Below are positions 1 to 64,000 of a stretch of 64,000 nt of DNA, piece by piece. This DNA comes from Arcticibacter tournemirensis (GTDB lineage Bacteria; Bacteroidota; Bacteroidia; Sphingobacteriales; Sphingobacteriaceae): the NCBI RefSeq assembly GCF_006716645.1, contig NZ_VFPL01000001.1, forward strand, positions 2,170,001 to 2,234,000, in the 5' to 3' direction. Made by a program: the position numbers and the translations under genes. How positions within the stretch are numbered: the first letter of the stretch is position 1; every line of letters begins with the position of its first letter. Under the pieces are notes generated by a model. The model saw only the letters and a list, made by a program, of their open reading frames with translations, was not told the origin of the DNA and did no database searches.

Positions 1-1
1 T

Positions 2-2593
2 CAGCAGAGAAACTCAGAGCCCGGCGCAGGAATGAACCTGAACGTCAGAGGGATTAGTACCATGGGTAATAATAGTCCGCTGGTAGTTATTGACGGAATC
101 GTGGGCGGAGATATAAACCTCCTAAATCCCCAGGATATCGAAACGGTGTCTGTCCTGAAAGATGCCGGAAGCGCTGCTATTTACGGTTCAAGAGCCTCAA
201 ATGGGGTCGTGCTCGTAACTACAAAAAAAGGCAAGAAAAACATGAAGCCCACAGTCAACTATAATGGACTGGCTGGCGTGAATGATCCGAAAATGTTCTT
301 TAAACCTGTGAGTGCCTACGAGAATGCAATTCTGAGGAATGAGTCGCGGGCAAATTCAGGATTAGGATCTGTAGTGTACACACCTGAGCAGATACGCACA
401 TTCAAGGAACAGGGCGATAACGAATGGTTTGTTGATGCCATTACTCAAAGCGCCTGGCAGCAAAATCACAATCTTAGCGTTACAGGCGGCAGCGAAACCT
501 CAACTTATATGGTATCGGTAGGGTATACCGACCAGGCAAGTAACTTCGTGGGGCCATCTAAAGGGCTTAGAAGGTATAATTACCGGATGAACCTTACGCA
601 CGAGTATGGAAGGCTTAAATTCACCTCGGTGCTTGCCTATACTAAAAGCGATATAAGGGATCACGCCTCCTCTACGGGTACATTAATGGTGGATGCTGCA
701 CGTGTACCTCTTAACTATCGCTTAAAAGACGATGAAGGCCGTTACCTTACCAACGACGTATTGCAGGAGTTTAATCCCCTCGGCGTTCTTGAGAAGGGCG
801 GTTTCCGCAAATACGATAATGATAACATATTCGGTAGCTTAACGGCTGAATTAAAGTTAACCAGCTTTCTTAAGCTGAAGGGCGTGTTCGGCGGAAGTCA
901 GTATTCAAACAGTCAGTTTGAAAGAGTGATGAAGGTGAATTACTTTCCCGCGGGCGTTTCAGGTGCCGATTATAATGTTAATGACGAAAGCAGGAAACTG
1001 CGTGACCTGAATACACAGTTCCTGGCACAGTTTACTAAAACCTTTAATAAGTCGCATGATGTCGACGTTCTTGTTGGCGTATCTAACGAAAACCATGAAG
1101 AGCGTGGTATTAAACTTCAAAGGAGAAATACAGACCCCGAACTCGGTACACCCGTCACTGAAACGATAATCAACGAAGCGGAGACTAAGAATTCCAATCA
1201 AGGCTCGGGACAGAACAGTTTGAATTCACTTTTCGGAAGGGCTTCATATTCCTTCGATAACAAGTATTATGCAGAATTCAACTTCAGGTATGACGGTTCT
1301 TCGAAATTCAGAAAAGGGTATCGCTGGGGCTTTTTCCCTGCAGGATCAGTAGGGTACCGCCTTACTGAAGAAAACTTCATGCAGAATTACCGCGACAAAG
1401 TTGGTGATTTGAAGCTGAGGGCATCTTACGGGATAGTAGGAAACCAAAACGTAGGAAACTTCCAGTACCAAACTACCTTCTTTACATTTGGTCCGGCCTA
1501 TGGCTTTAACAATGAAGAAGTTTCTGCTACAGGGTTTAACTTTGCCAATCCCGACTTAAGATGGGAACGTGCTGCAACATTTAACATCGGAGCAGATTTC
1601 AGTTTCTTTAAAAATGCTCTAACTTATTCTTTCGATTACTTTAACAAAATAACCAAAGACATCCTGGTGAAACCACAGGTTCCTGGTGTGTTTGGTACAA
1701 CTCTTCCCGACTTTAATGCTGGTAAGGTAAGAAATCAGGGTTGGGAAATGGCCCTGTCATACAGGCATGCCGGAAGAGTGTTAAGACATACGGTATCATT
1801 AAATGTTGGTGATACAAAAAATAAAGTGCTTTACTTCGAAGGAACAGAGAATTTGCCAAGGGTTGATGAACTGCGCTATCTGCAAATGACTGGCTTCCCT
1901 TACAGATCTTATGTTGGATATAAAAGAGACGGTTACTTCCAGAACATCGATGAAGTGAGTGCGGGTGCCAAGCCATCAGGACTGCTTGTTCAACCGGGTG
2001 ATAATCGTTATGTCGATGCTAATGGCGACGGGGTAATAGATGACGACGACCTTTTCGTATTCGGAAACCCTTTTCCGCGTTTAACCTTCGGAACTTCCTA
2101 TAATGTAGGATTTAAAGGCTTTGACTTAAACGTATTCTTCCAGGGCGTAGGAAAGAGAACAATGATGCTGCGCGGCGAACTTGTAGAGCCCTTCCACGTA
2201 AATTATGGAAGAACAATGTACGAACATCAGCTCGACTATTGGACTCCTCAAAACCCTGATGCACGTTATCCTCGCCTGGCTGACGACGGAAGTGCCTCAA
2301 ATACTAATAATTTTAAGAGAGGATCCGATCTATACCTCTACAGTGGTGCTTATCTGCGGCTTAAAAATGTTCAGGTAGGATATACTTTACCGCAAGCGGT
2401 TTCAAAGAAGCTCGGTATGCAGAAGCTTAGAGCTTATTTGTCCGGTCAAAACCTCTTTACATGGTCAGCAGTAAAATTCGTTGATCCGGAGCTTACAGAG
2501 TTCGACAGCAGCTTGAAGAACTCAGGAGGAAATAGCGGCAGGGCTTATCCAACTCTGGTATATTATGGTTTTGGTTTGGATGTTACTTTCTAA
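2..2593 (+). CDS. SusC-like TonB-dependent outer-membrane receptor, 5' truncated
   Basis: The reading frame is already open at base 2 and the N-terminus lies outside the window; the in-frame ATG at 32 is internal. The first visible residues (NSEPGAGMNLNVRG, then PLVVIDGIVGG and DAGSAAIYGSRASNGVV) are the plug-domain signature of SusC receptors, so the signal peptide, carboxypeptidase-like domain and TonB box are missing here. The remaining ~860 residues are a beta-barrel with the usual late motifs (KYRWGFFP-like turn, DANGDGVIDDDD, and a terminal aromatic strand ending in F). It should import oligosaccharides across the outer membrane with the SusD partner that starts 9 bases downstream. The SusE and GH76 genes that follow suggest alpha-mannan fragments as cargo. 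The family assignment is secure; the substrate is inferred. Confidence 0.95.
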   Translation, partial: QQRNSEPGAGMNLNVRGISTMGNNSPLVVIDGIVGGDINLLNPQDIETVSVLKDAGSAAIYGSRASNGVVLVTTKKGKKNMKPTVNYNGLAGVNDPKMFFKPVSAYENAILRNESRANSGLGSVVYTPEQIRTFKEQGDNEWFVDAITQSAWQQNHNLSVTGGSETSTYMVSVGYTDQASNFVGPSKGLRRYNYRMNLTHEYGRLKFTSVLAYTKSDIRDHASSTGTLMVDAARVPLNYRLKDDEGRYLTNDVLQEFNPLGVLEKGGFRKYDNDNIFGSLTAELKLTSFLKLKGVFGGSQYSNSQFERVMKVNYFPAGVSGADYNVNDESRKLRDLNTQFLAQFTKTFNKSHDVDVLVGVSNENHEERGIKLQRRNTDPELGTPVTETIINEAETKNSNQGSGQNSLNSLFGRASYSFDNKYYAEFNFRYDGSSKFRKGYRWGFFPAGSVGYRLTEENFMQNYRDKVGDLKLRASYGIVGNQNVGNFQYQTTFFTFGPAYGFNNEEVSATGFNFANPDLRWERAATFNIGADFSFFKNALTYSFDYFNKITKDILVKPQVPGVFGTTLPDFNAGKVRNQGWEMALSYRHAGRVLRHTVSLNVGDTKNKVLYFEGTENLPRVDELRYLQMTGFPYRSYVGYKRDGYFQNIDEVSAGAKPSGLLVQPGDNRYVDANGDGVIDDDDLFVFGNPFPRLTFGTSYNVGFKGFDLNVFFQGVGKRTMMLRGELVEPFHVNYGRTMYEHQLDYWTPQNPDARYPRLADDGSASNTNNFKRGSDLYLYSGAYLRLKNVQVGYTLPQAVSKKLGMQKLRAYLSGQNLFTWSAVKFVDPELTEFDSSLKNSGGNSGRAYPTLVYYGFGLDVTF

Positions 2594-2602
2594 GATTAAG
2601 AG

Positions 2603-4234
2603 ATGAAAAAGTTATTTTTAACAAAGGCAGCGATCATCCTATTGCTGGCCGCGATATTCACAAGCTGTAAGGACCTGGAGCTCGCCCCGGAGGACCAGTT
2701 TACAGACCTTACTTACTGGAATTCACCAGCTAAGGCGCAGAGTATGCTGAATACAGCGTATTCGCAGATTTACAGTACCGACCATTTCTTCTACGACGAA
2801 GCAATGTCAGATAACGCCTACAGCCGTACAGACGCTTCAGGCTCTAATTCAATCGCTACAGGGGCATACGACGCTTCCCTGGCACGTTTAAAGGATGAAT
2901 GGACTGATCATTATCGTGGAATAAAATCGTGTAACCTGTTGCTTTCAAATATAGATCGCGTCCCCGATATGGACGAAGCTTTGAAAACCCGTATGAAAGC
3001 AGAAGCGAGGGTACTGAGAGCGTTTCAGTATTTTCAGTTGATGACCTGGTTTGGCGATGTTCCCTTGTTTGAAAAGGATATAACAATAGAAGAATCCAGA
3101 TCGATTCAACGCTCTCCAAGGGCAGAGGTACTTGCTTTTATTTTAAAAGAGCTGGATGAATCTGTTAGCGGATTACCCACTAATACTGCGCTTTCCGAAG
3201 CCGAACGTGGCAGGATTACCAAAGGTGCTGCTATCGCCCTTAAGGCCCGCGTTCTGTTATATGAAAGCCGCTGGGCAGATGTGGTATCTACCTGCGAATT
3301 GCTGATCAACAATACAAACAACGGAAGCTATTCACTATTCCCTTCTTACGAAGGATTGTTCCTTCCTCAGAATGAGTATAACAGCGAGGTAATATTGGAT
3401 GTACAGTTTGTTCCCTTAACCAGAACCTGGGGCACTTTCTTCGATCTGGCTCCAATATCAGCCGGTGCCAGGCTAAATGCAATGGCCCCTACACAGGAAC
3501 TGGTAAACAGTTACAGAATGTTAAATGGTAAATTACCCGGAGAATCGGGCTCAGGCTATGTGGAGAGTAATCCATACAATAACAGAGACCCGCGCTTAAC
3601 ATACACGGTAGTATATCACGGTTATACCTGGAAGAAACCCAATGGAAGCACGCAAACTATTTATATCAAACCAGGTTCAGACCCTAACGCTGCAAAGCTG
3701 GATGAATATGCGCCAGGTTCTTCTAAAACCGCTACCGGATACTATCTGCGCAAATATTTCGATCCAACACATACTACAAGTTTAGGATCTGGCTTGAACC
3801 TGATCCTGATCCGGTATGCAGATGTCCTTTTGATGTATGCAGAAGCTAAAAATGAGTTAGCCAAGCTGGATGAGGCCACCTGGAATCAAACGATAAAAGC
3901 ACTACGGTCAAGAGCCGGATTTACTGATGCAGGAGCACTGAACTATAACTCTTCCTGGAGTCAGGGTGATTTGAAAGAAATCATCAGGAACGAACGCAGA
4001 GTAGAACTTGCCATGGAAGGCCTGCGGATCTTCGATATCAGACGATGGAAGATTGCTGAAACGGTTCTGAATGGCTGGGTGCATGGAGCTCAATTCGGCC
4101 CTGCCAACGAAGACGGAGGGTATATACGTGCCGGACAGAGAAGCTTTGATAAAAACAAACATTATCTATGGCCGGTACCAAGAGAAGAAAGAAGCATCAA
4201 TCCTAATCTCTCACAAAACCCAGGCTGGAATTAA
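2603..4234 (+). CDS. SusD-like surface glycan-binding lipoprotein (RagB/SusD family)
   Basis: A 543-residue lipoprotein. The signal peptide ends in a lipobox with Cys22 (FTSCKDL), followed by the typical SusD start ELAPEDQFTD. The TPR-like core includes the recurrent SusD motifs MKAEARVLRAFQYFQL and, near the C-terminus, RNERRVELAMEGLRIFDIRRW and the closing NPNLSQNPGWN. SusD proteins sit on the cell surface as a lid on the SusC barrel and bind incoming glycan. It lies 9 bases after the susC stop and 34 bases before susE, so the genes form one operon. Mannan is the likely ligand because of the GH76 gene in the same unit. Nothing is truncated. Confidence 0.95.
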   Translation: MKKLFLTKAAIILLLAAIFTSCKDLELAPEDQFTDLTYWNSPAKAQSMLNTAYSQIYSTDHFFYDEAMSDNAYSRTDASGSNSIATGAYDASLARLKDEWTDHYRGIKSCNLLLSNIDRVPDMDEALKTRMKAEARVLRAFQYFQLMTWFGDVPLFEKDITIEESRSIQRSPRAEVLAFILKELDESVSGLPTNTALSEAERGRITKGAAIALKARVLLYESRWADVVSTCELLINNTNNGSYSLFPSYEGLFLPQNEYNSEVILDVQFVPLTRTWGTFFDLAPISAGARLNAMAPTQELVNSYRMLNGKLPGESGSGYVESNPYNNRDPRLTYTVVYHGYTWKKPNGSTQTIYIKPGSDPNAAKLDEYAPGSSKTATGYYLRKYFDPTHTTSLGSGLNLILIRYADVLLMYAEAKNELAKLDEATWNQTIKALRSRAGFTDAGALNYNSSWSQGDLKEIIRNERRVELAMEGLRIFDIRRWKIAETVLNGWVHGAQFGPANEDGGYIRAGQRSFDKNKHYLWPVPREERSINPNLSQNPGWN

Positions 4235-4268
4235 AAAAAACTAATCATTGATATCTAAAATATATATT

Positions 4269-5402
4269 ATGAAAAAGAATTTAAAACATATATTATTTGT
4301 CTGCTTAGCAACAGTAGTTGTTTTCGGCAGTTGCAAAGACGACAACGAACTTGATCATACCAAGGTTTCTGCGGTAGAGAATCTATTTGCTCCCAGTGAT
4401 AATGCGAACGTTTTTATCGAGGGCGAAGGCTCTGTGATGTTCGAATGGGAGAAAGCCAAGGCGGAAGACAACGGAGTCGTGCTGTATGAAGTACTTTTTG
4501 ACAAAACTGACGGCGATTTCTCCAAACCTCTTTATTCACTTCCATCAGACGGTAACGGGTATCAGAGAACGCTTTCCATGAGTTATGGCGACTTGTCGAA
4601 AGTTGCTGCAGCTGCGGGTATAAAACCAGGCGAGACAGGTAAAGTGAAGTGGACAGTATGGTCTTCCAAAGGCATGGAGGCCGAAAAATCGTCCGTCACC
4701 AGAATACTTGAAATTGAACGTCCTGAAGGATTTACGGTGTTGCCGGCTACTGCTTATTTAACCGGAACAGCCACAGAGGGTGGCGACGATATCAGTAAGG
4801 CAGTGCCTTTTAAGAAGCTGAGCGATGGCGTTTTTGAAGTATATACTTCTTTGAAAGCAGGAACTTATCATATTGCAGAACGCAACAGCGGAAATCCTGC
4901 TATATATTCCGTTTCGGGTGATGGCAAAATAGTTGAGTCTGGAACAACTACTGTTACGGGCAGCAACAAGGTGTATCGCATTAGACTTAATTTTAATACC
5001 GCCGGTTCAGAATTTACTGAAATAGTATCGCTTGGCTTATGGTTTGCTCCCGAAAATAAAATATGGTATGAGTTGCCATATGCCGGAGGAAGCAGCTGGG
5101 AAATTAAAAACGCTCCGGTTGTATTCAGGCAGGAAAGCTGGGGAAGAGATGAACGTTACAAGTTCAAGTTTGTAGTTAAAAATGCCGCAGGAGCATCTTC
5201 CGAAGAATGGTACGGCAGTGTAAACCGCGATAACCAGAGACCAACTGATGCTTCCCAGCCATCTTACTGGTACATGGTGCCGGTTACAAACAACCAGTGG
5301 GATAACTGTTTTAAATTCAATGGGAATGCAGATAACAAAAACGCCGATATAAAAGTGACGTTTAATCCTGCTGCATATACTCATTCGGTAACTGTAAAAT
5401 AA
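4269..5402 (+). CDS. SusE-domain surface glycan-binding lipoprotein
   Basis: About 377 residues from the ATG at 4269. An earlier in-frame TTG at 4248 is possible but would add seven residues before an otherwise normal lipoprotein signal peptide with Cys22 (VFGSCKDD). The N-terminal ~120 residues (NLFAPSDNANVFIEGEGSV, FEWEKA, YEVLFDK) match the SusE/PF14292 Ig-like fold. The C-terminal part has SusE/SusF-type starch-binding-like beta repeats (TAYLTGTATEGG, MVPVTNNQWDNCFKFNG). Such proteins are surface-exposed and hold polysaccharide near SusCD. It follows susD by 34 bases, and a hairpin separates it from the GH76 gene. The exact glycan cannot be read from sequence. Confidence 0.85.
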   Translation: MKKNLKHILFVCLATVVVFGSCKDDNELDHTKVSAVENLFAPSDNANVFIEGEGSVMFEWEKAKAEDNGVVLYEVLFDKTDGDFSKPLYSLPSDGNGYQRTLSMSYGDLSKVAAAAGIKPGETGKVKWTVWSSKGMEAEKSSVTRILEIERPEGFTVLPATAYLTGTATEGGDDISKAVPFKKLSDGVFEVYTSLKAGTYHIAERNSGNPAIYSVSGDGKIVESGTTTVTGSNKVYRIRLNFNTAGSEFTEIVSLGLWFAPENKIWYELPYAGGSSWEIKNAPVVFRQESWGRDERYKFKFVVKNAAGASSEEWYGSVNRDNQRPTDASQPSYWYMVPVTNNQWDNCFKFNGNADNKNADIKVTFNPAAYTHSVTVK

Positions 5403-5412
5403 GTTTTGAATA

Positions 5413-5446
5413 AATCTTCCCTGTCTGATCGCAGAGAGGGAAGATT
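5413..5446 (+). terminator. Intra-operon hairpin between susE and GH76 gene
   Basis: AATCTTCCCT...AGGGAAGATT forms a stem of 15 positions with one internal G-G mismatch and an ATCG loop, 11 bases after the susE stop and 15 bases before the GH76 start. There is no long T-run, so it may be an mRNA-processing or attenuation element rather than a full terminator. Confidence 0.6.
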
Positions 5447-5460
5447 CTAAATTTTATATT

Positions 5461-6624
5461 ATGAAGATCAAACTACTGCCGTCTTTATTACTTGCAGGTA
5501 TCGGCGTTACTGCTTTGTCTATAAGCTCCTGTTCAAAAGAAGAAGGATATGCATTATACGACGGAAAGGTAAAAAACATGGAATATACCTGGGCTGCTAC
5601 GGCTGATTCAATGCAGGAAGCAACCTATAATACTTTTAAATCGGCTGATGGCAAATATTTCCTGCAGAATAACGCTGGAAATACCGGCTTCAATTACTGG
5701 TGGGAGGCGCATGTAATGGATGTTTTCGCCGACGGCTACATCAGAACCGCCAACGCTGCTTATAAACCTAAAATGACTGCCTTGCTGAATGGTATTAAAG
5801 AAAAGAATGGTAACACATTCCTGAATGAATACTACGACGATATGGAATGGCTGGCTTTAGCGTGTTTAAGAGTGTATAATGCTACGGGCGACAACGCATT
5901 CAAAACTACAGCAGAACTTTTATGGACAGATATTAAAACCGCGTGGACCGATGCTGCTGGTGGTGGGATGTTATGGAAAAAGACTCCGCCCATATCAAAA
6001 AACGCCTGTTCAAATGGCCCCGCATCCATTCTTGCGTCCCGTATGTATCAGCTCAGCAATAATCCCGATGATCTGGCATGGGCAAAGAAGATCTATGCCT
6101 GGGAAAAAGCGAACCTGGTTGACCCCTCAAGTGGTATCGTATGGGATAACCTGTCCGTTGAAGGATCGGTGATCAAAGTGAATAAGGACTGGAAGTTTAC
6201 ATATAATCAGGGAACTTACATTGGAGCGGCACTCGAGCTCTATAAGGTAACCAAGGACCGCTCGTACCTTACCGATGCTATGCGTACGACGAATACTTGT
6301 ATGAACAGTGCTGATATTAATAAAGATGGGATGTTGAAAAGCGAGAATCAGGGCGATGGCGGCCTGTTCAAAGGAATCCTGGTTCGTTATATGACCTTAC
6401 TGGCGCTGGAACCCGATTTGAATGAGACAGACCGCGGAAATCTTGTAAGGTTCCTGAAGTTTAATGCCGAAACATTTTATACGAAAGGACTGGCCCGGCC
6501 CTCCATGCTTGCGGGTCCCGACTGGACTACAAAGCCTTCAGGGAGCATAGATCTTTCCACACAGATCAGCGGCTTAATGCTGATGGAAGCTGCTGCCGCT
6601 TTAAAGAAAGCTGAACGGCTTTAA
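5461..6624 (+). CDS. GH76 endo-alpha-1,6-mannanase lipoprotein
   Basis: A 387-residue lipoprotein (SISSCSKE, Cys24). The body is an (alpha/alpha)6-barrel of GH76 type. The paired Asp motif (YYDDMEWLALA, Asp126/Asp127) matches the DD pair that provides nucleophile and acid/base in characterised GH76 enzymes; NYWWEAHVMDVFADGY and a KWTYNQGT-like stretch (KFTYNQGTYIGAALELY) are also typical. The expected reaction is endo-cleavage of the alpha-1,6-mannan backbone. The lipid anchor and position after susC/D/E suggest a surface enzyme producing fragments for import. Length is normal for the family. It is the last gene of the operon, followed by a strong terminator at 6664. Confidence 0.9.
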   Translation: MKIKLLPSLLLAGIGVTALSISSCSKEEGYALYDGKVKNMEYTWAATADSMQEATYNTFKSADGKYFLQNNAGNTGFNYWWEAHVMDVFADGYIRTANAAYKPKMTALLNGIKEKNGNTFLNEYYDDMEWLALACLRVYNATGDNAFKTTAELLWTDIKTAWTDAAGGGMLWKKTPPISKNACSNGPASILASRMYQLSNNPDDLAWAKKIYAWEKANLVDPSSGIVWDNLSVEGSVIKVNKDWKFTYNQGTYIGAALELYKVTKDRSYLTDAMRTTNTCMNSADINKDGMLKSENQGDGGLFKGILVRYMTLLALEPDLNETDRGNLVRFLKFNAETFYTKGLARPSMLAGPDWTTKPSGSIDLSTQISGLMLMEAAAALKKAERL

Positions 6625-6663
6625 CAGTAAAGGTCGATATATAATCGTATCACCTCAATGTTG

Positions 6664-6704
6664 AAAAGGAGAAACTGTTTAAACACAGTTTCTCCTTTTT
6701 TTTT
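6664..6704 (+). terminator. Rho-independent terminator after the susCDE-GH76 operon
   Basis: A perfect 15-bp stem (AAAAGGAGAAACTGT / ACAGTTTCTCCTTTT) with a 6-base loop, running into nine consecutive T residues (6696-6704). It ends the first operon. Confidence 0.92.
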
Positions 6705-6733
6705 GCTAAAAGGCTTTAATCCTGCTATTATTG
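6702..6733 (+). promoter_or_regulatory. Promoter with degenerate LacI-type operator upstream of the ECF sigma gene
   Basis: TTTG (6702-6705), a 20-base spacer, then TATTATTG (6726-6733), one mismatch from the Bacteroidota -7 box TAnnTTTG. The spacer begins GCTAAAAGGCTTTA, close to the recurrent operator of this window (GCTAAAACGTTTTA) but with an altered centre. The start codon of the sigma gene is 109 bases further on. The promoter is plausible; the operator is doubtful because of the centre. Confidence 0.4.
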
Positions 6734-6842
6734 CAAATAAATCTAAATGCAGAGCATTCGGGGTCACACCAATTATAAACCATCGAATCGTTGTTTTTAA
6801 GCATAAATGTTATATTAGTAGTTAAAAATGCCGTAGCCCGCC

Positions 6843-7394
6843 ATGAATACCAGCTATTCAGACGATTTAAAATCTTTTAATGCCTTGTACGACGAGTACA
6901 GTGCAAGGACCTACGGCAACATCCTGAAAATGGTGAAAGACCCGGAGACGGCTCAGGAACTGCTACAGGATATTTTCGTTAAACTCTGGGAGAAAAGAAG
7001 TCTCATTGAGCCTGGCAAACCCTGGGGCCCCTATCTTTTTCAGGTAGCAAAGCATCATGTTTATGATCACTTCCGAAAGGAAGCCCTCAGCCGCAAGCTC
7101 GAAGCTCATCTCGGAGTCAGCAATGAAGAAACCTACACTCATATAGAAGAAGAACTTATTTATAAGGAGAGCCATAAGCTCCTATGGACAGCGATAGAGA
7201 AACTTTCTCCGCAGAGAAAACAGGTCTATACCTTATGTAAGATCGAGGGCAAAAGCTATTTCGAAGTTAGCCGCTTATTAGGAATATCTATATCCACAGT
7301 AAGCGATCATATGCTGAAAGCGAACCGTTTTATCCGGTCGCAGTTATTGGCTTCAGAACTTTTTGTAGCCCTCGTTATTTTCCACGCCATATAA
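6843..7394 (+). CDS. ECF RNA polymerase sigma factor (FecI-like)
   Basis: 183 residues with sigma-70 region 2 at about residues 12-75 (FNALYDEYSARTYGNIL, then ETAQELLQDIFVKLWE) and region 4 at about 112-165 (IEKLSPQRKQVYTLCKIEGKSYFEVSRLLGISISTVSDHM, a helix-turn-helix). This is the Bacteroidota FecI-like type usually paired with a FecR anti-sigma factor and an STN-domain TonB receptor, and both follow directly. It is expected to switch on the 8813 receptor operon when the receptor meets its ligand. The last ~17 residues are hydrophobic (LFVALVIFHAI), which is common in this clade. Confidence 0.92.
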   Translation: MNTSYSDDLKSFNALYDEYSARTYGNILKMVKDPETAQELLQDIFVKLWEKRSLIEPGKPWGPYLFQVAKHHVYDHFRKEALSRKLEAHLGVSNEETYTHIEEELIYKESHKLLWTAIEKLSPQRKQVYTLCKIEGKSYFEVSRLLGISISTVSDHMLKANRFIRSQLLASELFVALVIFHAI

Positions 7395-7460
7395 TTCAAA
7401 AAAAATTAATTTCAGAGCAGGGTTTGTTTCCGGCTTAACCGTATTATCTAAAAACGCAGC

Positions 7461-8702
7461 TTGGAAGATATACAGGAACTCAAACGTTTATTTCGAAAAT
7501 ACCTCGCCAACGAGTGTTCTGAGGAAGAAGTAAACAGGCTCTTGCCGCACCTTCGGTCAGTAGAAAAGAATCATCTTTTCGAGGAGATTATCGGAGAAAA
7601 TCTAACCGAAGATATAGAGGACGGATTCGCCGACCAGCCTCATATACGGGCTGTACTAGACGATGCCCGAAAAAAGATTGTACTTCGGATAGGAGAGACA
7701 GAAGATGCCGGTGAAGCAGGCGTCCGCAGCCTCTGGCCGCGGATCATTTCTGTAGCTGCCGCTGTTATCCTTTGCATCTGCGCTGCAGCATTCATTTTTA
7801 ACTATACTCCGCGAAAGGAAAATACAGTTTCTAAAGCTGTTCCGGCTGATATTGCACCCGGAGGAAACAAAGCCGTTTTAACCCTTGCCGATGGCTCTAA
7901 GATATCATTAACCGATGCCACTAATGGAACACTGGCAAAGCAATCGGGCATCTCGGTAACCAAAACAGCCGACGGGCAGATCACCTATGTCATAGCTGCC
8001 GACCAGGGAGCATCCGACGGTACCGCGTCCACGCCGGAAGCTGCTATGAATACTATTTCAACACCTAAGGGCGGGCAATATAACGTCGTTTTGCCTGACG
8101 GTTCAAAAATATGGCTAAACGCGGCCTCTTCAGTTCGCTATCCGGTAAAGTTTAATCCTGCTGAAAGAAGAGTGGTTCTTTCAGGTGAGGCGTATTTTGA
8201 AGTCAACCCTGCACGCTCTCTAATCCCCGGACAAGCAAGACTCCCTTTTATTGTAGAAACGGGAGATCAGGAAGTAGAAGTGCTCGGCACACACTTTAAT
8301 ATTAATGGATATACCGATGAGCCCTTAGTAAAAACAACGCTTCTCGAAGGTAAGGTAAGAGTGAGAAAAAATGGTACAACAGGAACTATTCTAAGTCCGG
8401 GGCAGCAAGCTCAGGCATCGCCGCGTCAAAGCAATATCCGGGTTGTTACTGCAGATATCAAAGCAGAGATGGCCTGGAAACATAACCAGTTTTTCTTCGA
8501 AGATGAACCAATTGAAACCATCATGCGCCAAATATCAAGATGGTACGATGTTGACATCGTTTACAAAGATGACCTGAAAGGCAAAACCGTGTGGGGCTCG
8601 GTAACACGCTTCAGCAACATTTCAAAAGTTTTGAACATACTCGAATTAACCGGAAACGTACACTTTAAAATTGAAGGGAGGCAGGTAATCGTTATGAAAT
8701 AA
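7461..8702 (+). CDS. FecR-type anti-sigma factor
   Basis: 413 residues. The start is TTG at 7461: an in-frame TAA at 7449 excludes an upstream start, and the N-terminus LEDIQELKRLFRKYL matches FecR proteins of this group. A cytoplasmic N-terminal region (~1-92) binds the sigma factor. One membrane helix follows at about 94-115 (IISVAAAVILCICAAAFIF), then a periplasmic FecR domain (around 200-300, TPKGGQYNVVLPDGSKIWLNAASSV) and a C-terminal DUF4974 domain (ISRWYDVDIVY). The DUF4974 region is taken to contact the STN domain of the receptor encoded next. It pairs with the ECF sigma gene 66 bases upstream. Confidence 0.93.
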   Translation: MEDIQELKRLFRKYLANECSEEEVNRLLPHLRSVEKNHLFEEIIGENLTEDIEDGFADQPHIRAVLDDARKKIVLRIGETEDAGEAGVRSLWPRIISVAAAVILCICAAAFIFNYTPRKENTVSKAVPADIAPGGNKAVLTLADGSKISLTDATNGTLAKQSGISVTKTADGQITYVIAADQGASDGTASTPEAAMNTISTPKGGQYNVVLPDGSKIWLNAASSVRYPVKFNPAERRVVLSGEAYFEVNPARSLIPGQARLPFIVETGDQEVEVLGTHFNINGYTDEPLVKTTLLEGKVRVRKNGTTGTILSPGQQAQASPRQSNIRVVTADIKAEMAWKHNQFFFEDEPIETIMRQISRWYDVDIVYKDDLKGKTVWGSVTRFSNISKVLNILELTGNVHFKIEGRQVIVMK

Positions 8703-8722
8703 ATTCTACTCTCAGATACGAA

Positions 8723-8750
8723 TACCAGGAGTGCTCCAACACCCCTGGTA
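8723..8750 (+). terminator. Hairpin between fecR and the STN-type susC
   Basis: TACCAGGAGTG (8723-8733) pairs with CACCCCTGGTA (8740-8750) with one A-C mismatch and a 6-base loop. There is no long T-run. It could separate transcription of the sigma/anti-sigma pair from the receptor operon. Confidence 0.5.
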
Positions 8751-8812
8751 AAATTGGACTATCTCAATAATAAGTACTATCGAATCATCAAGTAAACCCA
8801 ATTAACAAATCT

Positions 8813-11800
8813 ATGATTTTTTATGATCTTTTTAAGCCAAAGCTCTTTGCTTATGGCACTAACCAATTATTGCGTATTATGAAATTAACAATACTCATAA
8901 TGACCACAATACTGATGCAGGTGAGTGCTTCAAGTCTTGCCCAGAAAATTACTTTTTCACAGGGGAAATCTTCTGTTAAAACCGTTTTCAGGGAAATAAC
9001 GAGGCAAACGGGCTTCCAGGTTGTATGCGATGGCAATCTGATCAGGGAAGCGCCATTGAAAGATGTCGACTTTAATCAGGCTTCTATTCAAGATGTACTC
9101 GACACATTCTTTCCGGGGAAGCACTTGAGCTGGACAGTGAAGGAAGAAATCATCATTATCAAGCCGGAAGCAGAACTGAAAAATAGAAAAATTGCAATCC
9201 CGGATAAACAGGTGACTGGTTTGATCAGGGATAATAAAGGCGAAGTATTGCCCGGCGTTTCTGTCTCCGTCAAAGGTAAATCAAACATCGGGACCGCAAC
9301 CGATCTTAACGGACGGTTCGTATTAAGCGTTCCTGAAAACGCTGTACTGGTCTTCTCCATGGTAAGCTTTAAAACGCAGGAGATCCTTGTTGGAGATAAA
9401 ACAGTTATCAATGTAACCATGCAGGATGCGGAGCAATCGCTTGAAGAAGTCGTAGTAACTGCATTCAGTAACCGGCAGAAGAAGAGTGATCTGATAGGGT
9501 CCGTAACTACTGTCTCTCCGAAAGACCTCAAGGTGCCCGGCAGCAACCTCACCACAGCCTTGCAGGGCAGGGTAGCAGGGATGATTGCATTCCAGCGAAG
9601 CGGAGAACCCGGTATGGACAACGCCGATTTCTTCATTCGGGGAATTGGCACTTTTGGCGTCAACCAAAAACCGTTGATCCTGATTGATAATATGGAAGTT
9701 ACTCAGGATCAGCTCGCAAGGATGCCTCCTGACGATATCGCGAGTTTTAGTATCCTTAAAGACGCTACTTCTTCAGCAGTATATGGCTCAAGAGGGGCAA
9801 ATGGAGTAATTATTGTCACTACAAAGCAGGGAGTTCAAGGTCCGGCGAAGATCAGCTTTAGAGCTGAACAGCGTTTCTCTTCTGCCACTCAGAAGCTGGA
9901 AGTTGCTGATCCTGTGAACTTCATGAAAATGAATAATGAAGCGTTGCTAACCCGTGACCCGCTTGCTCTCACGCCTTATTCAGATGAAAAAATAGCCATG
10001 ACAGAGGCAGGGGCCGATCCTATAATGTATCCTGCAGTCGACTGGCTCGGCATGCTCACGAAAGACTATACCACTACTCAAAATTACAGTCTAAGCGTTT
10101 CCGGCGGGAGCAACCTTGCAACCTATGCTGTGAGCGGAAGTCTGACACGCGACAATGGACTGCTTAAGGTAAATCCTATTAATAACTTCAATAACAATGT
10201 TGATTTTAAGACATATAATTTACGCAGTAACATCAATTTCAATCTTACCAGGTCTACCCAACTTATGGTAAGAACAATAGGTAATTTTCAAACATACAGT
10301 GGTCCGCCTATTACCGGGAGCCAGGCGTTTGCGTATGCTATCAGCGCGAATCCGGTCTTGTTCCAACCTATCTATCAGCCGGGGCCCGACCAGTCCTACA
10401 TTAAGCACCCTATGTTTGGAAACTATAATACCGGTAACTACAGAAATCCCTACGCGGAAGTAGTTCGCGGGTACCAGGAACGAAATTCGAATAACATGCA
10501 GGTGCAACTTGAGTTTAAACAAGATCTCTCGGGTATTCTTACAGAGGGCCTTAATTTTCGTTCGCTTGCAAATCTTACCCGCACTTCGGAATACCGGATT
10601 GTAAGGCAGTATAATCCTTATTATTACATGCCTGCCGCGCTTGATCCCCTGACAGGAAATTATACTTACGTTAACCTTAATCCAACCGGAGGAAATGAAG
10701 AATTAAATTTCTCATCTGAGGGCCGCGGGCTTTCAGCCTTGTTCTATATGGAAAATGCTTTTTCGTATAACAGGACCTTTAATGATAAACATGCGGTAAG
10801 CGGAATGGCAATAGCGACCATGCGCAGCAATATAAATCAGCCGAACGGAGACAACTTCACTTTGCTCAATACGCTGCCTTTCAGGAACGTAAGCTTTTCC
10901 GGAAGCTTTACTTATGCGTACGACAGCCGCTACCATTTCCAGTTTGCGTTTGGCTATAACGGGTCAGAACGTTTCGACAACAAATATCGCTGGGGCTTTT
11001 TCCCCTCCGGAGGGGTAGCATGGACAGTAAATCAGGAGAAATTTATGGAGCCATTGAAAGATGTGATAAGCACCCTCAGGTTCAGGTTAACGCATGGCCT
11101 GGTGGGTAATGACGCCATTTCTGATGCACGTTTCTTTTTCCTGTCTGATATAAATCTCAGCGACGGAGACCGCGCCTTTTCATTCGGGACCATCGGAAAC
11201 CTGTATACCCGCAACGGTATATCAACCAACCGATATGCAAATCCAACAGTAAGATGGGAGAAATCAACACAAACCAATCTGGGTATCGACCTGGGGCTTT
11301 TTAACAATGCCTTCAATCTGACAACGGATATATACCGGCAAGACCGGAGTGATATTGTTCAATCCAGGGCGTCGTTGCCTGCCTCATTGGGACTCGCACA
11401 AAATCCCTTGGTGAATATGGGTAAGTATCAAAGTACTGGGGTCGATATGGAAGCAACTTACGATCACTCAGTAAACAGAGATTTGTGGTTTCAGGGAAGA
11501 GGTACATTTACATATTCCAGAGGAAAATATGAACAGTATGAAGAGCCCTATTACGAGTATCCGTACCTAAGCCGGCTTGGACTCGCATCCAGCCAGAGAC
11601 GCGGTTATATAGCAGAGCGGTTATTTACCGATGACCAGGAAGTATTTAACAGTCCCCGGCAAACGTTCGGAAGCGTGATGGGAGGTGATATTAAATATCT
11701 GGACGTGAATAATGACGGGGTTATTAATTCGGATGACCAGGTTCCTATTGGCTATCCAACAACCCCTCTTATCAACTATGGGTTTGGGCTCTCAACAGGG

Positions 11801-12277
11801 TATAAGAATATCGACTTCTCGTTTTTCTTTTCAGGAGTTGCCGGTACGTCCCTGTTCATTTCGCCGATATCCTCCCAACCAGGGGATGATGTACAGGGGA
11901 TTGCTCCGTTCGGCTCAACGACAGGTCCGAAGGCAGTATTAAAAGAAATTGCCGACAGCCATTGGAGCGAAGAACACCAGGACCCTTATGCCTTCTGGCC
12001 ACGTTTAAGCCCATCGGCTCTCAATAACAACACGCAGTCGAGCACGTACTGGATGAGAAATGGCGCATTTCTGCGGCTTAAGCAGGCAGAGGTAGGATAT
12101 ACTCTGAATCAGCAACTTACCCGGCGTCTTCATATTGAACGGTTCAGGATATACGCAAGTGCTACCAACCTGTTTAAGTTTAGCTCTTTCGATTTATGGG
12201 ACCCTGAAATGGGGGGGAACGGACTCGCTTATCCCTTGCAAAGAGTCTTTAACCTTGGCGTTTTTCTAACCCTTTAA
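8813..12277 (+). CDS. SusC-like TonB-dependent receptor with N-terminal STN signalling domain
   Basis: 1154 residues. The long N-terminus (MIFYDLFKPKLFAYGT, then MKLTILIMTT) is usual for FecR-coupled receptors, so the ATG at 8813 is preferred over the Met23 codon. Domains in order: signal peptide to about 43 (SSLAQ); STN domain about 45-120 (TFSQGKSSVKTVFREITRQTGF); carboxypeptidase regulatory-like domain about 131-208; TonB box-like LEEVVVTAF near 212; plug (ALQGRVAGMIAFQ, DATSSAVYGSRGANGVIIVTT); and a beta-barrel to the C-terminal phenylalanine-rich strand. The STN domain should signal ligand occupancy to the FecR protein encoded just upstream. Its susD partner starts 4 bases after the stop. 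The cargo is not visible from the sequence. Confidence 0.95.
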   Translation: MIFYDLFKPKLFAYGTNQLLRIMKLTILIMTTILMQVSASSLAQKITFSQGKSSVKTVFREITRQTGFQVVCDGNLIREAPLKDVDFNQASIQDVLDTFFPGKHLSWTVKEEIIIIKPEAELKNRKIAIPDKQVTGLIRDNKGEVLPGVSVSVKGKSNIGTATDLNGRFVLSVPENAVLVFSMVSFKTQEILVGDKTVINVTMQDAEQSLEEVVVTAFSNRQKKSDLIGSVTTVSPKDLKVPGSNLTTALQGRVAGMIAFQRSGEPGMDNADFFIRGIGTFGVNQKPLILIDNMEVTQDQLARMPPDDIASFSILKDATSSAVYGSRGANGVIIVTTKQGVQGPAKISFRAEQRFSSATQKLEVADPVNFMKMNNEALLTRDPLALTPYSDEKIAMTEAGADPIMYPAVDWLGMLTKDYTTTQNYSLSVSGGSNLATYAVSGSLTRDNGLLKVNPINNFNNNVDFKTYNLRSNINFNLTRSTQLMVRTIGNFQTYSGPPITGSQAFAYAISANPVLFQPIYQPGPDQSYIKHPMFGNYNTGNYRNPYAEVVRGYQERNSNNMQVQLEFKQDLSGILTEGLNFRSLANLTRTSEYRIVRQYNPYYYMPAALDPLTGNYTYVNLNPTGGNEELNFSSEGRGLSALFYMENAFSYNRTFNDKHAVSGMAIATMRSNINQPNGDNFTLLNTLPFRNVSFSGSFTYAYDSRYHFQFAFGYNGSERFDNKYRWGFFPSGGVAWTVNQEKFMEPLKDVISTLRFRLTHGLVGNDAISDARFFFLSDINLSDGDRAFSFGTIGNLYTRNGISTNRYANPTVRWEKSTQTNLGIDLGLFNNAFNLTTDIYRQDRSDIVQSRASLPASLGLAQNPLVNMGKYQSTGVDMEATYDHSVNRDLWFQGRGTFTYSRGKYEQYEEPYYEYPYLSRLGLASSQRRGYIAERLFTDDQEVFNSPRQTFGSVMGGDIKYLDVNNDGVINSDDQVPIGYPTTPLINYGFGLSTGYKNIDFSFFFSGVAGTSLFISPISSQPGDDVQGIAPFGSTTGPKAVLKEIADSHWSEEHQDPYAFWPRLSPSALNNNTQSSTYWMRNGAFLRLKQAEVGYTLNQQLTRRLHIERFRIYASATNLFKFSSFDLWDPEMGGNGLAYPLQRVFNLGVFLTL

Positions 12278-12281
12278 AACG

Positions 12282-14216
12282 ATGATGATGAAAAGAATAA
12301 TAAGTATTATAGCCATATTAATCTCCGTTTGCACCTCTTCATGCAATAAATACATGGATATTGTGCCGGATAACGTTCCTGAGCTGGATAACGCTTTTGC
12401 AACACGGATCATCGCCGAACGGTATTTATTTACGTGTTACAGTTATCTCCCCGGCGGATTTGATCTTCAGTCGAATCCTGCATTGTTGGGAGGCGATGAG
12501 TTTTGGCTCAATTCTACCGCTAATTTCGGGGAAGGAAGCTACGGAAACTGGTATATCGCCAGGGGGAACCAAAATGTGAATTCTCCCCTGAATAATTACT
12601 GGGAAGGCAGCAACCAGGCAAAAAACCTTTGGAGAGGAATACGGGATTGCAATATTTTTCTTGCGAATGTCTATAAGGTACCGGATATGGATGATCTGGA
12701 AAAAGACAGGTGGAGAGCGGAGGCCCTGTTCTTAAAAGCGTATTATCATTATTATTTACTGAGAATGTATGGACCGGTTCATATTATGGACGACGAAGTT
12801 CCGGTCTTTTCCGACCCGGAAAAAACACAGTATGAAAGAAGGCCCGTTGATGAATGCATGGATTATATCGTCGGTTTGGTAGATAGCGCTATTGTAAATC
12901 TTCCGGATGATATCACTGCAACCGCACAGGAAAACGGGCGGCTAAGCAAACTTGTAGCATATGCTATGAAAGCCGAAATGCTGGTTACTGCTGCCAGTCC
13001 GCTTTTTAACGGTAACACAGACTATCCGGGTTTTGTAAACTCAGAGAACAAGCCGTTTATTAATCCTGTTTTTAGTTCTGAGAAATGGGTAAAAGCTGCA
13101 GACGCCTGTAAATTAGCGGTAGAGTTTGCTGAAACTTATGGTCGCACATTATATAAATGGAAGCCGACATTAAATCTTACCACACCTCCTCAGCAGAGCA
13201 CCATTAATCAAATGAGTTACAGGGAGGCTCTTGCCCAAAGGGATAATAATTCTGAGCAGATCTGGATAAACAACGTTTCCAGGGCTACGCAGGGCTTTCA
13301 GGCAGCAGCTACTGTAAGAAGTTACGATCCTGCCTACGTCGACAACAAAACACTGACGGGATATCTCTCTCCCACTATAAATGTAGCTTTGCTGTATTAT
13401 AGTAAAAACGGTGTGCCGATTGATGAAGATCTTACCTATGATTATGGCGCCCGGTTCAATCTGCGCGCTGTGCCCACAGGTACTTCGCCATATATGTATA
13501 ACATGATTCCCGGACATACTACAGTGGGTATGCATTTCGATAGAGAGGACCGTTTTTATGCATCTTTATCATTTGATGGCGGAAGATATTTTATGAGCAG
13601 TCATACCAGCGATGCAAATGCATTTAATACGGTGTATCGTTCTGGAGGAAATGCCGCACCCGTCAGTATCGCCTATTATTCTATCACGGGTTATACCCCC
13701 AAAAAACTGGTAAGCTACAGAAATGTTGTCGGATCTTCTGATGCCTATACAGTTTACGAATATCCATATCCTATCATGCGCCTTGCAGAACTGTATCTTC
13801 TTTACGCTGAAGCACAGAATGAAGCTTCGGGCCCATCGGAAGAAGTTTATAACGCGATTGATAAGGTGAGGGCCCGCAGTGGCCTAAGTGGTGTGGTCGA
13901 TTCCTGGGCTGGTTATTCCAGGAACCCCGGAAAACCAGCTACAAAAGAGGGCTTAAGGGAAATCATCCGTAGGGAAAGAACAATTGAACTGATGTTTGAA
14001 GGGAAACGTTTCTGGGACCTGAGAAGATGGAAAACTGCAACACTAGAGCTCAATGCGAACATCCTGGGATGGGGCATCAGGGAAAAGGAAACACAACTAT
14101 TCTATCGTTCTGTAAGTCTTTATAACCGCACTTTCGCACAGAAGGACTATCTATGGCCGCTTAGCCTGTCGGAGCTTCGGCGGAATTCTAAATTAACTCA
14201 AAATCCAGGTTGGTAA
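12282..14216 (+). CDS. SusD-like surface glycan-binding lipoprotein
   Basis: 644 residues, at the long end for SusD. The lipobox is at Cys21 (CTSSCNKY). SusD hallmarks are ALFLKAYYHYYLLRMYGPVH, REIIRRERTIELMFEGKRFWDLRRWK and the C-terminal KLTQNPGW. It starts 4 bases after the STN-type susC, so translation is probably coupled. It should form the lid of that receptor on the cell surface. Confidence 0.95.
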   Translation: MMMKRIISIIAILISVCTSSCNKYMDIVPDNVPELDNAFATRIIAERYLFTCYSYLPGGFDLQSNPALLGGDEFWLNSTANFGEGSYGNWYIARGNQNVNSPLNNYWEGSNQAKNLWRGIRDCNIFLANVYKVPDMDDLEKDRWRAEALFLKAYYHYYLLRMYGPVHIMDDEVPVFSDPEKTQYERRPVDECMDYIVGLVDSAIVNLPDDITATAQENGRLSKLVAYAMKAEMLVTAASPLFNGNTDYPGFVNSENKPFINPVFSSEKWVKAADACKLAVEFAETYGRTLYKWKPTLNLTTPPQQSTINQMSYREALAQRDNNSEQIWINNVSRATQGFQAAATVRSYDPAYVDNKTLTGYLSPTINVALLYYSKNGVPIDEDLTYDYGARFNLRAVPTGTSPYMYNMIPGHTTVGMHFDREDRFYASLSFDGGRYFMSSHTSDANAFNTVYRSGGNAAPVSIAYYSITGYTPKKLVSYRNVVGSSDAYTVYEYPYPIMRLAELYLLYAEAQNEASGPSEEVYNAIDKVRARSGLSGVVDSWAGYSRNPGKPATKEGLREIIRRERTIELMFEGKRFWDLRRWKTATLELNANILGWGIREKETQLFYRSVSLYNRTFAQKDYLWPLSLSELRRNSKLTQNPGW

Positions 14217-14235
14217 ACAATAAAGAAATAAGAAT

Positions 14236-15459
14236 ATGAGAATCATATTAAAAAAATATCAGCTGTTACTCTTTGTGCTGCTGCTATCTATATCTGCCTG
14301 CAAGGATGCCCTCGACCCTGAACCGATCAGGAAAGGGGATATTCCCGGGGTAGTCGAAAATTTCAGCTCAAAGGAAATCCCCGGAGGCGCCATTATTACT
14401 TACGATGTCCCCGAAGGCAGCGACCTTCGATATGTTAAAGCCAGTTACGAGCTCAGCGACGGAACAGCGCGCGAGTCGAAGTCTACCGTTTACAAAAATA
14501 CAATCACCGTTGAAGGGTTTGCGCAGGCCGGAGAATACGATATTTCGTTAACTGCTGTCGCTGTAGGTGAAGTAGAATCAAAACCGGTCATTATCCGTGT
14601 ATCGGTGGGAACGCCGCCACATGTCATGGTCGCTGCCAGTATCGCGAACGAGGATAATTTTTATGCAACGTTTGGTGGTATAAATATAGACTACACGAAC
14701 ACTGCGGAAGGAAATATAGTGATTAAGGTGATGGCAAAAGACTCTCTGGATAAATGGCAGGAGATCGGTGCCGAATATACCAGGGCAAAAAAAGGAAGGG
14801 TAAGGGTGCGCGGACTGGATACCATTGAGTATACGTTCGGAGTGTACGTTCGCGACCGCTGGAATAATAAATCAGATACTATTATAAAGAAGTTAACCCC
14901 CTTGTTTGAAAGTGAGTTTGATAAGGCTTTATTCAGACATGTAAAACTACCCGGCGATACATGGGAAAGACATACCGGGCAAGGGAGAGCGAGGGAGTTA
15001 CCGGTTCTTTGGAACGGGCTGCATAATCAGCTTGGTGATATATTTCAAACGAAGCCCTCCACTGTAATACCCCAGCATTTCACCTGGGATATGGGAGTGA
15101 AAGCAAGGTTAAGCCGGTTTATTTTCTATCCCGATATTCCTGCGAGTCAAAACAACGTCTATATGGGCGGTCAGCCTTCTGTATGGGAGTTATGGGGAAG
15201 TAACAACCCGAATCCTGATGGAACGTTTGATGCCAGCTGGACGCTTGTGGGAACATTTCATGCGACAAAGCCATCAGGCTTACCTCTCGGACAAGTGAGC
15301 GCAGACGACATTGCACTCGCAAGAAAAGGCGAAGACTTTGAGGTGGAAGGAAAGGTGGAAGCTTTCCGGTACTGGAGATGGAGAACGATTGCTAACTGGG
15401 GAAATGTCACCTATGTCGCAATGTCAGAGTTTACATTTTTCGGGGCAATAGAAGAATAA
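14236..15459 (+). CDS. DUF4959/DUF5126/DUF5000-type surface lipoprotein
   Basis: 407 residues, lipoprotein signal with Cys22 (SISACKDAL). The N-terminal ~100 residues (PGVVENFSSKEIPGGAIITYDVPEGSDLRYVKA) resemble DUF4959, the middle part resembles DUF5126, and the last ~150 residues (FTWDMGVKARLSRFIFYPD, PSVWELWGS, EAFRYWRWRTIANW) resemble DUF5000, an F5/8C-like galactose-binding fold. This architecture is common immediately after susCD pairs and is read as a surface glycan-binding protein. It is co-directional with 19 and 21 base gaps on either side. Domain names are recalled by eye. Confidence 0.75.
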   Translation: MRIILKKYQLLLFVLLLSISACKDALDPEPIRKGDIPGVVENFSSKEIPGGAIITYDVPEGSDLRYVKASYELSDGTARESKSTVYKNTITVEGFAQAGEYDISLTAVAVGEVESKPVIIRVSVGTPPHVMVAASIANEDNFYATFGGINIDYTNTAEGNIVIKVMAKDSLDKWQEIGAEYTRAKKGRVRVRGLDTIEYTFGVYVRDRWNNKSDTIIKKLTPLFESEFDKALFRHVKLPGDTWERHTGQGRARELPVLWNGLHNQLGDIFQTKPSTVIPQHFTWDMGVKARLSRFIFYPDIPASQNNVYMGGQPSVWELWGSNNPNPDGTFDASWTLVGTFHATKPSGLPLGQVSADDIALARKGEDFEVEGKVEAFRYWRWRTIANWGNVTYVAMSEFTFFGAIEE

Positions 15460-15480
15460 TAGAAACCATAGATCTGATCA

Positions 15481-16173
15481 ATGATGAAAAAAACAATAAA
15501 ATTGTTATTACCCCTTACATTCTTTTTGATATTGGTAATAGCAGCATGTCTGCCCAACGATGGCGATTATAGTGCTTATCTCGATAAGGCTGAAGCCATA
15601 TACCCCGGCCGGCCCGATTCTGTTATTGTTATGCCTGGTTATAACAGGGCTAACATAAATGCATTAATGAGTACCGATCCGAGGGCTGTAAAGATTCGCC
15701 TGTACTGGAATAGCCGCCGGGATTCACTCGACGCGGTGATATCAAAGGATGAAATCGCTAATCGTAAAATAATCCAGGTACCCAACATTCCCGAAGGCGT
15801 GTATACTTTCGAGCTTGTAACTTTTGATAAAAGTGGCAATAAGTCGGTTGTCACGGAAAAAACCGGACAAGTCCTCGGGCCTGTTTATGTAAAGGGACTG
15901 GCAAATCGTATCGTAAAAAGTAAAGTCAGTATCACCGGAAGTCCTGCCATTATTTGGTATTCAGAAACAGATACCTCTTCTGTTATGGCCGGTACAGAGG
16001 TTGCTTATAAATTAAGTTCCGGAGATTCTGCCCGCATCTTCACCTCAAAAAGGAGAGATACTACTATCCTGAAGAATGCCGCGGCTGGTGGAAAATTAAT
16101 TCTACGAACAGCATATCTTCCCCCAAATGCGATAGATACTTTTTACGCAAAAAGAGATACTATTGCATATTAA
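15481..16173 (+). CDS. DUF4998-type lipoprotein
   Basis: 230 residues with a lipoprotein signal (VIAACLPND, Cys23). Motifs such as YPGRPDSVIVMPGYNRANI, KIRLYWNSRRDSLDAVI and GVYTFELVTFDKSGNKS match the DUF4998 proteins that accompany DUF4959 proteins in SusCD operons: Ig-like beta modules with no known catalytic residues. It is probably surface-located and glycan-associated. It is followed after 41 bases by the FAD-dependent oxidoreductase. Confidence 0.7.
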   Translation: MMKKTIKLLLPLTFFLILVIAACLPNDGDYSAYLDKAEAIYPGRPDSVIVMPGYNRANINALMSTDPRAVKIRLYWNSRRDSLDAVISKDEIANRKIIQVPNIPEGVYTFELVTFDKSGNKSVVTEKTGQVLGPVYVKGLANRIVKSKVSITGSPAIIWYSETDTSSVMAGTEVAYKLSSGDSARIFTSKRRDTTILKNAAAGGKLILRTAYLPPNAIDTFYAKRDTIAY

Positions 16174-16214
16174 AAAACAGTAGCGGGGCACCTTGACCTT
16201 TTATAATTAATCAG

Positions 16215-18200
16215 ATGAAACACACACTTTTTTTTCTGCTTCTTTTATTCACCTTTAGGGCTGCGGCCCAACCTAAAATTATTCAAACAGATATCTGCGT
16301 TTATGGTGGTACATCGGCTGGCGTTATAGCGGCCTATACGGCCAAAAAGATGAATAAATCGGTCCTGTTGATAGAGCCGGGGAAGCGCCTTGGCGGCTTG
16401 TCTTCCGGAGGACTTGGTTTTACCGATATCGGAAATAAGTCGATCGTTACAGGTGTAGCGCGCGATTTTTACCGTCAGGTGGGTAAGCATTACGGAAAGT
16501 TTGAACAATGGGTATTTGAGCCGAAGGTGGCAGAAGCGGTTTTTAAGGAATATGTAACAAAAGCCGCTTTGCCGGTTATTTATCAGAAACGGGTAATTAA
16601 AGTCAAAAAGACGGGACAGCGTATTGACGAGATCCTACTTGAAGATGCCTCGGGTCGAGGCACCAAAGCCATGATTGTCAGAGCGAAGATGTTTATCGAT
16701 TGCTCTTATGAGGGCGACCTGATGGCACGGGCCGGGGTTTCCTATACGTATGGAAGAGAAGCGAACTCGCAGTATAACGAAAGCATCAACGGGGTACAGA
16801 TGAAGAATAAGCATCAGTTTCCTGATGGGATAGATCCTTACAAGGTTCCCGGAATGCCCGAAAGCGGTTTGCTGTGGGGAGTAAGCGCTGAGCCTTTGGC
16901 TCCTGAAGGTTCGGGTGACAAAAAGATCCAGGCGTATAACTTCAGGATCTGCCTTACAAGCGATCCGGCAAACAGGGTTCCTGTCACAAGGCCGGTTAAT
17001 TATGATTCTACCAAATACGAGCTCCTGCTCAGGTATATCGAATTTGCCAAACCGAAGGAAGTTGCCGGCAGCGTTCTGAAGTTCGATCACATGCCCAACC
17101 GCAAGGTCGACATTAACAATCAGGGTCCCTTTTCGACGGATATGATCGGCATGAACTATGATTATCCCGATGCAGATTACGCAAGGCGGAATATTATATT
17201 TAAAGCACACGAAACCTATAATAAGGGCTTATTATACTTTCTCGGAAACGATCTGCGTGTTCCTGAGCATTTGCGGAAAGATATGCTGAAATGGGGATAC
17301 CCAAAGGATGAATATACAGATAACGGCCACTGGACACCTCAGCTGTACGTTCGCGAAGCCCGAAGGATGGTGAGCGATTATGTAATGACGGAGGCGAACT
17401 GTCTGGGGAAAGTGGAAACGCCGGACGCCGTAGGTGCTGCCGCTTATACAATGGATTCGCATAATGCACAGCGCTTAGTTGTAAACGGAATGGTTAAAAA
17501 TGAAGGCGACGTACAGCACAAAGTACCTGCACCATATCCGGTATCCTACCGGTCAATTGTACCAAAAGCCGGAGAATGTGCGAACCTTCTGGTGCCGGTT
17601 TGCCTTTCAGCAAGCCATATCGCCTACGGATCAATAAGGATGGAACCTGTTTTTATGGTCTTAGGCCAGTCAGCAGCAACGGCGGCCTCCATGGCGATTG
17701 ATACCCGCAAGCCCGTACAAAAGATCGATGTAAGTCAGTTGCAGGCCTTACTGAAAACGAAGCCTCTCGCGGATAACAGCCCGGCCGACATCCTGGTCGA
17801 TAATGATGATAAGGACTATGTCGAAATAACCGGTAACTGGCAAAAGGCAGGCGGAGGCTACGGCCCTTCTATGCTCATAGACAGCACCGGTTCTGGTGCA
17901 GCTATCAAATTCTTCCCGTTAATAAAGTCGCCGGGTAAATATCACGTATACACTTATATTACAAAGGTCAAGGGGCTCGCCAGTCTGATTAACTACACGA
18001 TCTATGACGGAACAAATAGTAAGTCCGTTGAACTGGATCCCCGCAAGGTAAATGTAAGCGGACAAACGTCCGGCGAGTGGACATCGTTAGGTGTTTTTGA
18101 TCTCAAAGAAGGAAAGAATGCTTATATAGAAATAAGCAATCATAAAAAAGCGAATGAAAATACAATAGCCGACGCTATCCTGATTGTTCCTGAACATTGA
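16215..18200 (+). CDS. Secreted FAD-dependent oxidoreductase with C-terminal Golvesin/xanthan-lyase-type domain
   Basis: 661 residues with a signal peptide (to about residue 18, RAAAQ). The N-terminal Rossmann segment ICVYGGTSAGVIAAYTAKK followed by VLLIEPGKRLGGLSSGG is the FAD-binding signature of the PF12831 family. YEGDLMARAGVSYTYGRE and the late SIRMEPVFMVLGQSAATAA region complete the FAD fold to about residue 520. The last ~130 residues (DILVDNDDKDYVEITGNWQKA ... GKYHVYTYI ... NTIADAILIV) form a separate beta domain of the Golvesin/Xly CBD-like type, possibly carbohydrate-binding. These enzymes recur in PULs but their substrate is not established; oxidation of a sugar or deoxysugar is an inference. 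It lies in the operon with the SGNH hydrolase 12 bases downstream. Confidence 0.82.
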   Translation: MKHTLFFLLLLFTFRAAAQPKIIQTDICVYGGTSAGVIAAYTAKKMNKSVLLIEPGKRLGGLSSGGLGFTDIGNKSIVTGVARDFYRQVGKHYGKFEQWVFEPKVAEAVFKEYVTKAALPVIYQKRVIKVKKTGQRIDEILLEDASGRGTKAMIVRAKMFIDCSYEGDLMARAGVSYTYGREANSQYNESINGVQMKNKHQFPDGIDPYKVPGMPESGLLWGVSAEPLAPEGSGDKKIQAYNFRICLTSDPANRVPVTRPVNYDSTKYELLLRYIEFAKPKEVAGSVLKFDHMPNRKVDINNQGPFSTDMIGMNYDYPDADYARRNIIFKAHETYNKGLLYFLGNDLRVPEHLRKDMLKWGYPKDEYTDNGHWTPQLYVREARRMVSDYVMTEANCLGKVETPDAVGAAAYTMDSHNAQRLVVNGMVKNEGDVQHKVPAPYPVSYRSIVPKAGECANLLVPVCLSASHIAYGSIRMEPVFMVLGQSAATAASMAIDTRKPVQKIDVSQLQALLKTKPLADNSPADILVDNDDKDYVEITGNWQKAGGGYGPSMLIDSTGSGAAIKFFPLIKSPGKYHVYTYITKVKGLASLINYTIYDGTNSKSVELDPRKVNVSGQTSGEWTSLGVFDLKEGKNAYIEISNHKKANENTIADAILIVPEH

Positions 18201-18212
18201 TAGAAATTACAG

Positions 18213-18968
18213 ATGCAAAGAAGACAAGTATTAAAAAGCATATTGACATCGGCAGCGGGTATCGCGGTCCTCAAAGCCGGGGCGTCAACCATTGAGGAAA
18301 TATCAACCGGGTTTGTTTCGCAACCGGAAACGAATGAGCCGGTCGTTATCAATTCGGGCGTCGGTGGTAACAATACCGTCGATCTGTTAAACCGGATAGA
18401 GAAGGATTGCTACGCTCATAAGCCGAAGCTCACCGTTCTGATGATTGGAACAAATGATATGAACAGCAGGAAGTACGTTCCGCTTGACCAATATGAAAAG
18501 AATCTCTCTCAGATTATTACCGGTATTAAGGATAAAGGAAGCAAAGTTTTATTGATGACTATTCTTCCGTTCTATGAACCTTATTTGATGACGCGGCATC
18601 CCGCGGCTTTTTACGAGCCGGAAGGACCTGTAAAACGGAGGGCACAGGTTATCGAAGTGATAAAACGGGCGGCAAAAAAGCATAAAACACACCTTCTCGA
18701 TCTGGGTATGCGGTTTGAAGCTGTTGGAAAGATAGGCACAGACAAAGACTCGCTTATAAAAAATGAAGCGAATAGCAACAAGACCGACGGGCTTCATCCA
18801 ACCGCCAATGGTTACCGGTTTATTGGCCTTTCGGTCTATGATTATATCCTATATCATGACCTTCCTAAAACGAATATCGTTTGCTTTGGCGACAGTATCA
18901 CCCACGGTGATGGGCCGGTCGAAAGCTATCCTGGCTATTTAAAAAGATTGCTGAGCAGTTCCAAATAG
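18213..18968 (+). CDS. SGNH/GDSL-type hydrolase with circularly permuted motif order
   Basis: 251 residues, with a twin-arginine-like signal (MQRRQVLKSILTSAAG). All SGNH blocks are present but in a rotated order: block II region VVINSGVGGNNT (45-54), block III IGTND (78-82), block V DGLHPTANGYRFIG (192-205, Asp192 and His195), and only then block I NIVCFGDSITHGDG (221-234, Ser228 as nucleophile), with YPGYLKRLL at the extreme C-terminus. In ordinary SGNH enzymes block I is N-terminal and leads straight into block II, so joining this C-terminus to residue ~43 would restore the normal order. It is likely a periplasmic carbohydrate esterase or acyl hydrolase, judging from the operon. The frame is intact and the spacing to neighbours is normal, so an assembly error is unlikely. 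Confidence 0.85.
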   Translation: MQRRQVLKSILTSAAGIAVLKAGASTIEEISTGFVSQPETNEPVVINSGVGGNNTVDLLNRIEKDCYAHKPKLTVLMIGTNDMNSRKYVPLDQYEKNLSQIITGIKDKGSKVLLMTILPFYEPYLMTRHPAAFYEPEGPVKRRAQVIEVIKRAAKKHKTHLLDLGMRFEAVGKIGTDKDSLIKNEANSNKTDGLHPTANGYRFIGLSVYDYILYHDLPKTNIVCFGDSITHGDGPVESYPGYLKRLLSSSK

Positions 18969-19220
18969 CGGATAATAAGTATCCATCAATGTTTGAATCT
19001 GAGATAAATCGGCAAAATGTTGAATAAATTATAAAGAATACATTGTTTTACTTTGGCGGTCGGGGCAAGTCTTGAATTAAAGGAACTATACACATTCCTT
19101 CGTCCAATTAGGATCGTTCAAATATTTACCGGCACATATGTAAATATGAACGCTATCGACTTTGTCCAAAGGCGAAAATAATGCATGAAACTAATCAGAT
19201 AATATATAAATTTTTATAAA

Positions 19221-21950
19221 GTGAATAGATACCATTCAGTACTACTGTTTTTATTTCTTTTGGTTCGTGCAAGTCTTAATGCGCAGACAAGCGCCTCGCT
19301 TAGCAACGCTTCCTCCGAAAACTCTATCTTCCTGAGGTCTCAAAAAGGCTTTAACGGAAAGTTCGAATGGAAAATTAGAAAAGCGGGGGACGTAAAGGGC
19401 GGAGGCGCTGTATTGTCAAAAGCTGACTACAGAAGTAATGATTGGTATCCTGCCATTGTACCGGGAACTGTTTTGAATACGCTGGTGAGTAATAAAGTTT
19501 ATCCCGAACCCTATTATGGCGACAATAACCGCAAAGAGAGAAATCTTATCCCGGATATTTCCCAGGCTGGCAGGGACTTCTATAACTACTGGTTCAGAAC
19601 CGAATTTTCGGTTCCCGCAGCTTTTGCAGGCAAGAGGATCTGGCTGAAATTCCACGGGATAAATTACCGTTCGGAAATTTGGCTGAATGGTAAGAAACTG
19701 GGCAATATGGCCGGCATGTTCAATTCACAAAGCTTCGATATCACAGCCATTGCCTCTTTGCAATCAAAAAATGTACTGGCAGTAAATGTCCTTCCGGTCG
19801 ACGTCCCCGGCACAAGCAACCGCGCAAATAACAATCGTCAGGGTGCTGTCGGAGAGAACAAGAATGGGGGAGATGGCGAGATTGGTAAGAATGTCACGAT
19901 GCTGATGAGTGTAGGCTGGGATTTTACATCGCCTGATGGTATCCGGGATCGTAACACCGGAATCTGGAAAGACGTAGAAGTCTACGCCACAGGCGACGTG
20001 CTGCTTGAAAATGCCTTTGTTCAGTCGAAGCTGCCACTTCCTGATACCACCTCTTCGCGCGAAATAGTTTCTGTTGAAGTTGTTAATGCCACTTCAAAAG
20101 CGCAGAAAGGGACGGTTTCAGGCCTGATCAGCGAGAACGGCGTCAGCTTTCAGCAGGCGGTTCATCTTGCCCCTCATGAACGGAAAACGGTGATATTCCG
20201 TCCGGAGCAATACAAACAACTGGTAATTAAAAATCCTAAGCTCTGGTGGCCCGTGAACAAAGGGAAGCCCAATCTCTATACGCTTAACCTGAAATTTGTA
20301 AACGCTGCCAACCAGGTGAGCCACACAGCGAAAACCCGTTTTGGCATCCGGGAAATAAGTTCAGATCAGAATACGCCTGATAAATCCCGGAGGTTTTATG
20401 TCAACGGGCATCCTGTATTCATAAGAGGCACCAACTGGGTTCCCGAGGCGATGCTGCGTAATACAGAAAAACGTACCTATACCGAATTGAGATATACGCG
20501 GCAGGCCGGCATTAACCTGATCCGCTTATGGGGCGGCGGCATTGCCGAGTCGGACTATTTTTACCAGCTGTGTGATGAACTGGGACTGATGGTTTGGTCG
20601 GAATTCTGGATCACCGGAGACACCCGGTTCCCCGTCGACACCGCTCTGTATTTTAAGAATCTTGAAAATACTATCAAGAGAATTCGCTCACACGCATCTT
20701 CGGCCTATTATGTTTCGGCGAACGAGTCGACCGAGCTGAAGGGTGCCGGAGAGTTGATCCACCGCCTTGACAGTACAATTGGCTATCAGGTGCAAAGTGA
20801 GTGCTGCGGAATCCATGATGGCAGTCCCTATAAATACGAAAACCCTATGCAGTATTTTGAGAATACCGCATCTCCGCGAGGCAGCAGGGTAGATGGATTT
20901 AATCCTGAATATGGGGCACCTTGTTTGCCAACCCTCGAGTCCCTTCAGGAAATGATGCCTGCAAAAGACTTATGGCCGGCCAATGATACCGTATGGAACT
21001 ACCTGGACGGCGGAGGCTTTCACCAGATAACGACTAAATATCGCCAGGCGGTAGAAGAATTCGGAAAATCTTCGTCTATTGCCGAGTATGCGCGTAAAGC
21101 GCAATTGGTGGGTGCGCTGAACTTCAGGGCTATCTGGGAGGTATGGAATTATAACAAGTTTAACTACGGCGACCGTTTTGCCTCCGGGTTTTTATTCTGG
21201 TATCATAACAGTCCGCTGCCCCAGACAGGCAGCCGCCTGTACGACTGGTCGCTTGAACCAACAGCAGCTCTGTATTACTCTCAGAATGGATTGGCCCCTC
21301 TGCACCCGCAATTTGATTACTTAAAGAATACGGTATCCGTGTATAACGATTATCGCCTCGCTTTCAGTAAGTATAGTGTGGAGGCTACTGTATATGATCT
21401 GAACTCGAAGGCGGTCTTTAACCAGTCGAAGGTTATCGACATCCCTTCAGACGGCGTAGTAAATGACGCCCTTAAGATTGATTTTCCGGATAACATATCG
21501 CAGGTTCACTTTATTAAGCTGCAATTGAAAGATGCTGCCGGGAAGGTTGTAAGCGATGCTTTTTACTGGCGCTCGAAAGATCAGTATAAAGGCGCATGGA
21601 CAATAACCGGTCCGGCTGTTTCTGGATTTTCGGATATTAATAAACTGCCGGCTACTGAATTGAAAATAAAGGCAGGTGCCAGAAAGGCTGCCGGTAAATC
21701 GCTGATTGATGTTACCATCTCCAATTCGGGCAATGCACTTGCATTCTTTACCCGTTTAAAGCTTAAGGATGCAAAAGGCGCTATCGTAAAGCCTGCTTTT
21801 TATAGCGATAACTTTTTCTCCCTGTTGCCGGGTGAGTCGAAAACCGTTACAATTGAAATTCCTGCCGACTCTTTTGCCGGCAAGCAAGTAGATGTGGTAA
21901 CAGAGGGCTTTAATACCACCGGGATGACGATCCGTGTTACCTTAAACTAA
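19221..21950 (+). CDS. GH2 glycoside hydrolase (beta-mannosidase / exo-beta-glucosaminidase-like)
   Basis: 909 residues, GTG start, signal peptide to about residue 22 (ASLNAQ). A GH2 sugar-binding jelly roll (YWFRTEFSVPAAFAGKRIWLKFHGINY) is followed by the immunoglobulin-like domain and a TIM barrel beginning near FIRGTNWVPEAMLRNTE. The acid/base is expected at Glu502 (SANESTE) and the nucleophile at Glu563 (FNPEYGAPCLP). The WVPEAML and LWGGGI segments place it among the beta-mannosidase/CsxA-like GH2 branch rather than LacZ. A C-terminal beta domain follows from about 790. In a mannan/N-glycan locus, cleavage of the core Man-beta-1,4-GlcNAc or of a beta-glucosaminide is plausible but unproven. 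It has its own 252-base upstream gap and no LacI-type operator there. Confidence 0.85.
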   Translation: MNRYHSVLLFLFLLVRASLNAQTSASLSNASSENSIFLRSQKGFNGKFEWKIRKAGDVKGGGAVLSKADYRSNDWYPAIVPGTVLNTLVSNKVYPEPYYGDNNRKERNLIPDISQAGRDFYNYWFRTEFSVPAAFAGKRIWLKFHGINYRSEIWLNGKKLGNMAGMFNSQSFDITAIASLQSKNVLAVNVLPVDVPGTSNRANNNRQGAVGENKNGGDGEIGKNVTMLMSVGWDFTSPDGIRDRNTGIWKDVEVYATGDVLLENAFVQSKLPLPDTTSSREIVSVEVVNATSKAQKGTVSGLISENGVSFQQAVHLAPHERKTVIFRPEQYKQLVIKNPKLWWPVNKGKPNLYTLNLKFVNAANQVSHTAKTRFGIREISSDQNTPDKSRRFYVNGHPVFIRGTNWVPEAMLRNTEKRTYTELRYTRQAGINLIRLWGGGIAESDYFYQLCDELGLMVWSEFWITGDTRFPVDTALYFKNLENTIKRIRSHASSAYYVSANESTELKGAGELIHRLDSTIGYQVQSECCGIHDGSPYKYENPMQYFENTASPRGSRVDGFNPEYGAPCLPTLESLQEMMPAKDLWPANDTVWNYLDGGGFHQITTKYRQAVEEFGKSSSIAEYARKAQLVGALNFRAIWEVWNYNKFNYGDRFASGFLFWYHNSPLPQTGSRLYDWSLEPTAALYYSQNGLAPLHPQFDYLKNTVSVYNDYRLAFSKYSVEATVYDLNSKAVFNQSKVIDIPSDGVVNDALKIDFPDNISQVHFIKLQLKDAAGKVVSDAFYWRSKDQYKGAWTITGPAVSGFSDINKLPATELKIKAGARKAAGKSLIDVTISNSGNALAFFTRLKLKDAKGAIVKPAFYSDNFFSLLPGESKTVTIEIPADSFAGKQVDVVTEGFNTTGMTIRVTLN

Positions 21951-21997
21951 TCTTTGATATCGTCCATACGTCAAACCGTATGGACGATATCAAAGAT
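21950..21997 (+). terminator. Perfect 21-bp inverted repeat at the GH2 stop codon
   Basis: Positions 21950-21970 pair without mismatch with 21977-21997 (arm begins ATCTTTGATATCGTCC), loop TCAAAC. The stem includes the last base of the stop codon. No T-run follows. It probably terminates or protects the 3' end of the operon transcript. Confidence 0.7.
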
Positions 21998-22124
21998 CCT
22001 GTTCGATCGCTTTATAAATAATACTATACCCTACCTGGGTCCGGTTTTAAACCGGCCTGTACCCAGCATGTAACTCTTTTTAAATCCAGTCACTACGTTA
22101 GCGTCCATATTACGTGATGAGTGC

Positions 22125-22166
22125 GTTAAAAGTCCGTGTTTTGGCATTAAAACACGGACTTTTAAC
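22125..22166. terminator. Perfect 18-bp inverted repeat in the 21951-22402 gene-free stretch
   Basis: GTTAAAAGTCCGTGTTTT (22125-22142) pairs with 22149-22166, loop GGCATT, followed by ATAGTTTTTA. It is terminator-like on either strand. The rest of this 452-base gap holds the 21950 hairpin and otherwise AT-rich sequence in which I see no gene and no clear promoter. Confidence 0.55.
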
Positions 22167-22402
22167 ATAGTTTTTATATTGTTTGACCGCAAAGGCTGAA
22201 ATGCAGTCCAAACGTTGTTTATACCTTTATACAGCCCGTTTTTAGATCGCCTTGCTGCACCTGCAGAGCTAATCCGCTCTCTTTCAGGAGAAAGTGGTTT
22301 AATCTTTAAAGAAAAAAGATTTCAAATTTTTATGTTTTAATTTTCAGTATTCTTAAATTAGCTTCATAAACCAAACCGATGTTCATCTAAACCAAAACGG
22401 GC

Positions 22403-23347
22403 ATGGCAATCATACAAGGCAAATATTTAAGGGGAAGCGTAGGGAATTACGCATTCCGCAAGGTCGGCAACCGCAACATTATACAATCTAAGCCAGGCCG
22501 GGGCACGGTCCGTCAAACGGAGGCCACGCGGGAGAGCAGCGCCGAGTTTGGTCTGGCCAGTACAGCAGGCAAGATGCTTCGGTATGCCTTTGGGAACCTG
22601 TACGGGTATGAGTATGATGGCAGGATGATGAACAGGATGGTCAGAACACTTACCGAAGTGATCGGCAAGGACGACAGGCCTCGGGGACAAAGGGAGATCA
22701 CCGGCGGAGATATCAGCAGGCTGAAGGGCTTCGAGTTCAATGCGGCGGCCCCTCTGCGCAACCAGTGGAAGCTGACACCGGAGGTGGGGATGGATGAAAA
22801 GGGAACGATCCGGGTGAGCTTTCCGTCGTTCGCGTATCTAAAAGACCTGACGCCATCCTCCAGTTGCAGCTATTGCATCATCAAGGCCCAGGTGATCGCC
22901 TTCGACTTTAAGAACAGCCGGTACAAGAGCCTTGGAGAAGAGAAGCTGGAAGTGAAACTGATTACCGGGCGTCAGGAGGCCACCGAATGGACGTTTGAGT
23001 CGGACGTACCGGAAGGATGTTTACTTCTGGTGGGGTTCTCTCTGAAATACTACCGGAACAATAACGGGATCCTGGAGATCGTACAGGACCGTTCAAAACA
23101 CAGTTCAACAGAGATCATCGGGAGCTTTATCCGTGCTGATCGGGAAACGCCGTATGAGGAACCACCGCAGATCATCCGGGTATCCAAATACGAATCATGG
23201 GCACCGGATTCAGGCTGGCGAAAGGTCGGGTTAAACAGCAAGGCCTATAACAAGCTGCAAAGGCAAAGGCTGAAACAGGCAAAGGGGAAGAGCCCAACAG
23301 TGGCGAAGGAGAAGACAAAGGATAAGGATGGCTGGACGAAGATGTAA
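22403..23347 (+). CDS. Protein of unknown function (orphan between two PUL segments)
   Basis: 314 residues; not confidently recognised. There is no signal peptide or membrane helix. The N-terminus (GKYLRGSVGNYAFRKVGNRNIIQSKPGRG, then RQTEATRESSAEFGLAS) resembles in layout the short-start, glycine-rich N-termini of DUF6266-type proteins found in many copies in Sphingobacteria, but I cannot claim membership. The middle is beta-rich and the last ~35 residues are very basic (KLQRQRLKQAKGK ... KEKTKDKDGWTKM). It stands alone, with 452 and 379 bases of non-coding DNA on either side and hairpins upstream. It has no obvious role in glycan use and may be an insertion into the locus. Confidence 0.7.
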   Translation: MAIIQGKYLRGSVGNYAFRKVGNRNIIQSKPGRGTVRQTEATRESSAEFGLASTAGKMLRYAFGNLYGYEYDGRMMNRMVRTLTEVIGKDDRPRGQREITGGDISRLKGFEFNAAAPLRNQWKLTPEVGMDEKGTIRVSFPSFAYLKDLTPSSSCSYCIIKAQVIAFDFKNSRYKSLGEEKLEVKLITGRQEATEWTFESDVPEGCLLLVGFSLKYYRNNNGILEIVQDRSKHSSTEIIGSFIRADRETPYEEPPQIIRVSKYESWAPDSGWRKVGLNSKAYNKLQRQRLKQAKGKSPTVAKEKTKDKDGWTKM

Positions 23348-23627
23348 TTTTGCCACGGGCTGCTATCTGTAAAGTACTGACTTACATTCGGAACCAGAAC
23401 GCTGAATAAAATGGATCTTTTGCAGATACACGAAGGTACAAAAGTCTTATCGGGAAGCTTCAGTTGCAAACTGAAAACAGCAACACATTATTGACACGTA
23501 TAATGAAAGGCTAAGTAGCTTATAGTTTTATAAAAAGTAAAGAGTACCAGGTAATTTGTACCACTTGTTATGTATCAGTTTAGCTAACCATGAAATCACC
23601 CGGTTCGGCGTCTGAATTTTCTTTTTT
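23348..23627. other. Gene-free stretch before the ricin-LacZ promoter
   Basis: It contains no credible reading frame. The only visible structure is a short 7-bp inverted repeat TTCAGTT/AACTGAA near 23460. The promoter and operator for the downstream gene begin at 23628. Confidence 0.6.
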
Positions 23628-23658
23628 TTTGCTAAATCGATTGGGTGGGCTATATTTG
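23628..23658 (+). promoter_or_regulatory. Promoter with LacI-type operator for the ricin-LacZ gene
   Basis: TTTG (23628-23631), 19-base spacer, TATATTTG (23651-23658), an exact TAnnTTTG box. The spacer starts with the operator half GCTAAATCGATT (23631-23642), so a bound repressor would cover the promoter. The start codon is 68 bases beyond the -7 box. Confidence 0.75.
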
Positions 23659-23720
23659 TTTGAACTGCAGGTGTAGAGATGGGTGCTGTGTTTCAGGGAG
23701 TTATCCGCAGGGGATTATAG

Positions 23721-27311
<3,591 letters not shown>

Positions 27312-27456
27312 TATGCAAAAGACTGGTGACAATTAATCAAAGGAAGGATAGATATAACGGATAGTTCTTATTGCCACATCATCAAACTCTTGTTGAGGCG
27401 TATCACCTTTACTTCCAGTTTTTTAGACCAGGATTGTAAAATTTTGGATTCAATAG

Positions 27457-27487
27457 TTTGCTAAAACAATTTAGTTATGTATGTTTG
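27457..27487 (+). promoter_or_regulatory. Promoter with LacI-type operator upstream of GH125
   Basis: TTTG (27457-27460), 19-base spacer, TATGTTTG (27480-27487), an exact TAnnTTTG box. The operator GCTAAAACAATTTAG (27460-27474) fills the spacer. The coding start is 226 bases downstream of the -7 box, so the leader is long. Confidence 0.65.
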
Positions 27488-27518
27488 GTTATGGCATTTA
27501 TTAGAATGCCATAACCAA
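27485..27518. repeat. Perfect 14-bp inverted repeat at the predicted GH125 transcription start
   Basis: TTGGTTATGGCATT (27485-27498) pairs with AATGCCATAACCAA (27505-27518), loop TATTAG. It overlaps the end of the -7 box. It could be a second operator, a 5' mRNA hairpin, or the terminator of the preceding LacZ gene. Confidence 0.6.
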
Positions 27519-27554
27519 TTTAGATTAAACTGTTTTATTAATTATTTGATGAAA

Positions 27555-27562
27555 TACATTTG
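27555..27562 (+). promoter_or_regulatory. Possible second -7 box upstream of GH125
   Basis: TACATTTG is an exact TAnnTTTG match, with a T-rich stretch (TTTT at 27533-27536) 18 bases upstream as a weak -33. A 36-codon open frame at 27580-27690 follows but has no recognisable content. The remainder of the 27312-27713 gap shows nothing else. Confidence 0.35.
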
Positions 27563-27713
27563 GAGGGTAACAAAAAGGGATGGCTCGCACGAGTAGCAGA
27601 CAGTACTACCTGGACAGGAAGCGTATTACCGGCGATATGCACGGACAGGCTCCTGTTCTTTGGTGTGCCTTTGCTCTGTTAAATTAACTAGCTAACACAT
27701 TGATAGAATATAT

Positions 27714-29135
27714 ATGAAAAGAAGAACCTTTATTAAGAGCGCAGGGGCATTAGGTGCCGGGTTTGTTCTAAGCAACAATTTTGCTTTTGCTACTCCGCCT
27801 GCATTTCCAGTGGTAAGAACTGCTCCGGCATCCAGGAAGTTCACCAGTAAAGCAGTTGAAAAAGCTATCGCTGAATTTAAAAAGAATGTAAAGAATGAGG
27901 AGCTGGGCTGGTTGTTTGAGAACTGCTTCCCAAATACGCTCGATACTACCGTTTTTCCGGAGGTTAACAATGGAGTGCCTGATACATACGTAATTACAGG
28001 AGATATTGATGCGATGTGGATGCGCGACAGTACGGCACAGGTTTGGCCATATATGCAGTTTATAAAACAGGATAAACCACTTCAGCAGCTGATAGCTGGG
28101 GTAATTAACCGCCAGGTGACATATATCCTCAAAGATCCTTATGCTAATGCCTTTTATCATGATCCCAATAAGAAAGGGGAATGGTCTACCGATCATACCG
28201 ACATGAAACCCGGTGTTCATGAAAGGAAATGGGAGATCGACTCTCTTTGTTATCCTATCCGGCTTGGATATCACTACTGGAAAAGCAGCGGCGACACGAA
28301 ACCGTTCGGTGAACAATGGCAGGCCGCTATTAAGGCGATACTGAAGACCTTCAAAGAGCAACAGAAAAAAGAGAATAAAGGACCGTATAAATTTCAGCGC
28401 AGTACGCCGAAGGCGTCGGATACACAGCCGATGGCCGGATATGGCTTTCCTGTAAAACCAGTTGGACTGATTTGTTCTGCATTCAGGCCGAGTGATGATG
28501 CGACGTTATACCAGTTTCTGATACCGTCCAATTTCTTTGCAGTGGTAAGTCTTAAAGAAGCTGCAGAAATGATGGAGGCGATAGCTAAAGACAGCAAAAC
28601 TGCCGGCGAATTAACAGCGCTTGCTACTGAAGTTGAACAGGCATTAAAGCTTTATGCGACGGCCGACCACAAAAAGTATGGTAAGATATATGCATTCGAG
28701 GTTGACGGATACGGGAATCAGCTCTTTATGGATGATGCAAACGTGCCAAGTCTGATGTCGTTACCTTATTTGAAGGCCGTCGAAACCAGCGATGCAGTTT
28801 ATCAGAATACGCGCAAGTTTATCTGGTCGGAAGATAACCCTTACTTCTACAAAGGAACAGCAGGAGAAGGATATGGCGGTCCGCACGTGGAAAGAGATGG
28901 CATGATCTGGCCTTTGAGTATTATCATCTATGGTCTTACCAGCACCGATGACGCAGAGATTAAGCGTTGTGTGGAAGTGCTGAGGACGACGCACGGAGGT
29001 ACAGGTTTTATGCATGAGACGTTCTTTAAAGACGATCCGAAGAATTTCACCCGTTCATGGTTTGCATGGGCCAACACTATTTTTGGTGAGTTCTTATGGA
29101 AAACGTATAAAGAAAGACCTCACTTGCTTGTCTGA
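27714..29135 (+). CDS. GH125 exo-alpha-1,6-mannosidase
   Basis: 473 residues with a twin-arginine-like signal (MKRRTFIKSAGALGAG, cleavage near ANNFAFA). Family GH125 signatures: ITGDIDAMWMRDSTAQVWPY (~95-113), HERKWEIDSLCYPIRLGY (169-186; Asp176 aligns with the general acid), the conserved IPSNFFAVVSL segment, and GGPHVERDGMIWPLS near the C-terminus, which likely carries the base. The enzyme removes terminal alpha-1,6-linked mannose by inversion without a metal, in the periplasm. It complements the GH76 endo-mannanase and the GH92 exo-mannosidases of the locus. A hairpin separates it from the LacI gene that follows. Confidence 0.93.
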   Translation: MKRRTFIKSAGALGAGFVLSNNFAFATPPAFPVVRTAPASRKFTSKAVEKAIAEFKKNVKNEELGWLFENCFPNTLDTTVFPEVNNGVPDTYVITGDIDAMWMRDSTAQVWPYMQFIKQDKPLQQLIAGVINRQVTYILKDPYANAFYHDPNKKGEWSTDHTDMKPGVHERKWEIDSLCYPIRLGYHYWKSSGDTKPFGEQWQAAIKAILKTFKEQQKKENKGPYKFQRSTPKASDTQPMAGYGFPVKPVGLICSAFRPSDDATLYQFLIPSNFFAVVSLKEAAEMMEAIAKDSKTAGELTALATEVEQALKLYATADHKKYGKIYAFEVDGYGNQLFMDDANVPSLMSLPYLKAVETSDAVYQNTRKFIWSEDNPYFYKGTAGEGYGGPHVERDGMIWPLSIIIYGLTSTDDAEIKRCVEVLRTTHGGTGFMHETFFKDDPKNFTRSWFAWANTIFGEFLWKTYKERPHLLV

Positions 29136-29183
29136 TTTAACGGAAACGGTGAATGTTGATTCATAAATGGCAGTCCGATTTGC

Positions 29184-29224
29184 ATCACAGCGATGCACCA
29201 TAAGCTAAGGGGCATCGCTGTGAT
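29184..29224 (+). terminator. Hairpin between GH125 and the LacI-family gene
   Basis: ATCACAGCGATGC (29184-29196) pairs perfectly with 29212-29224 across a 15-base loop. There is no T-run. It is likely the 3' end of the GH125 transcript. Confidence 0.6.
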
Positions 29225-29250
29225 ATTGATAAAGAATAACTATTAAATAT

Positions 29251-29277
29251 TATATTTGGACTCCATTAAATCGTTAA
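29251..29277 (+). promoter_or_regulatory. Promoter and possible autoregulatory operator of the LacI-family gene
   Basis: TATATTTG (29251-29258) is an exact -7 box, with TTG at 29226-29228 as a possible -33 (22-base spacer). Between it and the GTG start lies TTAAATCGTTAA (29266-29277), the CG-centred core of the operator seen elsewhere in the window but lacking the GC flank. The predicted leader is only ~14 bases. Confidence 0.5.
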
Positions 29278-29278
29278 A

Positions 29279-30292
29279 GTGAAGAAAAAACTTTCCATTA
29301 GTGATATTGCAAGAAGCCTGAACATATCGGTCACTACCGTTTCTTTTATTTTGAATGGCCGCGCTGAAGAAAAGCGGATCAGCGAAGAGCTTGTACAGCG
29401 TGTTCAGAAATATATAGCGGAGGTTGGATATAAGCCTAATTCTCTTGCCAGAAGCTTAAGGACCGGTAAATCGAACACGATCGGACTGATGGTAGAAGAT
29501 ATTTCCAATCCCTTCTTCGCTAATATTGCGAGGATGATTGAAGATAATGCCTATAAGAATGGATATAAGATCCTCTACTGCAGTACGGATAACGATACAG
29601 AGAAGACAAAGGATTTGATCCAGATGTTCCAGGAAAGGCATGTGGATGGATATATCATAGCCCCGCCCGACGGGGTGGAGGAAGAAATAAATACACTTAT
29701 AAGCTCAGGATCGCCGGTCGTCCTGTTTGACCGTAACCTGCCTGGTGTTCATACTGACTATGTTGGTATTGATAATTATGGCAGTACTTATCATGCTATA
29801 AATTACCTTATCAGGAAGGGGTACAAAAACATAGCCTTTATCACGCTGTATTCACTCCAATCCCAGATGCAGGAGCGTATGCAGGGATATGAGAGTGCAC
29901 TTGCTGAACACCAGATGAATCAGCATATAAAGGAAATTCCTTACAGCAATGATCCTGATGATATTATTAAACATGTATCGGCTTTTTTAAGCAGAAAAAA
30001 GGAAGTAGATGCAGTGTTGTTCGGTACGAACTACCTCGCCGTAAGCGGACTACGTGCCATCTATAACCTTGGACTGAAAATACCGTCAGATCTGGCAGTA
30101 ATAGCATTTGATGATCATGATGTTTTCGAATTAAGCAACCCTTCTATTACAGCCATTAAACAGCCTATTCAAGAGATTTCTGGTGAGGTTATCAATTTGT
30201 TGCTCAAGGGATTGAAGTCGCCGTCGAAGCTAAAAAAACCTGAATCACTTATATTAAAGACAACTTTAGAGCTTAGGAAATCTTCAAAGTAG
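29279..30292 (+). CDS. LacI-family transcriptional regulator
   Basis: 337 residues, GTG start. The N-terminal helix-turn-helix and hinge are complete (SISDIARSLNISVTTVSFILNG, ~6-27, then VGYKPNSLARSLRTGKSN), which fixes the start. A periplasmic-binding-protein-like effector domain follows (IGLMVEDISNPFFANIARMIED, IDNYGSTYHAINYLI, AVIAFDDHDVFELSNPSITAIKQPI). The gene sits in the middle of the enzyme clusters. A CG-centred palindrome of LacI type recurs in front of many units here and just before this gene, so I infer it is the local repressor, released by a mannan-derived sugar. The effector is unknown. Confidence 0.95.
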   Translation: MKKKLSISDIARSLNISVTTVSFILNGRAEEKRISEELVQRVQKYIAEVGYKPNSLARSLRTGKSNTIGLMVEDISNPFFANIARMIEDNAYKNGYKILYCSTDNDTEKTKDLIQMFQERHVDGYIIAPPDGVEEEINTLISSGSPVVLFDRNLPGVHTDYVGIDNYGSTYHAINYLIRKGYKNIAFITLYSLQSQMQERMQGYESALAEHQMNQHIKEIPYSNDPDDIIKHVSAFLSRKKEVDAVLFGTNYLAVSGLRAIYNLGLKIPSDLAVIAFDDHDVFELSNPSITAIKQPIQEISGEVINLLLKGLKSPSKLKKPESLILKTTLELRKSSK

Positions 30293-30365
30293 AACAGCTT
30301 TTAGTTACTATAGGAGTGTGTCTTGTCGCTTTTTTTTAAATTTTCGCACTTTATCGAAAAAAATA

Positions 30366-30386
30366 TACATTTGCTAAATCGTTTAA
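30366..30386 (+). promoter_or_regulatory. Promoter with LacI-type operator for susC/susD (30567)
   Basis: TACATTTG (30366-30373) is an exact -7 box and runs directly into the operator TTTGCTAAATCGTTTAA (30370-30386), which would cover the transcription start. A weak -33 (TTTCG, 30342-30346) lies 19-20 bases upstream. The leader to the susC start is about 190 bases and contains a short hairpin GTGGCT/AGCCAC at 30470-30490. Confidence 0.65.
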
Positions 30387-30566
30387 CCTGTTTCACCTAT
30401 GAAAACTATGTCTGCTATATGAAGAAATATAAATAAGAATAACGAGCGTTTTAGAAAAGGTATAAAGTGGTGGCTACAGGAGCCAGCCACGGTACATTCC
30501 TATGTCTCTTAATTTTTCGATCACATCGCCATCTATTAAACTATTCAAATAAATCAAACAACTATT

Positions 30567-33500
30567 ATGAAACACAAGAGAAAAGTAACACTTCTGTGTG
30601 CATTGTTAGTGTTTATGCTAAACAGTATAAACGCCTTTGCTCAGAACCAGATCAAAGGAAGAGTGACAGCTTCCAGCGACAAACAGCCCTTACCGGGGGT
30701 TTCGGTAAATGTGAAAGGGAGCCAGAAGGGAGTGTCGACTGACGTCAACGGTAATTTTGTAATTCAGGCAGGCCCAAGGGATGTTTTGGTGTTTACTGCT
30801 ATTGGATTTGCTAATCAGCAGGTAACCGTAGGCGATCGCACTGAGATCAATGTAGTGATGAAAGATGAATCACAGAATCTGAAAGAAGTAGTTGTAATTG
30901 GCTACGGCTCGATTTCCCGTGATAAGCTTACCAATGCGGCAGTGAGCGTAAAAGCAGACGAGTTCAGACAGGGGGGAGCGAGGAATGCCATGGACCTTTT
31001 ACAAGGTAAGGTAGCCGGACTTAACATTACCAGAAGCAGCAACAACCCCAATTCCGGAGTTTCCTTACAGCTCAGAGGAGTGACGTCTGTAGAGGGCAGC
31101 AGGTCGCCGTTGATAGTCATTGACGGGATTCCGGGGGGAAACCTCGACCTTTTGCAGCAGGACGATATAGAGTCGATGGACGTGCTAAAAGATGGTTCTG
31201 CAGCTGCTATCTATGGCACCAGGGCAAATGGAGGAGTCATACTGGTAACGACCAAAAAAGGTAAAGAAGGTCCGGCCAGGTTTGATTATTCAACTTACTT
31301 CCGTACCGAATCAGTGGTTAAGAAGTATGATTTTATGACAGCTGAAGAGGTGAGAGCAGCGATCGCAGCAGGGCAGCTTCCCGCAAACCGCGATAATGCA
31401 GATTGGGGAGGAGCTTCGACAAACATGTTTGATGAAGTGGTAAACGACAATCCTGTAAGCCAATATCACAATCTTGCATTATCAGGCGGGACCAAAAGTA
31501 CCAGCTACCGGGCGAGCATCTTTTTTCAGGATCTTAAAGGAATCGCCAAAGAAAGCGGCCGAAAAAACTATGGTGGCAGGCTGAATATTAATCAAAAGGG
31601 ATTGAATGACCGGTTGAGCGCGCAAATAAACCTTGCCACAAATTTCAATACCGCTAATATGCTTGGCAACAGTCTTAACTGGGAGACAGCCTACACCCGG
31701 CTCCCCACTCAGCCTATATATAACGCCAACGGTACATATTGGGAGGACCTAACCACGACATCTTCAAATAACCTTGTAAGCGTTTTAAACCAGCAGTCGA
31801 ATAACCGTACTCAGCAAACAAGTTCTGCCGATGCGAAATTTACCCTTGATATTGTCAAAGGGCTTAAGGCTTCGGTTTTCGGCTCTCTGCAAAGAGATAG
31901 TTATACTGATAATGTTTACTATGATATTAACTCAAGGGCTTCGGTAGCCGGCACCATAACACCGGAAGGGGGGAGAAATGTTGTTCCAAGAGGTACCGGA
32001 TATGCTTTCAAGGGTAACAGAATGGAGAACGACTATGCCTTTGAGCCAACAATTGACTATTCGACCAGGATTGATGACCACTCGATAAATGGCATTGTTG
32101 GATACAGCTACCGTTATAATGTATGGGAAACTTCGGGCATGGCTAACTCGGGTTATTTCAACGATCAGTATGATAATAACAATATGGGAGCGGGGATGTA
32201 TCAGCAATCTGACGCTTCTTCGATGCAGAGTGAGAAGCAGGACAACACGCTGATCGCTTTTTTTGGAAGAATAAATTATTCGTTTAAAGACAAATATATG
32301 GCACAGGTGATCCTGCGGAGAGAAGGGTCGTCAAGATTCGGTGCGAATAATAAATGGGGAAATTTTCCGGCGGTATCTGTGGGCTGGAATATCAGCCGTG
32401 AAGACTTTATGCAGGGTGTGTCATTTATTGACTTTCTGAAGCTGAGGGCCGGTTATGGTGTGACAGGTAATTCGGGTTATGCTAATTATACTTCGCTGAT
32501 TACTTTGGGAACCGGAGGCTTTTATTTATACCCCGACGGTGTGTGGAGGCAAACCTATGGACCTGATCGAAATCCCAATCCGGACCTTAAGTGGGAGGAA
32601 AAGCGGGAGCTGAATATTGGTGTTGATTTTAATTTGTTTCAAAACAGGATCGGCGGATCGCTGGATGTTTTCAGTAGGAAGACGGTGGATTTGCTAGGTA
32701 CTGTGCAGAATCAGCTCCCTTCGTACATTACTGAAAGGCTGTTTTATAATATAGGAACCATTGCGCAAAGTGGAGTCGAGCTGTCTGTAAACGCTACGCC
32801 AGTAAAAAAGAAAGATTTTACCTGGAGCATGGATGTTACAGCGAGTACTGTCAGCAACAAAATGGATAAGTATTCGAGTCCTCAATTCCGCACCTCTGAC
32901 TTGAGTTTTGGCAGCATTGGAGGAGCAGGGGCTTTGGGGGATGCCATCAGGACCAGAGAAGGCGATGATATTGGCAATTTCGTAGGTAAACGATTCGCCG
33001 GTTTTGATGATGCAGGGAACTGGCTTTTCTTTAAGAGGGACGGTTCGAGGGTCACAGCGGATCAGATTATAATGTCGCCAACAGATCCGAATACCGATCT
33101 TGCAGTATTAGGCAATGGTATTCCAAATTATTATGCATCGTGGACCAATACTTTCAACTATAAGAGTTTTGATTTGCGGATATTCCTTAGAGGTAAGTTT
33201 GATTTCGATATTCTAAACCGGATGGAGATGACCTATGGTAACAAAACAACATCAAGCAACCTGTTAACGAGTACCTTCACCCGTCATGCCCAGCTCAATT
33301 CTTCGGATTCGCCGGCATACATGTACTCTGATTATTTTCTGGAGTCAGGTGACTTTGTAAAGATCGACGAAATAACACTGGGGTATAACTTTAAACTGAA
33401 GACACCTCATGTGAAAAATTTAAGGGTATACGCGACGGGTCAGAACCTTGCCACGTTCACCAGCTACACAGGTAATGACCCTGATTTTGTAAACGACAAT

Positions 33501-33581
33501 GGACTTGATCCTGGTATGGACATAAGGAATCCATATCCGGCCACCCGTTCATTTTTAGTTGGTATTCAGGTTGGATTTTAA
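30567..33581 (+). CDS. SusC-like TonB-dependent receptor (no STN domain)
   Basis: 1004 residues. Signal peptide to about residue 24 (NAFAQ), carboxypeptidase regulatory-like domain at about 27-105 (IKGRVTASSDKQPLPGVSVNVKG), TonB-box-like LKEVVVIGYG, plug (NAMDLLQGKVAGLNI, SPLIVIDGIPGGNLDLL, GSAAAIYGTRANGGVILVTT), then a barrel of normal length. With no STN domain it is not expected to signal through a FecR protein; its control is more likely the LacI-type operator upstream. The susD partner overlaps or nearly touches the stop. The probable cargo is mannan-derived oligosaccharide. Confidence 0.95.
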   Translation: MKHKRKVTLLCALLVFMLNSINAFAQNQIKGRVTASSDKQPLPGVSVNVKGSQKGVSTDVNGNFVIQAGPRDVLVFTAIGFANQQVTVGDRTEINVVMKDESQNLKEVVVIGYGSISRDKLTNAAVSVKADEFRQGGARNAMDLLQGKVAGLNITRSSNNPNSGVSLQLRGVTSVEGSRSPLIVIDGIPGGNLDLLQQDDIESMDVLKDGSAAAIYGTRANGGVILVTTKKGKEGPARFDYSTYFRTESVVKKYDFMTAEEVRAAIAAGQLPANRDNADWGGASTNMFDEVVNDNPVSQYHNLALSGGTKSTSYRASIFFQDLKGIAKESGRKNYGGRLNINQKGLNDRLSAQINLATNFNTANMLGNSLNWETAYTRLPTQPIYNANGTYWEDLTTTSSNNLVSVLNQQSNNRTQQTSSADAKFTLDIVKGLKASVFGSLQRDSYTDNVYYDINSRASVAGTITPEGGRNVVPRGTGYAFKGNRMENDYAFEPTIDYSTRIDDHSINGIVGYSYRYNVWETSGMANSGYFNDQYDNNNMGAGMYQQSDASSMQSEKQDNTLIAFFGRINYSFKDKYMAQVILRREGSSRFGANNKWGNFPAVSVGWNISREDFMQGVSFIDFLKLRAGYGVTGNSGYANYTSLITLGTGGFYLYPDGVWRQTYGPDRNPNPDLKWEEKRELNIGVDFNLFQNRIGGSLDVFSRKTVDLLGTVQNQLPSYITERLFYNIGTIAQSGVELSVNATPVKKKDFTWSMDVTASTVSNKMDKYSSPQFRTSDLSFGSIGGAGALGDAIRTREGDDIGNFVGKRFAGFDDAGNWLFFKRDGSRVTADQIIMSPTDPNTDLAVLGNGIPNYYASWTNTFNYKSFDLRIFLRGKFDFDILNRMEMTYGNKTTSSNLLTSTFTRHAQLNSSDSPAYMYSDYFLESGDFVKIDEITLGYNFKLKTPHVKNLRVYATGQNLATFTSYTGNDPDFVNDNGLDPGMDIRNPYPATRSFLVGIQVGF

Positions 33582-33591
33582 AAGTTTTGAG

Positions 33592-35214
33592 ATGAAAACA
33601 ATAAAGAGTTATATCAAATATTTGGTACTGGCGATGTCTGTTATGGTAACGGCCTCCTGTACGAAGCTTGACGAGAATATATACAGCAAACTGGAAACAG
33701 GGAATTTTTACAATAATAAAAATGAAGTGTTATCAGCTGTTCTGAGACCTTACACTCATGCAAACGCTTGGATCACACCGGGGCAGAACGGATGGTGGCG
33801 GATCAGTGAATTGTCATCAGACCTTTTATCATGGCCCCAAAAGGGGAGACATGGTTATGACGACGGAAAATGGATCAGAGATCATTACCATACCTGGATC
33901 TATGATGATGAAGCAGTTTGGGAGCCATGGAGATTAATGTGGTGGGGGCTCGGCTTATGTAACGATCCTATCGAGAATCTCGAACGGCGGGAAGCTGCAG
34001 AAATGGGAATTACACAGGAAGAGAAGGACGCTTATATCGGGGAAATGAAGCTGCTTAGGGCTTTTCATCATATGAGACTGATGGATCTCTGGGGTAATAT
34101 TCCAATTGTTACTGTTGTTGGTGAGAAAGATCCTCCTACTAAGCCAAGGACGGAAGTCTTTAATTTCATAGAAAAGGAGATCCTCGAAAACATGGAAAAC
34201 CTTCCAAACCTTTCGTCAAACAATATAGGACGGATCTCGAAAGCCGCCGCATATGGCATGCTGGTAGAGCTGTATCTGAATGCGGAAGTTTGGACAGGTA
34301 CGGCCCGCTGGGACGACTGCATTACGTACTGTAATAAGCTGATCAACAATGAAGCGGGCGGACAGTCAGGCGCGATGGCGCTAGACCCCACGATTACCGC
34401 TACTTACAATAATACAAATGATAAGTCAAAAGAGATCATTTTTTCGATTGCATATAAATTCAGAGACGGCATTGGCTGGAAGCCGCAGTGGACGGGCGAT
34501 TTTTATCATTTTAACCAACGGTTTATTTATGGCGGTGAGCATGATGGGAATGACGGCGTTGTAGTAAATCCGGGTGTTTGGGACCAGTATTATAAGAATA
34601 CGGATATGAGAAAAGAATCCTGGTTCTTACATGGTCGTCAAACTCCTTATGATCCCTCGAAGCCAGTTTTGGGAACCGAGGAGTATCGCGGACAGCCGCT
34701 GGAATTTGTTGATAATATCCGTCGTAACAGTGAAGGCAGCACACGGTCTGACATGACGCAGGGTGAAGAAAACAGTGGATACAGGTTTAATAAGTATAAG
34801 CCGGGGGCGTCTACAGACCCGAATTATATGAGTAATGACTGGGCTATATACCGGTTGACGTGGGTTTATTTTGCAAAAGCTGAAGCCATTATGAGAAAGA
34901 ATGGCGGAACAGCAAACGCTGAGGCTGTGGACCTGATCAATACTTGTAAACGCCGTGCATTTTCTGCAGCTGACTGGCCTGCTGAGGCTTATACAACGTC
35001 GACATTGACAATAAATGAGTTATTTAATGAGCGGACCCGTGAGTTTTTCTTTGAAGGATGGCGCCGGCAGGATCTTATCCGGTTTGGGCGATTCCTCACT
35101 GCTGAGTGGTGGGATCATAAGCCCTCGCTGCAGGAACATTTGAAATTGATGCGTGTTCCCGACAGGCAAATACAGCTGAATCCGAATTTGAAACAGAATC
35201 CGGGATATAACTAA
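33592..35214 (+). CDS. SusD-like surface glycan-binding lipoprotein
   Basis: 540 residues from the ATG at 33592. The frame is open further upstream into the susC 3' end (GTG at 33559), but only the ATG gives a normal lipoprotein signal (MVTASCTKL, Cys23). SusD features: EMKLLRAFHHMRLMDLWGNIPI, NERTREFFFEGWRRQDLIRFGRF and the closing LNPNLKQNPGYN. It follows susC after 10 bases and ends at a bidirectional terminator facing the two-component genes. Confidence 0.95.
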   Translation: MKTIKSYIKYLVLAMSVMVTASCTKLDENIYSKLETGNFYNNKNEVLSAVLRPYTHANAWITPGQNGWWRISELSSDLLSWPQKGRHGYDDGKWIRDHYHTWIYDDEAVWEPWRLMWWGLGLCNDPIENLERREAAEMGITQEEKDAYIGEMKLLRAFHHMRLMDLWGNIPIVTVVGEKDPPTKPRTEVFNFIEKEILENMENLPNLSSNNIGRISKAAAYGMLVELYLNAEVWTGTARWDDCITYCNKLINNEAGGQSGAMALDPTITATYNNTNDKSKEIIFSIAYKFRDGIGWKPQWTGDFYHFNQRFIYGGEHDGNDGVVVNPGVWDQYYKNTDMRKESWFLHGRQTPYDPSKPVLGTEEYRGQPLEFVDNIRRNSEGSTRSDMTQGEENSGYRFNKYKPGASTDPNYMSNDWAIYRLTWVYFAKAEAIMRKNGGTANAEAVDLINTCKRRAFSAADWPAEAYTTSTLTINELFNERTREFFFEGWRRQDLIRFGRFLTAEWWDHKPSLQEHLKLMRVPDRQIQLNPNLKQNPGYN

Positions 35215-35219
35215 ATATA

Positions 35220-35250
35220 AAAGAGCCTCTGCACGCTGCAGGGGCTCTTT
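35220..35250. terminator. Bidirectional terminator between susD and the response regulator
   Basis: AAAGAGCCTCTGCA (35220-35233) pairs with TGCAGGGGCTCTTT (35237-35250) with one G-T wobble and a 3-base loop. A-rich and T-rich flanks make it usable on both strands between the convergent genes. Confidence 0.85.
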
Positions 35251-35998
35251 ATTGATTAGAGATTTTCTGACTTCCGGCTTTGACATTTTTATTGACCGTG
35301 AATATGAAACCAATGCCATACACGTTGTCTATACTTACTGTCGAAGAAAATTTGAGCAGTTTTCGGAGCCTGGAAATGAAGACGTCGAGGCTGCGTCCCA
35401 GGAAATAGTCGTTTTGGCCCCATAGCTGAATCAGGATGAATTCACGTTTCAATATCTTATTTGGATGGCTGCAAAGGTATTCAAGTAGCTCCGCTTCCCG
35501 TAAGGTTATTGAATCGGGCTTTCTTCCAGCAATAGTAAGGGTAAGAAGGTCTTTCTTCAGGATGATGTCACCAATGGATACATTATCCTCAGAGTCATCC
35601 TCTACGTTGAGAGCATTATGAGTCTGCGAGTTTCGTCTAAGGATATTCTTAATACGCAGTATGAACTCTTCTATATCGAACGGCTTGCATATGTAATCAT
35701 CCGCACCTATCTTCAATCCAAGCAACCGATCCTGCTTTTCATTCCGGGCAGTTAAGAAAAGGAAGGATGTTTCCTGATTGAGTTGTTGGATTCGTTTTGC
35801 GAGATCAAAACCGCTTATGTCAGGTAACTGGATATCAATGATAAGAAGATCGAACTTACCCTTATGAGTTGTAAATTCGGCAAAAGCGCTGTTGCCATTA
35901 GTACACCATGTTACTTCAAAACCCATAATCTCGAGGTATTGTTTCACTACGTTTCCAAGGTCTGTCTCGTCTTCTATAAAAAGTAGTTTTGGTCTCAT
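35249..35998 (-). CDS. OmpR-family response regulator
   Basis: 249 residues. The receiver domain (1-~120) has the acidic pocket IEDE (8-11), phospho-acceptor Asp55 (LLIIDIQLPDISG) and the switch Thr/Lys in FLTARN and DDYICKPFD. The C-terminal winged helix (~140-235) has LREAELLEYLCSHPNKILKREFIL and SLDVFISRLRKLL. It follows the histidine kinase gene by 3 bases on the same strand, so the two form a pair. It probably controls the susC/D operon that runs divergently from 37788, an inference from position. Confidence 0.95.
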   Translation of the reverse strand: MRPKLLFIEDETDLGNVVKQYLEIMGFEVTWCTNGNSAFAEFTTHKGKFDLLIIDIQLPDISGFDLAKRIQQLNQETSFLFLTARNEKQDRLLGLKIGADDYICKPFDIEEFILRIKNILRRNSQTHNALNVEDDSEDNVSIGDIILKKDLLTLTIAGRKPDSITLREAELLEYLCSHPNKILKREFILIQLWGQNDYFLGRSLDVFISRLRKLLKFSSTVSIDNVYGIGFIFTVNKNVKAGSQKISNQ

Positions 35999-36001
35999 AT
36001 T

Positions 36002-37441
36002 TTATCCAATTTGAATAATAAACTCACTCCCTATATCTTCTTTACTTATTACACCGATCTGCCAGCCGTGTGTATCTACACATTGCTTGACATAGAATAA
36101 CCCTAGACCCAGGCCGGCGATTGAGCTCAGCTCATTTTTATTCCCTCTAAAGAACTTTTCAAAGATATGTTTTACATTCCTGGCGGGGATACCGATCCCA
36201 TTGTCCTTTACGTGTATTTCTATGCCATTTTTGCCCGTTGTGGTTGTGACAATAATTTCTTTTTGATTTTTGTCGTTGTACTTTATAGCATTGTTGAATA
36301 TATTAAATAACATCGTAGTAAACCAGAATTTATTGAGCTGTACCGGGTTAATATTTGTGCCTTTATTGAAAGAAATAGTTACAGGTTCTTCTGCAATCTT
36401 AAGACGGTAATCAAGCAGTACTTCATCTAACACTTCGTTCAGATTATACTCGTTTTTTTTCAGGGTAGCTTTGCTTGTTTTTGTAATGTCAATGACTTGC
36501 TGAAAAAGACTTTGTAATCTTAGTGTCTGACGATTAATAACTTCGGTTAAACTATGTATGTTTTCCGTTTTGGACGAAAGCTTCTCGTTTTGGAGACTCC
36601 TGTTTGCCACTAATATTGTTGATAACGGAGTGTTAAATTCATGGGTAATACTGTTGAGGAAATCAGACTTCATTTCGGCGAGCTTTTTTTGCTTCACCCA
36701 ATTACGAAACGTAATATAATTTATCAGTACTACTCCCAATATGCTGATTAGGGATAAAGTAAGTGTGGGTAACATCATTTTGAATAGAATAAGGTCACGA
36801 TCGGTGCGGTCAACATATAAGGAAAAGGAAAGTTGGTAACTATTCTCACTTGGCGAACTGACGGTGTAGCTTGACGTCAGATTATGACTACCGGGATGTT
36901 TTAATGTTCCGTCTATAACAACAACCTTCCTCGGGTAAAACAAAGGGCTCGTATGACCTCGTAAAGTTTGTTCACTAAACAATGGAATGTATTGATTACG
37001 TTCATCTTTGATCGTGATATCATTTATGGTTAAAAGATACTTCAGATTAGAGGGTAGATGTCCCTTTTGAACAAAAGTTTGAAACAGCCTATCCATATTA
37101 GAACGGTCTCTCATTTCTGTTATAACGGAGTCTAATAGTAACCGTGTTTCACGTTGGAAGGCGACCTTGTCCCTTTTATAAATAGTTGAAAGATCGAGCA
37201 TACGCCGATTTATGAAACTATCCACGATCCTTTGTCCACCGGGATAGACCTTGTCATTCCTTATGCTAGCCGAATATAAATCATTGATCACTTGCTGCTC
37301 TTCCAGACGATATTGCTTGTTTTTGAGGCTATAAGTGTTAGATATTAATTGATATTGTACTATCAGAAGCACGAGTACACTCACAATGAGAAACACGACG
37401 TGGGTTTTAGGGGATATATTGATTCTCTTTATTTCATCCAT
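36002..37441 (-). CDS. Membrane sensor histidine kinase
   Basis: 479 residues. TM1 at about 15-34 (VVFLIVSVLVLLIVQYQLI), a ~185-residue periplasmic sensor region with no recognisable fold, TM2 at about 221-243, then HisKA with His267 (SDFLNSITHEFNTPLSTIL) and HATPase_c (FNNAIKYNDKN, VKDNGIGIPARNVKHIFEKFFRG, GLGLGLFYVKQ). It is a classical two-component kinase, not a hybrid one-piece regulator as is usual for Bacteroides PULs. Start at the ATG of 37441, 346 bases from the divergent susC. Confidence 0.95.
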   Translation of the reverse strand: MDEIKRINISPKTHVVFLIVSVLVLLIVQYQLISNTYSLKNKQYRLEEQQVINDLYSASIRNDKVYPGGQRIVDSFINRRMLDLSTIYKRDKVAFQRETRLLLDSVITEMRDRSNMDRLFQTFVQKGHLPSNLKYLLTINDITIKDERNQYIPLFSEQTLRGHTSPLFYPRKVVVIDGTLKHPGSHNLTSSYTVSSPSENSYQLSFSLYVDRTDRDLILFKMMLPTLTLSLISILGVVLINYITFRNWVKQKKLAEMKSDFLNSITHEFNTPLSTILVANRSLQNEKLSSKTENIHSLTEVINRQTLRLQSLFQQVIDITKTSKATLKKNEYNLNEVLDEVLLDYRLKIAEEPVTISFNKGTNINPVQLNKFWFTTMLFNIFNNAIKYNDKNQKEIIVTTTTGKNGIEIHVKDNGIGIPARNVKHIFEKFFRGNKNELSSIAGLGLGLFYVKQCVDTHGWQIGVISKEDIGSEFIIQIG

Positions 37442-37647
37442 CCGCGCTAATGCTGATTGAGATTCATTTATTAAGCCTTTTAGATGTAAATGCTCTTTAC
37501 TCCTGTAAAAATAATCTTATTTGGCGGTATATGGAGAAAGTTACTTAGAAAAATGCTGCGTAGAGGAAAGTTTCGCATTATTAAGTGTTAATTATTTGTT
37601 AACACGCCATTATAAATCCATTAACAACTTTCTTTTCCCAAACCGAC

Positions 37648-37674
37648 TAGTTTTACCTGAAACGATTTAGCAAT
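37648..37674 (+). promoter_or_regulatory. Possible promoter with LacI-type operator for susC (37788)
   Basis: TAGTTTTA (37648-37655), one mismatch from TAnnTTTG, is followed by GAAACGATTTAGCAAT (37660-37674 region), the inverse orientation of the operator (ATTGCTAAATCGTTTC). No good -33 is visible. The rest of the 37442-37787 gap is AT-rich; it should also hold the kinase promoter, which I could not place. Confidence 0.5.
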
Positions 37675-37720
37675 AAATTAAATATCATCAAGGATTTTTA
37701 AAAAGGAGGTAAAAAATGAG

Positions 37721-37801
37721 ATGATAAAGTGCAAGATTATTACGATTCAACCCCAAAACATGATTCAATTAATTCACAAAATCAACTATGATAAAAATTA
37801 G
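37721..37801 (+). CDS. Possible 26-residue leader peptide overlapping susC start
   Basis: An ATG at 37721 opens a 26-codon frame ending at TAG 37799-37801, 14 bases inside susC. A strong purine-rich site AAAAGGAGG (37701-37709) precedes it, which is rare in this window. An alternative ATG at 37716 gives only Met-Arg-stop. It could couple translation into susC, or be chance. Confidence 0.25.
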   Translation: MIKCKIITIQPQNMIQLIHKINYDKN

Positions 37802-40800
37802 ACTTTTAAACTATTTAGCGTTATGTCTGATCGTTCAGTTGTTCAGCGGACAATTGGTGTGGTCGCAGGACAAGCAGATAATTACAGTAACGGGTATTGT
37901 TAAGGATGAGCTAAACTCAACATTGCCGGGGGTAACAATAACTAATTTAAGTACGCGCAAGAGCATAAGTACAGATGAAAAAGGGAGGTTTTCTATAACT
38001 GCCAGCAGAGGCGATTCACTAGTCGCCCGTTTTATCGGTTTCCGCAATTATACTTTTGTATTCGATCGATCTATCGAATTTAATATTACACTGGTTGGCG
38101 AAGACAATAACTTAAAAGAGGTTGTTGTTGTTGGGTATGGTCAGCAGAAGAAAATCAATATGGTTGGTTCCCAGTCGACAGTTAAAATAGAAGAATTGAA
38201 ACAGCCGGTAGCTAATCTAAGCGCAGCGCTTGCCGGAAGAATAGCTGGTGTTGTAGGTGTTCAAAGAACGGGCTTGCCCGGAAGTAATACTGCTGATGTT
38301 TGGATTCGTGGGATCTCGACATTTGGTTCAAATAGCGCTGGCCCGTTGATCGTTGTAGATGGAGTACAGGGCCGTAGTTTGAACGCTTTTGACCCGGAAG
38401 ATATAGCTTCATTAACGATCTTAAAGGATGCTTCAGCCACTGCTGTTTACGGTGCACAAGGAGCAAACGGTGTTATCCTAATTACTACAAAAAAAGGTGT
38501 TAGTGGTAAACCAAGCCTTATGTTCAATTATAATCAGGGCTTGGTTAATTTTACAAAAGTCCCTGAGCTCACAAATGCAGAACAGTACATGCGTTTGCGC
38601 AATGAAGCAATGGTAAGTTCCGGGTTAAGCCCTGAATATAGTAATGAATATATCGAGAACACCCTTAATGGCACTGATCCAAATTTATATCCCAATGTAA
38701 ATTGGATGGACGTTATATTCAAGGATGCCTCTTATAACCGACGCGCTAATTTTAGTGCGCGCGGAGGTAATGAGAATACTCAGTTCTATACATCTGTGGC
38801 ATATTATGACGAAAGTAGTTTGCTCGATATGGACGAATTGCAAAGCTATAAAGCAAATTCCCGTTTTAAGAGATACAATTTTACCTCCAATATTGATATG
38901 AACTGGACAAAAACGACCAGATTTACATTGGGGGTACAGGGTTATATCACAAATACGAATTATCCGGCTGCTCAAACAGACATCAACGCTACTTCGGGAA
39001 ATGACCCTGTTGCCGGCGTACAGTCAATCTTCAGCAGAGTGATGCAAACAAATCCTGTACTATATCCTCTTATGTATCCCGGTAATCTGGTTCCTGCGGT
39101 GAATCAGTCCTCTGACGCGCAACCCAATCCATATGCTTTAGCTACACAAACTGGATATATTAATAGATTTGGAAGCCAATTGTATTCCAATGCAAAGATA
39201 TCTCAGGAACTTGGTTTTGTAACACCTGGGCTCGCGGCACATGCCATGTTTTCCTTTGATACTTATAACTCTCATACTATTGCAAGAAGGCGAACGCGAA
39301 CTACATATGCTATTGATCGCGCAGATCCTTATGATGATGACGGATCTCTTAATATGGTTGTTTTGTCAAATGGGTCGGATAATCTAGGCTATCAGAGAAC
39401 GAATGGCGGGGATCGGCAGCTCTATTTCGAAGGAGGTTTCAATTACAACAGACAATTCGGAAAACATAATGTGACTGGCCTTTTATTATATACTCAGACT
39501 GACCAAACCGCTGCTTTTGCCGGTGATCTTACGGGCTCTTTGCCATTTCGTACGCAGCGTCTCGTCGGCCGTGCTAATTATCTTTTTAACGACCGTTATG
39601 CTGCCGAGTTTAATTTTGCTTATGATGGATCTGAGAATTTCGTGCCCAGTCGTCGGTATGGATTCTTTCCATCTTTCGGTGTGGGATGGATACTGTCGAA
39701 CGAAAGCTTTTTCGAACCTCTTCGGGATGCCTTTCAAACTGTTAAGTTCAGATATTCTAATGGTATAACAGGTTCAGGTGGAGGTGGTCGCCGTTTTGGT
39801 TTTATGACTATTGTTACAACAGGGGCAAATGGCTATTCATTCTATAATCCTTTAACCGGTAACATCAGTTATGGGGGAGTAGCTATATCAGATTATGGCT
39901 ACGACGTTACCTGGGCAGAGTCGCATAAGCAGGATATTGGTCTAGATATAACGACGCTGAAGAGCAAATTGAATATTACACTGGATTGGTTTAAGGAACA
40001 TCGTACAGGTGTTTTTCTTCAACGTGCAAGTTTACCCAATTATTTAGGGCTTCAGAATCAGCCATACGGAAACCTGGGCGTCATAGACAATCAGGGCCTA
40101 GACGGAAGTGTAGCCTTGGATGGGTATAAAATTGGTCAGACAACATGGTCTTTCAATGGCACATTTACATACAGTAGAAATAAGCTGATCGATAATGATG
40201 CGCCTAAACAACTTTATCCTTATCTTGAAAGAAGGGGGCGTAATTCATTAGCCACCTTTGGCTATGTGGCTGATGGGTTGTTTCAGAGTCAAGGAGAAAT
40301 CGACAATCATGCAGACCAATCAGCTCTTGGTTCACAGCGTCCGGGAGATATCAGGTACAAAGACTTAAACGGGGATGGGGTGATAAACACCTATGACCAG
40401 ACGAAGATCGGTAATGGAGATGTGCCTAATCTGGTTTATGGTTTTGGTTTCAATGTTAGCTATAAGAAGTTTTATGTAGGCGCCTTTTTTCAGGGTGTTA
40501 ATGGCGCGGAGAGGCTTTTGTCTGGAGATGGAATTATTCCCTTCAATAATAGTACTGGACCTGAAAGAAGTAATCTATATGCCGCAGCTGAATCAAGATG
40601 GACAGAAGAGAACCCTTCTCAGGATGTTTTTTATCCACGCCTGGGTTATGGAAATTCCGTGAATAAGAATAACGCCGTAGCATCAACGTGGTGGATAAAA
40701 GATATCGACTTTATACGCTTAAAAACTGTAGATTTAGGATATTACCTACCTACTGGAAAGATGAGCACCATGGGAATTAAGAATGCTCGCATTTATTTTC

Positions 40801-40922
40801 AGGGTGTAAACCTTCTATATTGGAGTAAGTTTAAGCTTTGGGATCCTGAGCTGAACAGTTCGAACGGTTCCTCGTATCCTAACATCCGAACGTACTCAAT
40901 TGGTTTACAGGCGAACTTTTAG
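37788..40922 (+). CDS. SusC-like TonB-dependent receptor
   Basis: 1044 residues, signal peptide to about residue 26 (QLVWSQ). Carboxypeptidase regulatory-like domain ~34-108 (VTGIVKDELNSTLPGVTITN), TonB-box-like LKEVVVVGYG, plug (LAGRIAGVVGVQRTG, PLIVVDGVQGRSLNAF, DASATAVYGAQGANGVILITT), then the barrel with DLNGDGVINTYDQT and a terminal LQANF. No STN domain. Its susD lies 66 bases downstream and the two-component genes are divergent upstream. Base composition appears somewhat more AT-rich than the 8813 operon. Confidence 0.95.
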   Translation: MIKIRLLNYLALCLIVQLFSGQLVWSQDKQIITVTGIVKDELNSTLPGVTITNLSTRKSISTDEKGRFSITASRGDSLVARFIGFRNYTFVFDRSIEFNITLVGEDNNLKEVVVVGYGQQKKINMVGSQSTVKIEELKQPVANLSAALAGRIAGVVGVQRTGLPGSNTADVWIRGISTFGSNSAGPLIVVDGVQGRSLNAFDPEDIASLTILKDASATAVYGAQGANGVILITTKKGVSGKPSLMFNYNQGLVNFTKVPELTNAEQYMRLRNEAMVSSGLSPEYSNEYIENTLNGTDPNLYPNVNWMDVIFKDASYNRRANFSARGGNENTQFYTSVAYYDESSLLDMDELQSYKANSRFKRYNFTSNIDMNWTKTTRFTLGVQGYITNTNYPAAQTDINATSGNDPVAGVQSIFSRVMQTNPVLYPLMYPGNLVPAVNQSSDAQPNPYALATQTGYINRFGSQLYSNAKISQELGFVTPGLAAHAMFSFDTYNSHTIARRRTRTTYAIDRADPYDDDGSLNMVVLSNGSDNLGYQRTNGGDRQLYFEGGFNYNRQFGKHNVTGLLLYTQTDQTAAFAGDLTGSLPFRTQRLVGRANYLFNDRYAAEFNFAYDGSENFVPSRRYGFFPSFGVGWILSNESFFEPLRDAFQTVKFRYSNGITGSGGGGRRFGFMTIVTTGANGYSFYNPLTGNISYGGVAISDYGYDVTWAESHKQDIGLDITTLKSKLNITLDWFKEHRTGVFLQRASLPNYLGLQNQPYGNLGVIDNQGLDGSVALDGYKIGQTTWSFNGTFTYSRNKLIDNDAPKQLYPYLERRGRNSLATFGYVADGLFQSQGEIDNHADQSALGSQRPGDIRYKDLNGDGVINTYDQTKIGNGDVPNLVYGFGFNVSYKKFYVGAFFQGVNGAERLLSGDGIIPFNNSTGPERSNLYAAAESRWTEENPSQDVFYPRLGYGNSVNKNNAVASTWWIKDIDFIRLKTVDLGYYLPTGKMSTMGIKNARIYFQGVNLLYWSKFKLWDPELNSSNGSSYPNIRTYSIGLQANF

Positions 40923-40988
40923 CAAGGATTAGAAAGGAAGCTAGATTAATAATCTAAAAGATCAGCTAAACGAAACAACGATAAAAAA

Positions 40989-42800
40989 ATGAAAACGAAA
41001 ATATTATCTATAATACTTGCTGGTGGACTTTTTGTATCCAGCGGATGCTCCGACTTCCTCGATCAAATTCCGGACAACGTGCTGACTGTGGAGGATATAT
41101 TCAAGTCAAAGGATTACGTGGATGATTACCTTACGCAGATTTACGCCAATATACCAAATGAACTTTCTCAGCGTCTGGGCGAACAATTTTCAGGTCCCTG
41201 GACAGCCGGCTCAGACGAGGCAAAGTATAACTGGGACTTTAATTATGCTAATAATCTCAACCGGAGTACGTGGGCAACTACTGATGGAACCGTATCGAAT
41301 CTATGGAATAATTTCTACAAATCGATCCGTAATGCTACCGATTTTATTGATAAAATAGACGGAGCGAACGAGGCGGAAGTAAATACAGCTATGAAATCAA
41401 GGTACAAAGCCGAGGCGAGAGCTCTTCGTGCAATGTACTATTATTGGCTGGTACGTATTTATGGACCGGTGCCGATGGTGAATAAAGTTTTGCCTGTCGA
41501 CGCTCCCCTTAGTGAAGTTCTCCTGCCAAGAAGTTCATTTGATGAATGTATTAGTTTTATTGTAGGTGAATTAGATCAAGCATATAATGACTTGCCAATC
41601 ATACCGGTAGATGATGAATATGGTCGCATTACGAAGGGGATAGTCAAGGCATTTAAAGTTGAAGCGTTAATGTTAAACGCGAGCCCGTTGTTCAACGGCA
41701 ATGCAGATATGGCTGGCTTAGTCAATAAAGACGGCAAGCAATTGATTAACCAAAGCTATGATGCTAACAAGTGGAAAGCCGCGGCAGATGCCGCAAAGGA
41801 GTTTTTGGATCTTTTTGTTCCTGTCACCTATGATCTTTACGTAGATCCCAGTACTACCTCAGATCCTTTTATAAAGGCATATTTGTCTACAAGAAATGTT
41901 ATGTCGGCTGAATGGAATAAGGAATGGATCTTTGCTCGTCCGAAATCTATGAATCGGTCAGAATACGATAAAACACCAAAACATGTAGGCTATACGACCG
42001 CAGTGCAAGGCGCCGGTGCGCTCGGGGCAACTCAAAAGATGGTTGACGCTTATTTTATGGCTAACGGCCTTTCTATCGGAAACCAGAGTTCAGGCTATCA
42101 GTCAACAGGATCTTCGGATTTTAAAGCGCCTTTTGATGTAAAAGCAAGGTCCACTTATAATCAATGGATTAATAGGGAACCACGTTTCTATGTTGGAATT
42201 ACATATAACAGGAGTTACTGGTTATTTCAGGGTTCCAACACAAGCGAAGTTGTATCGGTAATGGAACTGTCAGGAAATTCCGGCAGGAAGCAGAGTACAT
42301 CGGATGTATCTCCGACGGGCTACATAGTGCGAAAAAATGTAGTTGGAAATAGTAATGACAGGGGTAATGTACAGCTACGCCTTGCCCAGATTTATCTTGA
42401 TTATGCGGAAGCGCTAAATGAATATGATCCCGGTAATTCAAATATTCTTAAGTATCTTAACCTGATCCGTGAACGCGCCGGGATTCCTACCTATGGTTCT
42501 GGTCAGGGCCAGATTTCCGTACCGGCTACTCAGTCGCTGATGCGTGAAGCAATCCGTAAAGAACGTCAGGTTGAGTTAGCTTTTGAAAATGTGCGATATT
42601 TCGATGCCCGCCGTTGGAAAATTGCTTCGACTGAATTTGCCGGGGAAGTCTATGGAATGAACATGTTTGGCGATGGGAACGCCTTTTATGGGAAAACGTT
42701 AATTGAAACCAGGACATTCAGGCAAAGAGACTACTTGTGGCCCATACCAAACGATGAGATACTTAAAAATGAATTGATGGTTCAAAATCCTGGGTGGTAA
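40989..42800 (+). CDS. SusD-like surface glycan-binding lipoprotein
   Basis: 603 residues, lipobox at Cys20 (FVSSGCSDF). SusD motifs: KAEARALRAMYYYWLVRIYGPVP, EAIRKERQVELAFENVRYFDARRWK and the terminal LMVQNPGW. It is the partner of the 37788 receptor and is followed closely by the DUF1735-F5/8C lipoprotein. Confidence 0.95.
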   Translation: MKTKILSIILAGGLFVSSGCSDFLDQIPDNVLTVEDIFKSKDYVDDYLTQIYANIPNELSQRLGEQFSGPWTAGSDEAKYNWDFNYANNLNRSTWATTDGTVSNLWNNFYKSIRNATDFIDKIDGANEAEVNTAMKSRYKAEARALRAMYYYWLVRIYGPVPMVNKVLPVDAPLSEVLLPRSSFDECISFIVGELDQAYNDLPIIPVDDEYGRITKGIVKAFKVEALMLNASPLFNGNADMAGLVNKDGKQLINQSYDANKWKAAADAAKEFLDLFVPVTYDLYVDPSTTSDPFIKAYLSTRNVMSAEWNKEWIFARPKSMNRSEYDKTPKHVGYTTAVQGAGALGATQKMVDAYFMANGLSIGNQSSGYQSTGSSDFKAPFDVKARSTYNQWINREPRFYVGITYNRSYWLFQGSNTSEVVSVMELSGNSGRKQSTSDVSPTGYIVRKNVVGNSNDRGNVQLRLAQIYLDYAEALNEYDPGNSNILKYLNLIRERAGIPTYGSGQGQISVPATQSLMREAIRKERQVELAFENVRYFDARRWKIASTEFAGEVYGMNMFGDGNAFYGKTLIETRTFRQRDYLWPIPNDEILKNELMVQNPGW

Positions 42801-42844
42801 TAACTATTGGAAATAAAATATCCAAAAAAGGTAACTATTGTAAA

Positions 42845-43816
42845 ATGACAATTATAGCAAAAATGTATAATATAAAATGGATGACCTGCCGCTTGCTACT
42901 GCTAACCGTTGTATTAACTGTCTTGGGTAGCGGATGTTTAAAGGACGACGAGTATTCAGTAGATAATGAAGGTACAATCTATATGTCGCAGGCATATCAA
43001 AATAGGGCTGCTTTAACTCTTTATGATATTGATTCGATTCAGGATATCAATTTCGGTGCATCATATGGAGGTTTGAGGGCTGCAGCATCCGACATTACCG
43101 TATCATTTCAAGTAGATGAGAGTTTGATAGCTGATTACAATCAGAGAAACGGGACGAATTTTATAGCGTTTCCTCATGCATCGTATACTATTCCAGATTT
43201 AAATAGCGTAATCAGGAGTGGTAAAATCGATTCCGATCCATTGAAGATAAAAGTAGATGCGAAGCAACTGGAATTGGGACGTGCGTATATGATCCCGGTT
43301 AGAATGATCAGTGCCGGCGGGGGAACTCCAGACCCTAATCTTTCAATAGCCTATTTTCGCATCGATTCGCTGGTGCGTCGTGAGCGCGATATTACTGCAC
43401 AGGCAGCACTGTCTGTAAGTAACGAAAATAATGGCGGTGCCGGTGCTGGTGAAGGATCTCCGAAGCTGGTAGACGGCGACGCGTCGACTAAATATCTGAC
43501 ACAAACGTATGTTTCCGGAATGTGGTTTCAGCTTAAATTTCCAACAGCAAAGCCGGTAGGTGCTTACACCTTTATTTCTGGTAATGATGCGCATACTCGT
43601 GATCCAAAAACCTGGAGATTGGAAGCATCTAGTGATGGTTCGAATTGGGTGATGTTGGATCGTCGTGTAGATCAGGTATTTAACAGCTTCACAGAAACCC
43701 GTCGATTTGAAATTGATAATGAGGTCCCTTACAGTTACTACCGGGTTGTACTTGAAGCTAACAATGGATCCAGCATCTTCCAAATGAGTGAATGGCGGGT
43801 AATTGAATACTACTAA
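42845..43816 (+). CDS. DUF1735 plus F5/8C-domain surface lipoprotein
   Basis: About 323 residues from the ATG at 42845. The frame extends upstream to 42794, overlapping susD, but no signal would fit there; ATGs at 42863 and 42881 are further options. Lipobox LGSGCLKDD. The N-terminal half (IYMSQAYQNRAALTLYDID, VSFQVDESLIADYNQRNGTNF) matches the DUF1735 (BT_3987-like) Ig-type domain. The last ~135 residues (LVDGDASTKYLTQ, WFQLKFPTAKPVGAYTFISGND, TWRLEASSDGSNWVML) are an F5/8 type C discoidin-like domain. It is read as a surface glycan-binding protein of the same operon. Confidence 0.82.
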   Translation: MTIIAKMYNIKWMTCRLLLLTVVLTVLGSGCLKDDEYSVDNEGTIYMSQAYQNRAALTLYDIDSIQDINFGASYGGLRAAASDITVSFQVDESLIADYNQRNGTNFIAFPHASYTIPDLNSVIRSGKIDSDPLKIKVDAKQLELGRAYMIPVRMISAGGGTPDPNLSIAYFRIDSLVRRERDITAQAALSVSNENNGGAGAGEGSPKLVDGDASTKYLTQTYVSGMWFQLKFPTAKPVGAYTFISGNDAHTRDPKTWRLEASSDGSNWVMLDRRVDQVFNSFTETRRFEIDNEVPYSYYRVVLEANNGSSIFQMSEWRVIEYY

Positions 43817-43821
43817 ATTAT

Positions 43822-43854
43822 AAAGACCGCGGGATGATGTCTGCGGTCTTTTTT
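43822..43854 (+). terminator. Terminator after the DUF1735 gene
   Basis: AAAGACCGC (43822-43830) pairs with GCGGTCTTT (43843-43851), followed by further T residues to 43854. It lies 19 bases before the metalloprotease start, so that gene may depend on read-through or its own promoter. Confidence 0.8.
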
Positions 43855-43872
43855 ACAACTTAAGATTTATTT

Positions 43873-44589
43873 ATGCTTAAAAGGTTATTACTAATTGCCT
43901 TACCTCTTACACTGTGTACAGCGTTGAGCAGTAAGGCTCAGAAAAACTGGAATGATATTGATTTGACTAATGCCACATCAGTTGATACGATAAAGGAAGG
44001 TAAATATTCACTAATCTTTATTGATAAATCTCCCGATCTGAATCCTGAGGTAAAGAGTCGACTGATTACGACTTTTTTTACTGTTTATCCGAAGGAAGCA
44101 AAAAAATATAATAAGAAGACAACACGGAAAGTTATATTCTTTTTTGATCCGGAATATGATGGAGTTGCAGCTGCCGGAGGCGGTATCATTCGCTTTAATC
44201 CTGAATGGTTCAGGAAGAATCCGAATGATATAGATGTGGTTACTCATGAAGTAATGCATCTTGTTCAGAGTTATCCCGGTGATGCAGGACCAGGTTGGAT
44301 CACTGAGGGTATCGCTGATTATGTCCGCTTTACAATGGGAGTAAGTAATGCCGCTGCCAACTGGAAGTTACCCGAGTATACCAGCAAGCAATCCTATACT
44401 GATGCCTACCGTGTCACTGCCCGCTTTTTTTACTGGGTTGAGAAAAAGGGAAATAAAGGGCTTGTAAAGAAACTCGACGATGTTATGAGAAAAGGGACTT
44501 ACACAAATGGGTTCTGGTTGAAGGAAACCGGTAAAACGATTGATGAACTCTGGAAGGACTATTCCGAATCACCTGCGTTGCCGAAATAG
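43873..44589 (+). CDS. Secreted metalloprotease-like protein, basic secretory protein family
   Basis: 238 residues with a signal peptide (to about SSKAQ, 23). The core carries HEVMH (His125, Glu126, His129) and a downstream GWITEGIADYVR with Glu145 as likely third zinc ligand, the gluzincin-like arrangement of the basic secretory protein (PF04450) family. It is about 40% longer than the minimal domain only because of the signal and linker. A paralog is encoded at 54227. In a mannan locus it may open the protein part of mannoproteins, an inference. Confidence 0.85.
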   Translation: MLKRLLLIALPLTLCTALSSKAQKNWNDIDLTNATSVDTIKEGKYSLIFIDKSPDLNPEVKSRLITTFFTVYPKEAKKYNKKTTRKVIFFFDPEYDGVAAAGGGIIRFNPEWFRKNPNDIDVVTHEVMHLVQSYPGDAGPGWITEGIADYVRFTMGVSNAAANWKLPEYTSKQSYTDAYRVTARFFYWVEKKGNKGLVKKLDDVMRKGTYTNGFWLKETGKTIDELWKDYSESPALPK

Positions 44590-44764
44590 AAAAGCTTATC
44601 TTCAGATCATCCGACGGTAAAGCTGTTCTATCTTTATGTCGATGCTTTAGAGAAATCGCAAGATTTCTTGTGTAGGTACTTAATTTAGTATCTTCAATAA
44701 ATATCACGGCGGATTAAAGTAACAAATATCCAAAGGAGTAATTTACCAACATATACTCAATCTT

Positions 44765-46177
44765 TTGAAAGCTAATAAGTCGTTAACTCTAATAATAGTT
44801 GTTTTCTTGCTGATTCAAATGGGTGGAAGAGCTTTCGCACAGGCAGTTCCGAACAGCAGAAAACAATTGTCGGAACGGCAACAAGAATTTGTTGACCTTG
44901 CATTCGGCATGTTCATCCATTATAATATTCCGACCTATATGGAAGATGACTGGGCAGATCCGGACGCTTCACCTGCCATCTTTAATCCTAAAAAGCTTAA
45001 CACCGACCAATGGGCGGCAGCGGCTAAATCGGCAAATATGAGCTACGGCTGTCTGACGACTAAACATCACAGTGGTTTTGCCATTTGGGACACCAAAACG
45101 ACTCCGTATAACGTGATGAACAGTCCGCTAAAGAAGGATGTGGTAAGAGAATATGTAAATTCTTTCAGGAAAGCCGGGCTGGGTGTGATGCTATATTATT
45201 CGATCCTGGATACGCATCATAAGCTGAGGCAGGGACATATTACGCCTGCGCATATTCAGTTTGTGAAGGACCAGCTGACAGAGCTGCTGACAAATTACGG
45301 GAAGATTGAGGCACTGATCATCGACGGGTGGGATGCTCCCTGGTCGAGGATCTCTTATGATACGGTCCCGTTTGAGGAGATCTACAGGCTGATCAAAACG
45401 TTGCAGCCTGAGTGCCTGGTGACGGATCTTAATTCGGCTAAGTATCCCGGAGATTTCCTGTTTTATTCGGACATCAAATCGTACGAACAGAACGCAGGAC
45501 AGCATATCTCCAAAGAGAACAATAAACTGCCGGCGATGTCGTGCCTTCCGCTTCAGGCCAACTGGTTCTGGAAAAGTTCTTTCCCCCAGACTCCTGTAAA
45601 GGATGCGGATAAGCTGGTCAATGATAATCTTGTTCCCTTTAACAGTGCCTACTGTAACTTCATGCTGAATGTGGCGCCCAACAGGGATGGTTTGATCGAT
45701 GAAAATGCCCTTGCTGCTCTTAAGAGGATGGGAGAATTGTATAAAAGACCAGCGCATCTGCCGAAGGTACCGGTGGCGACAGCGCCCATTATATCGTCTA
45801 ACCTGGCAAAAAAATGTGCCGTGAACGGAAGCTGGAGCAATGATATGTGGCTGATGGATTTTGCTGTGGATGACGATTATGGTACGAATTGGTTATCACA
45901 TCCATCGGTTAAGCAGCCATGGTTGGAATTTGACCTCGGGAGTGAGAAGGCGTTTAATACGGTTGTGATCACTGAGAATTCTCCTAATGTTTCGGCGTAT
46001 TCCATTGAATATTTTTCGGGAGGGAAGTGGTACCCTCTGCTGAACGGAAGTCAAAGGGAGCGTATTAAGGTGAACCGCTTTGACCGGGTGTGGGGAAGTA
46101 AGATCAGATTCAATATGAAAGATTTTCGTAAGGCTCCGGAGATTGCGGAATTCGGAGTATATAACGAAAGGCGGTAG
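44765..46177 (+). CDS. GH29 alpha-L-fucosidase with C-terminal F5/8C-like domain
   Basis: 470 residues, TTG start; the next Met lies inside the signal peptide (IQMGGRAFAQ), so TTG is needed. The barrel begins with FGMFIHYNIP and contains TTKHHSGFAIWDTK (~98-111), a GH29 hallmark, and IIDGWDAPW with Asp187 as likely nucleophile. The last ~130 residues (KCAVNGSWSNDMWLMDFAVDDDYGTNW, WLEFDLGSEKAFNTVVITE) form a discoidin-like domain. It should remove alpha-linked fucose from N-glycans or similar in the periplasm. No LacI-type operator is visible in the 175 bases upstream; only a 7-bp hairpin at 44651-44668 is present. Confidence 0.9.
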   Translation: MKANKSLTLIIVVFLLIQMGGRAFAQAVPNSRKQLSERQQEFVDLAFGMFIHYNIPTYMEDDWADPDASPAIFNPKKLNTDQWAAAAKSANMSYGCLTTKHHSGFAIWDTKTTPYNVMNSPLKKDVVREYVNSFRKAGLGVMLYYSILDTHHKLRQGHITPAHIQFVKDQLTELLTNYGKIEALIIDGWDAPWSRISYDTVPFEEIYRLIKTLQPECLVTDLNSAKYPGDFLFYSDIKSYEQNAGQHISKENNKLPAMSCLPLQANWFWKSSFPQTPVKDADKLVNDNLVPFNSAYCNFMLNVAPNRDGLIDENALAALKRMGELYKRPAHLPKVPVATAPIISSNLAKKCAVNGSWSNDMWLMDFAVDDDYGTNWLSHPSVKQPWLEFDLGSEKAFNTVVITENSPNVSAYSIEYFSGGKWYPLLNGSQRERIKVNRFDRVWGSKIRFNMKDFRKAPEIAEFGVYNERR

Positions 46178-46216
46178 AGATGTGAGAAGGAGAGTATCCT
46201 GCATCTGTTGGTGTTG

Positions 46217-46252
46217 AAGAAGGCGTCCTGGTTAATCAGGACGCCTTCTTTT
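46217..46252 (+). terminator. Terminator after GH29
   Basis: AAGAAGGCGTCCTG (46217-46230) pairs perfectly with 46237-46250, loop GTTAAT, followed by TT and TTATTT. Confidence 0.88.
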
Positions 46253-46466
46253 GTTATTTCGGACTCGTCTGCTTTCAATGCAAATTTCGCTTGGCGATTA
46301 TGGACGAGTTGTTGTAAATGGCTCGGATTGTGCATGATTTAAGCTCTAAACCATATCAGTATACGCTTTTAGGGGTACAGGAATTTTTAGTTATACCTTA
46401 GAGATGATGTTTTTTAAAAAGGGGAAGTGTTTAGTGAGCGAGACAGACAGAAGTTCAATTATGTAT

Positions 46467-46512
46467 AAACAAAAGGGGCATCTCAAAATAAACTGAGATG
46501 CCCCTTTTGTTT
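46467..46512 (-). terminator. Terminator of the minus-strand GH92 gene
   Basis: A perfect 19-bp stem (46467-46485 with 46494-46512; arm AAACAAAAGGGGCATCTCA), 8-base loop. On the minus strand the 3' arm runs into GTTT. It can also stop plus-strand read-through. The stretch 46253-46466 between the two terminators shows nothing recognisable. Confidence 0.85.
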
Positions 46513-46525
46513 ACGCTCCTGAAGA

Positions 46526-48814
46526 TTAATTAAATGCACTGTTCAGTGGTCTGGCATCTGCACTTACTCCCCATTTTTTATTCGGTTGCGGGCCCATGGT
46601 GAATTCCAGGGTTCCGCCTTTTACAATATCCTGGTGGGTAATGTAGGTTTTGTTATAGCTCTTGCCGTTGAGTTTTACCGATTGTATGTACACGTTCTTC
46701 TTTGAAGGGTTTTTAGTGGTTACGGTAAAGTCTTTTCCGGGAAGGTGGATGACTGCTTTGGGCAATACCGGGGAGCCAATGGCATAGATGCTGTTGGCCG
46801 GGTTGACGGGGTAGAAGCCCATTGCGCTGAAGATATACCAGGAGCTCATTTGGCCGCAGTCTTCGTTGCCGGAATAGCCGGAAAAAGAGTTGTTGTAGAG
46901 TTCGTTGAGTACCTGGGCAACGTAGGCTTGTGTTTTCCATGGCTGGCCTGCGTAATTGTACAGGTAGGCGGCGTGATGGCTGGGCTCATTTCCATGGGCA
47001 TACTGGCCGATAAAGCCGGAGGCATTGCCGTTCACTTCGCCGGGGAGATCCTTAAGTGTAAAAAACTGATCGAGTTTGGCAATAAATGCTTTGTCGCCGC
47101 CTACGAGGCTGATCAGGCCTTTTACATCCTGGGGCACATACCAGAAATACTGCCATGCATTTCCTTCGGTGTAGGGATTGCCGCCGTTTCCGCCGTACTG
47201 CAGGGGATTGAAGGGGGAAACCCACTTGCCGTCGTCGTTCTTAGCACGGAAGAAGCCGGTTTGTGAGTCGTACAGGTTCTTATAATACATGGATCTTGCC
47301 ATGAAGTAGGTATAGTCTTCCGTCTTGTTTAGCTTTTTTGCCAGCTGGGCCACGCACCAGTCGTCATAGGCCATTTCCAGTGTAATGGAGACCGATTGTG
47401 ACTGCTGGTTTTCGGGCATGAAGTGGTATTTGTTCCAGAGATCGAAAGGTGAACCTGGATGGGTCCTTACGGAGGATCCTTTGACTGCTTCATATGCTTT
47501 GCCGATATCGAAACCTTTGAGTCCTTTCAGGGCTGCGTCTACGATTACAGGAATGGCATGGTTGCCGATCATGCAATAGTTTTCGTCACCCCAAAGCTGC
47601 CAGATGGGAAGATATCCGTAGGTGTCGTACTGGCGGAACATGCTGTTGATAAAATCAGCGGTACGTTCCGGTTGAATTAACGTATATAAAGGATGTGCTG
47701 CCCTATAAGTATCCCAAAGCGAGAACGTAGAATAATGTTTTTTGTCATCTGCTTTCCGGATAGTGAAGTCGGTTGCCTGGTATTCACCGTTCACATCGGC
47801 CATATTATTTGGCTGGGTGAAGGCGTGATAGAGTCCGGTATAGAAGATTTGCTTCTGTTCTTTAGTACCGTCGATATGGATCTTTTGCAGCTCCTGTTCC
47901 CATTTGCTGTCGGCCTGACTGACTACTTTCTCGAAGTCCCAGCCTGAGATTTCCTGGTCCATGTTCATTTTTGCGTTTTCAAGGCTGACAGGAGAAAGCC
48001 CGACTTTTACAAGGAGGGGTTCTTTGTTGTTTTCTCCGAAATTGAGTACCGACTTAATGTTCGTGCCGTTTACAAATACTTCGTTTTCATAAACCTTCTG
48101 TCCGTTGATCATTTTGTGGCTGCTGAATGGTCTTGAAAACTCGGCACGGAAATATATCTTCCTCATTTTCGCCCAGCCGGTCAGGATCCTGTAGCCTTCA
48201 ATAGTCTTGTTATCGATCACTCTCAATTCGGCCCCTATAATCTTACATGACCAGTAAGACCTCTTTTTATTGAGCGAATGGTTCATATCGATAATGACCT
48301 GAGACTTTGCCCCGGAAGGGAAAGTATAGCGGTGAAAACCTGTATGCTCGGTTGCGGTCAGCTCGGCATTCACATTGTAGTCCGCCAGCTTCACCTGGTA
48401 ATATCCGGGCCTGGCGGATTCTTCGCTATGTGAGAACCTGGACCTGTAGCCGCTGCCTGGTTTGCCAGCTTCCCCCGGAACTGTTTTAACTTCGCCAGTA
48501 GCCGGCATAAAAAGAACGTCGAACAGATCGGCTACCCCGGTACCGCTGAGGTGGGTATGACTAAAACCTACGATAGTCTTGTCATTGTGATCGTATCCGG
48601 ACGCAGGGTTGTCCGGGTTATCCTGTGTGTCGGGGCTGAGTTGTACAAAACCGAATGGTACTGTTGCACCCGGAAAGTTACTGCCCGATAAGCTAGAGGA
48701 GTCTACTGCTCCCGTGCCTATAAAGGGATTAACAAAGGATGTAAGTTTTTGAGCTTTTAGCGCAATACAAATTAGCGCCAAAACAAACATTATCGGAATG
48801 GTTTTTTTTAACAT
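46526..48814 (-). CDS. GH92 alpha-mannosidase (alpha-1,2-type subsite motif)
   Basis: 762 residues, signal peptide to about 21 (ALKAQ). N-terminal beta-sandwich (FVNPFIGTG, FPGATVPFGFVQLSPDT, GFSHTHLSGTG) and catalytic (alpha/alpha)6 domain. The catalytic acid is Glu550 (YTEGNAWQYFW), the base Asp is in GNEDCGQMSSWYIFSAMGFYP, and HGNEPSHH (607-614) is the His-Glu pair associated with alpha-1,2-mannosidase specificity in characterised GH92 enzymes. Calcium-dependent inverting exo-mannosidase, periplasmic. It is the only enzyme gene on the minus strand and shares its upstream region, with two operator-like sites, with the 49107 gene. Confidence 0.94.
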   Translation of the reverse strand: MLKKTIPIMFVLALICIALKAQKLTSFVNPFIGTGAVDSSSLSGSNFPGATVPFGFVQLSPDTQDNPDNPASGYDHNDKTIVGFSHTHLSGTGVADLFDVLFMPATGEVKTVPGEAGKPGSGYRSRFSHSEESARPGYYQVKLADYNVNAELTATEHTGFHRYTFPSGAKSQVIIDMNHSLNKKRSYWSCKIIGAELRVIDNKTIEGYRILTGWAKMRKIYFRAEFSRPFSSHKMINGQKVYENEVFVNGTNIKSVLNFGENNKEPLLVKVGLSPVSLENAKMNMDQEISGWDFEKVVSQADSKWEQELQKIHIDGTKEQKQIFYTGLYHAFTQPNNMADVNGEYQATDFTIRKADDKKHYSTFSLWDTYRAAHPLYTLIQPERTADFINSMFRQYDTYGYLPIWQLWGDENYCMIGNHAIPVIVDAALKGLKGFDIGKAYEAVKGSSVRTHPGSPFDLWNKYHFMPENQQSQSVSITLEMAYDDWCVAQLAKKLNKTEDYTYFMARSMYYKNLYDSQTGFFRAKNDDGKWVSPFNPLQYGGNGGNPYTEGNAWQYFWYVPQDVKGLISLVGGDKAFIAKLDQFFTLKDLPGEVNGNASGFIGQYAHGNEPSHHAAYLYNYAGQPWKTQAYVAQVLNELYNNSFSGYSGNEDCGQMSSWYIFSAMGFYPVNPANSIYAIGSPVLPKAVIHLPGKDFTVTTKNPSKKNVYIQSVKLNGKSYNKTYITHQDIVKGGTLEFTMGPQPNKKWGVSADARPLNSAFN

Positions 48815-48843
48815 TTGATTTTAGAGTTAGTTGAATGACAATA

Positions 48844-48895
48844 CAACGTTACATATATTTAACTTTATTAGCTAAATCGTTTTTAAATATATTTG
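48844..48895. promoter_or_regulatory. Divergent promoter region with LacI-type operator (GH92 / 49107)
   Basis: GCTAAATCGTTTTTAA (48871-48886) is the operator. To its right TATATTTG (48888-48895) is an exact plus-strand -7 box with a weak TTTA -33 (48864-48867, 20-base spacer). To its left, reading the minus strand, TAACGTTG (48851 to 48844) is one mismatch from the -7 box, with TTAG 20 bases upstream. A repressor here could act on both directions. Confidence 0.6.
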
Positions 48896-49017
48896 TTAAC
48901 GTATTGTTAACGTTATTAGGACCTGTAATAACGTGTTATGCGAATAGCAGAAGGGGTTGTGCTGGCAGAGCCTGATGGAGACGGGTATGATAAATGTATC
49001 CACAGATGGCAGGAATA

Positions 49018-49048
49018 TTGTTTTGCTAAAACGTTTTAATTATTTTTG
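49018..49048 (+). promoter_or_regulatory. Promoter with LacI-type operator for the 49107 gene
   Basis: TTG (49018-49020), 20-base spacer, TATTTTTG (49041-49048). The spacer is TTTTGCTAAAACGTTTTAAT (49021-49040), whose TAAAACGTTTTA core is a perfect palindrome. The start codon is 58 bases beyond. Confidence 0.75.
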
Positions 49049-49106
49049 ATTGTTGACCTGATCTTGTTAGACGTATAAAGAGACAAGATCCTTTTAGAAA
49101 CCAATT

Positions 49107-51317
49107 ATGTACAGGAAAACAGCACTCTATTTTATTTTGCCTATTGCCGCACTGTTTGTATTTATGAAGAATCCTGACGATGGAGGTAAAGGCAAGAAGC
49201 GGGAAAAAACGGCATTTCAAACCTCACAACAATGGAAGCCGGTAACGGATATACGGGCTGATGTAGCCATCGTATACGGCGTTGGAGGCAATCCATCGGA
49301 TAAGGTAAAAGGCAAGACTTTTGAGGAACGCGTGCAATCATGGTGTGATAAAGGGTATACTGCCCATTTTATGACTGGGATTGCCTGGGGTGAGTATCAG
49401 GATTATTTCACAGGGAAATGGGATGGTAAATGGCATCTTGATGAAGGGCAGGTACAGGTAAACGGCGATACGATCTGGCATGGCCGGATGGTTCCTTATA
49501 TTGTGCCTACAGGCAATTTCCTTAAATACATGAAAGAGAAACATGTGAAAAGAGTGATTGATGCAGGCGTCGACGCAATCTACATGGAGGAACCGGAATT
49601 CTGGGCAAGGGCGGGATACAGCGAGGCTTTTAAAAAGGAGTGGAAGAATTACTACGGCTTCGAATGGCGCCCGCAACATGAATCGCCTGAAAATACTTAC
49701 CTGGCTAATAAACTGAAATATCAATTATATTATAATGCTCTGAAAGAAGTGTTTACGTACGCAAAAGAGTATGGGAAAAGCAAGGGTATGAATGTCCGCT
49801 GTTATGTTCCTACTCATTCGCTTGTTAATTATTCTCAGTGGATGATAGTTAGTCCTGAAGCAAGTCTGGCTTCACTGGATTGTGTGGACGGATATATTGC
49901 GCAGGTTTGGACCGGCACTTCGCGTGAACCTAACTATTTCAACGGATCAGCAAAAGAGAGGGTATTTGAGACCGCCTTTTTGGAGTATGGCTCCATGGAA
50001 TCGATGACAGCACCGACAGGACGTAAAATGTTTTTTCTTACAGACCCTATCGAGGACAGAGCGCGGGACTGGGTGGATTATAAGAAGAATTATGAAGCAA
50101 CCTTTACGGCTCAGCTTCTGTATCCCAAAATTGCCAATTATGAGGTTATGCCCTGGCCTGATCGCATATATGAAGGATTATATCGTACAAGCAAAAATAG
50201 TGACGTCAGAGAGAGAATACCGAGACATTATTCTACGCAGATGCAGGTGATGATTAATACGTTGAATGACATGCCTGTTTCAGATAATAAAGTGACAGGA
50301 GCAGAGGGAATTAGTGTACTCATGGCCAATTCACTTATGTTTCAAAGGTTTCCTGTTCATGCAGGCTATGACGATCCGCAGTTGTCGAACTTTTACGGAC
50401 AGGCGCTTCCCTTTTTAAAGCGGGGTGTTCCTGTAAAGGCCGTTCATTTAGAGAATGTAGGATATAAAGAATCACTTAAGGCAACTAAGGTTTTGCTGAT
50501 GACCTATTCAAATATGAAGCCTTTGTCGGCAGAGGCACACAGTTTTATCGCAGCCTGGGTAAAAGATGGCGGTATACTGGTTTACAGCGGGCGGGATAGC
50601 GATCCATACCAGACCGTGCAGGAGTGGTGGAATACAGGGGACCATAGATATGCAGCTCCTTCTGATCATCTGTTCGCCAAAATGAATATGAGTGCGTCGC
50701 CAAAGGAAGGGGAGTATTCTTTTGGAAAAGGCACTGTTTATATATTGCGTTCAGATCCTAAAGAATACGTGTTGAAAGCAGGGGGGGACGAAAAGCTGAT
50801 CGACGTTGTTAAAAGGATGTATGAACAAAAAGCGAAGGCGGGGGCCCTGACCTTTAAGAATAACTTCTATTTGAAAAGAGGGAACTATGATTTAGTGTCG
50901 GTTTTGAATGAAAGTGTAAGCGACAAGCCCTATATTTTAAAAGATATAGTTATAGATTTATTTGATCCGGACCTGCCGGTTCTATCCGAAAAGATAATAA
51001 AGCCCGGGCAACAGGCTTTTCTCTATAACGTAAGCCGAATCAAAAATAAAAATAAAGCGCAGGTTCTGGCGTCTGCGTCGAGGGTGGATAATGAGGTTCC
51101 TGAGAATAAAGCCTATTCATTTACCTGCAAAAGCCCCACAAAAACAACCAATAGTATGCGTGTTTTGCTGCCATCGGCACCTAAAACGACCATATTGACT
51201 GATCACAGCGGCATGCAGGTTGCCGACGTAAAAATGTCGTGGGATCCATTATCTCATACTTCTTATTTGAGTTTTGAAAATAGTCCCGAGGGGATTAACG
51301 TGAGATTTACGTGGTAA
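49107..51317 (+). CDS. Putative GH42-like glycoside hydrolase of unassigned family
   Basis: 736 residues; family not recognised. A single N-terminal hydrophobic segment (~5-20) acts as signal or anchor. Residues ~50-370 look like a TIM barrel (ADVAIVYGVGG; AGVDAIYMEEPEFW with Glu161/162/164; KIANYEVMPWPDRIYEG with Glu346), so a Glu/Glu retaining pair is possible. Residues ~400-560 resemble the glutamine-amidotransferase-like trimerisation domain of GH42 enzymes (KATKVLLMTYSNMKPLSAEAH, WVKDGGILVYSGRDSDP). A C-terminal beta domain closes the protein. The layout recalls GH42 and the beta-mannosidase family GH164, but I cannot assign either. The operator-bearing promoter puts it in the mannan regulon. 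Confidence 0.6.
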   Translation: MYRKTALYFILPIAALFVFMKNPDDGGKGKKREKTAFQTSQQWKPVTDIRADVAIVYGVGGNPSDKVKGKTFEERVQSWCDKGYTAHFMTGIAWGEYQDYFTGKWDGKWHLDEGQVQVNGDTIWHGRMVPYIVPTGNFLKYMKEKHVKRVIDAGVDAIYMEEPEFWARAGYSEAFKKEWKNYYGFEWRPQHESPENTYLANKLKYQLYYNALKEVFTYAKEYGKSKGMNVRCYVPTHSLVNYSQWMIVSPEASLASLDCVDGYIAQVWTGTSREPNYFNGSAKERVFETAFLEYGSMESMTAPTGRKMFFLTDPIEDRARDWVDYKKNYEATFTAQLLYPKIANYEVMPWPDRIYEGLYRTSKNSDVRERIPRHYSTQMQVMINTLNDMPVSDNKVTGAEGISVLMANSLMFQRFPVHAGYDDPQLSNFYGQALPFLKRGVPVKAVHLENVGYKESLKATKVLLMTYSNMKPLSAEAHSFIAAWVKDGGILVYSGRDSDPYQTVQEWWNTGDHRYAAPSDHLFAKMNMSASPKEGEYSFGKGTVYILRSDPKEYVLKAGGDEKLIDVVKRMYEQKAKAGALTFKNNFYLKRGNYDLVSVLNESVSDKPYILKDIVIDLFDPDLPVLSEKIIKPGQQAFLYNVSRIKNKNKAQVLASASRVDNEVPENKAYSFTCKSPTKTTNSMRVLLPSAPKTTILTDHSGMQVADVKMSWDPLSHTSYLSFENSPEGINVRFTW

Positions 51318-51323
51318 GGTAAA

Positions 51324-51341
51324 TTGCTAAAATGTTTTAGC
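51324..51341. promoter_or_regulatory. LacI-type palindrome upstream of the DUF4965 gene
   Basis: GCTAAAA (51326-51332), TG, TTTTAGC (51335-51341): the most symmetrical arms of all sites in the window, with TG instead of CG at the centre. It lies 235 bases before the 51577 start and 9 bases after the previous stop. No convincing -7 box follows at the right distance. Confidence 0.55.
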
Positions 51342-51576
51342 GAAAATCTTGCCTGTAAATTATGTGCTGGATGCAGTGAGAGCAATTGTAGAAATTGTGA
51401 TAGGATTTTAAGAATTTAAGTAAGTAAAAAACGATTTATTTGCAATGCAAAGTGTTCTGTGGAATATATGCAATTAATAAACAAGCCAAGATTAATGAAA
51501 GGGTTTAAACGCTGGAATTCTAAGATTTAGCTTCCGGTCGTCCCGAATGTTTGTAAACACTTAACAGATAATATTA

Positions 51577-54063
51577 ATGAACCAATTCAAACACACGCTA
51601 TTACAGGTTTATAGCTTATTGCTATTGTGCTGCACTGTATCGGTATCTTTAGCTCAGGGACAAAAGGCCCCTGCGTATCCATTGATAACGCATGATCCCT
51701 ATTTCAGCATCTGGTCATTCAGTGATCAGTTAACTGCATCGCCAACTAAACACTGGACAGGCACAGACCATTCTTTAACAGGCCTCATTCAGGTTGATGG
51801 GAAAGCATATCGTTTTTTGGGACAGGATGAGAAGTACTATCAGAGTATTGTGGCTGCTTCGGATGAAGAAAACTATAGCAGCCGGTACACCGAAATTAAT
51901 CCCGGGAAGGGATGGAATACCCTGCAGTTCAATGACAGCGACTGGAAAACGGGAGCAGGCGACTTCGGGGATAATAAGGATGCGCAAACCAGATGGACAA
52001 GCAAAGATCTTTGGATGAGAAGGAAATTTTCGCTAAACGAAGCAAACTTGAGCAGTCTCTACCTGAAGATCTATCATGACGACAACGTGGAGGTGTATTT
52101 GAACGGAAGAAAGATTTATGAGAAAACAGGCTGGAACAGCAAGTTTGAGTATATTGACATAGCGAACGCGGCGGCTAAGGCAATTAAGAAAGGTGAAAAT
52201 GTACTGGCTATTCATATCGCTAATACAGCAGGCGGACAATGGCTGGATGTTGGTATTGTAAAAGAGAAAGTTGCCGCAAACCTGAGTGCTATTGCAACCG
52301 CGACTCAAAAAAGTGTAAATATTACAGCGACTCAGACAACTTATACCTTCGGTTGTGGGAAAGCCGATCTGACTGTGACCTTTACCTCACCTTTGTTAAT
52401 GGACGACTTGAATCTACTGTCGCGGCCGGTGTCTTATATTACATATAAGGTTAAATCGAATGACGGAGCACCTCACACAGTGAAGGTATACATGGGAGCT
52501 TCAACCGATATTGCTGTAAATACTCAGGCCCAGGCGGTTTCTGTGCAACAGTACAGTACCAATAATTTGTCAATTTTGAAAGCAGGGACTAAAAGTCAGC
52601 CGGTGTTGCAGAAAAGGGGAGATGACCTGCGGATAGACTGGGGATATATGTATGTTGCTGCTCCGTCAGCTCAGGCAGTACAGCAGTATGTAAGTCGCCC
52701 GGAGGAGGCCGTTTCCATATTTAGGTCTGGCAAAGCTGCGGGAACATCAGTGACATCCGGAGCACATCTGACACTGAGTACTGTTCTTCCTTTCGGAAAA
52801 GTTGGGAATGTGGCAAAAGAGCAGTATATCATGCTGGGTTACGATGATATTTATTCGGTACAGTATTTCGGTCAAAACCTTCGTCCATGGTGGAACCAGG
52901 ATGGCAATCAAACTATCGACAAGCAGTTAGCGCTTGCAGCTGCGGAATACAAGACGGTTCTGGGTAAATGTGATGCCTTTGATAAGAAAATGTACAGCGA
53001 CGCTGTAAAAGCAGGGGGAGAAAAGTATGCCGCTTTATGTAAAATAGGCTATCGTCAGAGTATTGCTGCTCATAAACTGGTTAAAAGTCCGCAGGGCGAT
53101 ATCCTTTTTCTTTCTAAAGAAAACTACAGCAATGGTTCGATCAATACAGTGGACGTAACTTATCCTTCAGCGCCTTTGTTTCTTATATATAATCCGGATC
53201 TGCTGAAGGGGATGTTAAACGGTATCTTCTATTACAGCGAAAGCGGAAAGTGGAAGAAGCCTTTTGCCGCGCACGACCTGGGTACTTATCCGCTTGCTAA
53301 CGGACAAACCTATGGTGAAGATATGCCCGTAGAAGAATCTGGTAACATGATCATCCTGACAGCGGCCATTGCAAAAGCAGAAGGCAATGCCGAATATGCA
53401 AAGAAACACTGGCAGACGCTTTCGGTTTGGGCGGACTACCTGTTAAAAGAAGGATTTGATCCAGCGAACCAGCTTTGTACAGACGACTTTGCAGGTCATC
53501 TGGCGAGGAATACAAATCTCTCGGTAAAAGCCATCGTCGGCATAGGATGTTATGCAATGCTGGCGGAAGAGTTAGGGGAAAAGGAAACTGCCGAGAAATT
53601 CAGGAACAGTGCGAAGCAGATGGTTGCTAAATGGCAACAACTTGCAGATGACGGTGACCATTACACCCTTGTATTTGAAAAGAAGGGCACCTGGAGTCAG
53701 AAGTACAATCTTGTATGGGATAAACTGCTGGGATTAAATTTGTTTCCTAAAGAGGTGTATGCTAAAGAAGTGAAATATTACCTTACGAAGCAGAATGCAT
53801 TTGGTTTGCCTCTTGATAGCCGTAAAAGCTACACAAAATCGGACTGGGTAATATGGACTTCGGTGCTTGCTGACAATCAGAAGGATTTCGAGGCAATTAT
53901 GAGTCCGATGTACAAGTTTGCTACACAGACTCCTTCGAGAGTGCCTATCAGCGACTGGCATGAAACAACCAATGGAAAGATGGTGGGATTCCAGGCGCGG
54001 AGTGTAGTTGGAGGTTACTTCATTAAGATGCTTGAGGCGACTCTCGCAGGCAAAAAGAATTAA
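51577..54063 (+). CDS. Glutaminase-A-like (DUF4964/DUF5127/DUF4965/DUF1793) secreted protein with inserted jelly-roll domain
   Basis: 828 residues, signal peptide to about 26 (VSLAQ). PLITHDPYFSIWSFSDQLTASPTKHWTG matches the DUF4964 start. Residues ~95-230 (WNTLQFNDSDWKTGAGDFGD, LYLKIYHDDNVEVYLNGRKIYEKTGW) form a galactose-binding-like jelly roll that interrupts the usual order. DUF5127-like follows at ~235-470, DUF4965 at ~480-640 (FFSKENYSNGSINTVDVTYPSAP-like, PFAAHDLGTYPLANGQ, MPVEESGNMIILTAAIA) and DUF1793 to the end (YNLVWDKLLGLNLFP, VPISDWHETTNG). The family name comes from fungal glutaminase A, but the fold is an alpha-toroid shared with glycosidases, so a glycoside substrate is equally possible here. 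Confidence 0.82.
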   Translation: MNQFKHTLLQVYSLLLLCCTVSVSLAQGQKAPAYPLITHDPYFSIWSFSDQLTASPTKHWTGTDHSLTGLIQVDGKAYRFLGQDEKYYQSIVAASDEENYSSRYTEINPGKGWNTLQFNDSDWKTGAGDFGDNKDAQTRWTSKDLWMRRKFSLNEANLSSLYLKIYHDDNVEVYLNGRKIYEKTGWNSKFEYIDIANAAAKAIKKGENVLAIHIANTAGGQWLDVGIVKEKVAANLSAIATATQKSVNITATQTTYTFGCGKADLTVTFTSPLLMDDLNLLSRPVSYITYKVKSNDGAPHTVKVYMGASTDIAVNTQAQAVSVQQYSTNNLSILKAGTKSQPVLQKRGDDLRIDWGYMYVAAPSAQAVQQYVSRPEEAVSIFRSGKAAGTSVTSGAHLTLSTVLPFGKVGNVAKEQYIMLGYDDIYSVQYFGQNLRPWWNQDGNQTIDKQLALAAAEYKTVLGKCDAFDKKMYSDAVKAGGEKYAALCKIGYRQSIAAHKLVKSPQGDILFLSKENYSNGSINTVDVTYPSAPLFLIYNPDLLKGMLNGIFYYSESGKWKKPFAAHDLGTYPLANGQTYGEDMPVEESGNMIILTAAIAKAEGNAEYAKKHWQTLSVWADYLLKEGFDPANQLCTDDFAGHLARNTNLSVKAIVGIGCYAMLAEELGEKETAEKFRNSAKQMVAKWQQLADDGDHYTLVFEKKGTWSQKYNLVWDKLLGLNLFPKEVYAKEVKYYLTKQNAFGLPLDSRKSYTKSDWVIWTSVLADNQKDFEAIMSPMYKFATQTPSRVPISDWHETTNGKMVGFQARSVVGGYFIKMLEATLAGKKN

Positions 54064-54083
54064 TATAAAAACAGACAAAAAGG

Positions 54084-54108
54084 AAGCTGCCGCATGGCGG
54101 CTTTTTTT
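54084..54108 (+). terminator. Terminator after the DUF4965 gene
   Basis: AAGCTGCC (54084-54091) pairs with GGCGGCTT (54096-54103) with one G-T wobble, followed by a T-run to 54108. Confidence 0.8.
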
Positions 54109-54163
54109 ATCTGTTATGCAGAAATTACATAATTAGTCACTTTTTCTTTACACTGTTAAAAAA

Positions 54164-54194
54164 TTGGGTTGCTAAATCGTTTTTAATATATTTG
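54164..54194 (+). promoter_or_regulatory. Promoter with LacI-type operator for the metalloprotease-GH92 operon
   Basis: TTG (54164-54166), 20-base spacer, TATATTTG (54187-54194), exact -7 box. The operator TTGCTAAATCGTTTTTAA (54169-54186) lies inside the spacer. GCTAAATCGTTTTTAA is identical, base for base, to the site at 48871. Confidence 0.78.
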
Positions 54195-54226
54195 TGTAAT
54201 AAATATTGCTGCTTGGACCCCTTGCT

Positions 54227-54928
54227 ATGAAAATTCAATTCTTCTCTCCAAAATCTTTAAAGAAAGGACTAACGACAATGGTGTTGCTCCTCCATGCTTT
54301 TTCAGGCAGCATAGCTTTTGGGCAACAGTCAGAAACTTTCAAACAGAAAGGTTTTTCTCTTACTTTCATATCACAAGATAAGAGCCTGGATCCTGCATTA
54401 AAGAGCAGGATGGTTGAAACTTTTTACGAGGTTTACCCTAAACTGGTAAAAGAATTTAATAAAAAGGCACTTAAGGAAGTGGTATTTATAGTTGATACCA
54501 GTTATGAGGGGGTAGCTGCGACATCTGACGGTAAAGTAACATTCAGTTCGAATTGGCTTAAGCTTCATCCGGAAGACATAGACGTTGTTACGCATGAAGT
54601 AATGCATATTGTGCAGGACTATGGCAATACCAATGGTCCGGGGTGGCTTACAGAAGGTATTGCGGACTACGTTCGTTATAAATTCGGAGTAGATAATGCA
54701 GGCGCCCACTGGTCTTTACCTGATTATAAAGCCGGGCAGAGTTATAAGAACAGTTATCGTATCACTGCAAAGTTTTTAGACTGGCTTGAAACCGATGGCC
54801 ACAAAGGGATGGTAAAGAATATGGACAAGCACTTACGGGATCATACATATTCTGACGAACTATGGAGACAGTATACTGGCCGCACACTCGACGAACTGTG
54901 GAGTAAATATACGGAGAGTCAATCCTAG
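54227..54928 (+). CDS. Secreted metalloprotease-like protein, basic secretory protein family (second copy)
   Basis: 233 residues from the ATG at 54227; a TTG seven codons upstream is less likely because the ATG gives a normal signal peptide (SIAFGQ). HEVMH at 123-127 and LTEGIADYVR with Glu143 repeat the metal site of the 43873 protein, and much of the remaining sequence is clearly homologous (GVAA, DIDVVTHEVMH, GPGW, SYRITAKFLDWLE). It is the first gene of an operon with three GH92 genes, which supports action on a mannosylated protein. Confidence 0.87.
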   Translation: MKIQFFSPKSLKKGLTTMVLLLHAFSGSIAFGQQSETFKQKGFSLTFISQDKSLDPALKSRMVETFYEVYPKLVKEFNKKALKEVVFIVDTSYEGVAATSDGKVTFSSNWLKLHPEDIDVVTHEVMHIVQDYGNTNGPGWLTEGIADYVRYKFGVDNAGAHWSLPDYKAGQSYKNSYRITAKFLDWLETDGHKGMVKNMDKHLRDHTYSDELWRQYTGRTLDELWSKYTESQS

Positions 54929-54989
54929 CTTAAAATTGCTAATTATAAATATATACAACACACACTTGTATTCGTTAAACTTGATAAAA

Positions 54990-57284
54990 ATGACCAAAAA
55001 ACTCCTAACGACGCTCCTGATCTGTGCTTCATTCAGGCTGGCAGCGCAAACTGTTAATCAGGTAACCGATCCGGTAGAATATGTTAATCCGCTGATGGGA
55101 ACTGCTTCAAAGCCGAGCCTCTCAAATGGAAATACTTATCCTGCAGTCGCCGTGCCGTGGGGAATGAATTTCTGGACTCCACAAACCGGAAATATGGGTG
55201 ATGGATGGGCCTACACCTATGATGCTGAAAAGATCAGAGGCTTCAAGCAAACACATCAGCCTTCACCGTGGATGAACGACTACGGTCAATTTTCAATCAT
55301 GCCGGTAACAGGAAAGATGAAGTTCACGCAAGACGAGCGAGCCAGCTGGTTCTCACATAAAGCAGAGGTTTCTAAGCCATATTATTACAGTGTTTATCTG
55401 GCCGATGCAGATGTTACCACAGAGCTGACGCCGACTGAGCGTGCTGCTCAGTTCAGATTTACCTTTCCAAAGGCCGACAGCTCTTTCATTGTGGTAGACG
55501 CTTTTGATAAAGGTTCTTATATTAAGATCATACCTTCAGAGAGGAAGATTGTAGGATACTCGACCCGTTATAGCCGCGGACCGTTGCCGAACTTTAAGAA
55601 CTACTTCGTAATCTATATTGACAAAGCTTTCAGTATCAGCAAAAGTTGGGATTCAAAAACGTTGAAGAATGAGCTTGAGTTAGAGGCCGGGCATGCAGGC
55701 GCTATTATCGGCTTTAAGACTATCAAAGGTGAAAAAGTGAACCTGAAGGTTGCTTCCTCCTTCATTAGTATCGATCAGGCGGAATTAAACCTGAAAAGAG
55801 AACTGGCGAATGATAGCTTCGATGCTACGATGGCAAAAGCTAAAGCTCTTTGGAATAAAAGATTGAGTGCTATAACAGTAGAGGGTGGCTCTGTGGATCA
55901 GGTACGTACATTCTATTCATGCTTGTATCGTACGTTGTTCTTCCCTCATAAGATGTACGAGCTCGATGCCAGCAACAAGATCGTTCATTACAGTCCGTAT
56001 AACGGAAAAACACTTCCCGGATATATGTTTGCGGGTACAGGTTTCTGGGATACTTTCCGGGCTTTATATCCATTTCTGAACCTGATGTATCCTTCTATCA
56101 ATAAAGAAATGCAGGAAGGGCTCATTAACGATTATAAAGAAGGAGGCTGGCTTCCTGAATGGTCGAGTCCTGGGTATGCTGATATAATGATTGGCAATAA
56201 TTCGGCGTCGGTAGTGGCCGATGCTTATATCAAAGGTTTGAGGGGATATGACATTAATACACTGTACGAAGCCTTAATTCATGGAGCAAACAACGAAGGT
56301 CCGATCACTGCAGTAGGCCGTAAAGGTGTTGAGTATTATAACAAATTGGGTTATGTTCCTTATGACGTTAATATCAATGAGAACGCTGCGCGGACTCTTG
56401 AATATGCATATGACGATTTTGCTATTTATCAGCTAGGTAAGGCTTTGGGCAGGCCTAAGTCGGAAACTGACCTTTATGCAAAGAGGAGCCAAAACTATCG
56501 CAATCTTTTTGATCCTGCAACGGGATTGATGCGGGCGAAGAAAAAAGACGGAAGTTTTCAGACTCCTTTTAATCCTTTTAAATGGGGTGACGCGTTTACT
56601 GAAGGAAATAGCTGGCACTATTCCTGGTCGGTATTCCAGGATGTCCAGGGACTGGCAGATTTAATGGGCGGCGAGGACAAGTTTGTAATGAAACTGGATT
56701 CCGTATTTTCACTTCCTCCGATCTTTGACGAAAGTGGTTATGGCGGGCATGTTATTCACGAAATAAGGGAAATGCAGATTGCTAACATGGGTCAGTATGC
56801 ACATGGCAATCAGCCGATACAACACATGATCTATTTGTATAACTATGCCGGAGCGCCGTGGAAAGCGCAATACTGGGCTCGTGAAACGATGAACCGCATG
56901 TACAAAGCTACTCCTGATGGTTATTGCGGAGATGAAGACAATGGTCAAACATCTGCGTGGTACATCTTTTCGGCTTTAGGGTTTTACCCTGTTACACCGG
57001 GAGTTGACCAATATGTACTCGGCGCTCCTTTATTTAAGAAAGCGACACTTAAACTTGAGAACGGCAAGCAGATTGTAATCAACGCTCCTAATAACAGCGA
57101 TGCTAACCGTTATGTGAACAGCCTTATGCTAAATGGGAAACCGTACAGCAAAAACTGGTTCAGCCATTCAGAACTTCAGAAAGGTGCCGTTATGAATTAT
57201 AACATGTCGGCCGCGCCGAACGAAAAGAGGGGAATAAATAAAGCGGATTATCCTTATTCGTTCTCCAATGATAAGAATAAATAG
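54990..57284 (+). CDS. GH92 alpha-mannosidase (Gln variant of the subsite motif)
   Basis: 764 residues from the ATG at 54990; the frame opens at a TTG at 54936 but the ATG starts the signal peptide (MTKKLLTTLLICASFRLAAQ). GH92 signatures: EYVNPLMGT, PAVAVPWGMNFWTPQTG, catalytic acid Glu538 (FTEGNSWHYSW), base region GDEDNGQTSAWYIFSALGFYP. The subsite loop reads HGNQPIQH (605-612), with Gln608 where alpha-1,2-type enzymes have Glu, so a different linkage such as alpha-1,3 or alpha-1,6 is likely. It follows the metalloprotease gene by 61 bases and overlaps the next GH92 by 17 bases. Confidence 0.93.
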   Translation: MTKKLLTTLLICASFRLAAQTVNQVTDPVEYVNPLMGTASKPSLSNGNTYPAVAVPWGMNFWTPQTGNMGDGWAYTYDAEKIRGFKQTHQPSPWMNDYGQFSIMPVTGKMKFTQDERASWFSHKAEVSKPYYYSVYLADADVTTELTPTERAAQFRFTFPKADSSFIVVDAFDKGSYIKIIPSERKIVGYSTRYSRGPLPNFKNYFVIYIDKAFSISKSWDSKTLKNELELEAGHAGAIIGFKTIKGEKVNLKVASSFISIDQAELNLKRELANDSFDATMAKAKALWNKRLSAITVEGGSVDQVRTFYSCLYRTLFFPHKMYELDASNKIVHYSPYNGKTLPGYMFAGTGFWDTFRALYPFLNLMYPSINKEMQEGLINDYKEGGWLPEWSSPGYADIMIGNNSASVVADAYIKGLRGYDINTLYEALIHGANNEGPITAVGRKGVEYYNKLGYVPYDVNINENAARTLEYAYDDFAIYQLGKALGRPKSETDLYAKRSQNYRNLFDPATGLMRAKKKDGSFQTPFNPFKWGDAFTEGNSWHYSWSVFQDVQGLADLMGGEDKFVMKLDSVFSLPPIFDESGYGGHVIHEIREMQIANMGQYAHGNQPIQHMIYLYNYAGAPWKAQYWARETMNRMYKATPDGYCGDEDNGQTSAWYIFSALGFYPVTPGVDQYVLGAPLFKKATLKLENGKQIVINAPNNSDANRYVNSLMLNGKPYSKNWFSHSELQKGAVMNYNMSAAPNEKRGINKADYPYSFSNDKNK

Positions 57285-59373
57285 TACTTTAACAGGCATA
57301 GCGTTTCTTTTTGCGCTATGCCTGTTTTTTATTTGTCCGACAGGCTATCTTGCCGCCCAGCCAGTAAAGAATAGTTTACAAAAGGACGCTGCTTCCCTTG
57401 TAAATGTTTTTTTAGGTACTTCAGGTGATCACGGACAGATGTCGCCAGCGGCTTCCTATCCTTTTAGTATGCTGAGTATCGGCCCTCAAACATATCCCAA
57501 TACTCACACCGGCTACGAATACAATGCGAAAAAGTTTTTAGGGTTTACACATAACCGTTTTGAAGGTGTAGGTTGCACCGGAAGCGGAGGTCTTATTTTG
57601 ATCAAACCTTTTATTGGACAAAGTCCTGATAGCGAACTTATAAAAAGCGCTCAGTCCGCTTCCCCCGGATTTTACAGTGTATCTTTTACCAATAGGATAA
57701 CAGCTGAACTGTCGGTCTTCCATAAATCCGGGATGCATCGATACCAGTTCCCCGAAGGCGAGAAAGGTTTTTCTATCGACTTACGTCATAGTCTATCTAA
57801 CGGTTTCGTGAATGAGGAGCATCGCATTGAAAGAAACACTTTAAGCGGATGGGTCGATGCAAAAACCACTTGTAGTGCCGGTAAATACAGACTTTATTAC
57901 TTTGCCGAGTTTAACAAGGGAATAAACTTGCAGGAGCAGGGGAATCATAAGCTTCTTGGAAAACTGCAGCCGGATATGAGGAGTGCAGAAATTAGAATAG
58001 CTTTATCTTCAGTAAGCATTGACTACGCGAAAGCTTCTTTATTCGCTGATGATTTTGACGCTTTAAAGCAGAAAAGTAAGAACGAGTGGAATTCGTTGCT
58101 GAATGCCATTAAGGTGAAAGGGGAGCCCGAACGTGAAAAGCTTTTTTATTCACTTTTATACAGAGCTGTACAATCACCTTATGTCATATCCGAAAAAGAT
58201 GGAATTTACAAGGGAACAAACGGAGCAGAGCAACACTCTTCCGATATCAGATATAATGGCTGGGCTGTTTGGGATAATTACCGCACGCAACTTCCTCTTC
58301 TTTCTATCGCGTGGCCAGAACGATACAAGGGAATATCAGCTTCTCTCGCCGATCTTTACCGCTTCGGGAAGAAAGATTATGCTACTCAAAACGAACCTTC
58401 CAATACTGTAAGGACAGAGCACACCATCGTTGTTCTACTGGATGCTTATCGCAAGGGATATAAGGTAGAATTTTCGAAGATTATCGACTCCCTTATCAAA
58501 GAGGTAGACGGGCTTGATTTTTCACGTCCAGACAAGGCTCTGGAGTCGAGTTATGACGCATGGGCGTTGTCGGAAATACTTGGAATACTGAAAAAGAAGG
58601 AGCTTAGCGAGAAGTACAAACAAAAAGCCCTGCAGTATAAAGAATACTGGAACAAGGATTTCGAGGATCTGTCCAGGCCTGATATAGACAGAATGCAGGC
58701 AAGAGGACTGTACCAGGGTACTATCTGGCAATACCGCTGGTTTGTTCCTTTTGATGTGAAAGGATTGATCGAACTGACCGGTGGCGATAAGGAATATACG
58801 AGTCAGCTTGATCGTTTTTTTGAGAATGACTATTACAATCATGCCAATGAGCCGGATTTGCAGGTACCTCTTATGTATAATGCATCACCTGAGCCGTGGA
58901 AATCTCAGGCATTGATGCACCAGCTCGCCGCAGATACAGTTGTACAATACTATTTCAATGATAATAGCCGGGGAATTGATCCGTTTGTTGACGTTATTTA
59001 TAAAAATGAGCCGGCTGCTTATATCCGGACCATGGATGATGATGCAGGGGCTATGTCGGCATGGTATGTTTTCGCCGCCTGTGGATTCTCGCCTGCATGT
59101 GTAGGCTGGCCGGTCTATTACCTGAATCTGCCTCTTTTTCAATCGGTTCAGTTTTCATGGCCAGGCCGGAAACCTTTTACGATTAAGGTAGAAAACTATT
59201 CGCCCGGAAACAGGTACATCGGCAAAGTTATTTTAAATGGAAAGGAATTAAACCGCAATTATATTACTCACGAGGAGATAATGTCGGGTGGCACTATCGT
59301 ATTTGAGGCTTCAGGAACTCCTGTTAAGAATTGGGGAATAAAAGAACAGTGGATTTCACAAGTAGATAAATAA
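57268..59373 (+). CDS. Divergent GH92 enzyme lacking the catalytic acid Glu (Gln483)
   Basis: 701 residues, shorter than its neighbours, signal peptide to about 30 (GYLAAQ). The GH92 fold is clear: LVNVFLGTSGDHGQMSPAASYPF, GFTHNRFEGVG, WAVWDNYRTQLPLLSIAWPERY, WQYRWFVPFDVKGLIELTGGD, NHANEP, DDDAGAMSAWYVFAACGFSP. In the motif that normally reads EGN-x-W-Q-Y, this protein has QGTIWQY, so Gln483 replaces the general acid. The Asp cluster of the base is kept. The same Glu-to-Gln change is known in a Cellulosimicrobium GH92 that cleaves mannose-alpha-1-phospho-6-mannose, where the leaving group needs no acid. The start overlaps the upstream gene by 17 bases, and the next gene starts 2 bases after its stop. 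Confidence 0.88.
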   Translation: MIRINSTLTGIAFLFALCLFFICPTGYLAAQPVKNSLQKDAASLVNVFLGTSGDHGQMSPAASYPFSMLSIGPQTYPNTHTGYEYNAKKFLGFTHNRFEGVGCTGSGGLILIKPFIGQSPDSELIKSAQSASPGFYSVSFTNRITAELSVFHKSGMHRYQFPEGEKGFSIDLRHSLSNGFVNEEHRIERNTLSGWVDAKTTCSAGKYRLYYFAEFNKGINLQEQGNHKLLGKLQPDMRSAEIRIALSSVSIDYAKASLFADDFDALKQKSKNEWNSLLNAIKVKGEPEREKLFYSLLYRAVQSPYVISEKDGIYKGTNGAEQHSSDIRYNGWAVWDNYRTQLPLLSIAWPERYKGISASLADLYRFGKKDYATQNEPSNTVRTEHTIVVLLDAYRKGYKVEFSKIIDSLIKEVDGLDFSRPDKALESSYDAWALSEILGILKKKELSEKYKQKALQYKEYWNKDFEDLSRPDIDRMQARGLYQGTIWQYRWFVPFDVKGLIELTGGDKEYTSQLDRFFENDYYNHANEPDLQVPLMYNASPEPWKSQALMHQLAADTVVQYYFNDNSRGIDPFVDVIYKNEPAAYIRTMDDDAGAMSAWYVFAACGFSPACVGWPVYYLNLPLFQSVQFSWPGRKPFTIKVENYSPGNRYIGKVILNGKELNRNYITHEEIMSGGTIVFEASGTPVKNWGIKEQWISQVDK

Positions 59374-59375
59374 AT

Positions 59376-61673
59376 ATGAGGAAGATTTTTGCCCTTGCCC
59401 TATCAGCAACGTTTACTATTTCTGCTTATAGTCAGTCAAAAAAAGATGCTGATCTGATTCAATATGTCAAACCCATCATCGGAACAGAGAAGATGGGACA
59501 TACATTTCCGGGTGCTACTGTTCCTTTCGGGGCCGTCCAGCTAAGCCCGGATACTGATACGATTCCGTATGAGATGAATGGGAAGTATAATAAGGAGGTC
59601 TACAAATACTGTGCAGGCTATCAGTACGACGACCCTACCATTGTGGGATTCAGTCACACTCATTTTAGTGGAACCGGGCATTCAGACCTTGGCGATTTTT
59701 TAATAATGCCAACTACCGGAAAACTGCAGCTTAATCCGGGGACTGAAAACAATCCCGGGAGTGGTTACCGCTCTGCTTATTCGCATGCCAATGAAACGGC
59801 TGAAGCAAACTATTACAAGGTAAAGCTGGATGACCATGGTATTCTGGCTGAACTTACTACGAGTATGCGGACGGGCTTTCACCAGTATACTTTTCCTAAG
59901 TCGGATGAGTCGCATATTATTCTGGACTTAATGGCAGGGATCTATAATTACGATGACAAGAACGTTTGGACTTTCGTGCGTGTAGAAAACGACACGTTGG
60001 TTACAGGTTTTCGCCAGACCTATGGCTGGGCCAGAACCCGTACTGTATACTTTGCTATGACCTTTTCAAAACCGTTCACTCAATATGGGATGAAGGATTA
60101 TTCGAAGGGGCAGGTATATAAAGGTTTCTGGAGAAAGTTTGACCAGACAAAGAACTTTCCGGATCTCGCAGGCAGACAGATGAGGATGTATTTCGATTTT
60201 AAAACCGGAGATCAGGAAAAAATAAAGATAAAATTTGCGCTGTCTCCTGTAAGTACAAGAAATGCGCTTGAGAATATGACAGCGGAGATCCCTCACTGGG
60301 ATTTTGACCGGGTGAAGAGAGAAGGACAGGATCTATGGAGAAAAGAGCTTTTGAAGATCAATATAAAGGGAAATAGCAAGGAGGAACTCGTCAATTTTTA
60401 TACAGCAATGTACCATGCTGCTCTGATGCCAACGGTCTATATGGATGTTAACGGCGAGTATAAGGGACTTGATCAGAATGTGCATAAAGCCGAAGGATTT
60501 ACGAACTATACTTCGCTGTCGCTTTGGGACACGTTCCGGGCCTTTCATCCTTATCTCAATATCGTCAATCCTTCAAGAAATGCCGATATAGTAAGTTCTA
60601 TGATAGCCCATTACGATCAGAGTGCACTTAAGATGCTCCCTGTCTGGTCGCACTATGCTAACGATAACTGGTGTATGAGTGGTTATCACAGTGTCTCGGT
60701 TATTGCTGATGCTATCATTAAAGGCACATATAAAGGGGATGCACAGAAAGCGCTTGATGCGTGCGTTGCCACTGCTCGTCATCGTAGTTATGAAGGCATC
60801 GGTGATTACATAGATAGGGGGTATATTCCGGCTGATAAAAACGGAACTTCAGTTTCGTCAACTCTTGAATATGCTTATGATGACTGGTGTATTGCTCAGC
60901 TGGCAAAGAAATTGAACAAACCAGCTATTTATGAGGAGTTTGTTAAACGCTCGGGCAACTGGAAGAATGTGTACGATGCTTCTATCGGTTTTATGCGGCC
61001 GAGGATGAGCGATGGGACTTTCAGAAAAGATTTTGATGTTCTGAAAACTGACGGCCAGGGCTTTATTGAAGGGAATACCTGGAACTTCAGCCTCTATGTG
61101 CCACACGACCCGGAGCAGATGATCAATATGATGGGAGGGAAGAAGCGTTTTGTTAGTCATCTTGATTCATTGTTCACGATGCATCTGCCTGATGAGTTCT
61201 TTGCTGAAACCGAAGATATTACACGGGAAGGGATAATTGGCAATTATGTCCATGGCAATGAACCTTCACATCATGTGGCCTATTTGTATAACTGGACAGA
61301 CGAACCATGGAGGACCCAGGAGAAGGTTCGTATGATACTCAAAAAGCAGTATCATAACGGTCCCGCCGGGCTGGGAGGGAACGACGATTGTGGCCAAATG
61401 AGCGCCTGGTATATTTTTAGTTCTCTTGGTTTTTATCCTGTGGCTCCCGCTTCAGACCGGTACTGGCTGGGTAGCCCTTCTGTTCGCTCGGCTGATATTC
61501 ATTTAGAAAATGGTAAAACATTCACGGTTGAAGCGGTTAATCAGAGTGATAAGAATGTATATGTAAAGAAAGTTGTTTTAAACGGAAAGACGCTCGACCG
61601 GAAATATATTCAGCACAATGAAATTGTCGCTGGCGGCAAGGTTGTGTTTTATATGTCTTCAAATGCAAAATAA
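59376..61673 (+). CDS. GH92 alpha-mannosidase (alpha-1,2-type subsite motif)
   Basis: 765 residues, signal peptide to about 20 (ISAYSQ). YVKPIIGTEKMGHTFPGATVPFGAVQLSPDTDT, GFSHTHFSGTGHSDLGD, acid Glu565 (FIEGNTWNFSLYVPHD), HGNEPSHH (626-633), and GGNDDCGQMSAWYIFSSLGFYPV. All catalytic and calcium-site motifs appear intact. The HGNEPSHH loop is the same as in the 46526 enzyme, consistent with alpha-1,2-mannoside preference. It is the last gene of the metalloprotease-GH92 operon; the ROK kinase promoter begins at its stop. Confidence 0.94.
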   Translation: MRKIFALALSATFTISAYSQSKKDADLIQYVKPIIGTEKMGHTFPGATVPFGAVQLSPDTDTIPYEMNGKYNKEVYKYCAGYQYDDPTIVGFSHTHFSGTGHSDLGDFLIMPTTGKLQLNPGTENNPGSGYRSAYSHANETAEANYYKVKLDDHGILAELTTSMRTGFHQYTFPKSDESHIILDLMAGIYNYDDKNVWTFVRVENDTLVTGFRQTYGWARTRTVYFAMTFSKPFTQYGMKDYSKGQVYKGFWRKFDQTKNFPDLAGRQMRMYFDFKTGDQEKIKIKFALSPVSTRNALENMTAEIPHWDFDRVKREGQDLWRKELLKINIKGNSKEELVNFYTAMYHAALMPTVYMDVNGEYKGLDQNVHKAEGFTNYTSLSLWDTFRAFHPYLNIVNPSRNADIVSSMIAHYDQSALKMLPVWSHYANDNWCMSGYHSVSVIADAIIKGTYKGDAQKALDACVATARHRSYEGIGDYIDRGYIPADKNGTSVSSTLEYAYDDWCIAQLAKKLNKPAIYEEFVKRSGNWKNVYDASIGFMRPRMSDGTFRKDFDVLKTDGQGFIEGNTWNFSLYVPHDPEQMINMMGGKKRFVSHLDSLFTMHLPDEFFAETEDITREGIIGNYVHGNEPSHHVAYLYNWTDEPWRTQEKVRMILKKQYHNGPAGLGGNDDCGQMSAWYIFSSLGFYPVAPASDRYWLGSPSVRSADIHLENGKTFTVEAVNQSDKNVYVKKVVLNGKTLDRKYIQHNEIVAGGKVVFYMSSNAK

Positions 61674-61674
61674 A

Positions 61675-61706
61675 TTTGCTAAAACGATTTGTTTATGTTA
61701 ATTATG
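61675..61706 (+). promoter_or_regulatory. Promoter with LacI-type operator for the ROK kinase
   Basis: TTTG (61675-61678), 20-base spacer, TAATTATG (61699-61706), one mismatch from TAnnTTTG. The operator TTTGCTAAAACGATTT (61675-61690) covers the -33 box and half of the spacer. It begins 2 bases after the GH92 stop. Confidence 0.68.
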
Positions 61707-61729
61707 CGGTATTAATAAACTAAATTATA

Positions 61730-62632
61730 ATGAATAACTCTTTGGTATTGGGGATTGATATAGGCGGGTCGCATATAACTTCAGCTCTAATCGATATTGT
61801 GTCGGGACAGGTTTTCCGGGCAAGCTACGTGCGAAAGTTTGTGAATTCACATTTGCCGGCTGAGGATATCATCCCGGCATGGTCTGAAGCTATTAAAGCG
61901 TCGTTTGCACAAGCCGGTTTAGAGGTTATCACCAAAATTGGTATTGCGATGCCCGGTCCTCTTGATTATGAGAAGGGTATATGCTGGATTAAGGACCAGG
62001 ATAAATACGAACATCTTTATGGATTAAATATAAAGGAGTTACTGGCAAAGAATTTAGGGATTGAATCTACCGATATAAAGATACTAAATGATGCCTGCGG
62101 CTTTTTACAGGGTGAGGTATTAGGAACACTTGATTCGCAATATGATTCTGTAATGGGCTTTACCCTTGGAACTGGATTAGGGTCTGCGCTATACAGGGAT
62201 GGGGAGGTAACAGACGCCGATTTATGGCGTATGCCATTTCGGGATGGTATTGCCGAAGATTACCTGTCTACACGTTGGTTTATCAGAAGATATAAGGAAC
62301 TAAAGGGCGAAGATGTAAAGGATGTAAAACATTTACTTGAACGCCTGGATCAGGAACCGACCGTAGCTGAGATGTTCGTTGAGTTTGGCAATACGCTTGG
62401 GACCTTCCTAAATGAATGCATCAATGCAAATCACCCCGAAGCAATAGTCCTTGGCGGAAACATTTCCAAATCCCCTGAACTATATCTTAAGCATACAGAA
62501 AAGGTTCTGGCAGAAGCTGGCAATAATGTTCCTATAACCCTAGCAAAGCTTGGCGAAGAAGCAGCCCTGATTGGTGGTGCGGGTGTGTGGAAGAAAGTGT
62601 TAACAGGTGATAAACAGCTGGTTAATAAATAA
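61730..62632 (+). CDS. ROK-family sugar kinase without the zinc-cysteine motif
   Basis: 300 residues, cytoplasmic. ATP phosphate-binding LGIDIGGSHITSALID (7-22), sugar-binding IAMPGPLDYEKG, catalytic Asp121 in ILNDACGF, second phosphate motif TLGTGLGSAL (145-154), and adenosine-side LGGNISKSPELY and LIGGAG. The CxCGxxGC zinc motif that usually follows is absent; that stretch reads DADLWRMPFRDGIAEDYLS. It likely phosphorylates the monosaccharide released by the locus, with mannose or glucose the obvious candidates. It is the last gene with a LacI-type operator. Confidence 0.88.
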   Translation: MNNSLVLGIDIGGSHITSALIDIVSGQVFRASYVRKFVNSHLPAEDIIPAWSEAIKASFAQAGLEVITKIGIAMPGPLDYEKGICWIKDQDKYEHLYGLNIKELLAKNLGIESTDIKILNDACGFLQGEVLGTLDSQYDSVMGFTLGTGLGSALYRDGEVTDADLWRMPFRDGIAEDYLSTRWFIRRYKELKGEDVKDVKHLLERLDQEPTVAEMFVEFGNTLGTFLNECINANHPEAIVLGGNISKSPELYLKHTEKVLAEAGNNVPITLAKLGEEAALIGGAGVWKKVLTGDKQLVNK

Positions 62633-62667
62633 CAGCTGAATAAGAATTACTATTCCAATGCAAAGAG

Positions 62668-62716
62668 AAAGAGCAGCGGTTGCTCTTTACAGACTGTCGT
62701 AGCCGGCAGTCTGTTT
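62668..62716 (+). terminator. Two tandem hairpins after the ROK gene
   Basis: AAAGAGCA/TGCTCTTT (62668-62688, 5-base loop), then ACAGACTGTCG/CGGCAGTCTGT (62689-62699 with 62704-62714, one G-T wobble), followed by TTTATTATTTT. The second is a good terminator; together they close the PUL. Confidence 0.82.
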
Positions 62717-62743
62717 TATTATTTTCTTTCTGCAAATTCTGAT

Positions 62744-62751
62744 TACATTTG
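62744..62751 (+). promoter_or_regulatory. -7 box of the EamA-type transporter gene
   Basis: TACATTTG is an exact TAnnTTTG match 31 bases before the start codon. The -33 is weak (TTTC, 17 bases upstream). No LacI-type operator is seen, in contrast to the preceding genes. Confidence 0.45.
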
Positions 62752-62782
62752 ATGTCAAATTGACTGTCATAGGATATCATAC

Positions 62783-63646
62783 ATGGTCTTTGTTCTTCTA
62801 AGTATTTGCTGCAGTGTTATCGTTTCCATTCTTTTAAAGCTTGCAAAACGGTATGAGATAAACATACCTCAGGCCGTGGTATGGAATTATCCCGTTGCTG
62901 CATTTTTTACTTTTATAATCTATCGTCCTGATCTGACCGGTTTACATATAGCCACGGCGCCAGTAACTGTGTATTTACTTCTCGGCATTCTGTTGCCTTC
63001 TCTGTTTGTGATATTGGGCCTATCAGTCCGTTACACAGGCATCGTTAGAACCGATCTGGCGCAAAGGCTTTCTCTTTTTATTCCACTTCTAACCGCTTTC
63101 CTGTTTTTCAAAGAACAGGTGTCGATGATTAAGCTTACCGGAATTATAATGGGTTTTATAGCAATTGTATGTACTATACCCTGGCAAAAAGGAACCAGAA
63201 AGTCTGAGAAGCTTGCTTCCTGGATTTATCCTTTGATGGTCTTCGCAGGTATGGGTGTTATTGACGTCTTATTTAAACAGATTGCAGTCTATAGAGGACT
63301 GCCTTATACGACATCTCTCTTTATTGTCCTTCTACTGGCATTCATCATTTCGGTTATTACATTAGTGCTTTTTATCGTTACAGGGAAGGCCAAATTTAAC
63401 TGGGTGAATTTTGTGTCAGGTTTGATACTTGGCTTTTTCAACTTTGGTAATATTTTGTTCTACCTGAAAGCACATCGGGCCCTTCCTGAAAATCCTTCCC
63501 TCGTATTTTCGGCAATGAATATTGGTGTAATAGTTGCTGGCGCTATTGTAGGCGTGTTTTTATTTAAAGAGCGACTTAGCATAGTAAATAAGATCGGGAT
63601 CGTCATAGCCGTTATCTCGATATTAGTTATATCATTGGCTGGGTAA
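62783..63646 (+). CDS. EamA/DMT-superfamily transporter
   Basis: 287 residues, almost entirely hydrophobic, with about ten predicted membrane helices in two repeats typical of EamA proteins (VSILLKLAKRYEINIPQAVVWNYP at the start; RTDLAQRLSLFIPLLTAFLFFKEQVSMIKLTGIIMGF at the end of repeat 1; SLVFSAMNIGVIVAGAIVGVFLFKERLSIVNKIGI at the end of repeat 2). The substrate is unknown; a link to mannan use is not supported, since a terminator and a separate promoter lie upstream. Confidence 0.85.
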   Translation: MVFVLLSICCSVIVSILLKLAKRYEINIPQAVVWNYPVAAFFTFIIYRPDLTGLHIATAPVTVYLLLGILLPSLFVILGLSVRYTGIVRTDLAQRLSLFIPLLTAFLFFKEQVSMIKLTGIIMGFIAIVCTIPWQKGTRKSEKLASWIYPLMVFAGMGVIDVLFKQIAVYRGLPYTTSLFIVLLLAFIISVITLVLFIVTGKAKFNWVNFVSGLILGFFNFGNILFYLKAHRALPENPSLVFSAMNIGVIVAGAIVGVFLFKERLSIVNKIGIVIAVISILVISLAG

Positions 63647-63662
63647 CTTCCCGCTAACTGAT

Positions 63663-64000
63663 TTAAAAAAAGTCTGTTATTTCCGGCATGTTCATCATTA
63701 TTTCATTCAGGTGATCCATGTTTTCTTTTGTCCCTGAGATCTGCAATACTGCATTTAATGTGTTGTTGTGCTTGGAGATCTGGACGGTCTTGCTTTTAAG
63801 CCTGTTCGCTTTTATTTTCTCTTCCAGAAGGGAGAGACTAGCACAATCTCCATCCCTGAAATTGATATTAACCGTTTTGTTCTTCTGAAGATTTTCAATA
63901 AGCCTTTCCACCCTGGTAACAAGCGATAAGATAATAAAAGTAAGAACGGTAAATATAAGGGCGATCCCATAATATCCAATTCCCACAGCCATGCCAATAG
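63663..64000 (-). CDS. MgtC/SapB-family protein, C-terminal part (gene continues beyond the window)
   Basis: The minus-strand frame is still open at base 64000. The visible residues begin IGMAVGIGYYGIALIFTVLTF, which is the end of the MgtC/SapB membrane domain, followed by a last helix and a ~75-residue ACT-like cytoplasmic tail (KTVQISKHNNTLNAVLQISG). The internal Met at 63992 is therefore not the start. It converges with the EamA gene and looks like ordinary chromosomal context outside the PUL. Confidence 0.75.
   Translation of the reverse strand, partial: IGMAVGIGYYGIALIFTVLTFIILSLVTRVERLIENLQKNKTVNINFRDGDCASLSLLEEKIKANRLKSKTVQISKHNNTLNAVLQISGTKENMDHLNEIMMNMPEITDFF

Follow-up and report, generated by a model that had tools for sequence, protein, structure and literature searches.

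Support for a natural circular permutation in a predicted exported SGNH hydrolase of Arcticibacter tournemirensis and its relatives in Bacteroidota

The locus and its features

The window, that is the whole stretch of 64,000 nucleotides of A. tournemirensis that was analysed, carries a locus that begins with genes for a sigma factor, FecR, SusC, SusD, a DUF4959-DUF5126-DUF5000 protein, a DUF4998 protein and a FAD_oxidored-Golvesin_C protein, continues with the gene considered here, which encodes a predicted SGNH hydrolase with permuted block order, and goes on with GH2, a 314-aa ORF without any Pfam match (22403-23347), a LacZ-type GH2 with a ricin domain, GH125 and LacI. The relevant features are the following:

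8813-14216, + strand: SusC/SusD pair of the same locus.
14236-16173, + strand: DUF4959-DUF5126-DUF5000 protein and DUF4998 protein.
16215-18200, + strand: FAD_oxidored (PF12831) and Golvesin_C protein, the conserved partner, ending 12 bases upstream of the permuted gene.
18213-18968, + strand: gene of the permuted SGNH hydrolase, translated into 251 aa plus stop, block order II-III-V-I.
18213-18302, + strand: Tat-like signal region (MQRRQVLKSILTSAAGIAVLKAGAS...) at the new N-terminus, read from the sequence, with an approximate end; pLDDT <50 at residues 4-17.
18357-18377, + strand: block II GVGGNNT (residues 49-55, translation) with the oxyanion-hole Gly49, invariant in the 48-row alignment described below.
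18447-18458, + strand: block III GTND (residues 79-82, translation) with the oxyanion-hole Asn81, invariant in the 48 rows.
18786-18797, + strand: block V DGLH (residues 192-195, translation) with the triad residues Asp192 and His195, both invariant in the 48 rows.
18855-18875, + strand: joint of seven residues (215-221) from the old C-terminal helix (198-214) to the old first strand, placed by the secondary structure of the model and the rotation optimum at 208-219.
18876-18914, + strand: old strand beta-1 (222-226) and block I FGDSITHGDG (225-234) with the nucleophile Ser228, from translation, rotation scan and model; Ser228 invariant in the 48 rows.
18927-18959, + strand: old helix A (239-249), ending at the cut that precedes block II, from the AlphaFold2 model.
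19221-21950, + strand: GH2 enzyme with exo-beta-glucosaminidase/mannosidase-like domains (Pfam).

The LacZ-type GH2 with its ricin lectin domain, GH125 and the LacI regulator lie nearby, within 22403-30292; upstream, at 2-6624, there is a second SusC/SusD/SusE set with GH76.

Block order of the window protein

An initial annotation, made from the letters of the sequence, had described the protein as a naturally circularly permuted SGNH hydrolase, and translation places GVGGNNT, GTND, DGLH and FGDSITHGDG at the residues that it gave. The Ser, Gly, Asn, His and Asp of blocks I, II, III and V are all present in the 251-aa protein, and their catalytic order is G-N-H-S, with Ser228 near the C-terminus. 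A second block I near the N-terminus, which would have spoken against a permutation, was looked for and is absent from the protein, whose first 40 residues are, by eye, a Tat-like signal and a spacer. The Pfam model Lipase_GDSL_2 (PF13472) matched residues 41-202 with its positions 32-177 of 178 (89 bits, cut-off 32.9); since the match begins at model position 32, positions 1-31, corresponding to block I, are absent in front. The window protein departs from the order I-II-III-V of ordinary Lipase_GDSL_2 proteins, as do 46 further ORFs. In NCBIfam it had no match near the cut-offs (34.7 and 34.8 bits versus 700 and 270).

A family with the same block order

We considered as permuted any Bacteroidota ORF in which a fixed motif pattern, asking for GxND, DxxH and GDS, found block I only behind block V, and as ordinary any ORF in which it found block I only in front; copies identical in their core entered the counts only once. 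This search for the order II-III-V-I among homologues, which the initial annotation had proposed as a check, gave 47 distinct permuted ORFs, the window's included, and 28 ordinary ones in the same set, and no ORF among those classed by the pattern had block I on both sides. Outside the 47 we kept L070, which the pattern missed but which by eye is permuted, and two damaged copies, precisely L061 (genome G285), a permuted ORF broken by an in-frame TAG, and L106/L205 (genome G909), where the permuted copy is reduced to 79 aa and lies beside its FAD_oxidored gene. Outside the 28 are L091 and L092, of ordinary order by eye; the second ORF of L077 is no SGNH protein.

G49, N81, D192, H195 and S228 are invariant in an alignment of 48 rows, one of them the viral sequence L207 described below, and this invariance is partly due to selection, as the pattern asks for GxND, DxxH and GDS. 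The same five residues are carried by L070 and the stop-broken L061, full-length permuted matches which the pattern missed. The earlier claim that all the catalytic residues are kept holds for the translation.

In a genome collection, six of nine loci were full-length in permuted order (L009-L014: Pararcticibacter, Larkinella, Spirosoma), and the other three (L015-L017) were partial matches only. At E <=1e-20, 22 of the 201 genomes in the window's own family carried 23 matches, each of which extends to position 237-240 of the 241-position permuted profile. In the order-wide set, at least 30 matches in at least 29 of 300 genomes reach position 238 or beyond, one of them with an in-frame TAG, and the other rows among the matches listed end at position 222 or earlier. 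Permuted matches are rare phylum-wide (4 of 395 genomes); in two other families they were found in 1 of 92 and 11 of 147 genomes, one of the 11 being a 79-aa fragment. These family, order and phylum sets overlap, hence the counts are not additive. Since many related bacteria keep the reshuffled order, it looks like a real enzyme family rather than a broken gene, and on account of this conserved family the finding is stronger than the initial annotation stated.

In one divergent member (L007, 148-2151; the same gene is in L169) the permuted SGNH domain is preceded, in the same chain, by a long N-terminal part that matches Beta_helix weakly (21.6 bits, cut-off 25.9; E 0.00018).

The start of the window protein, MQRRQVLK, is twin-arginine-like by eye, and the genome has a TatC match of 223 bits. 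By simple patterns, twin-arginine-like starts occur in 21 of the 47 ORFs and lipobox-like ones in 10. On this reading by eye and with a simple pattern, a Tat-like signal at the new N-terminus is plausible. A permuted member without evident signal (L105, 1477-2142) apparently starts MVEIINAGINGNNT (MVEIINAG) at strand beta-2, and its neighbours, seen in L197, resemble sugar dehydrogenase genes by eye. As the signal types differ and L105 has no evident one, the cut, rather than the signal, is the constant feature.

Outside Bacteroidota, none of 9 matching plasmid records and none of 25 matching phage records covered 80% of the query, nor did any of 3 phage records with the L207 domain as query. 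In a scan of IMG/VR at least 15 loci matched, and L207 is the one recognised as permuted among the matches listed. It is a 432-aa ORF (2440-3738) of the viral contig IMGVR_UViG_3300010883_008018 that ends in a permuted SGNH domain of order II-III-V-I (...SKIVCFGDSITYG...), with neighbours that by eye resemble phage tail genes. A second scan found only this contig.

Rotation of the sequence

We built a canonical profile from 27 ordinary-order relatives (L004 was left out) and scored with it every rotation of residues 41-251. For the window protein the maximum was 108.9 bits (single-domain) versus 87.7 bits unrotated, and every rotation with its start at 208-219, a range within or next to the joint of the last helix and the GDS strand, gave at least 108.1 bits. 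When the tail was moved to the front the score went up in all of the 47 ORFs, by 18.3 bits on average (range 7.8-28.1), and in the control, in which the tail was shuffled once, the mean change was +2.1 bits (range 0.8-5.5; 47 ORFs).

Pairwise searches with phmmer gave the swapped order in the three alignments inspected against solved canonical structures: query residues 221-232 matched chain residues 3-14 of 1yzf and 41-206 matched 38-180; for 3p94 the pieces were 220-238 on 23-41 and 46-205 on 50-192; for 7ddy, 220-232 on 24-36 and 38-122 on 55-143. The short pieces are not significant on their own.

Structure model

The AlphaFold2 model had a pLDDT of 74 with 9 sequences and of 89.1, with pTM 0.82, with 48 sequences. 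Its C-terminus consists of a strand (222-226) and two helices (228-231 and 239-249), with a pLDDT of 94-97 in the 10-residue blocks from 221 to 250 and of 78 at the last residue. VIA-align placed model residues 40-216, over which the alpha/beta/alpha SGNH fold was found, on residues 37-190 of 1yzf (target length 195) with Z 17.8, rmsd 2.0 and 154 aligned residues. This leaves 36 residues unpaired at the start of 1yzf and 35 at the end of the model, as expected of a sequential aligner given this permutation. Among the 50 VIA-align rows listed, which report the first and last aligned residues only, the range extends to model residue 251 in four (3mil, 9hi5, 4oap, 4jj6), and the chain range starts before residue 6 in three (1z8h, 1vjg, 8zbc). 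With Foldseek none of the 50 rows listed covers the whole model, and the best query-normalised TM is 0.53.

On the grounds of homology and of model confidence, the C-terminal GDS strand most likely fills the beta-1 slot. The natural circular permutation put forward in the initial annotation is upheld by the rotation scan, by the family with the same order and by the structure comparison; as far as tested, the evidence supports that the window protein is a naturally circularly permuted SGNH hydrolase.

Gene neighbourhood

We considered as main clade any locus with a tblastn score to the window protein >180 bits, which gave 26 main-clade and 18 divergent loci, hence 44 of the 45 loci were counted; in L186 the window protein had no match. 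In 22 of the 26 main-clade loci a FAD_oxidored gene lies on the same strand at a distance of no more than 600 bases, and in 24 there is one somewhere in the fetched stretch; a SusC match is present in 21. These 26 loci are not independent events, since close relatives share ancestry. Among the 18 divergent loci there is one with FAD_oxidored, precisely L205, the main-clade fragment, placed there by its low score. The gene order around the FAD_oxidored/permuted pair varies, with the FAD gene before or after and with or without GH2 or GH76. In the open-access literature on polysaccharide utilization loci, in the parts available, we found no pair of FAD_oxidored and a permuted esterase.

One divergent member (L188, 4820-13319) lies amid amino-sugar genes (amidohydrolase, Glucosamine_iso, LacI, ROK, GlcNAc_2-epim) and may act on an O-acetylated amino sugar.

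Origin of the permutation

With a rotated profile the 23 permuted matches scored 154.5-258.2 bits and the best ordinary-order ORF 112.7 bits, a gap that is partly by construction, as the profile was built from family members; no close ordinary-order relative scored above 112.7 bits in 296 phylum-wide and 201 family genomes (overlapping sets). Two trees were computed, L004 being left out of both and L066, L003 and L094 of the second. Both free trees require two changes of order, with weak deep forks, and in the first tree a single change is found in only 6% of 200 bootstraps. Constraining the permuted rows to one clade gave a log-likelihood 7.8 above that of the free tree and was not rejected (p-AU 0.706). 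The CIGDSLTAG group (L036-L039) lies far from the other permuted rows in the first tree, and L066 is a long permuted outlier ORF, for which the family profile gives no more than 95 bits. Taken from these sequence comparisons, a single origin of the permutation in Bacteroidota is likely.

No tandem-duplicate intermediate was found among the ORFs classed for block order. A looser pattern flagged an extra 'S' before block III in L012 and L104, which we rejected as block I by eye: it was NSLL in an in-frame stretch preceding the start and SDSV directly before block II, respectively. A Met just before block I (L032-L035, L068) had suggested a fossil start codon of an old second copy; we dropped this candidate, as a Met within 7 residues is found in only 7 of the 47 ORFs, which we estimate to be about chance level.

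Proposed mechanism

We propose that a joint of about seven residues closed the ring between the old C-terminal helix and the old first strand, and that the new ends were placed between old helix A and strand beta-2. With block I in the beta-1 position, Ser228 would come to lie next to Asp192/His195 and the oxyanion hole that Gly49 and Asn81 form, and esters would be cleaved by the usual acyl-serine mechanism. The enzyme is presumably exported, and its substrate would be an O-acyl group (most likely acetyl) carried by a glycan that the SusC/D system imports. In the simplest reading, it would be a glycan O-acetylesterase clearing substituents for the FAD oxidoreductase and the glycosidases, with the neighbouring FAD oxidoreductase and GH2 working on the same glycan. 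The protein is probably active as a carbohydrate O-acetylesterase, and for its sugar substrate the neighbouring genes allow no more than a guess. We know of no enzymatic activity for any member of the permuted family.

Alternative explanations

Three alternatives concern the permutation itself. Given that the joint is short, about seven residues, the C-terminal block I could fill the sheet of a second subunit, so that the active site would form only between two chains; against such a swapped dimer, the single-chain model is confident (pTM 0.82) and AlgJ, AlgX and PatB1, in the source sections available, assemble their triad in one chain with block V ahead of block I, and we regard it as very improbable. 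Even more remote, in our judgement, is that the gene is the remnant of a tandem GDSL pair that lost the front of the first copy and the back of the second, leaving an inactive pseudo-enzyme. Tandem duplication is the textbook route to circular permutation, GDSL genes do lie side by side in the same genus (L008), and two relatives are damaged (L061 and L106), but the order is kept in 47 distinct ORFs over several Bacteroidota families, and Ser, Asn, Asp and His were lost in no full-length permuted match looked at; a dead remnant would not be so preserved. A repeated origin of the same permutation within Bacteroidota is unlikely, although less so: the two order changes of both free trees and the distant CIGDSLTAG group speak for it, and against it stand the improved and unrejected likelihood of the one-clade constraint and the fact that ordinary-order sequences score nowhere near the family, albeit with a profile made from family members.

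A weightier alternative, which we consider possible but still not likely, is that the fold is right and the reaction differs from glycan deacetylation, the protein being an acyltransferase or a feruloyl, lactone or lipid esterase. The other known permuted SGNH families are, as far as the accessible source text goes, O-acetyltransferases, and the divergent clades lie outside FAD_oxidored loci, so the family may hold several activities. Deacetylation is favoured by the motifs, which are those of ordinary GDSL hydrolases (GDSI/L, GTND, DGxH), unlike the altered ones of AlgX/PatB1, by the SusC/D and glycosidase genes in the loci and by the nearest solved folds, since acetylxylan and sialate O-acetylesterases occur among the best 50 rows, although thioesterases and lipases are found there too. 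Considering all this, we are largely confident in the reading as a naturally circularly permuted, exported SGNH (GDSL) hydrolase that would cleave esters by the usual acyl-serine route, with a predicted glycan O-acyl substrate and a permutation that likely arose once.

Relation to known systems

The Lipase_GDSL_2 esterases (1yzf, 3p94, Axe2 3w7v/4jko, AlAXEase 7ddy) have the same core and fold from block II to V and the same four motifs, but they start with block I, whereas the window protein has it at the C-terminus. Permuted SGNH folds of order H-S-G-N have been described for AlgJ, AlgX and PatB1, and the available sections of a Glycobiology 2022 review name permutation for the AlgX and DHHW families only (PMC9487903). 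According to such sections, block V comes before block I in AlgJ/AlgX (AlgX family) and PatB1 (DHHW family), as in the window protein, but in those proteins the chain was opened between blocks III and V, and in the window protein between I and II. They are acetyltransferases with an extra cap and strands, and the motifs of AlgX/PatB1 are altered (GTSYS, DxH, Tyr for Asn; KDS, TDHHW), whereas the window protein has the order G-N-H-S with ordinary motifs. This order, and FGDSIT and DGLH instead of GTSYS/DxH or KDS/TDHHW, set it apart from the AlgX and DHHW families. In both types of permutation the old ends seem to have been closed alike, with the ring opened at a different site in each; AlgX-type families were absent among the 50 structure-comparison entries listed, an absence that says nothing about whether they are related.

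PgaB, a circularly permuted CE4 deacetylase in the source text available, is like the window protein a natural permutation among carbohydrate deacetylases. Its fold (CE4) is unrelated to SGNH. As permuted SGNH folds were already known, the finding is somewhat less new than the initial annotation held. In the accessible parts of the open-access literature, a scope that excludes subscription papers and preprints, we found no GDSL hydrolase described as ending with block I; the available portions of a bdelloid rotifer paper (PMC5408684) and of 'Structural outliers' (PMC3779223) do not describe a permuted SGNH domain.

Significance

A broader proposal, which could hold but which we rate as somewhat doubtful as a whole, is that an old single-origin clade with an undescribed I/II cut and a fixed FAD pair acting on one glycan class would constitute a new carbohydrate-esterase family together with a redox-plus-deacylation step, with one copy in a phage tail-region protein. 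With the family, one of the largest esterase folds gains a second natural permutation, which is cut at another place and retains the ordinary catalytic motifs. Since ordered profile models place only the II-V part, permuted proteins can resemble serine-less GDSL enzymes and can be filed as truncated or inactive. The family is a clean natural test of how the fold depends on chain order, and the pairing with a FAD oxidoreductase in SusC/D loci hints at a possible new step of glycan breakdown.
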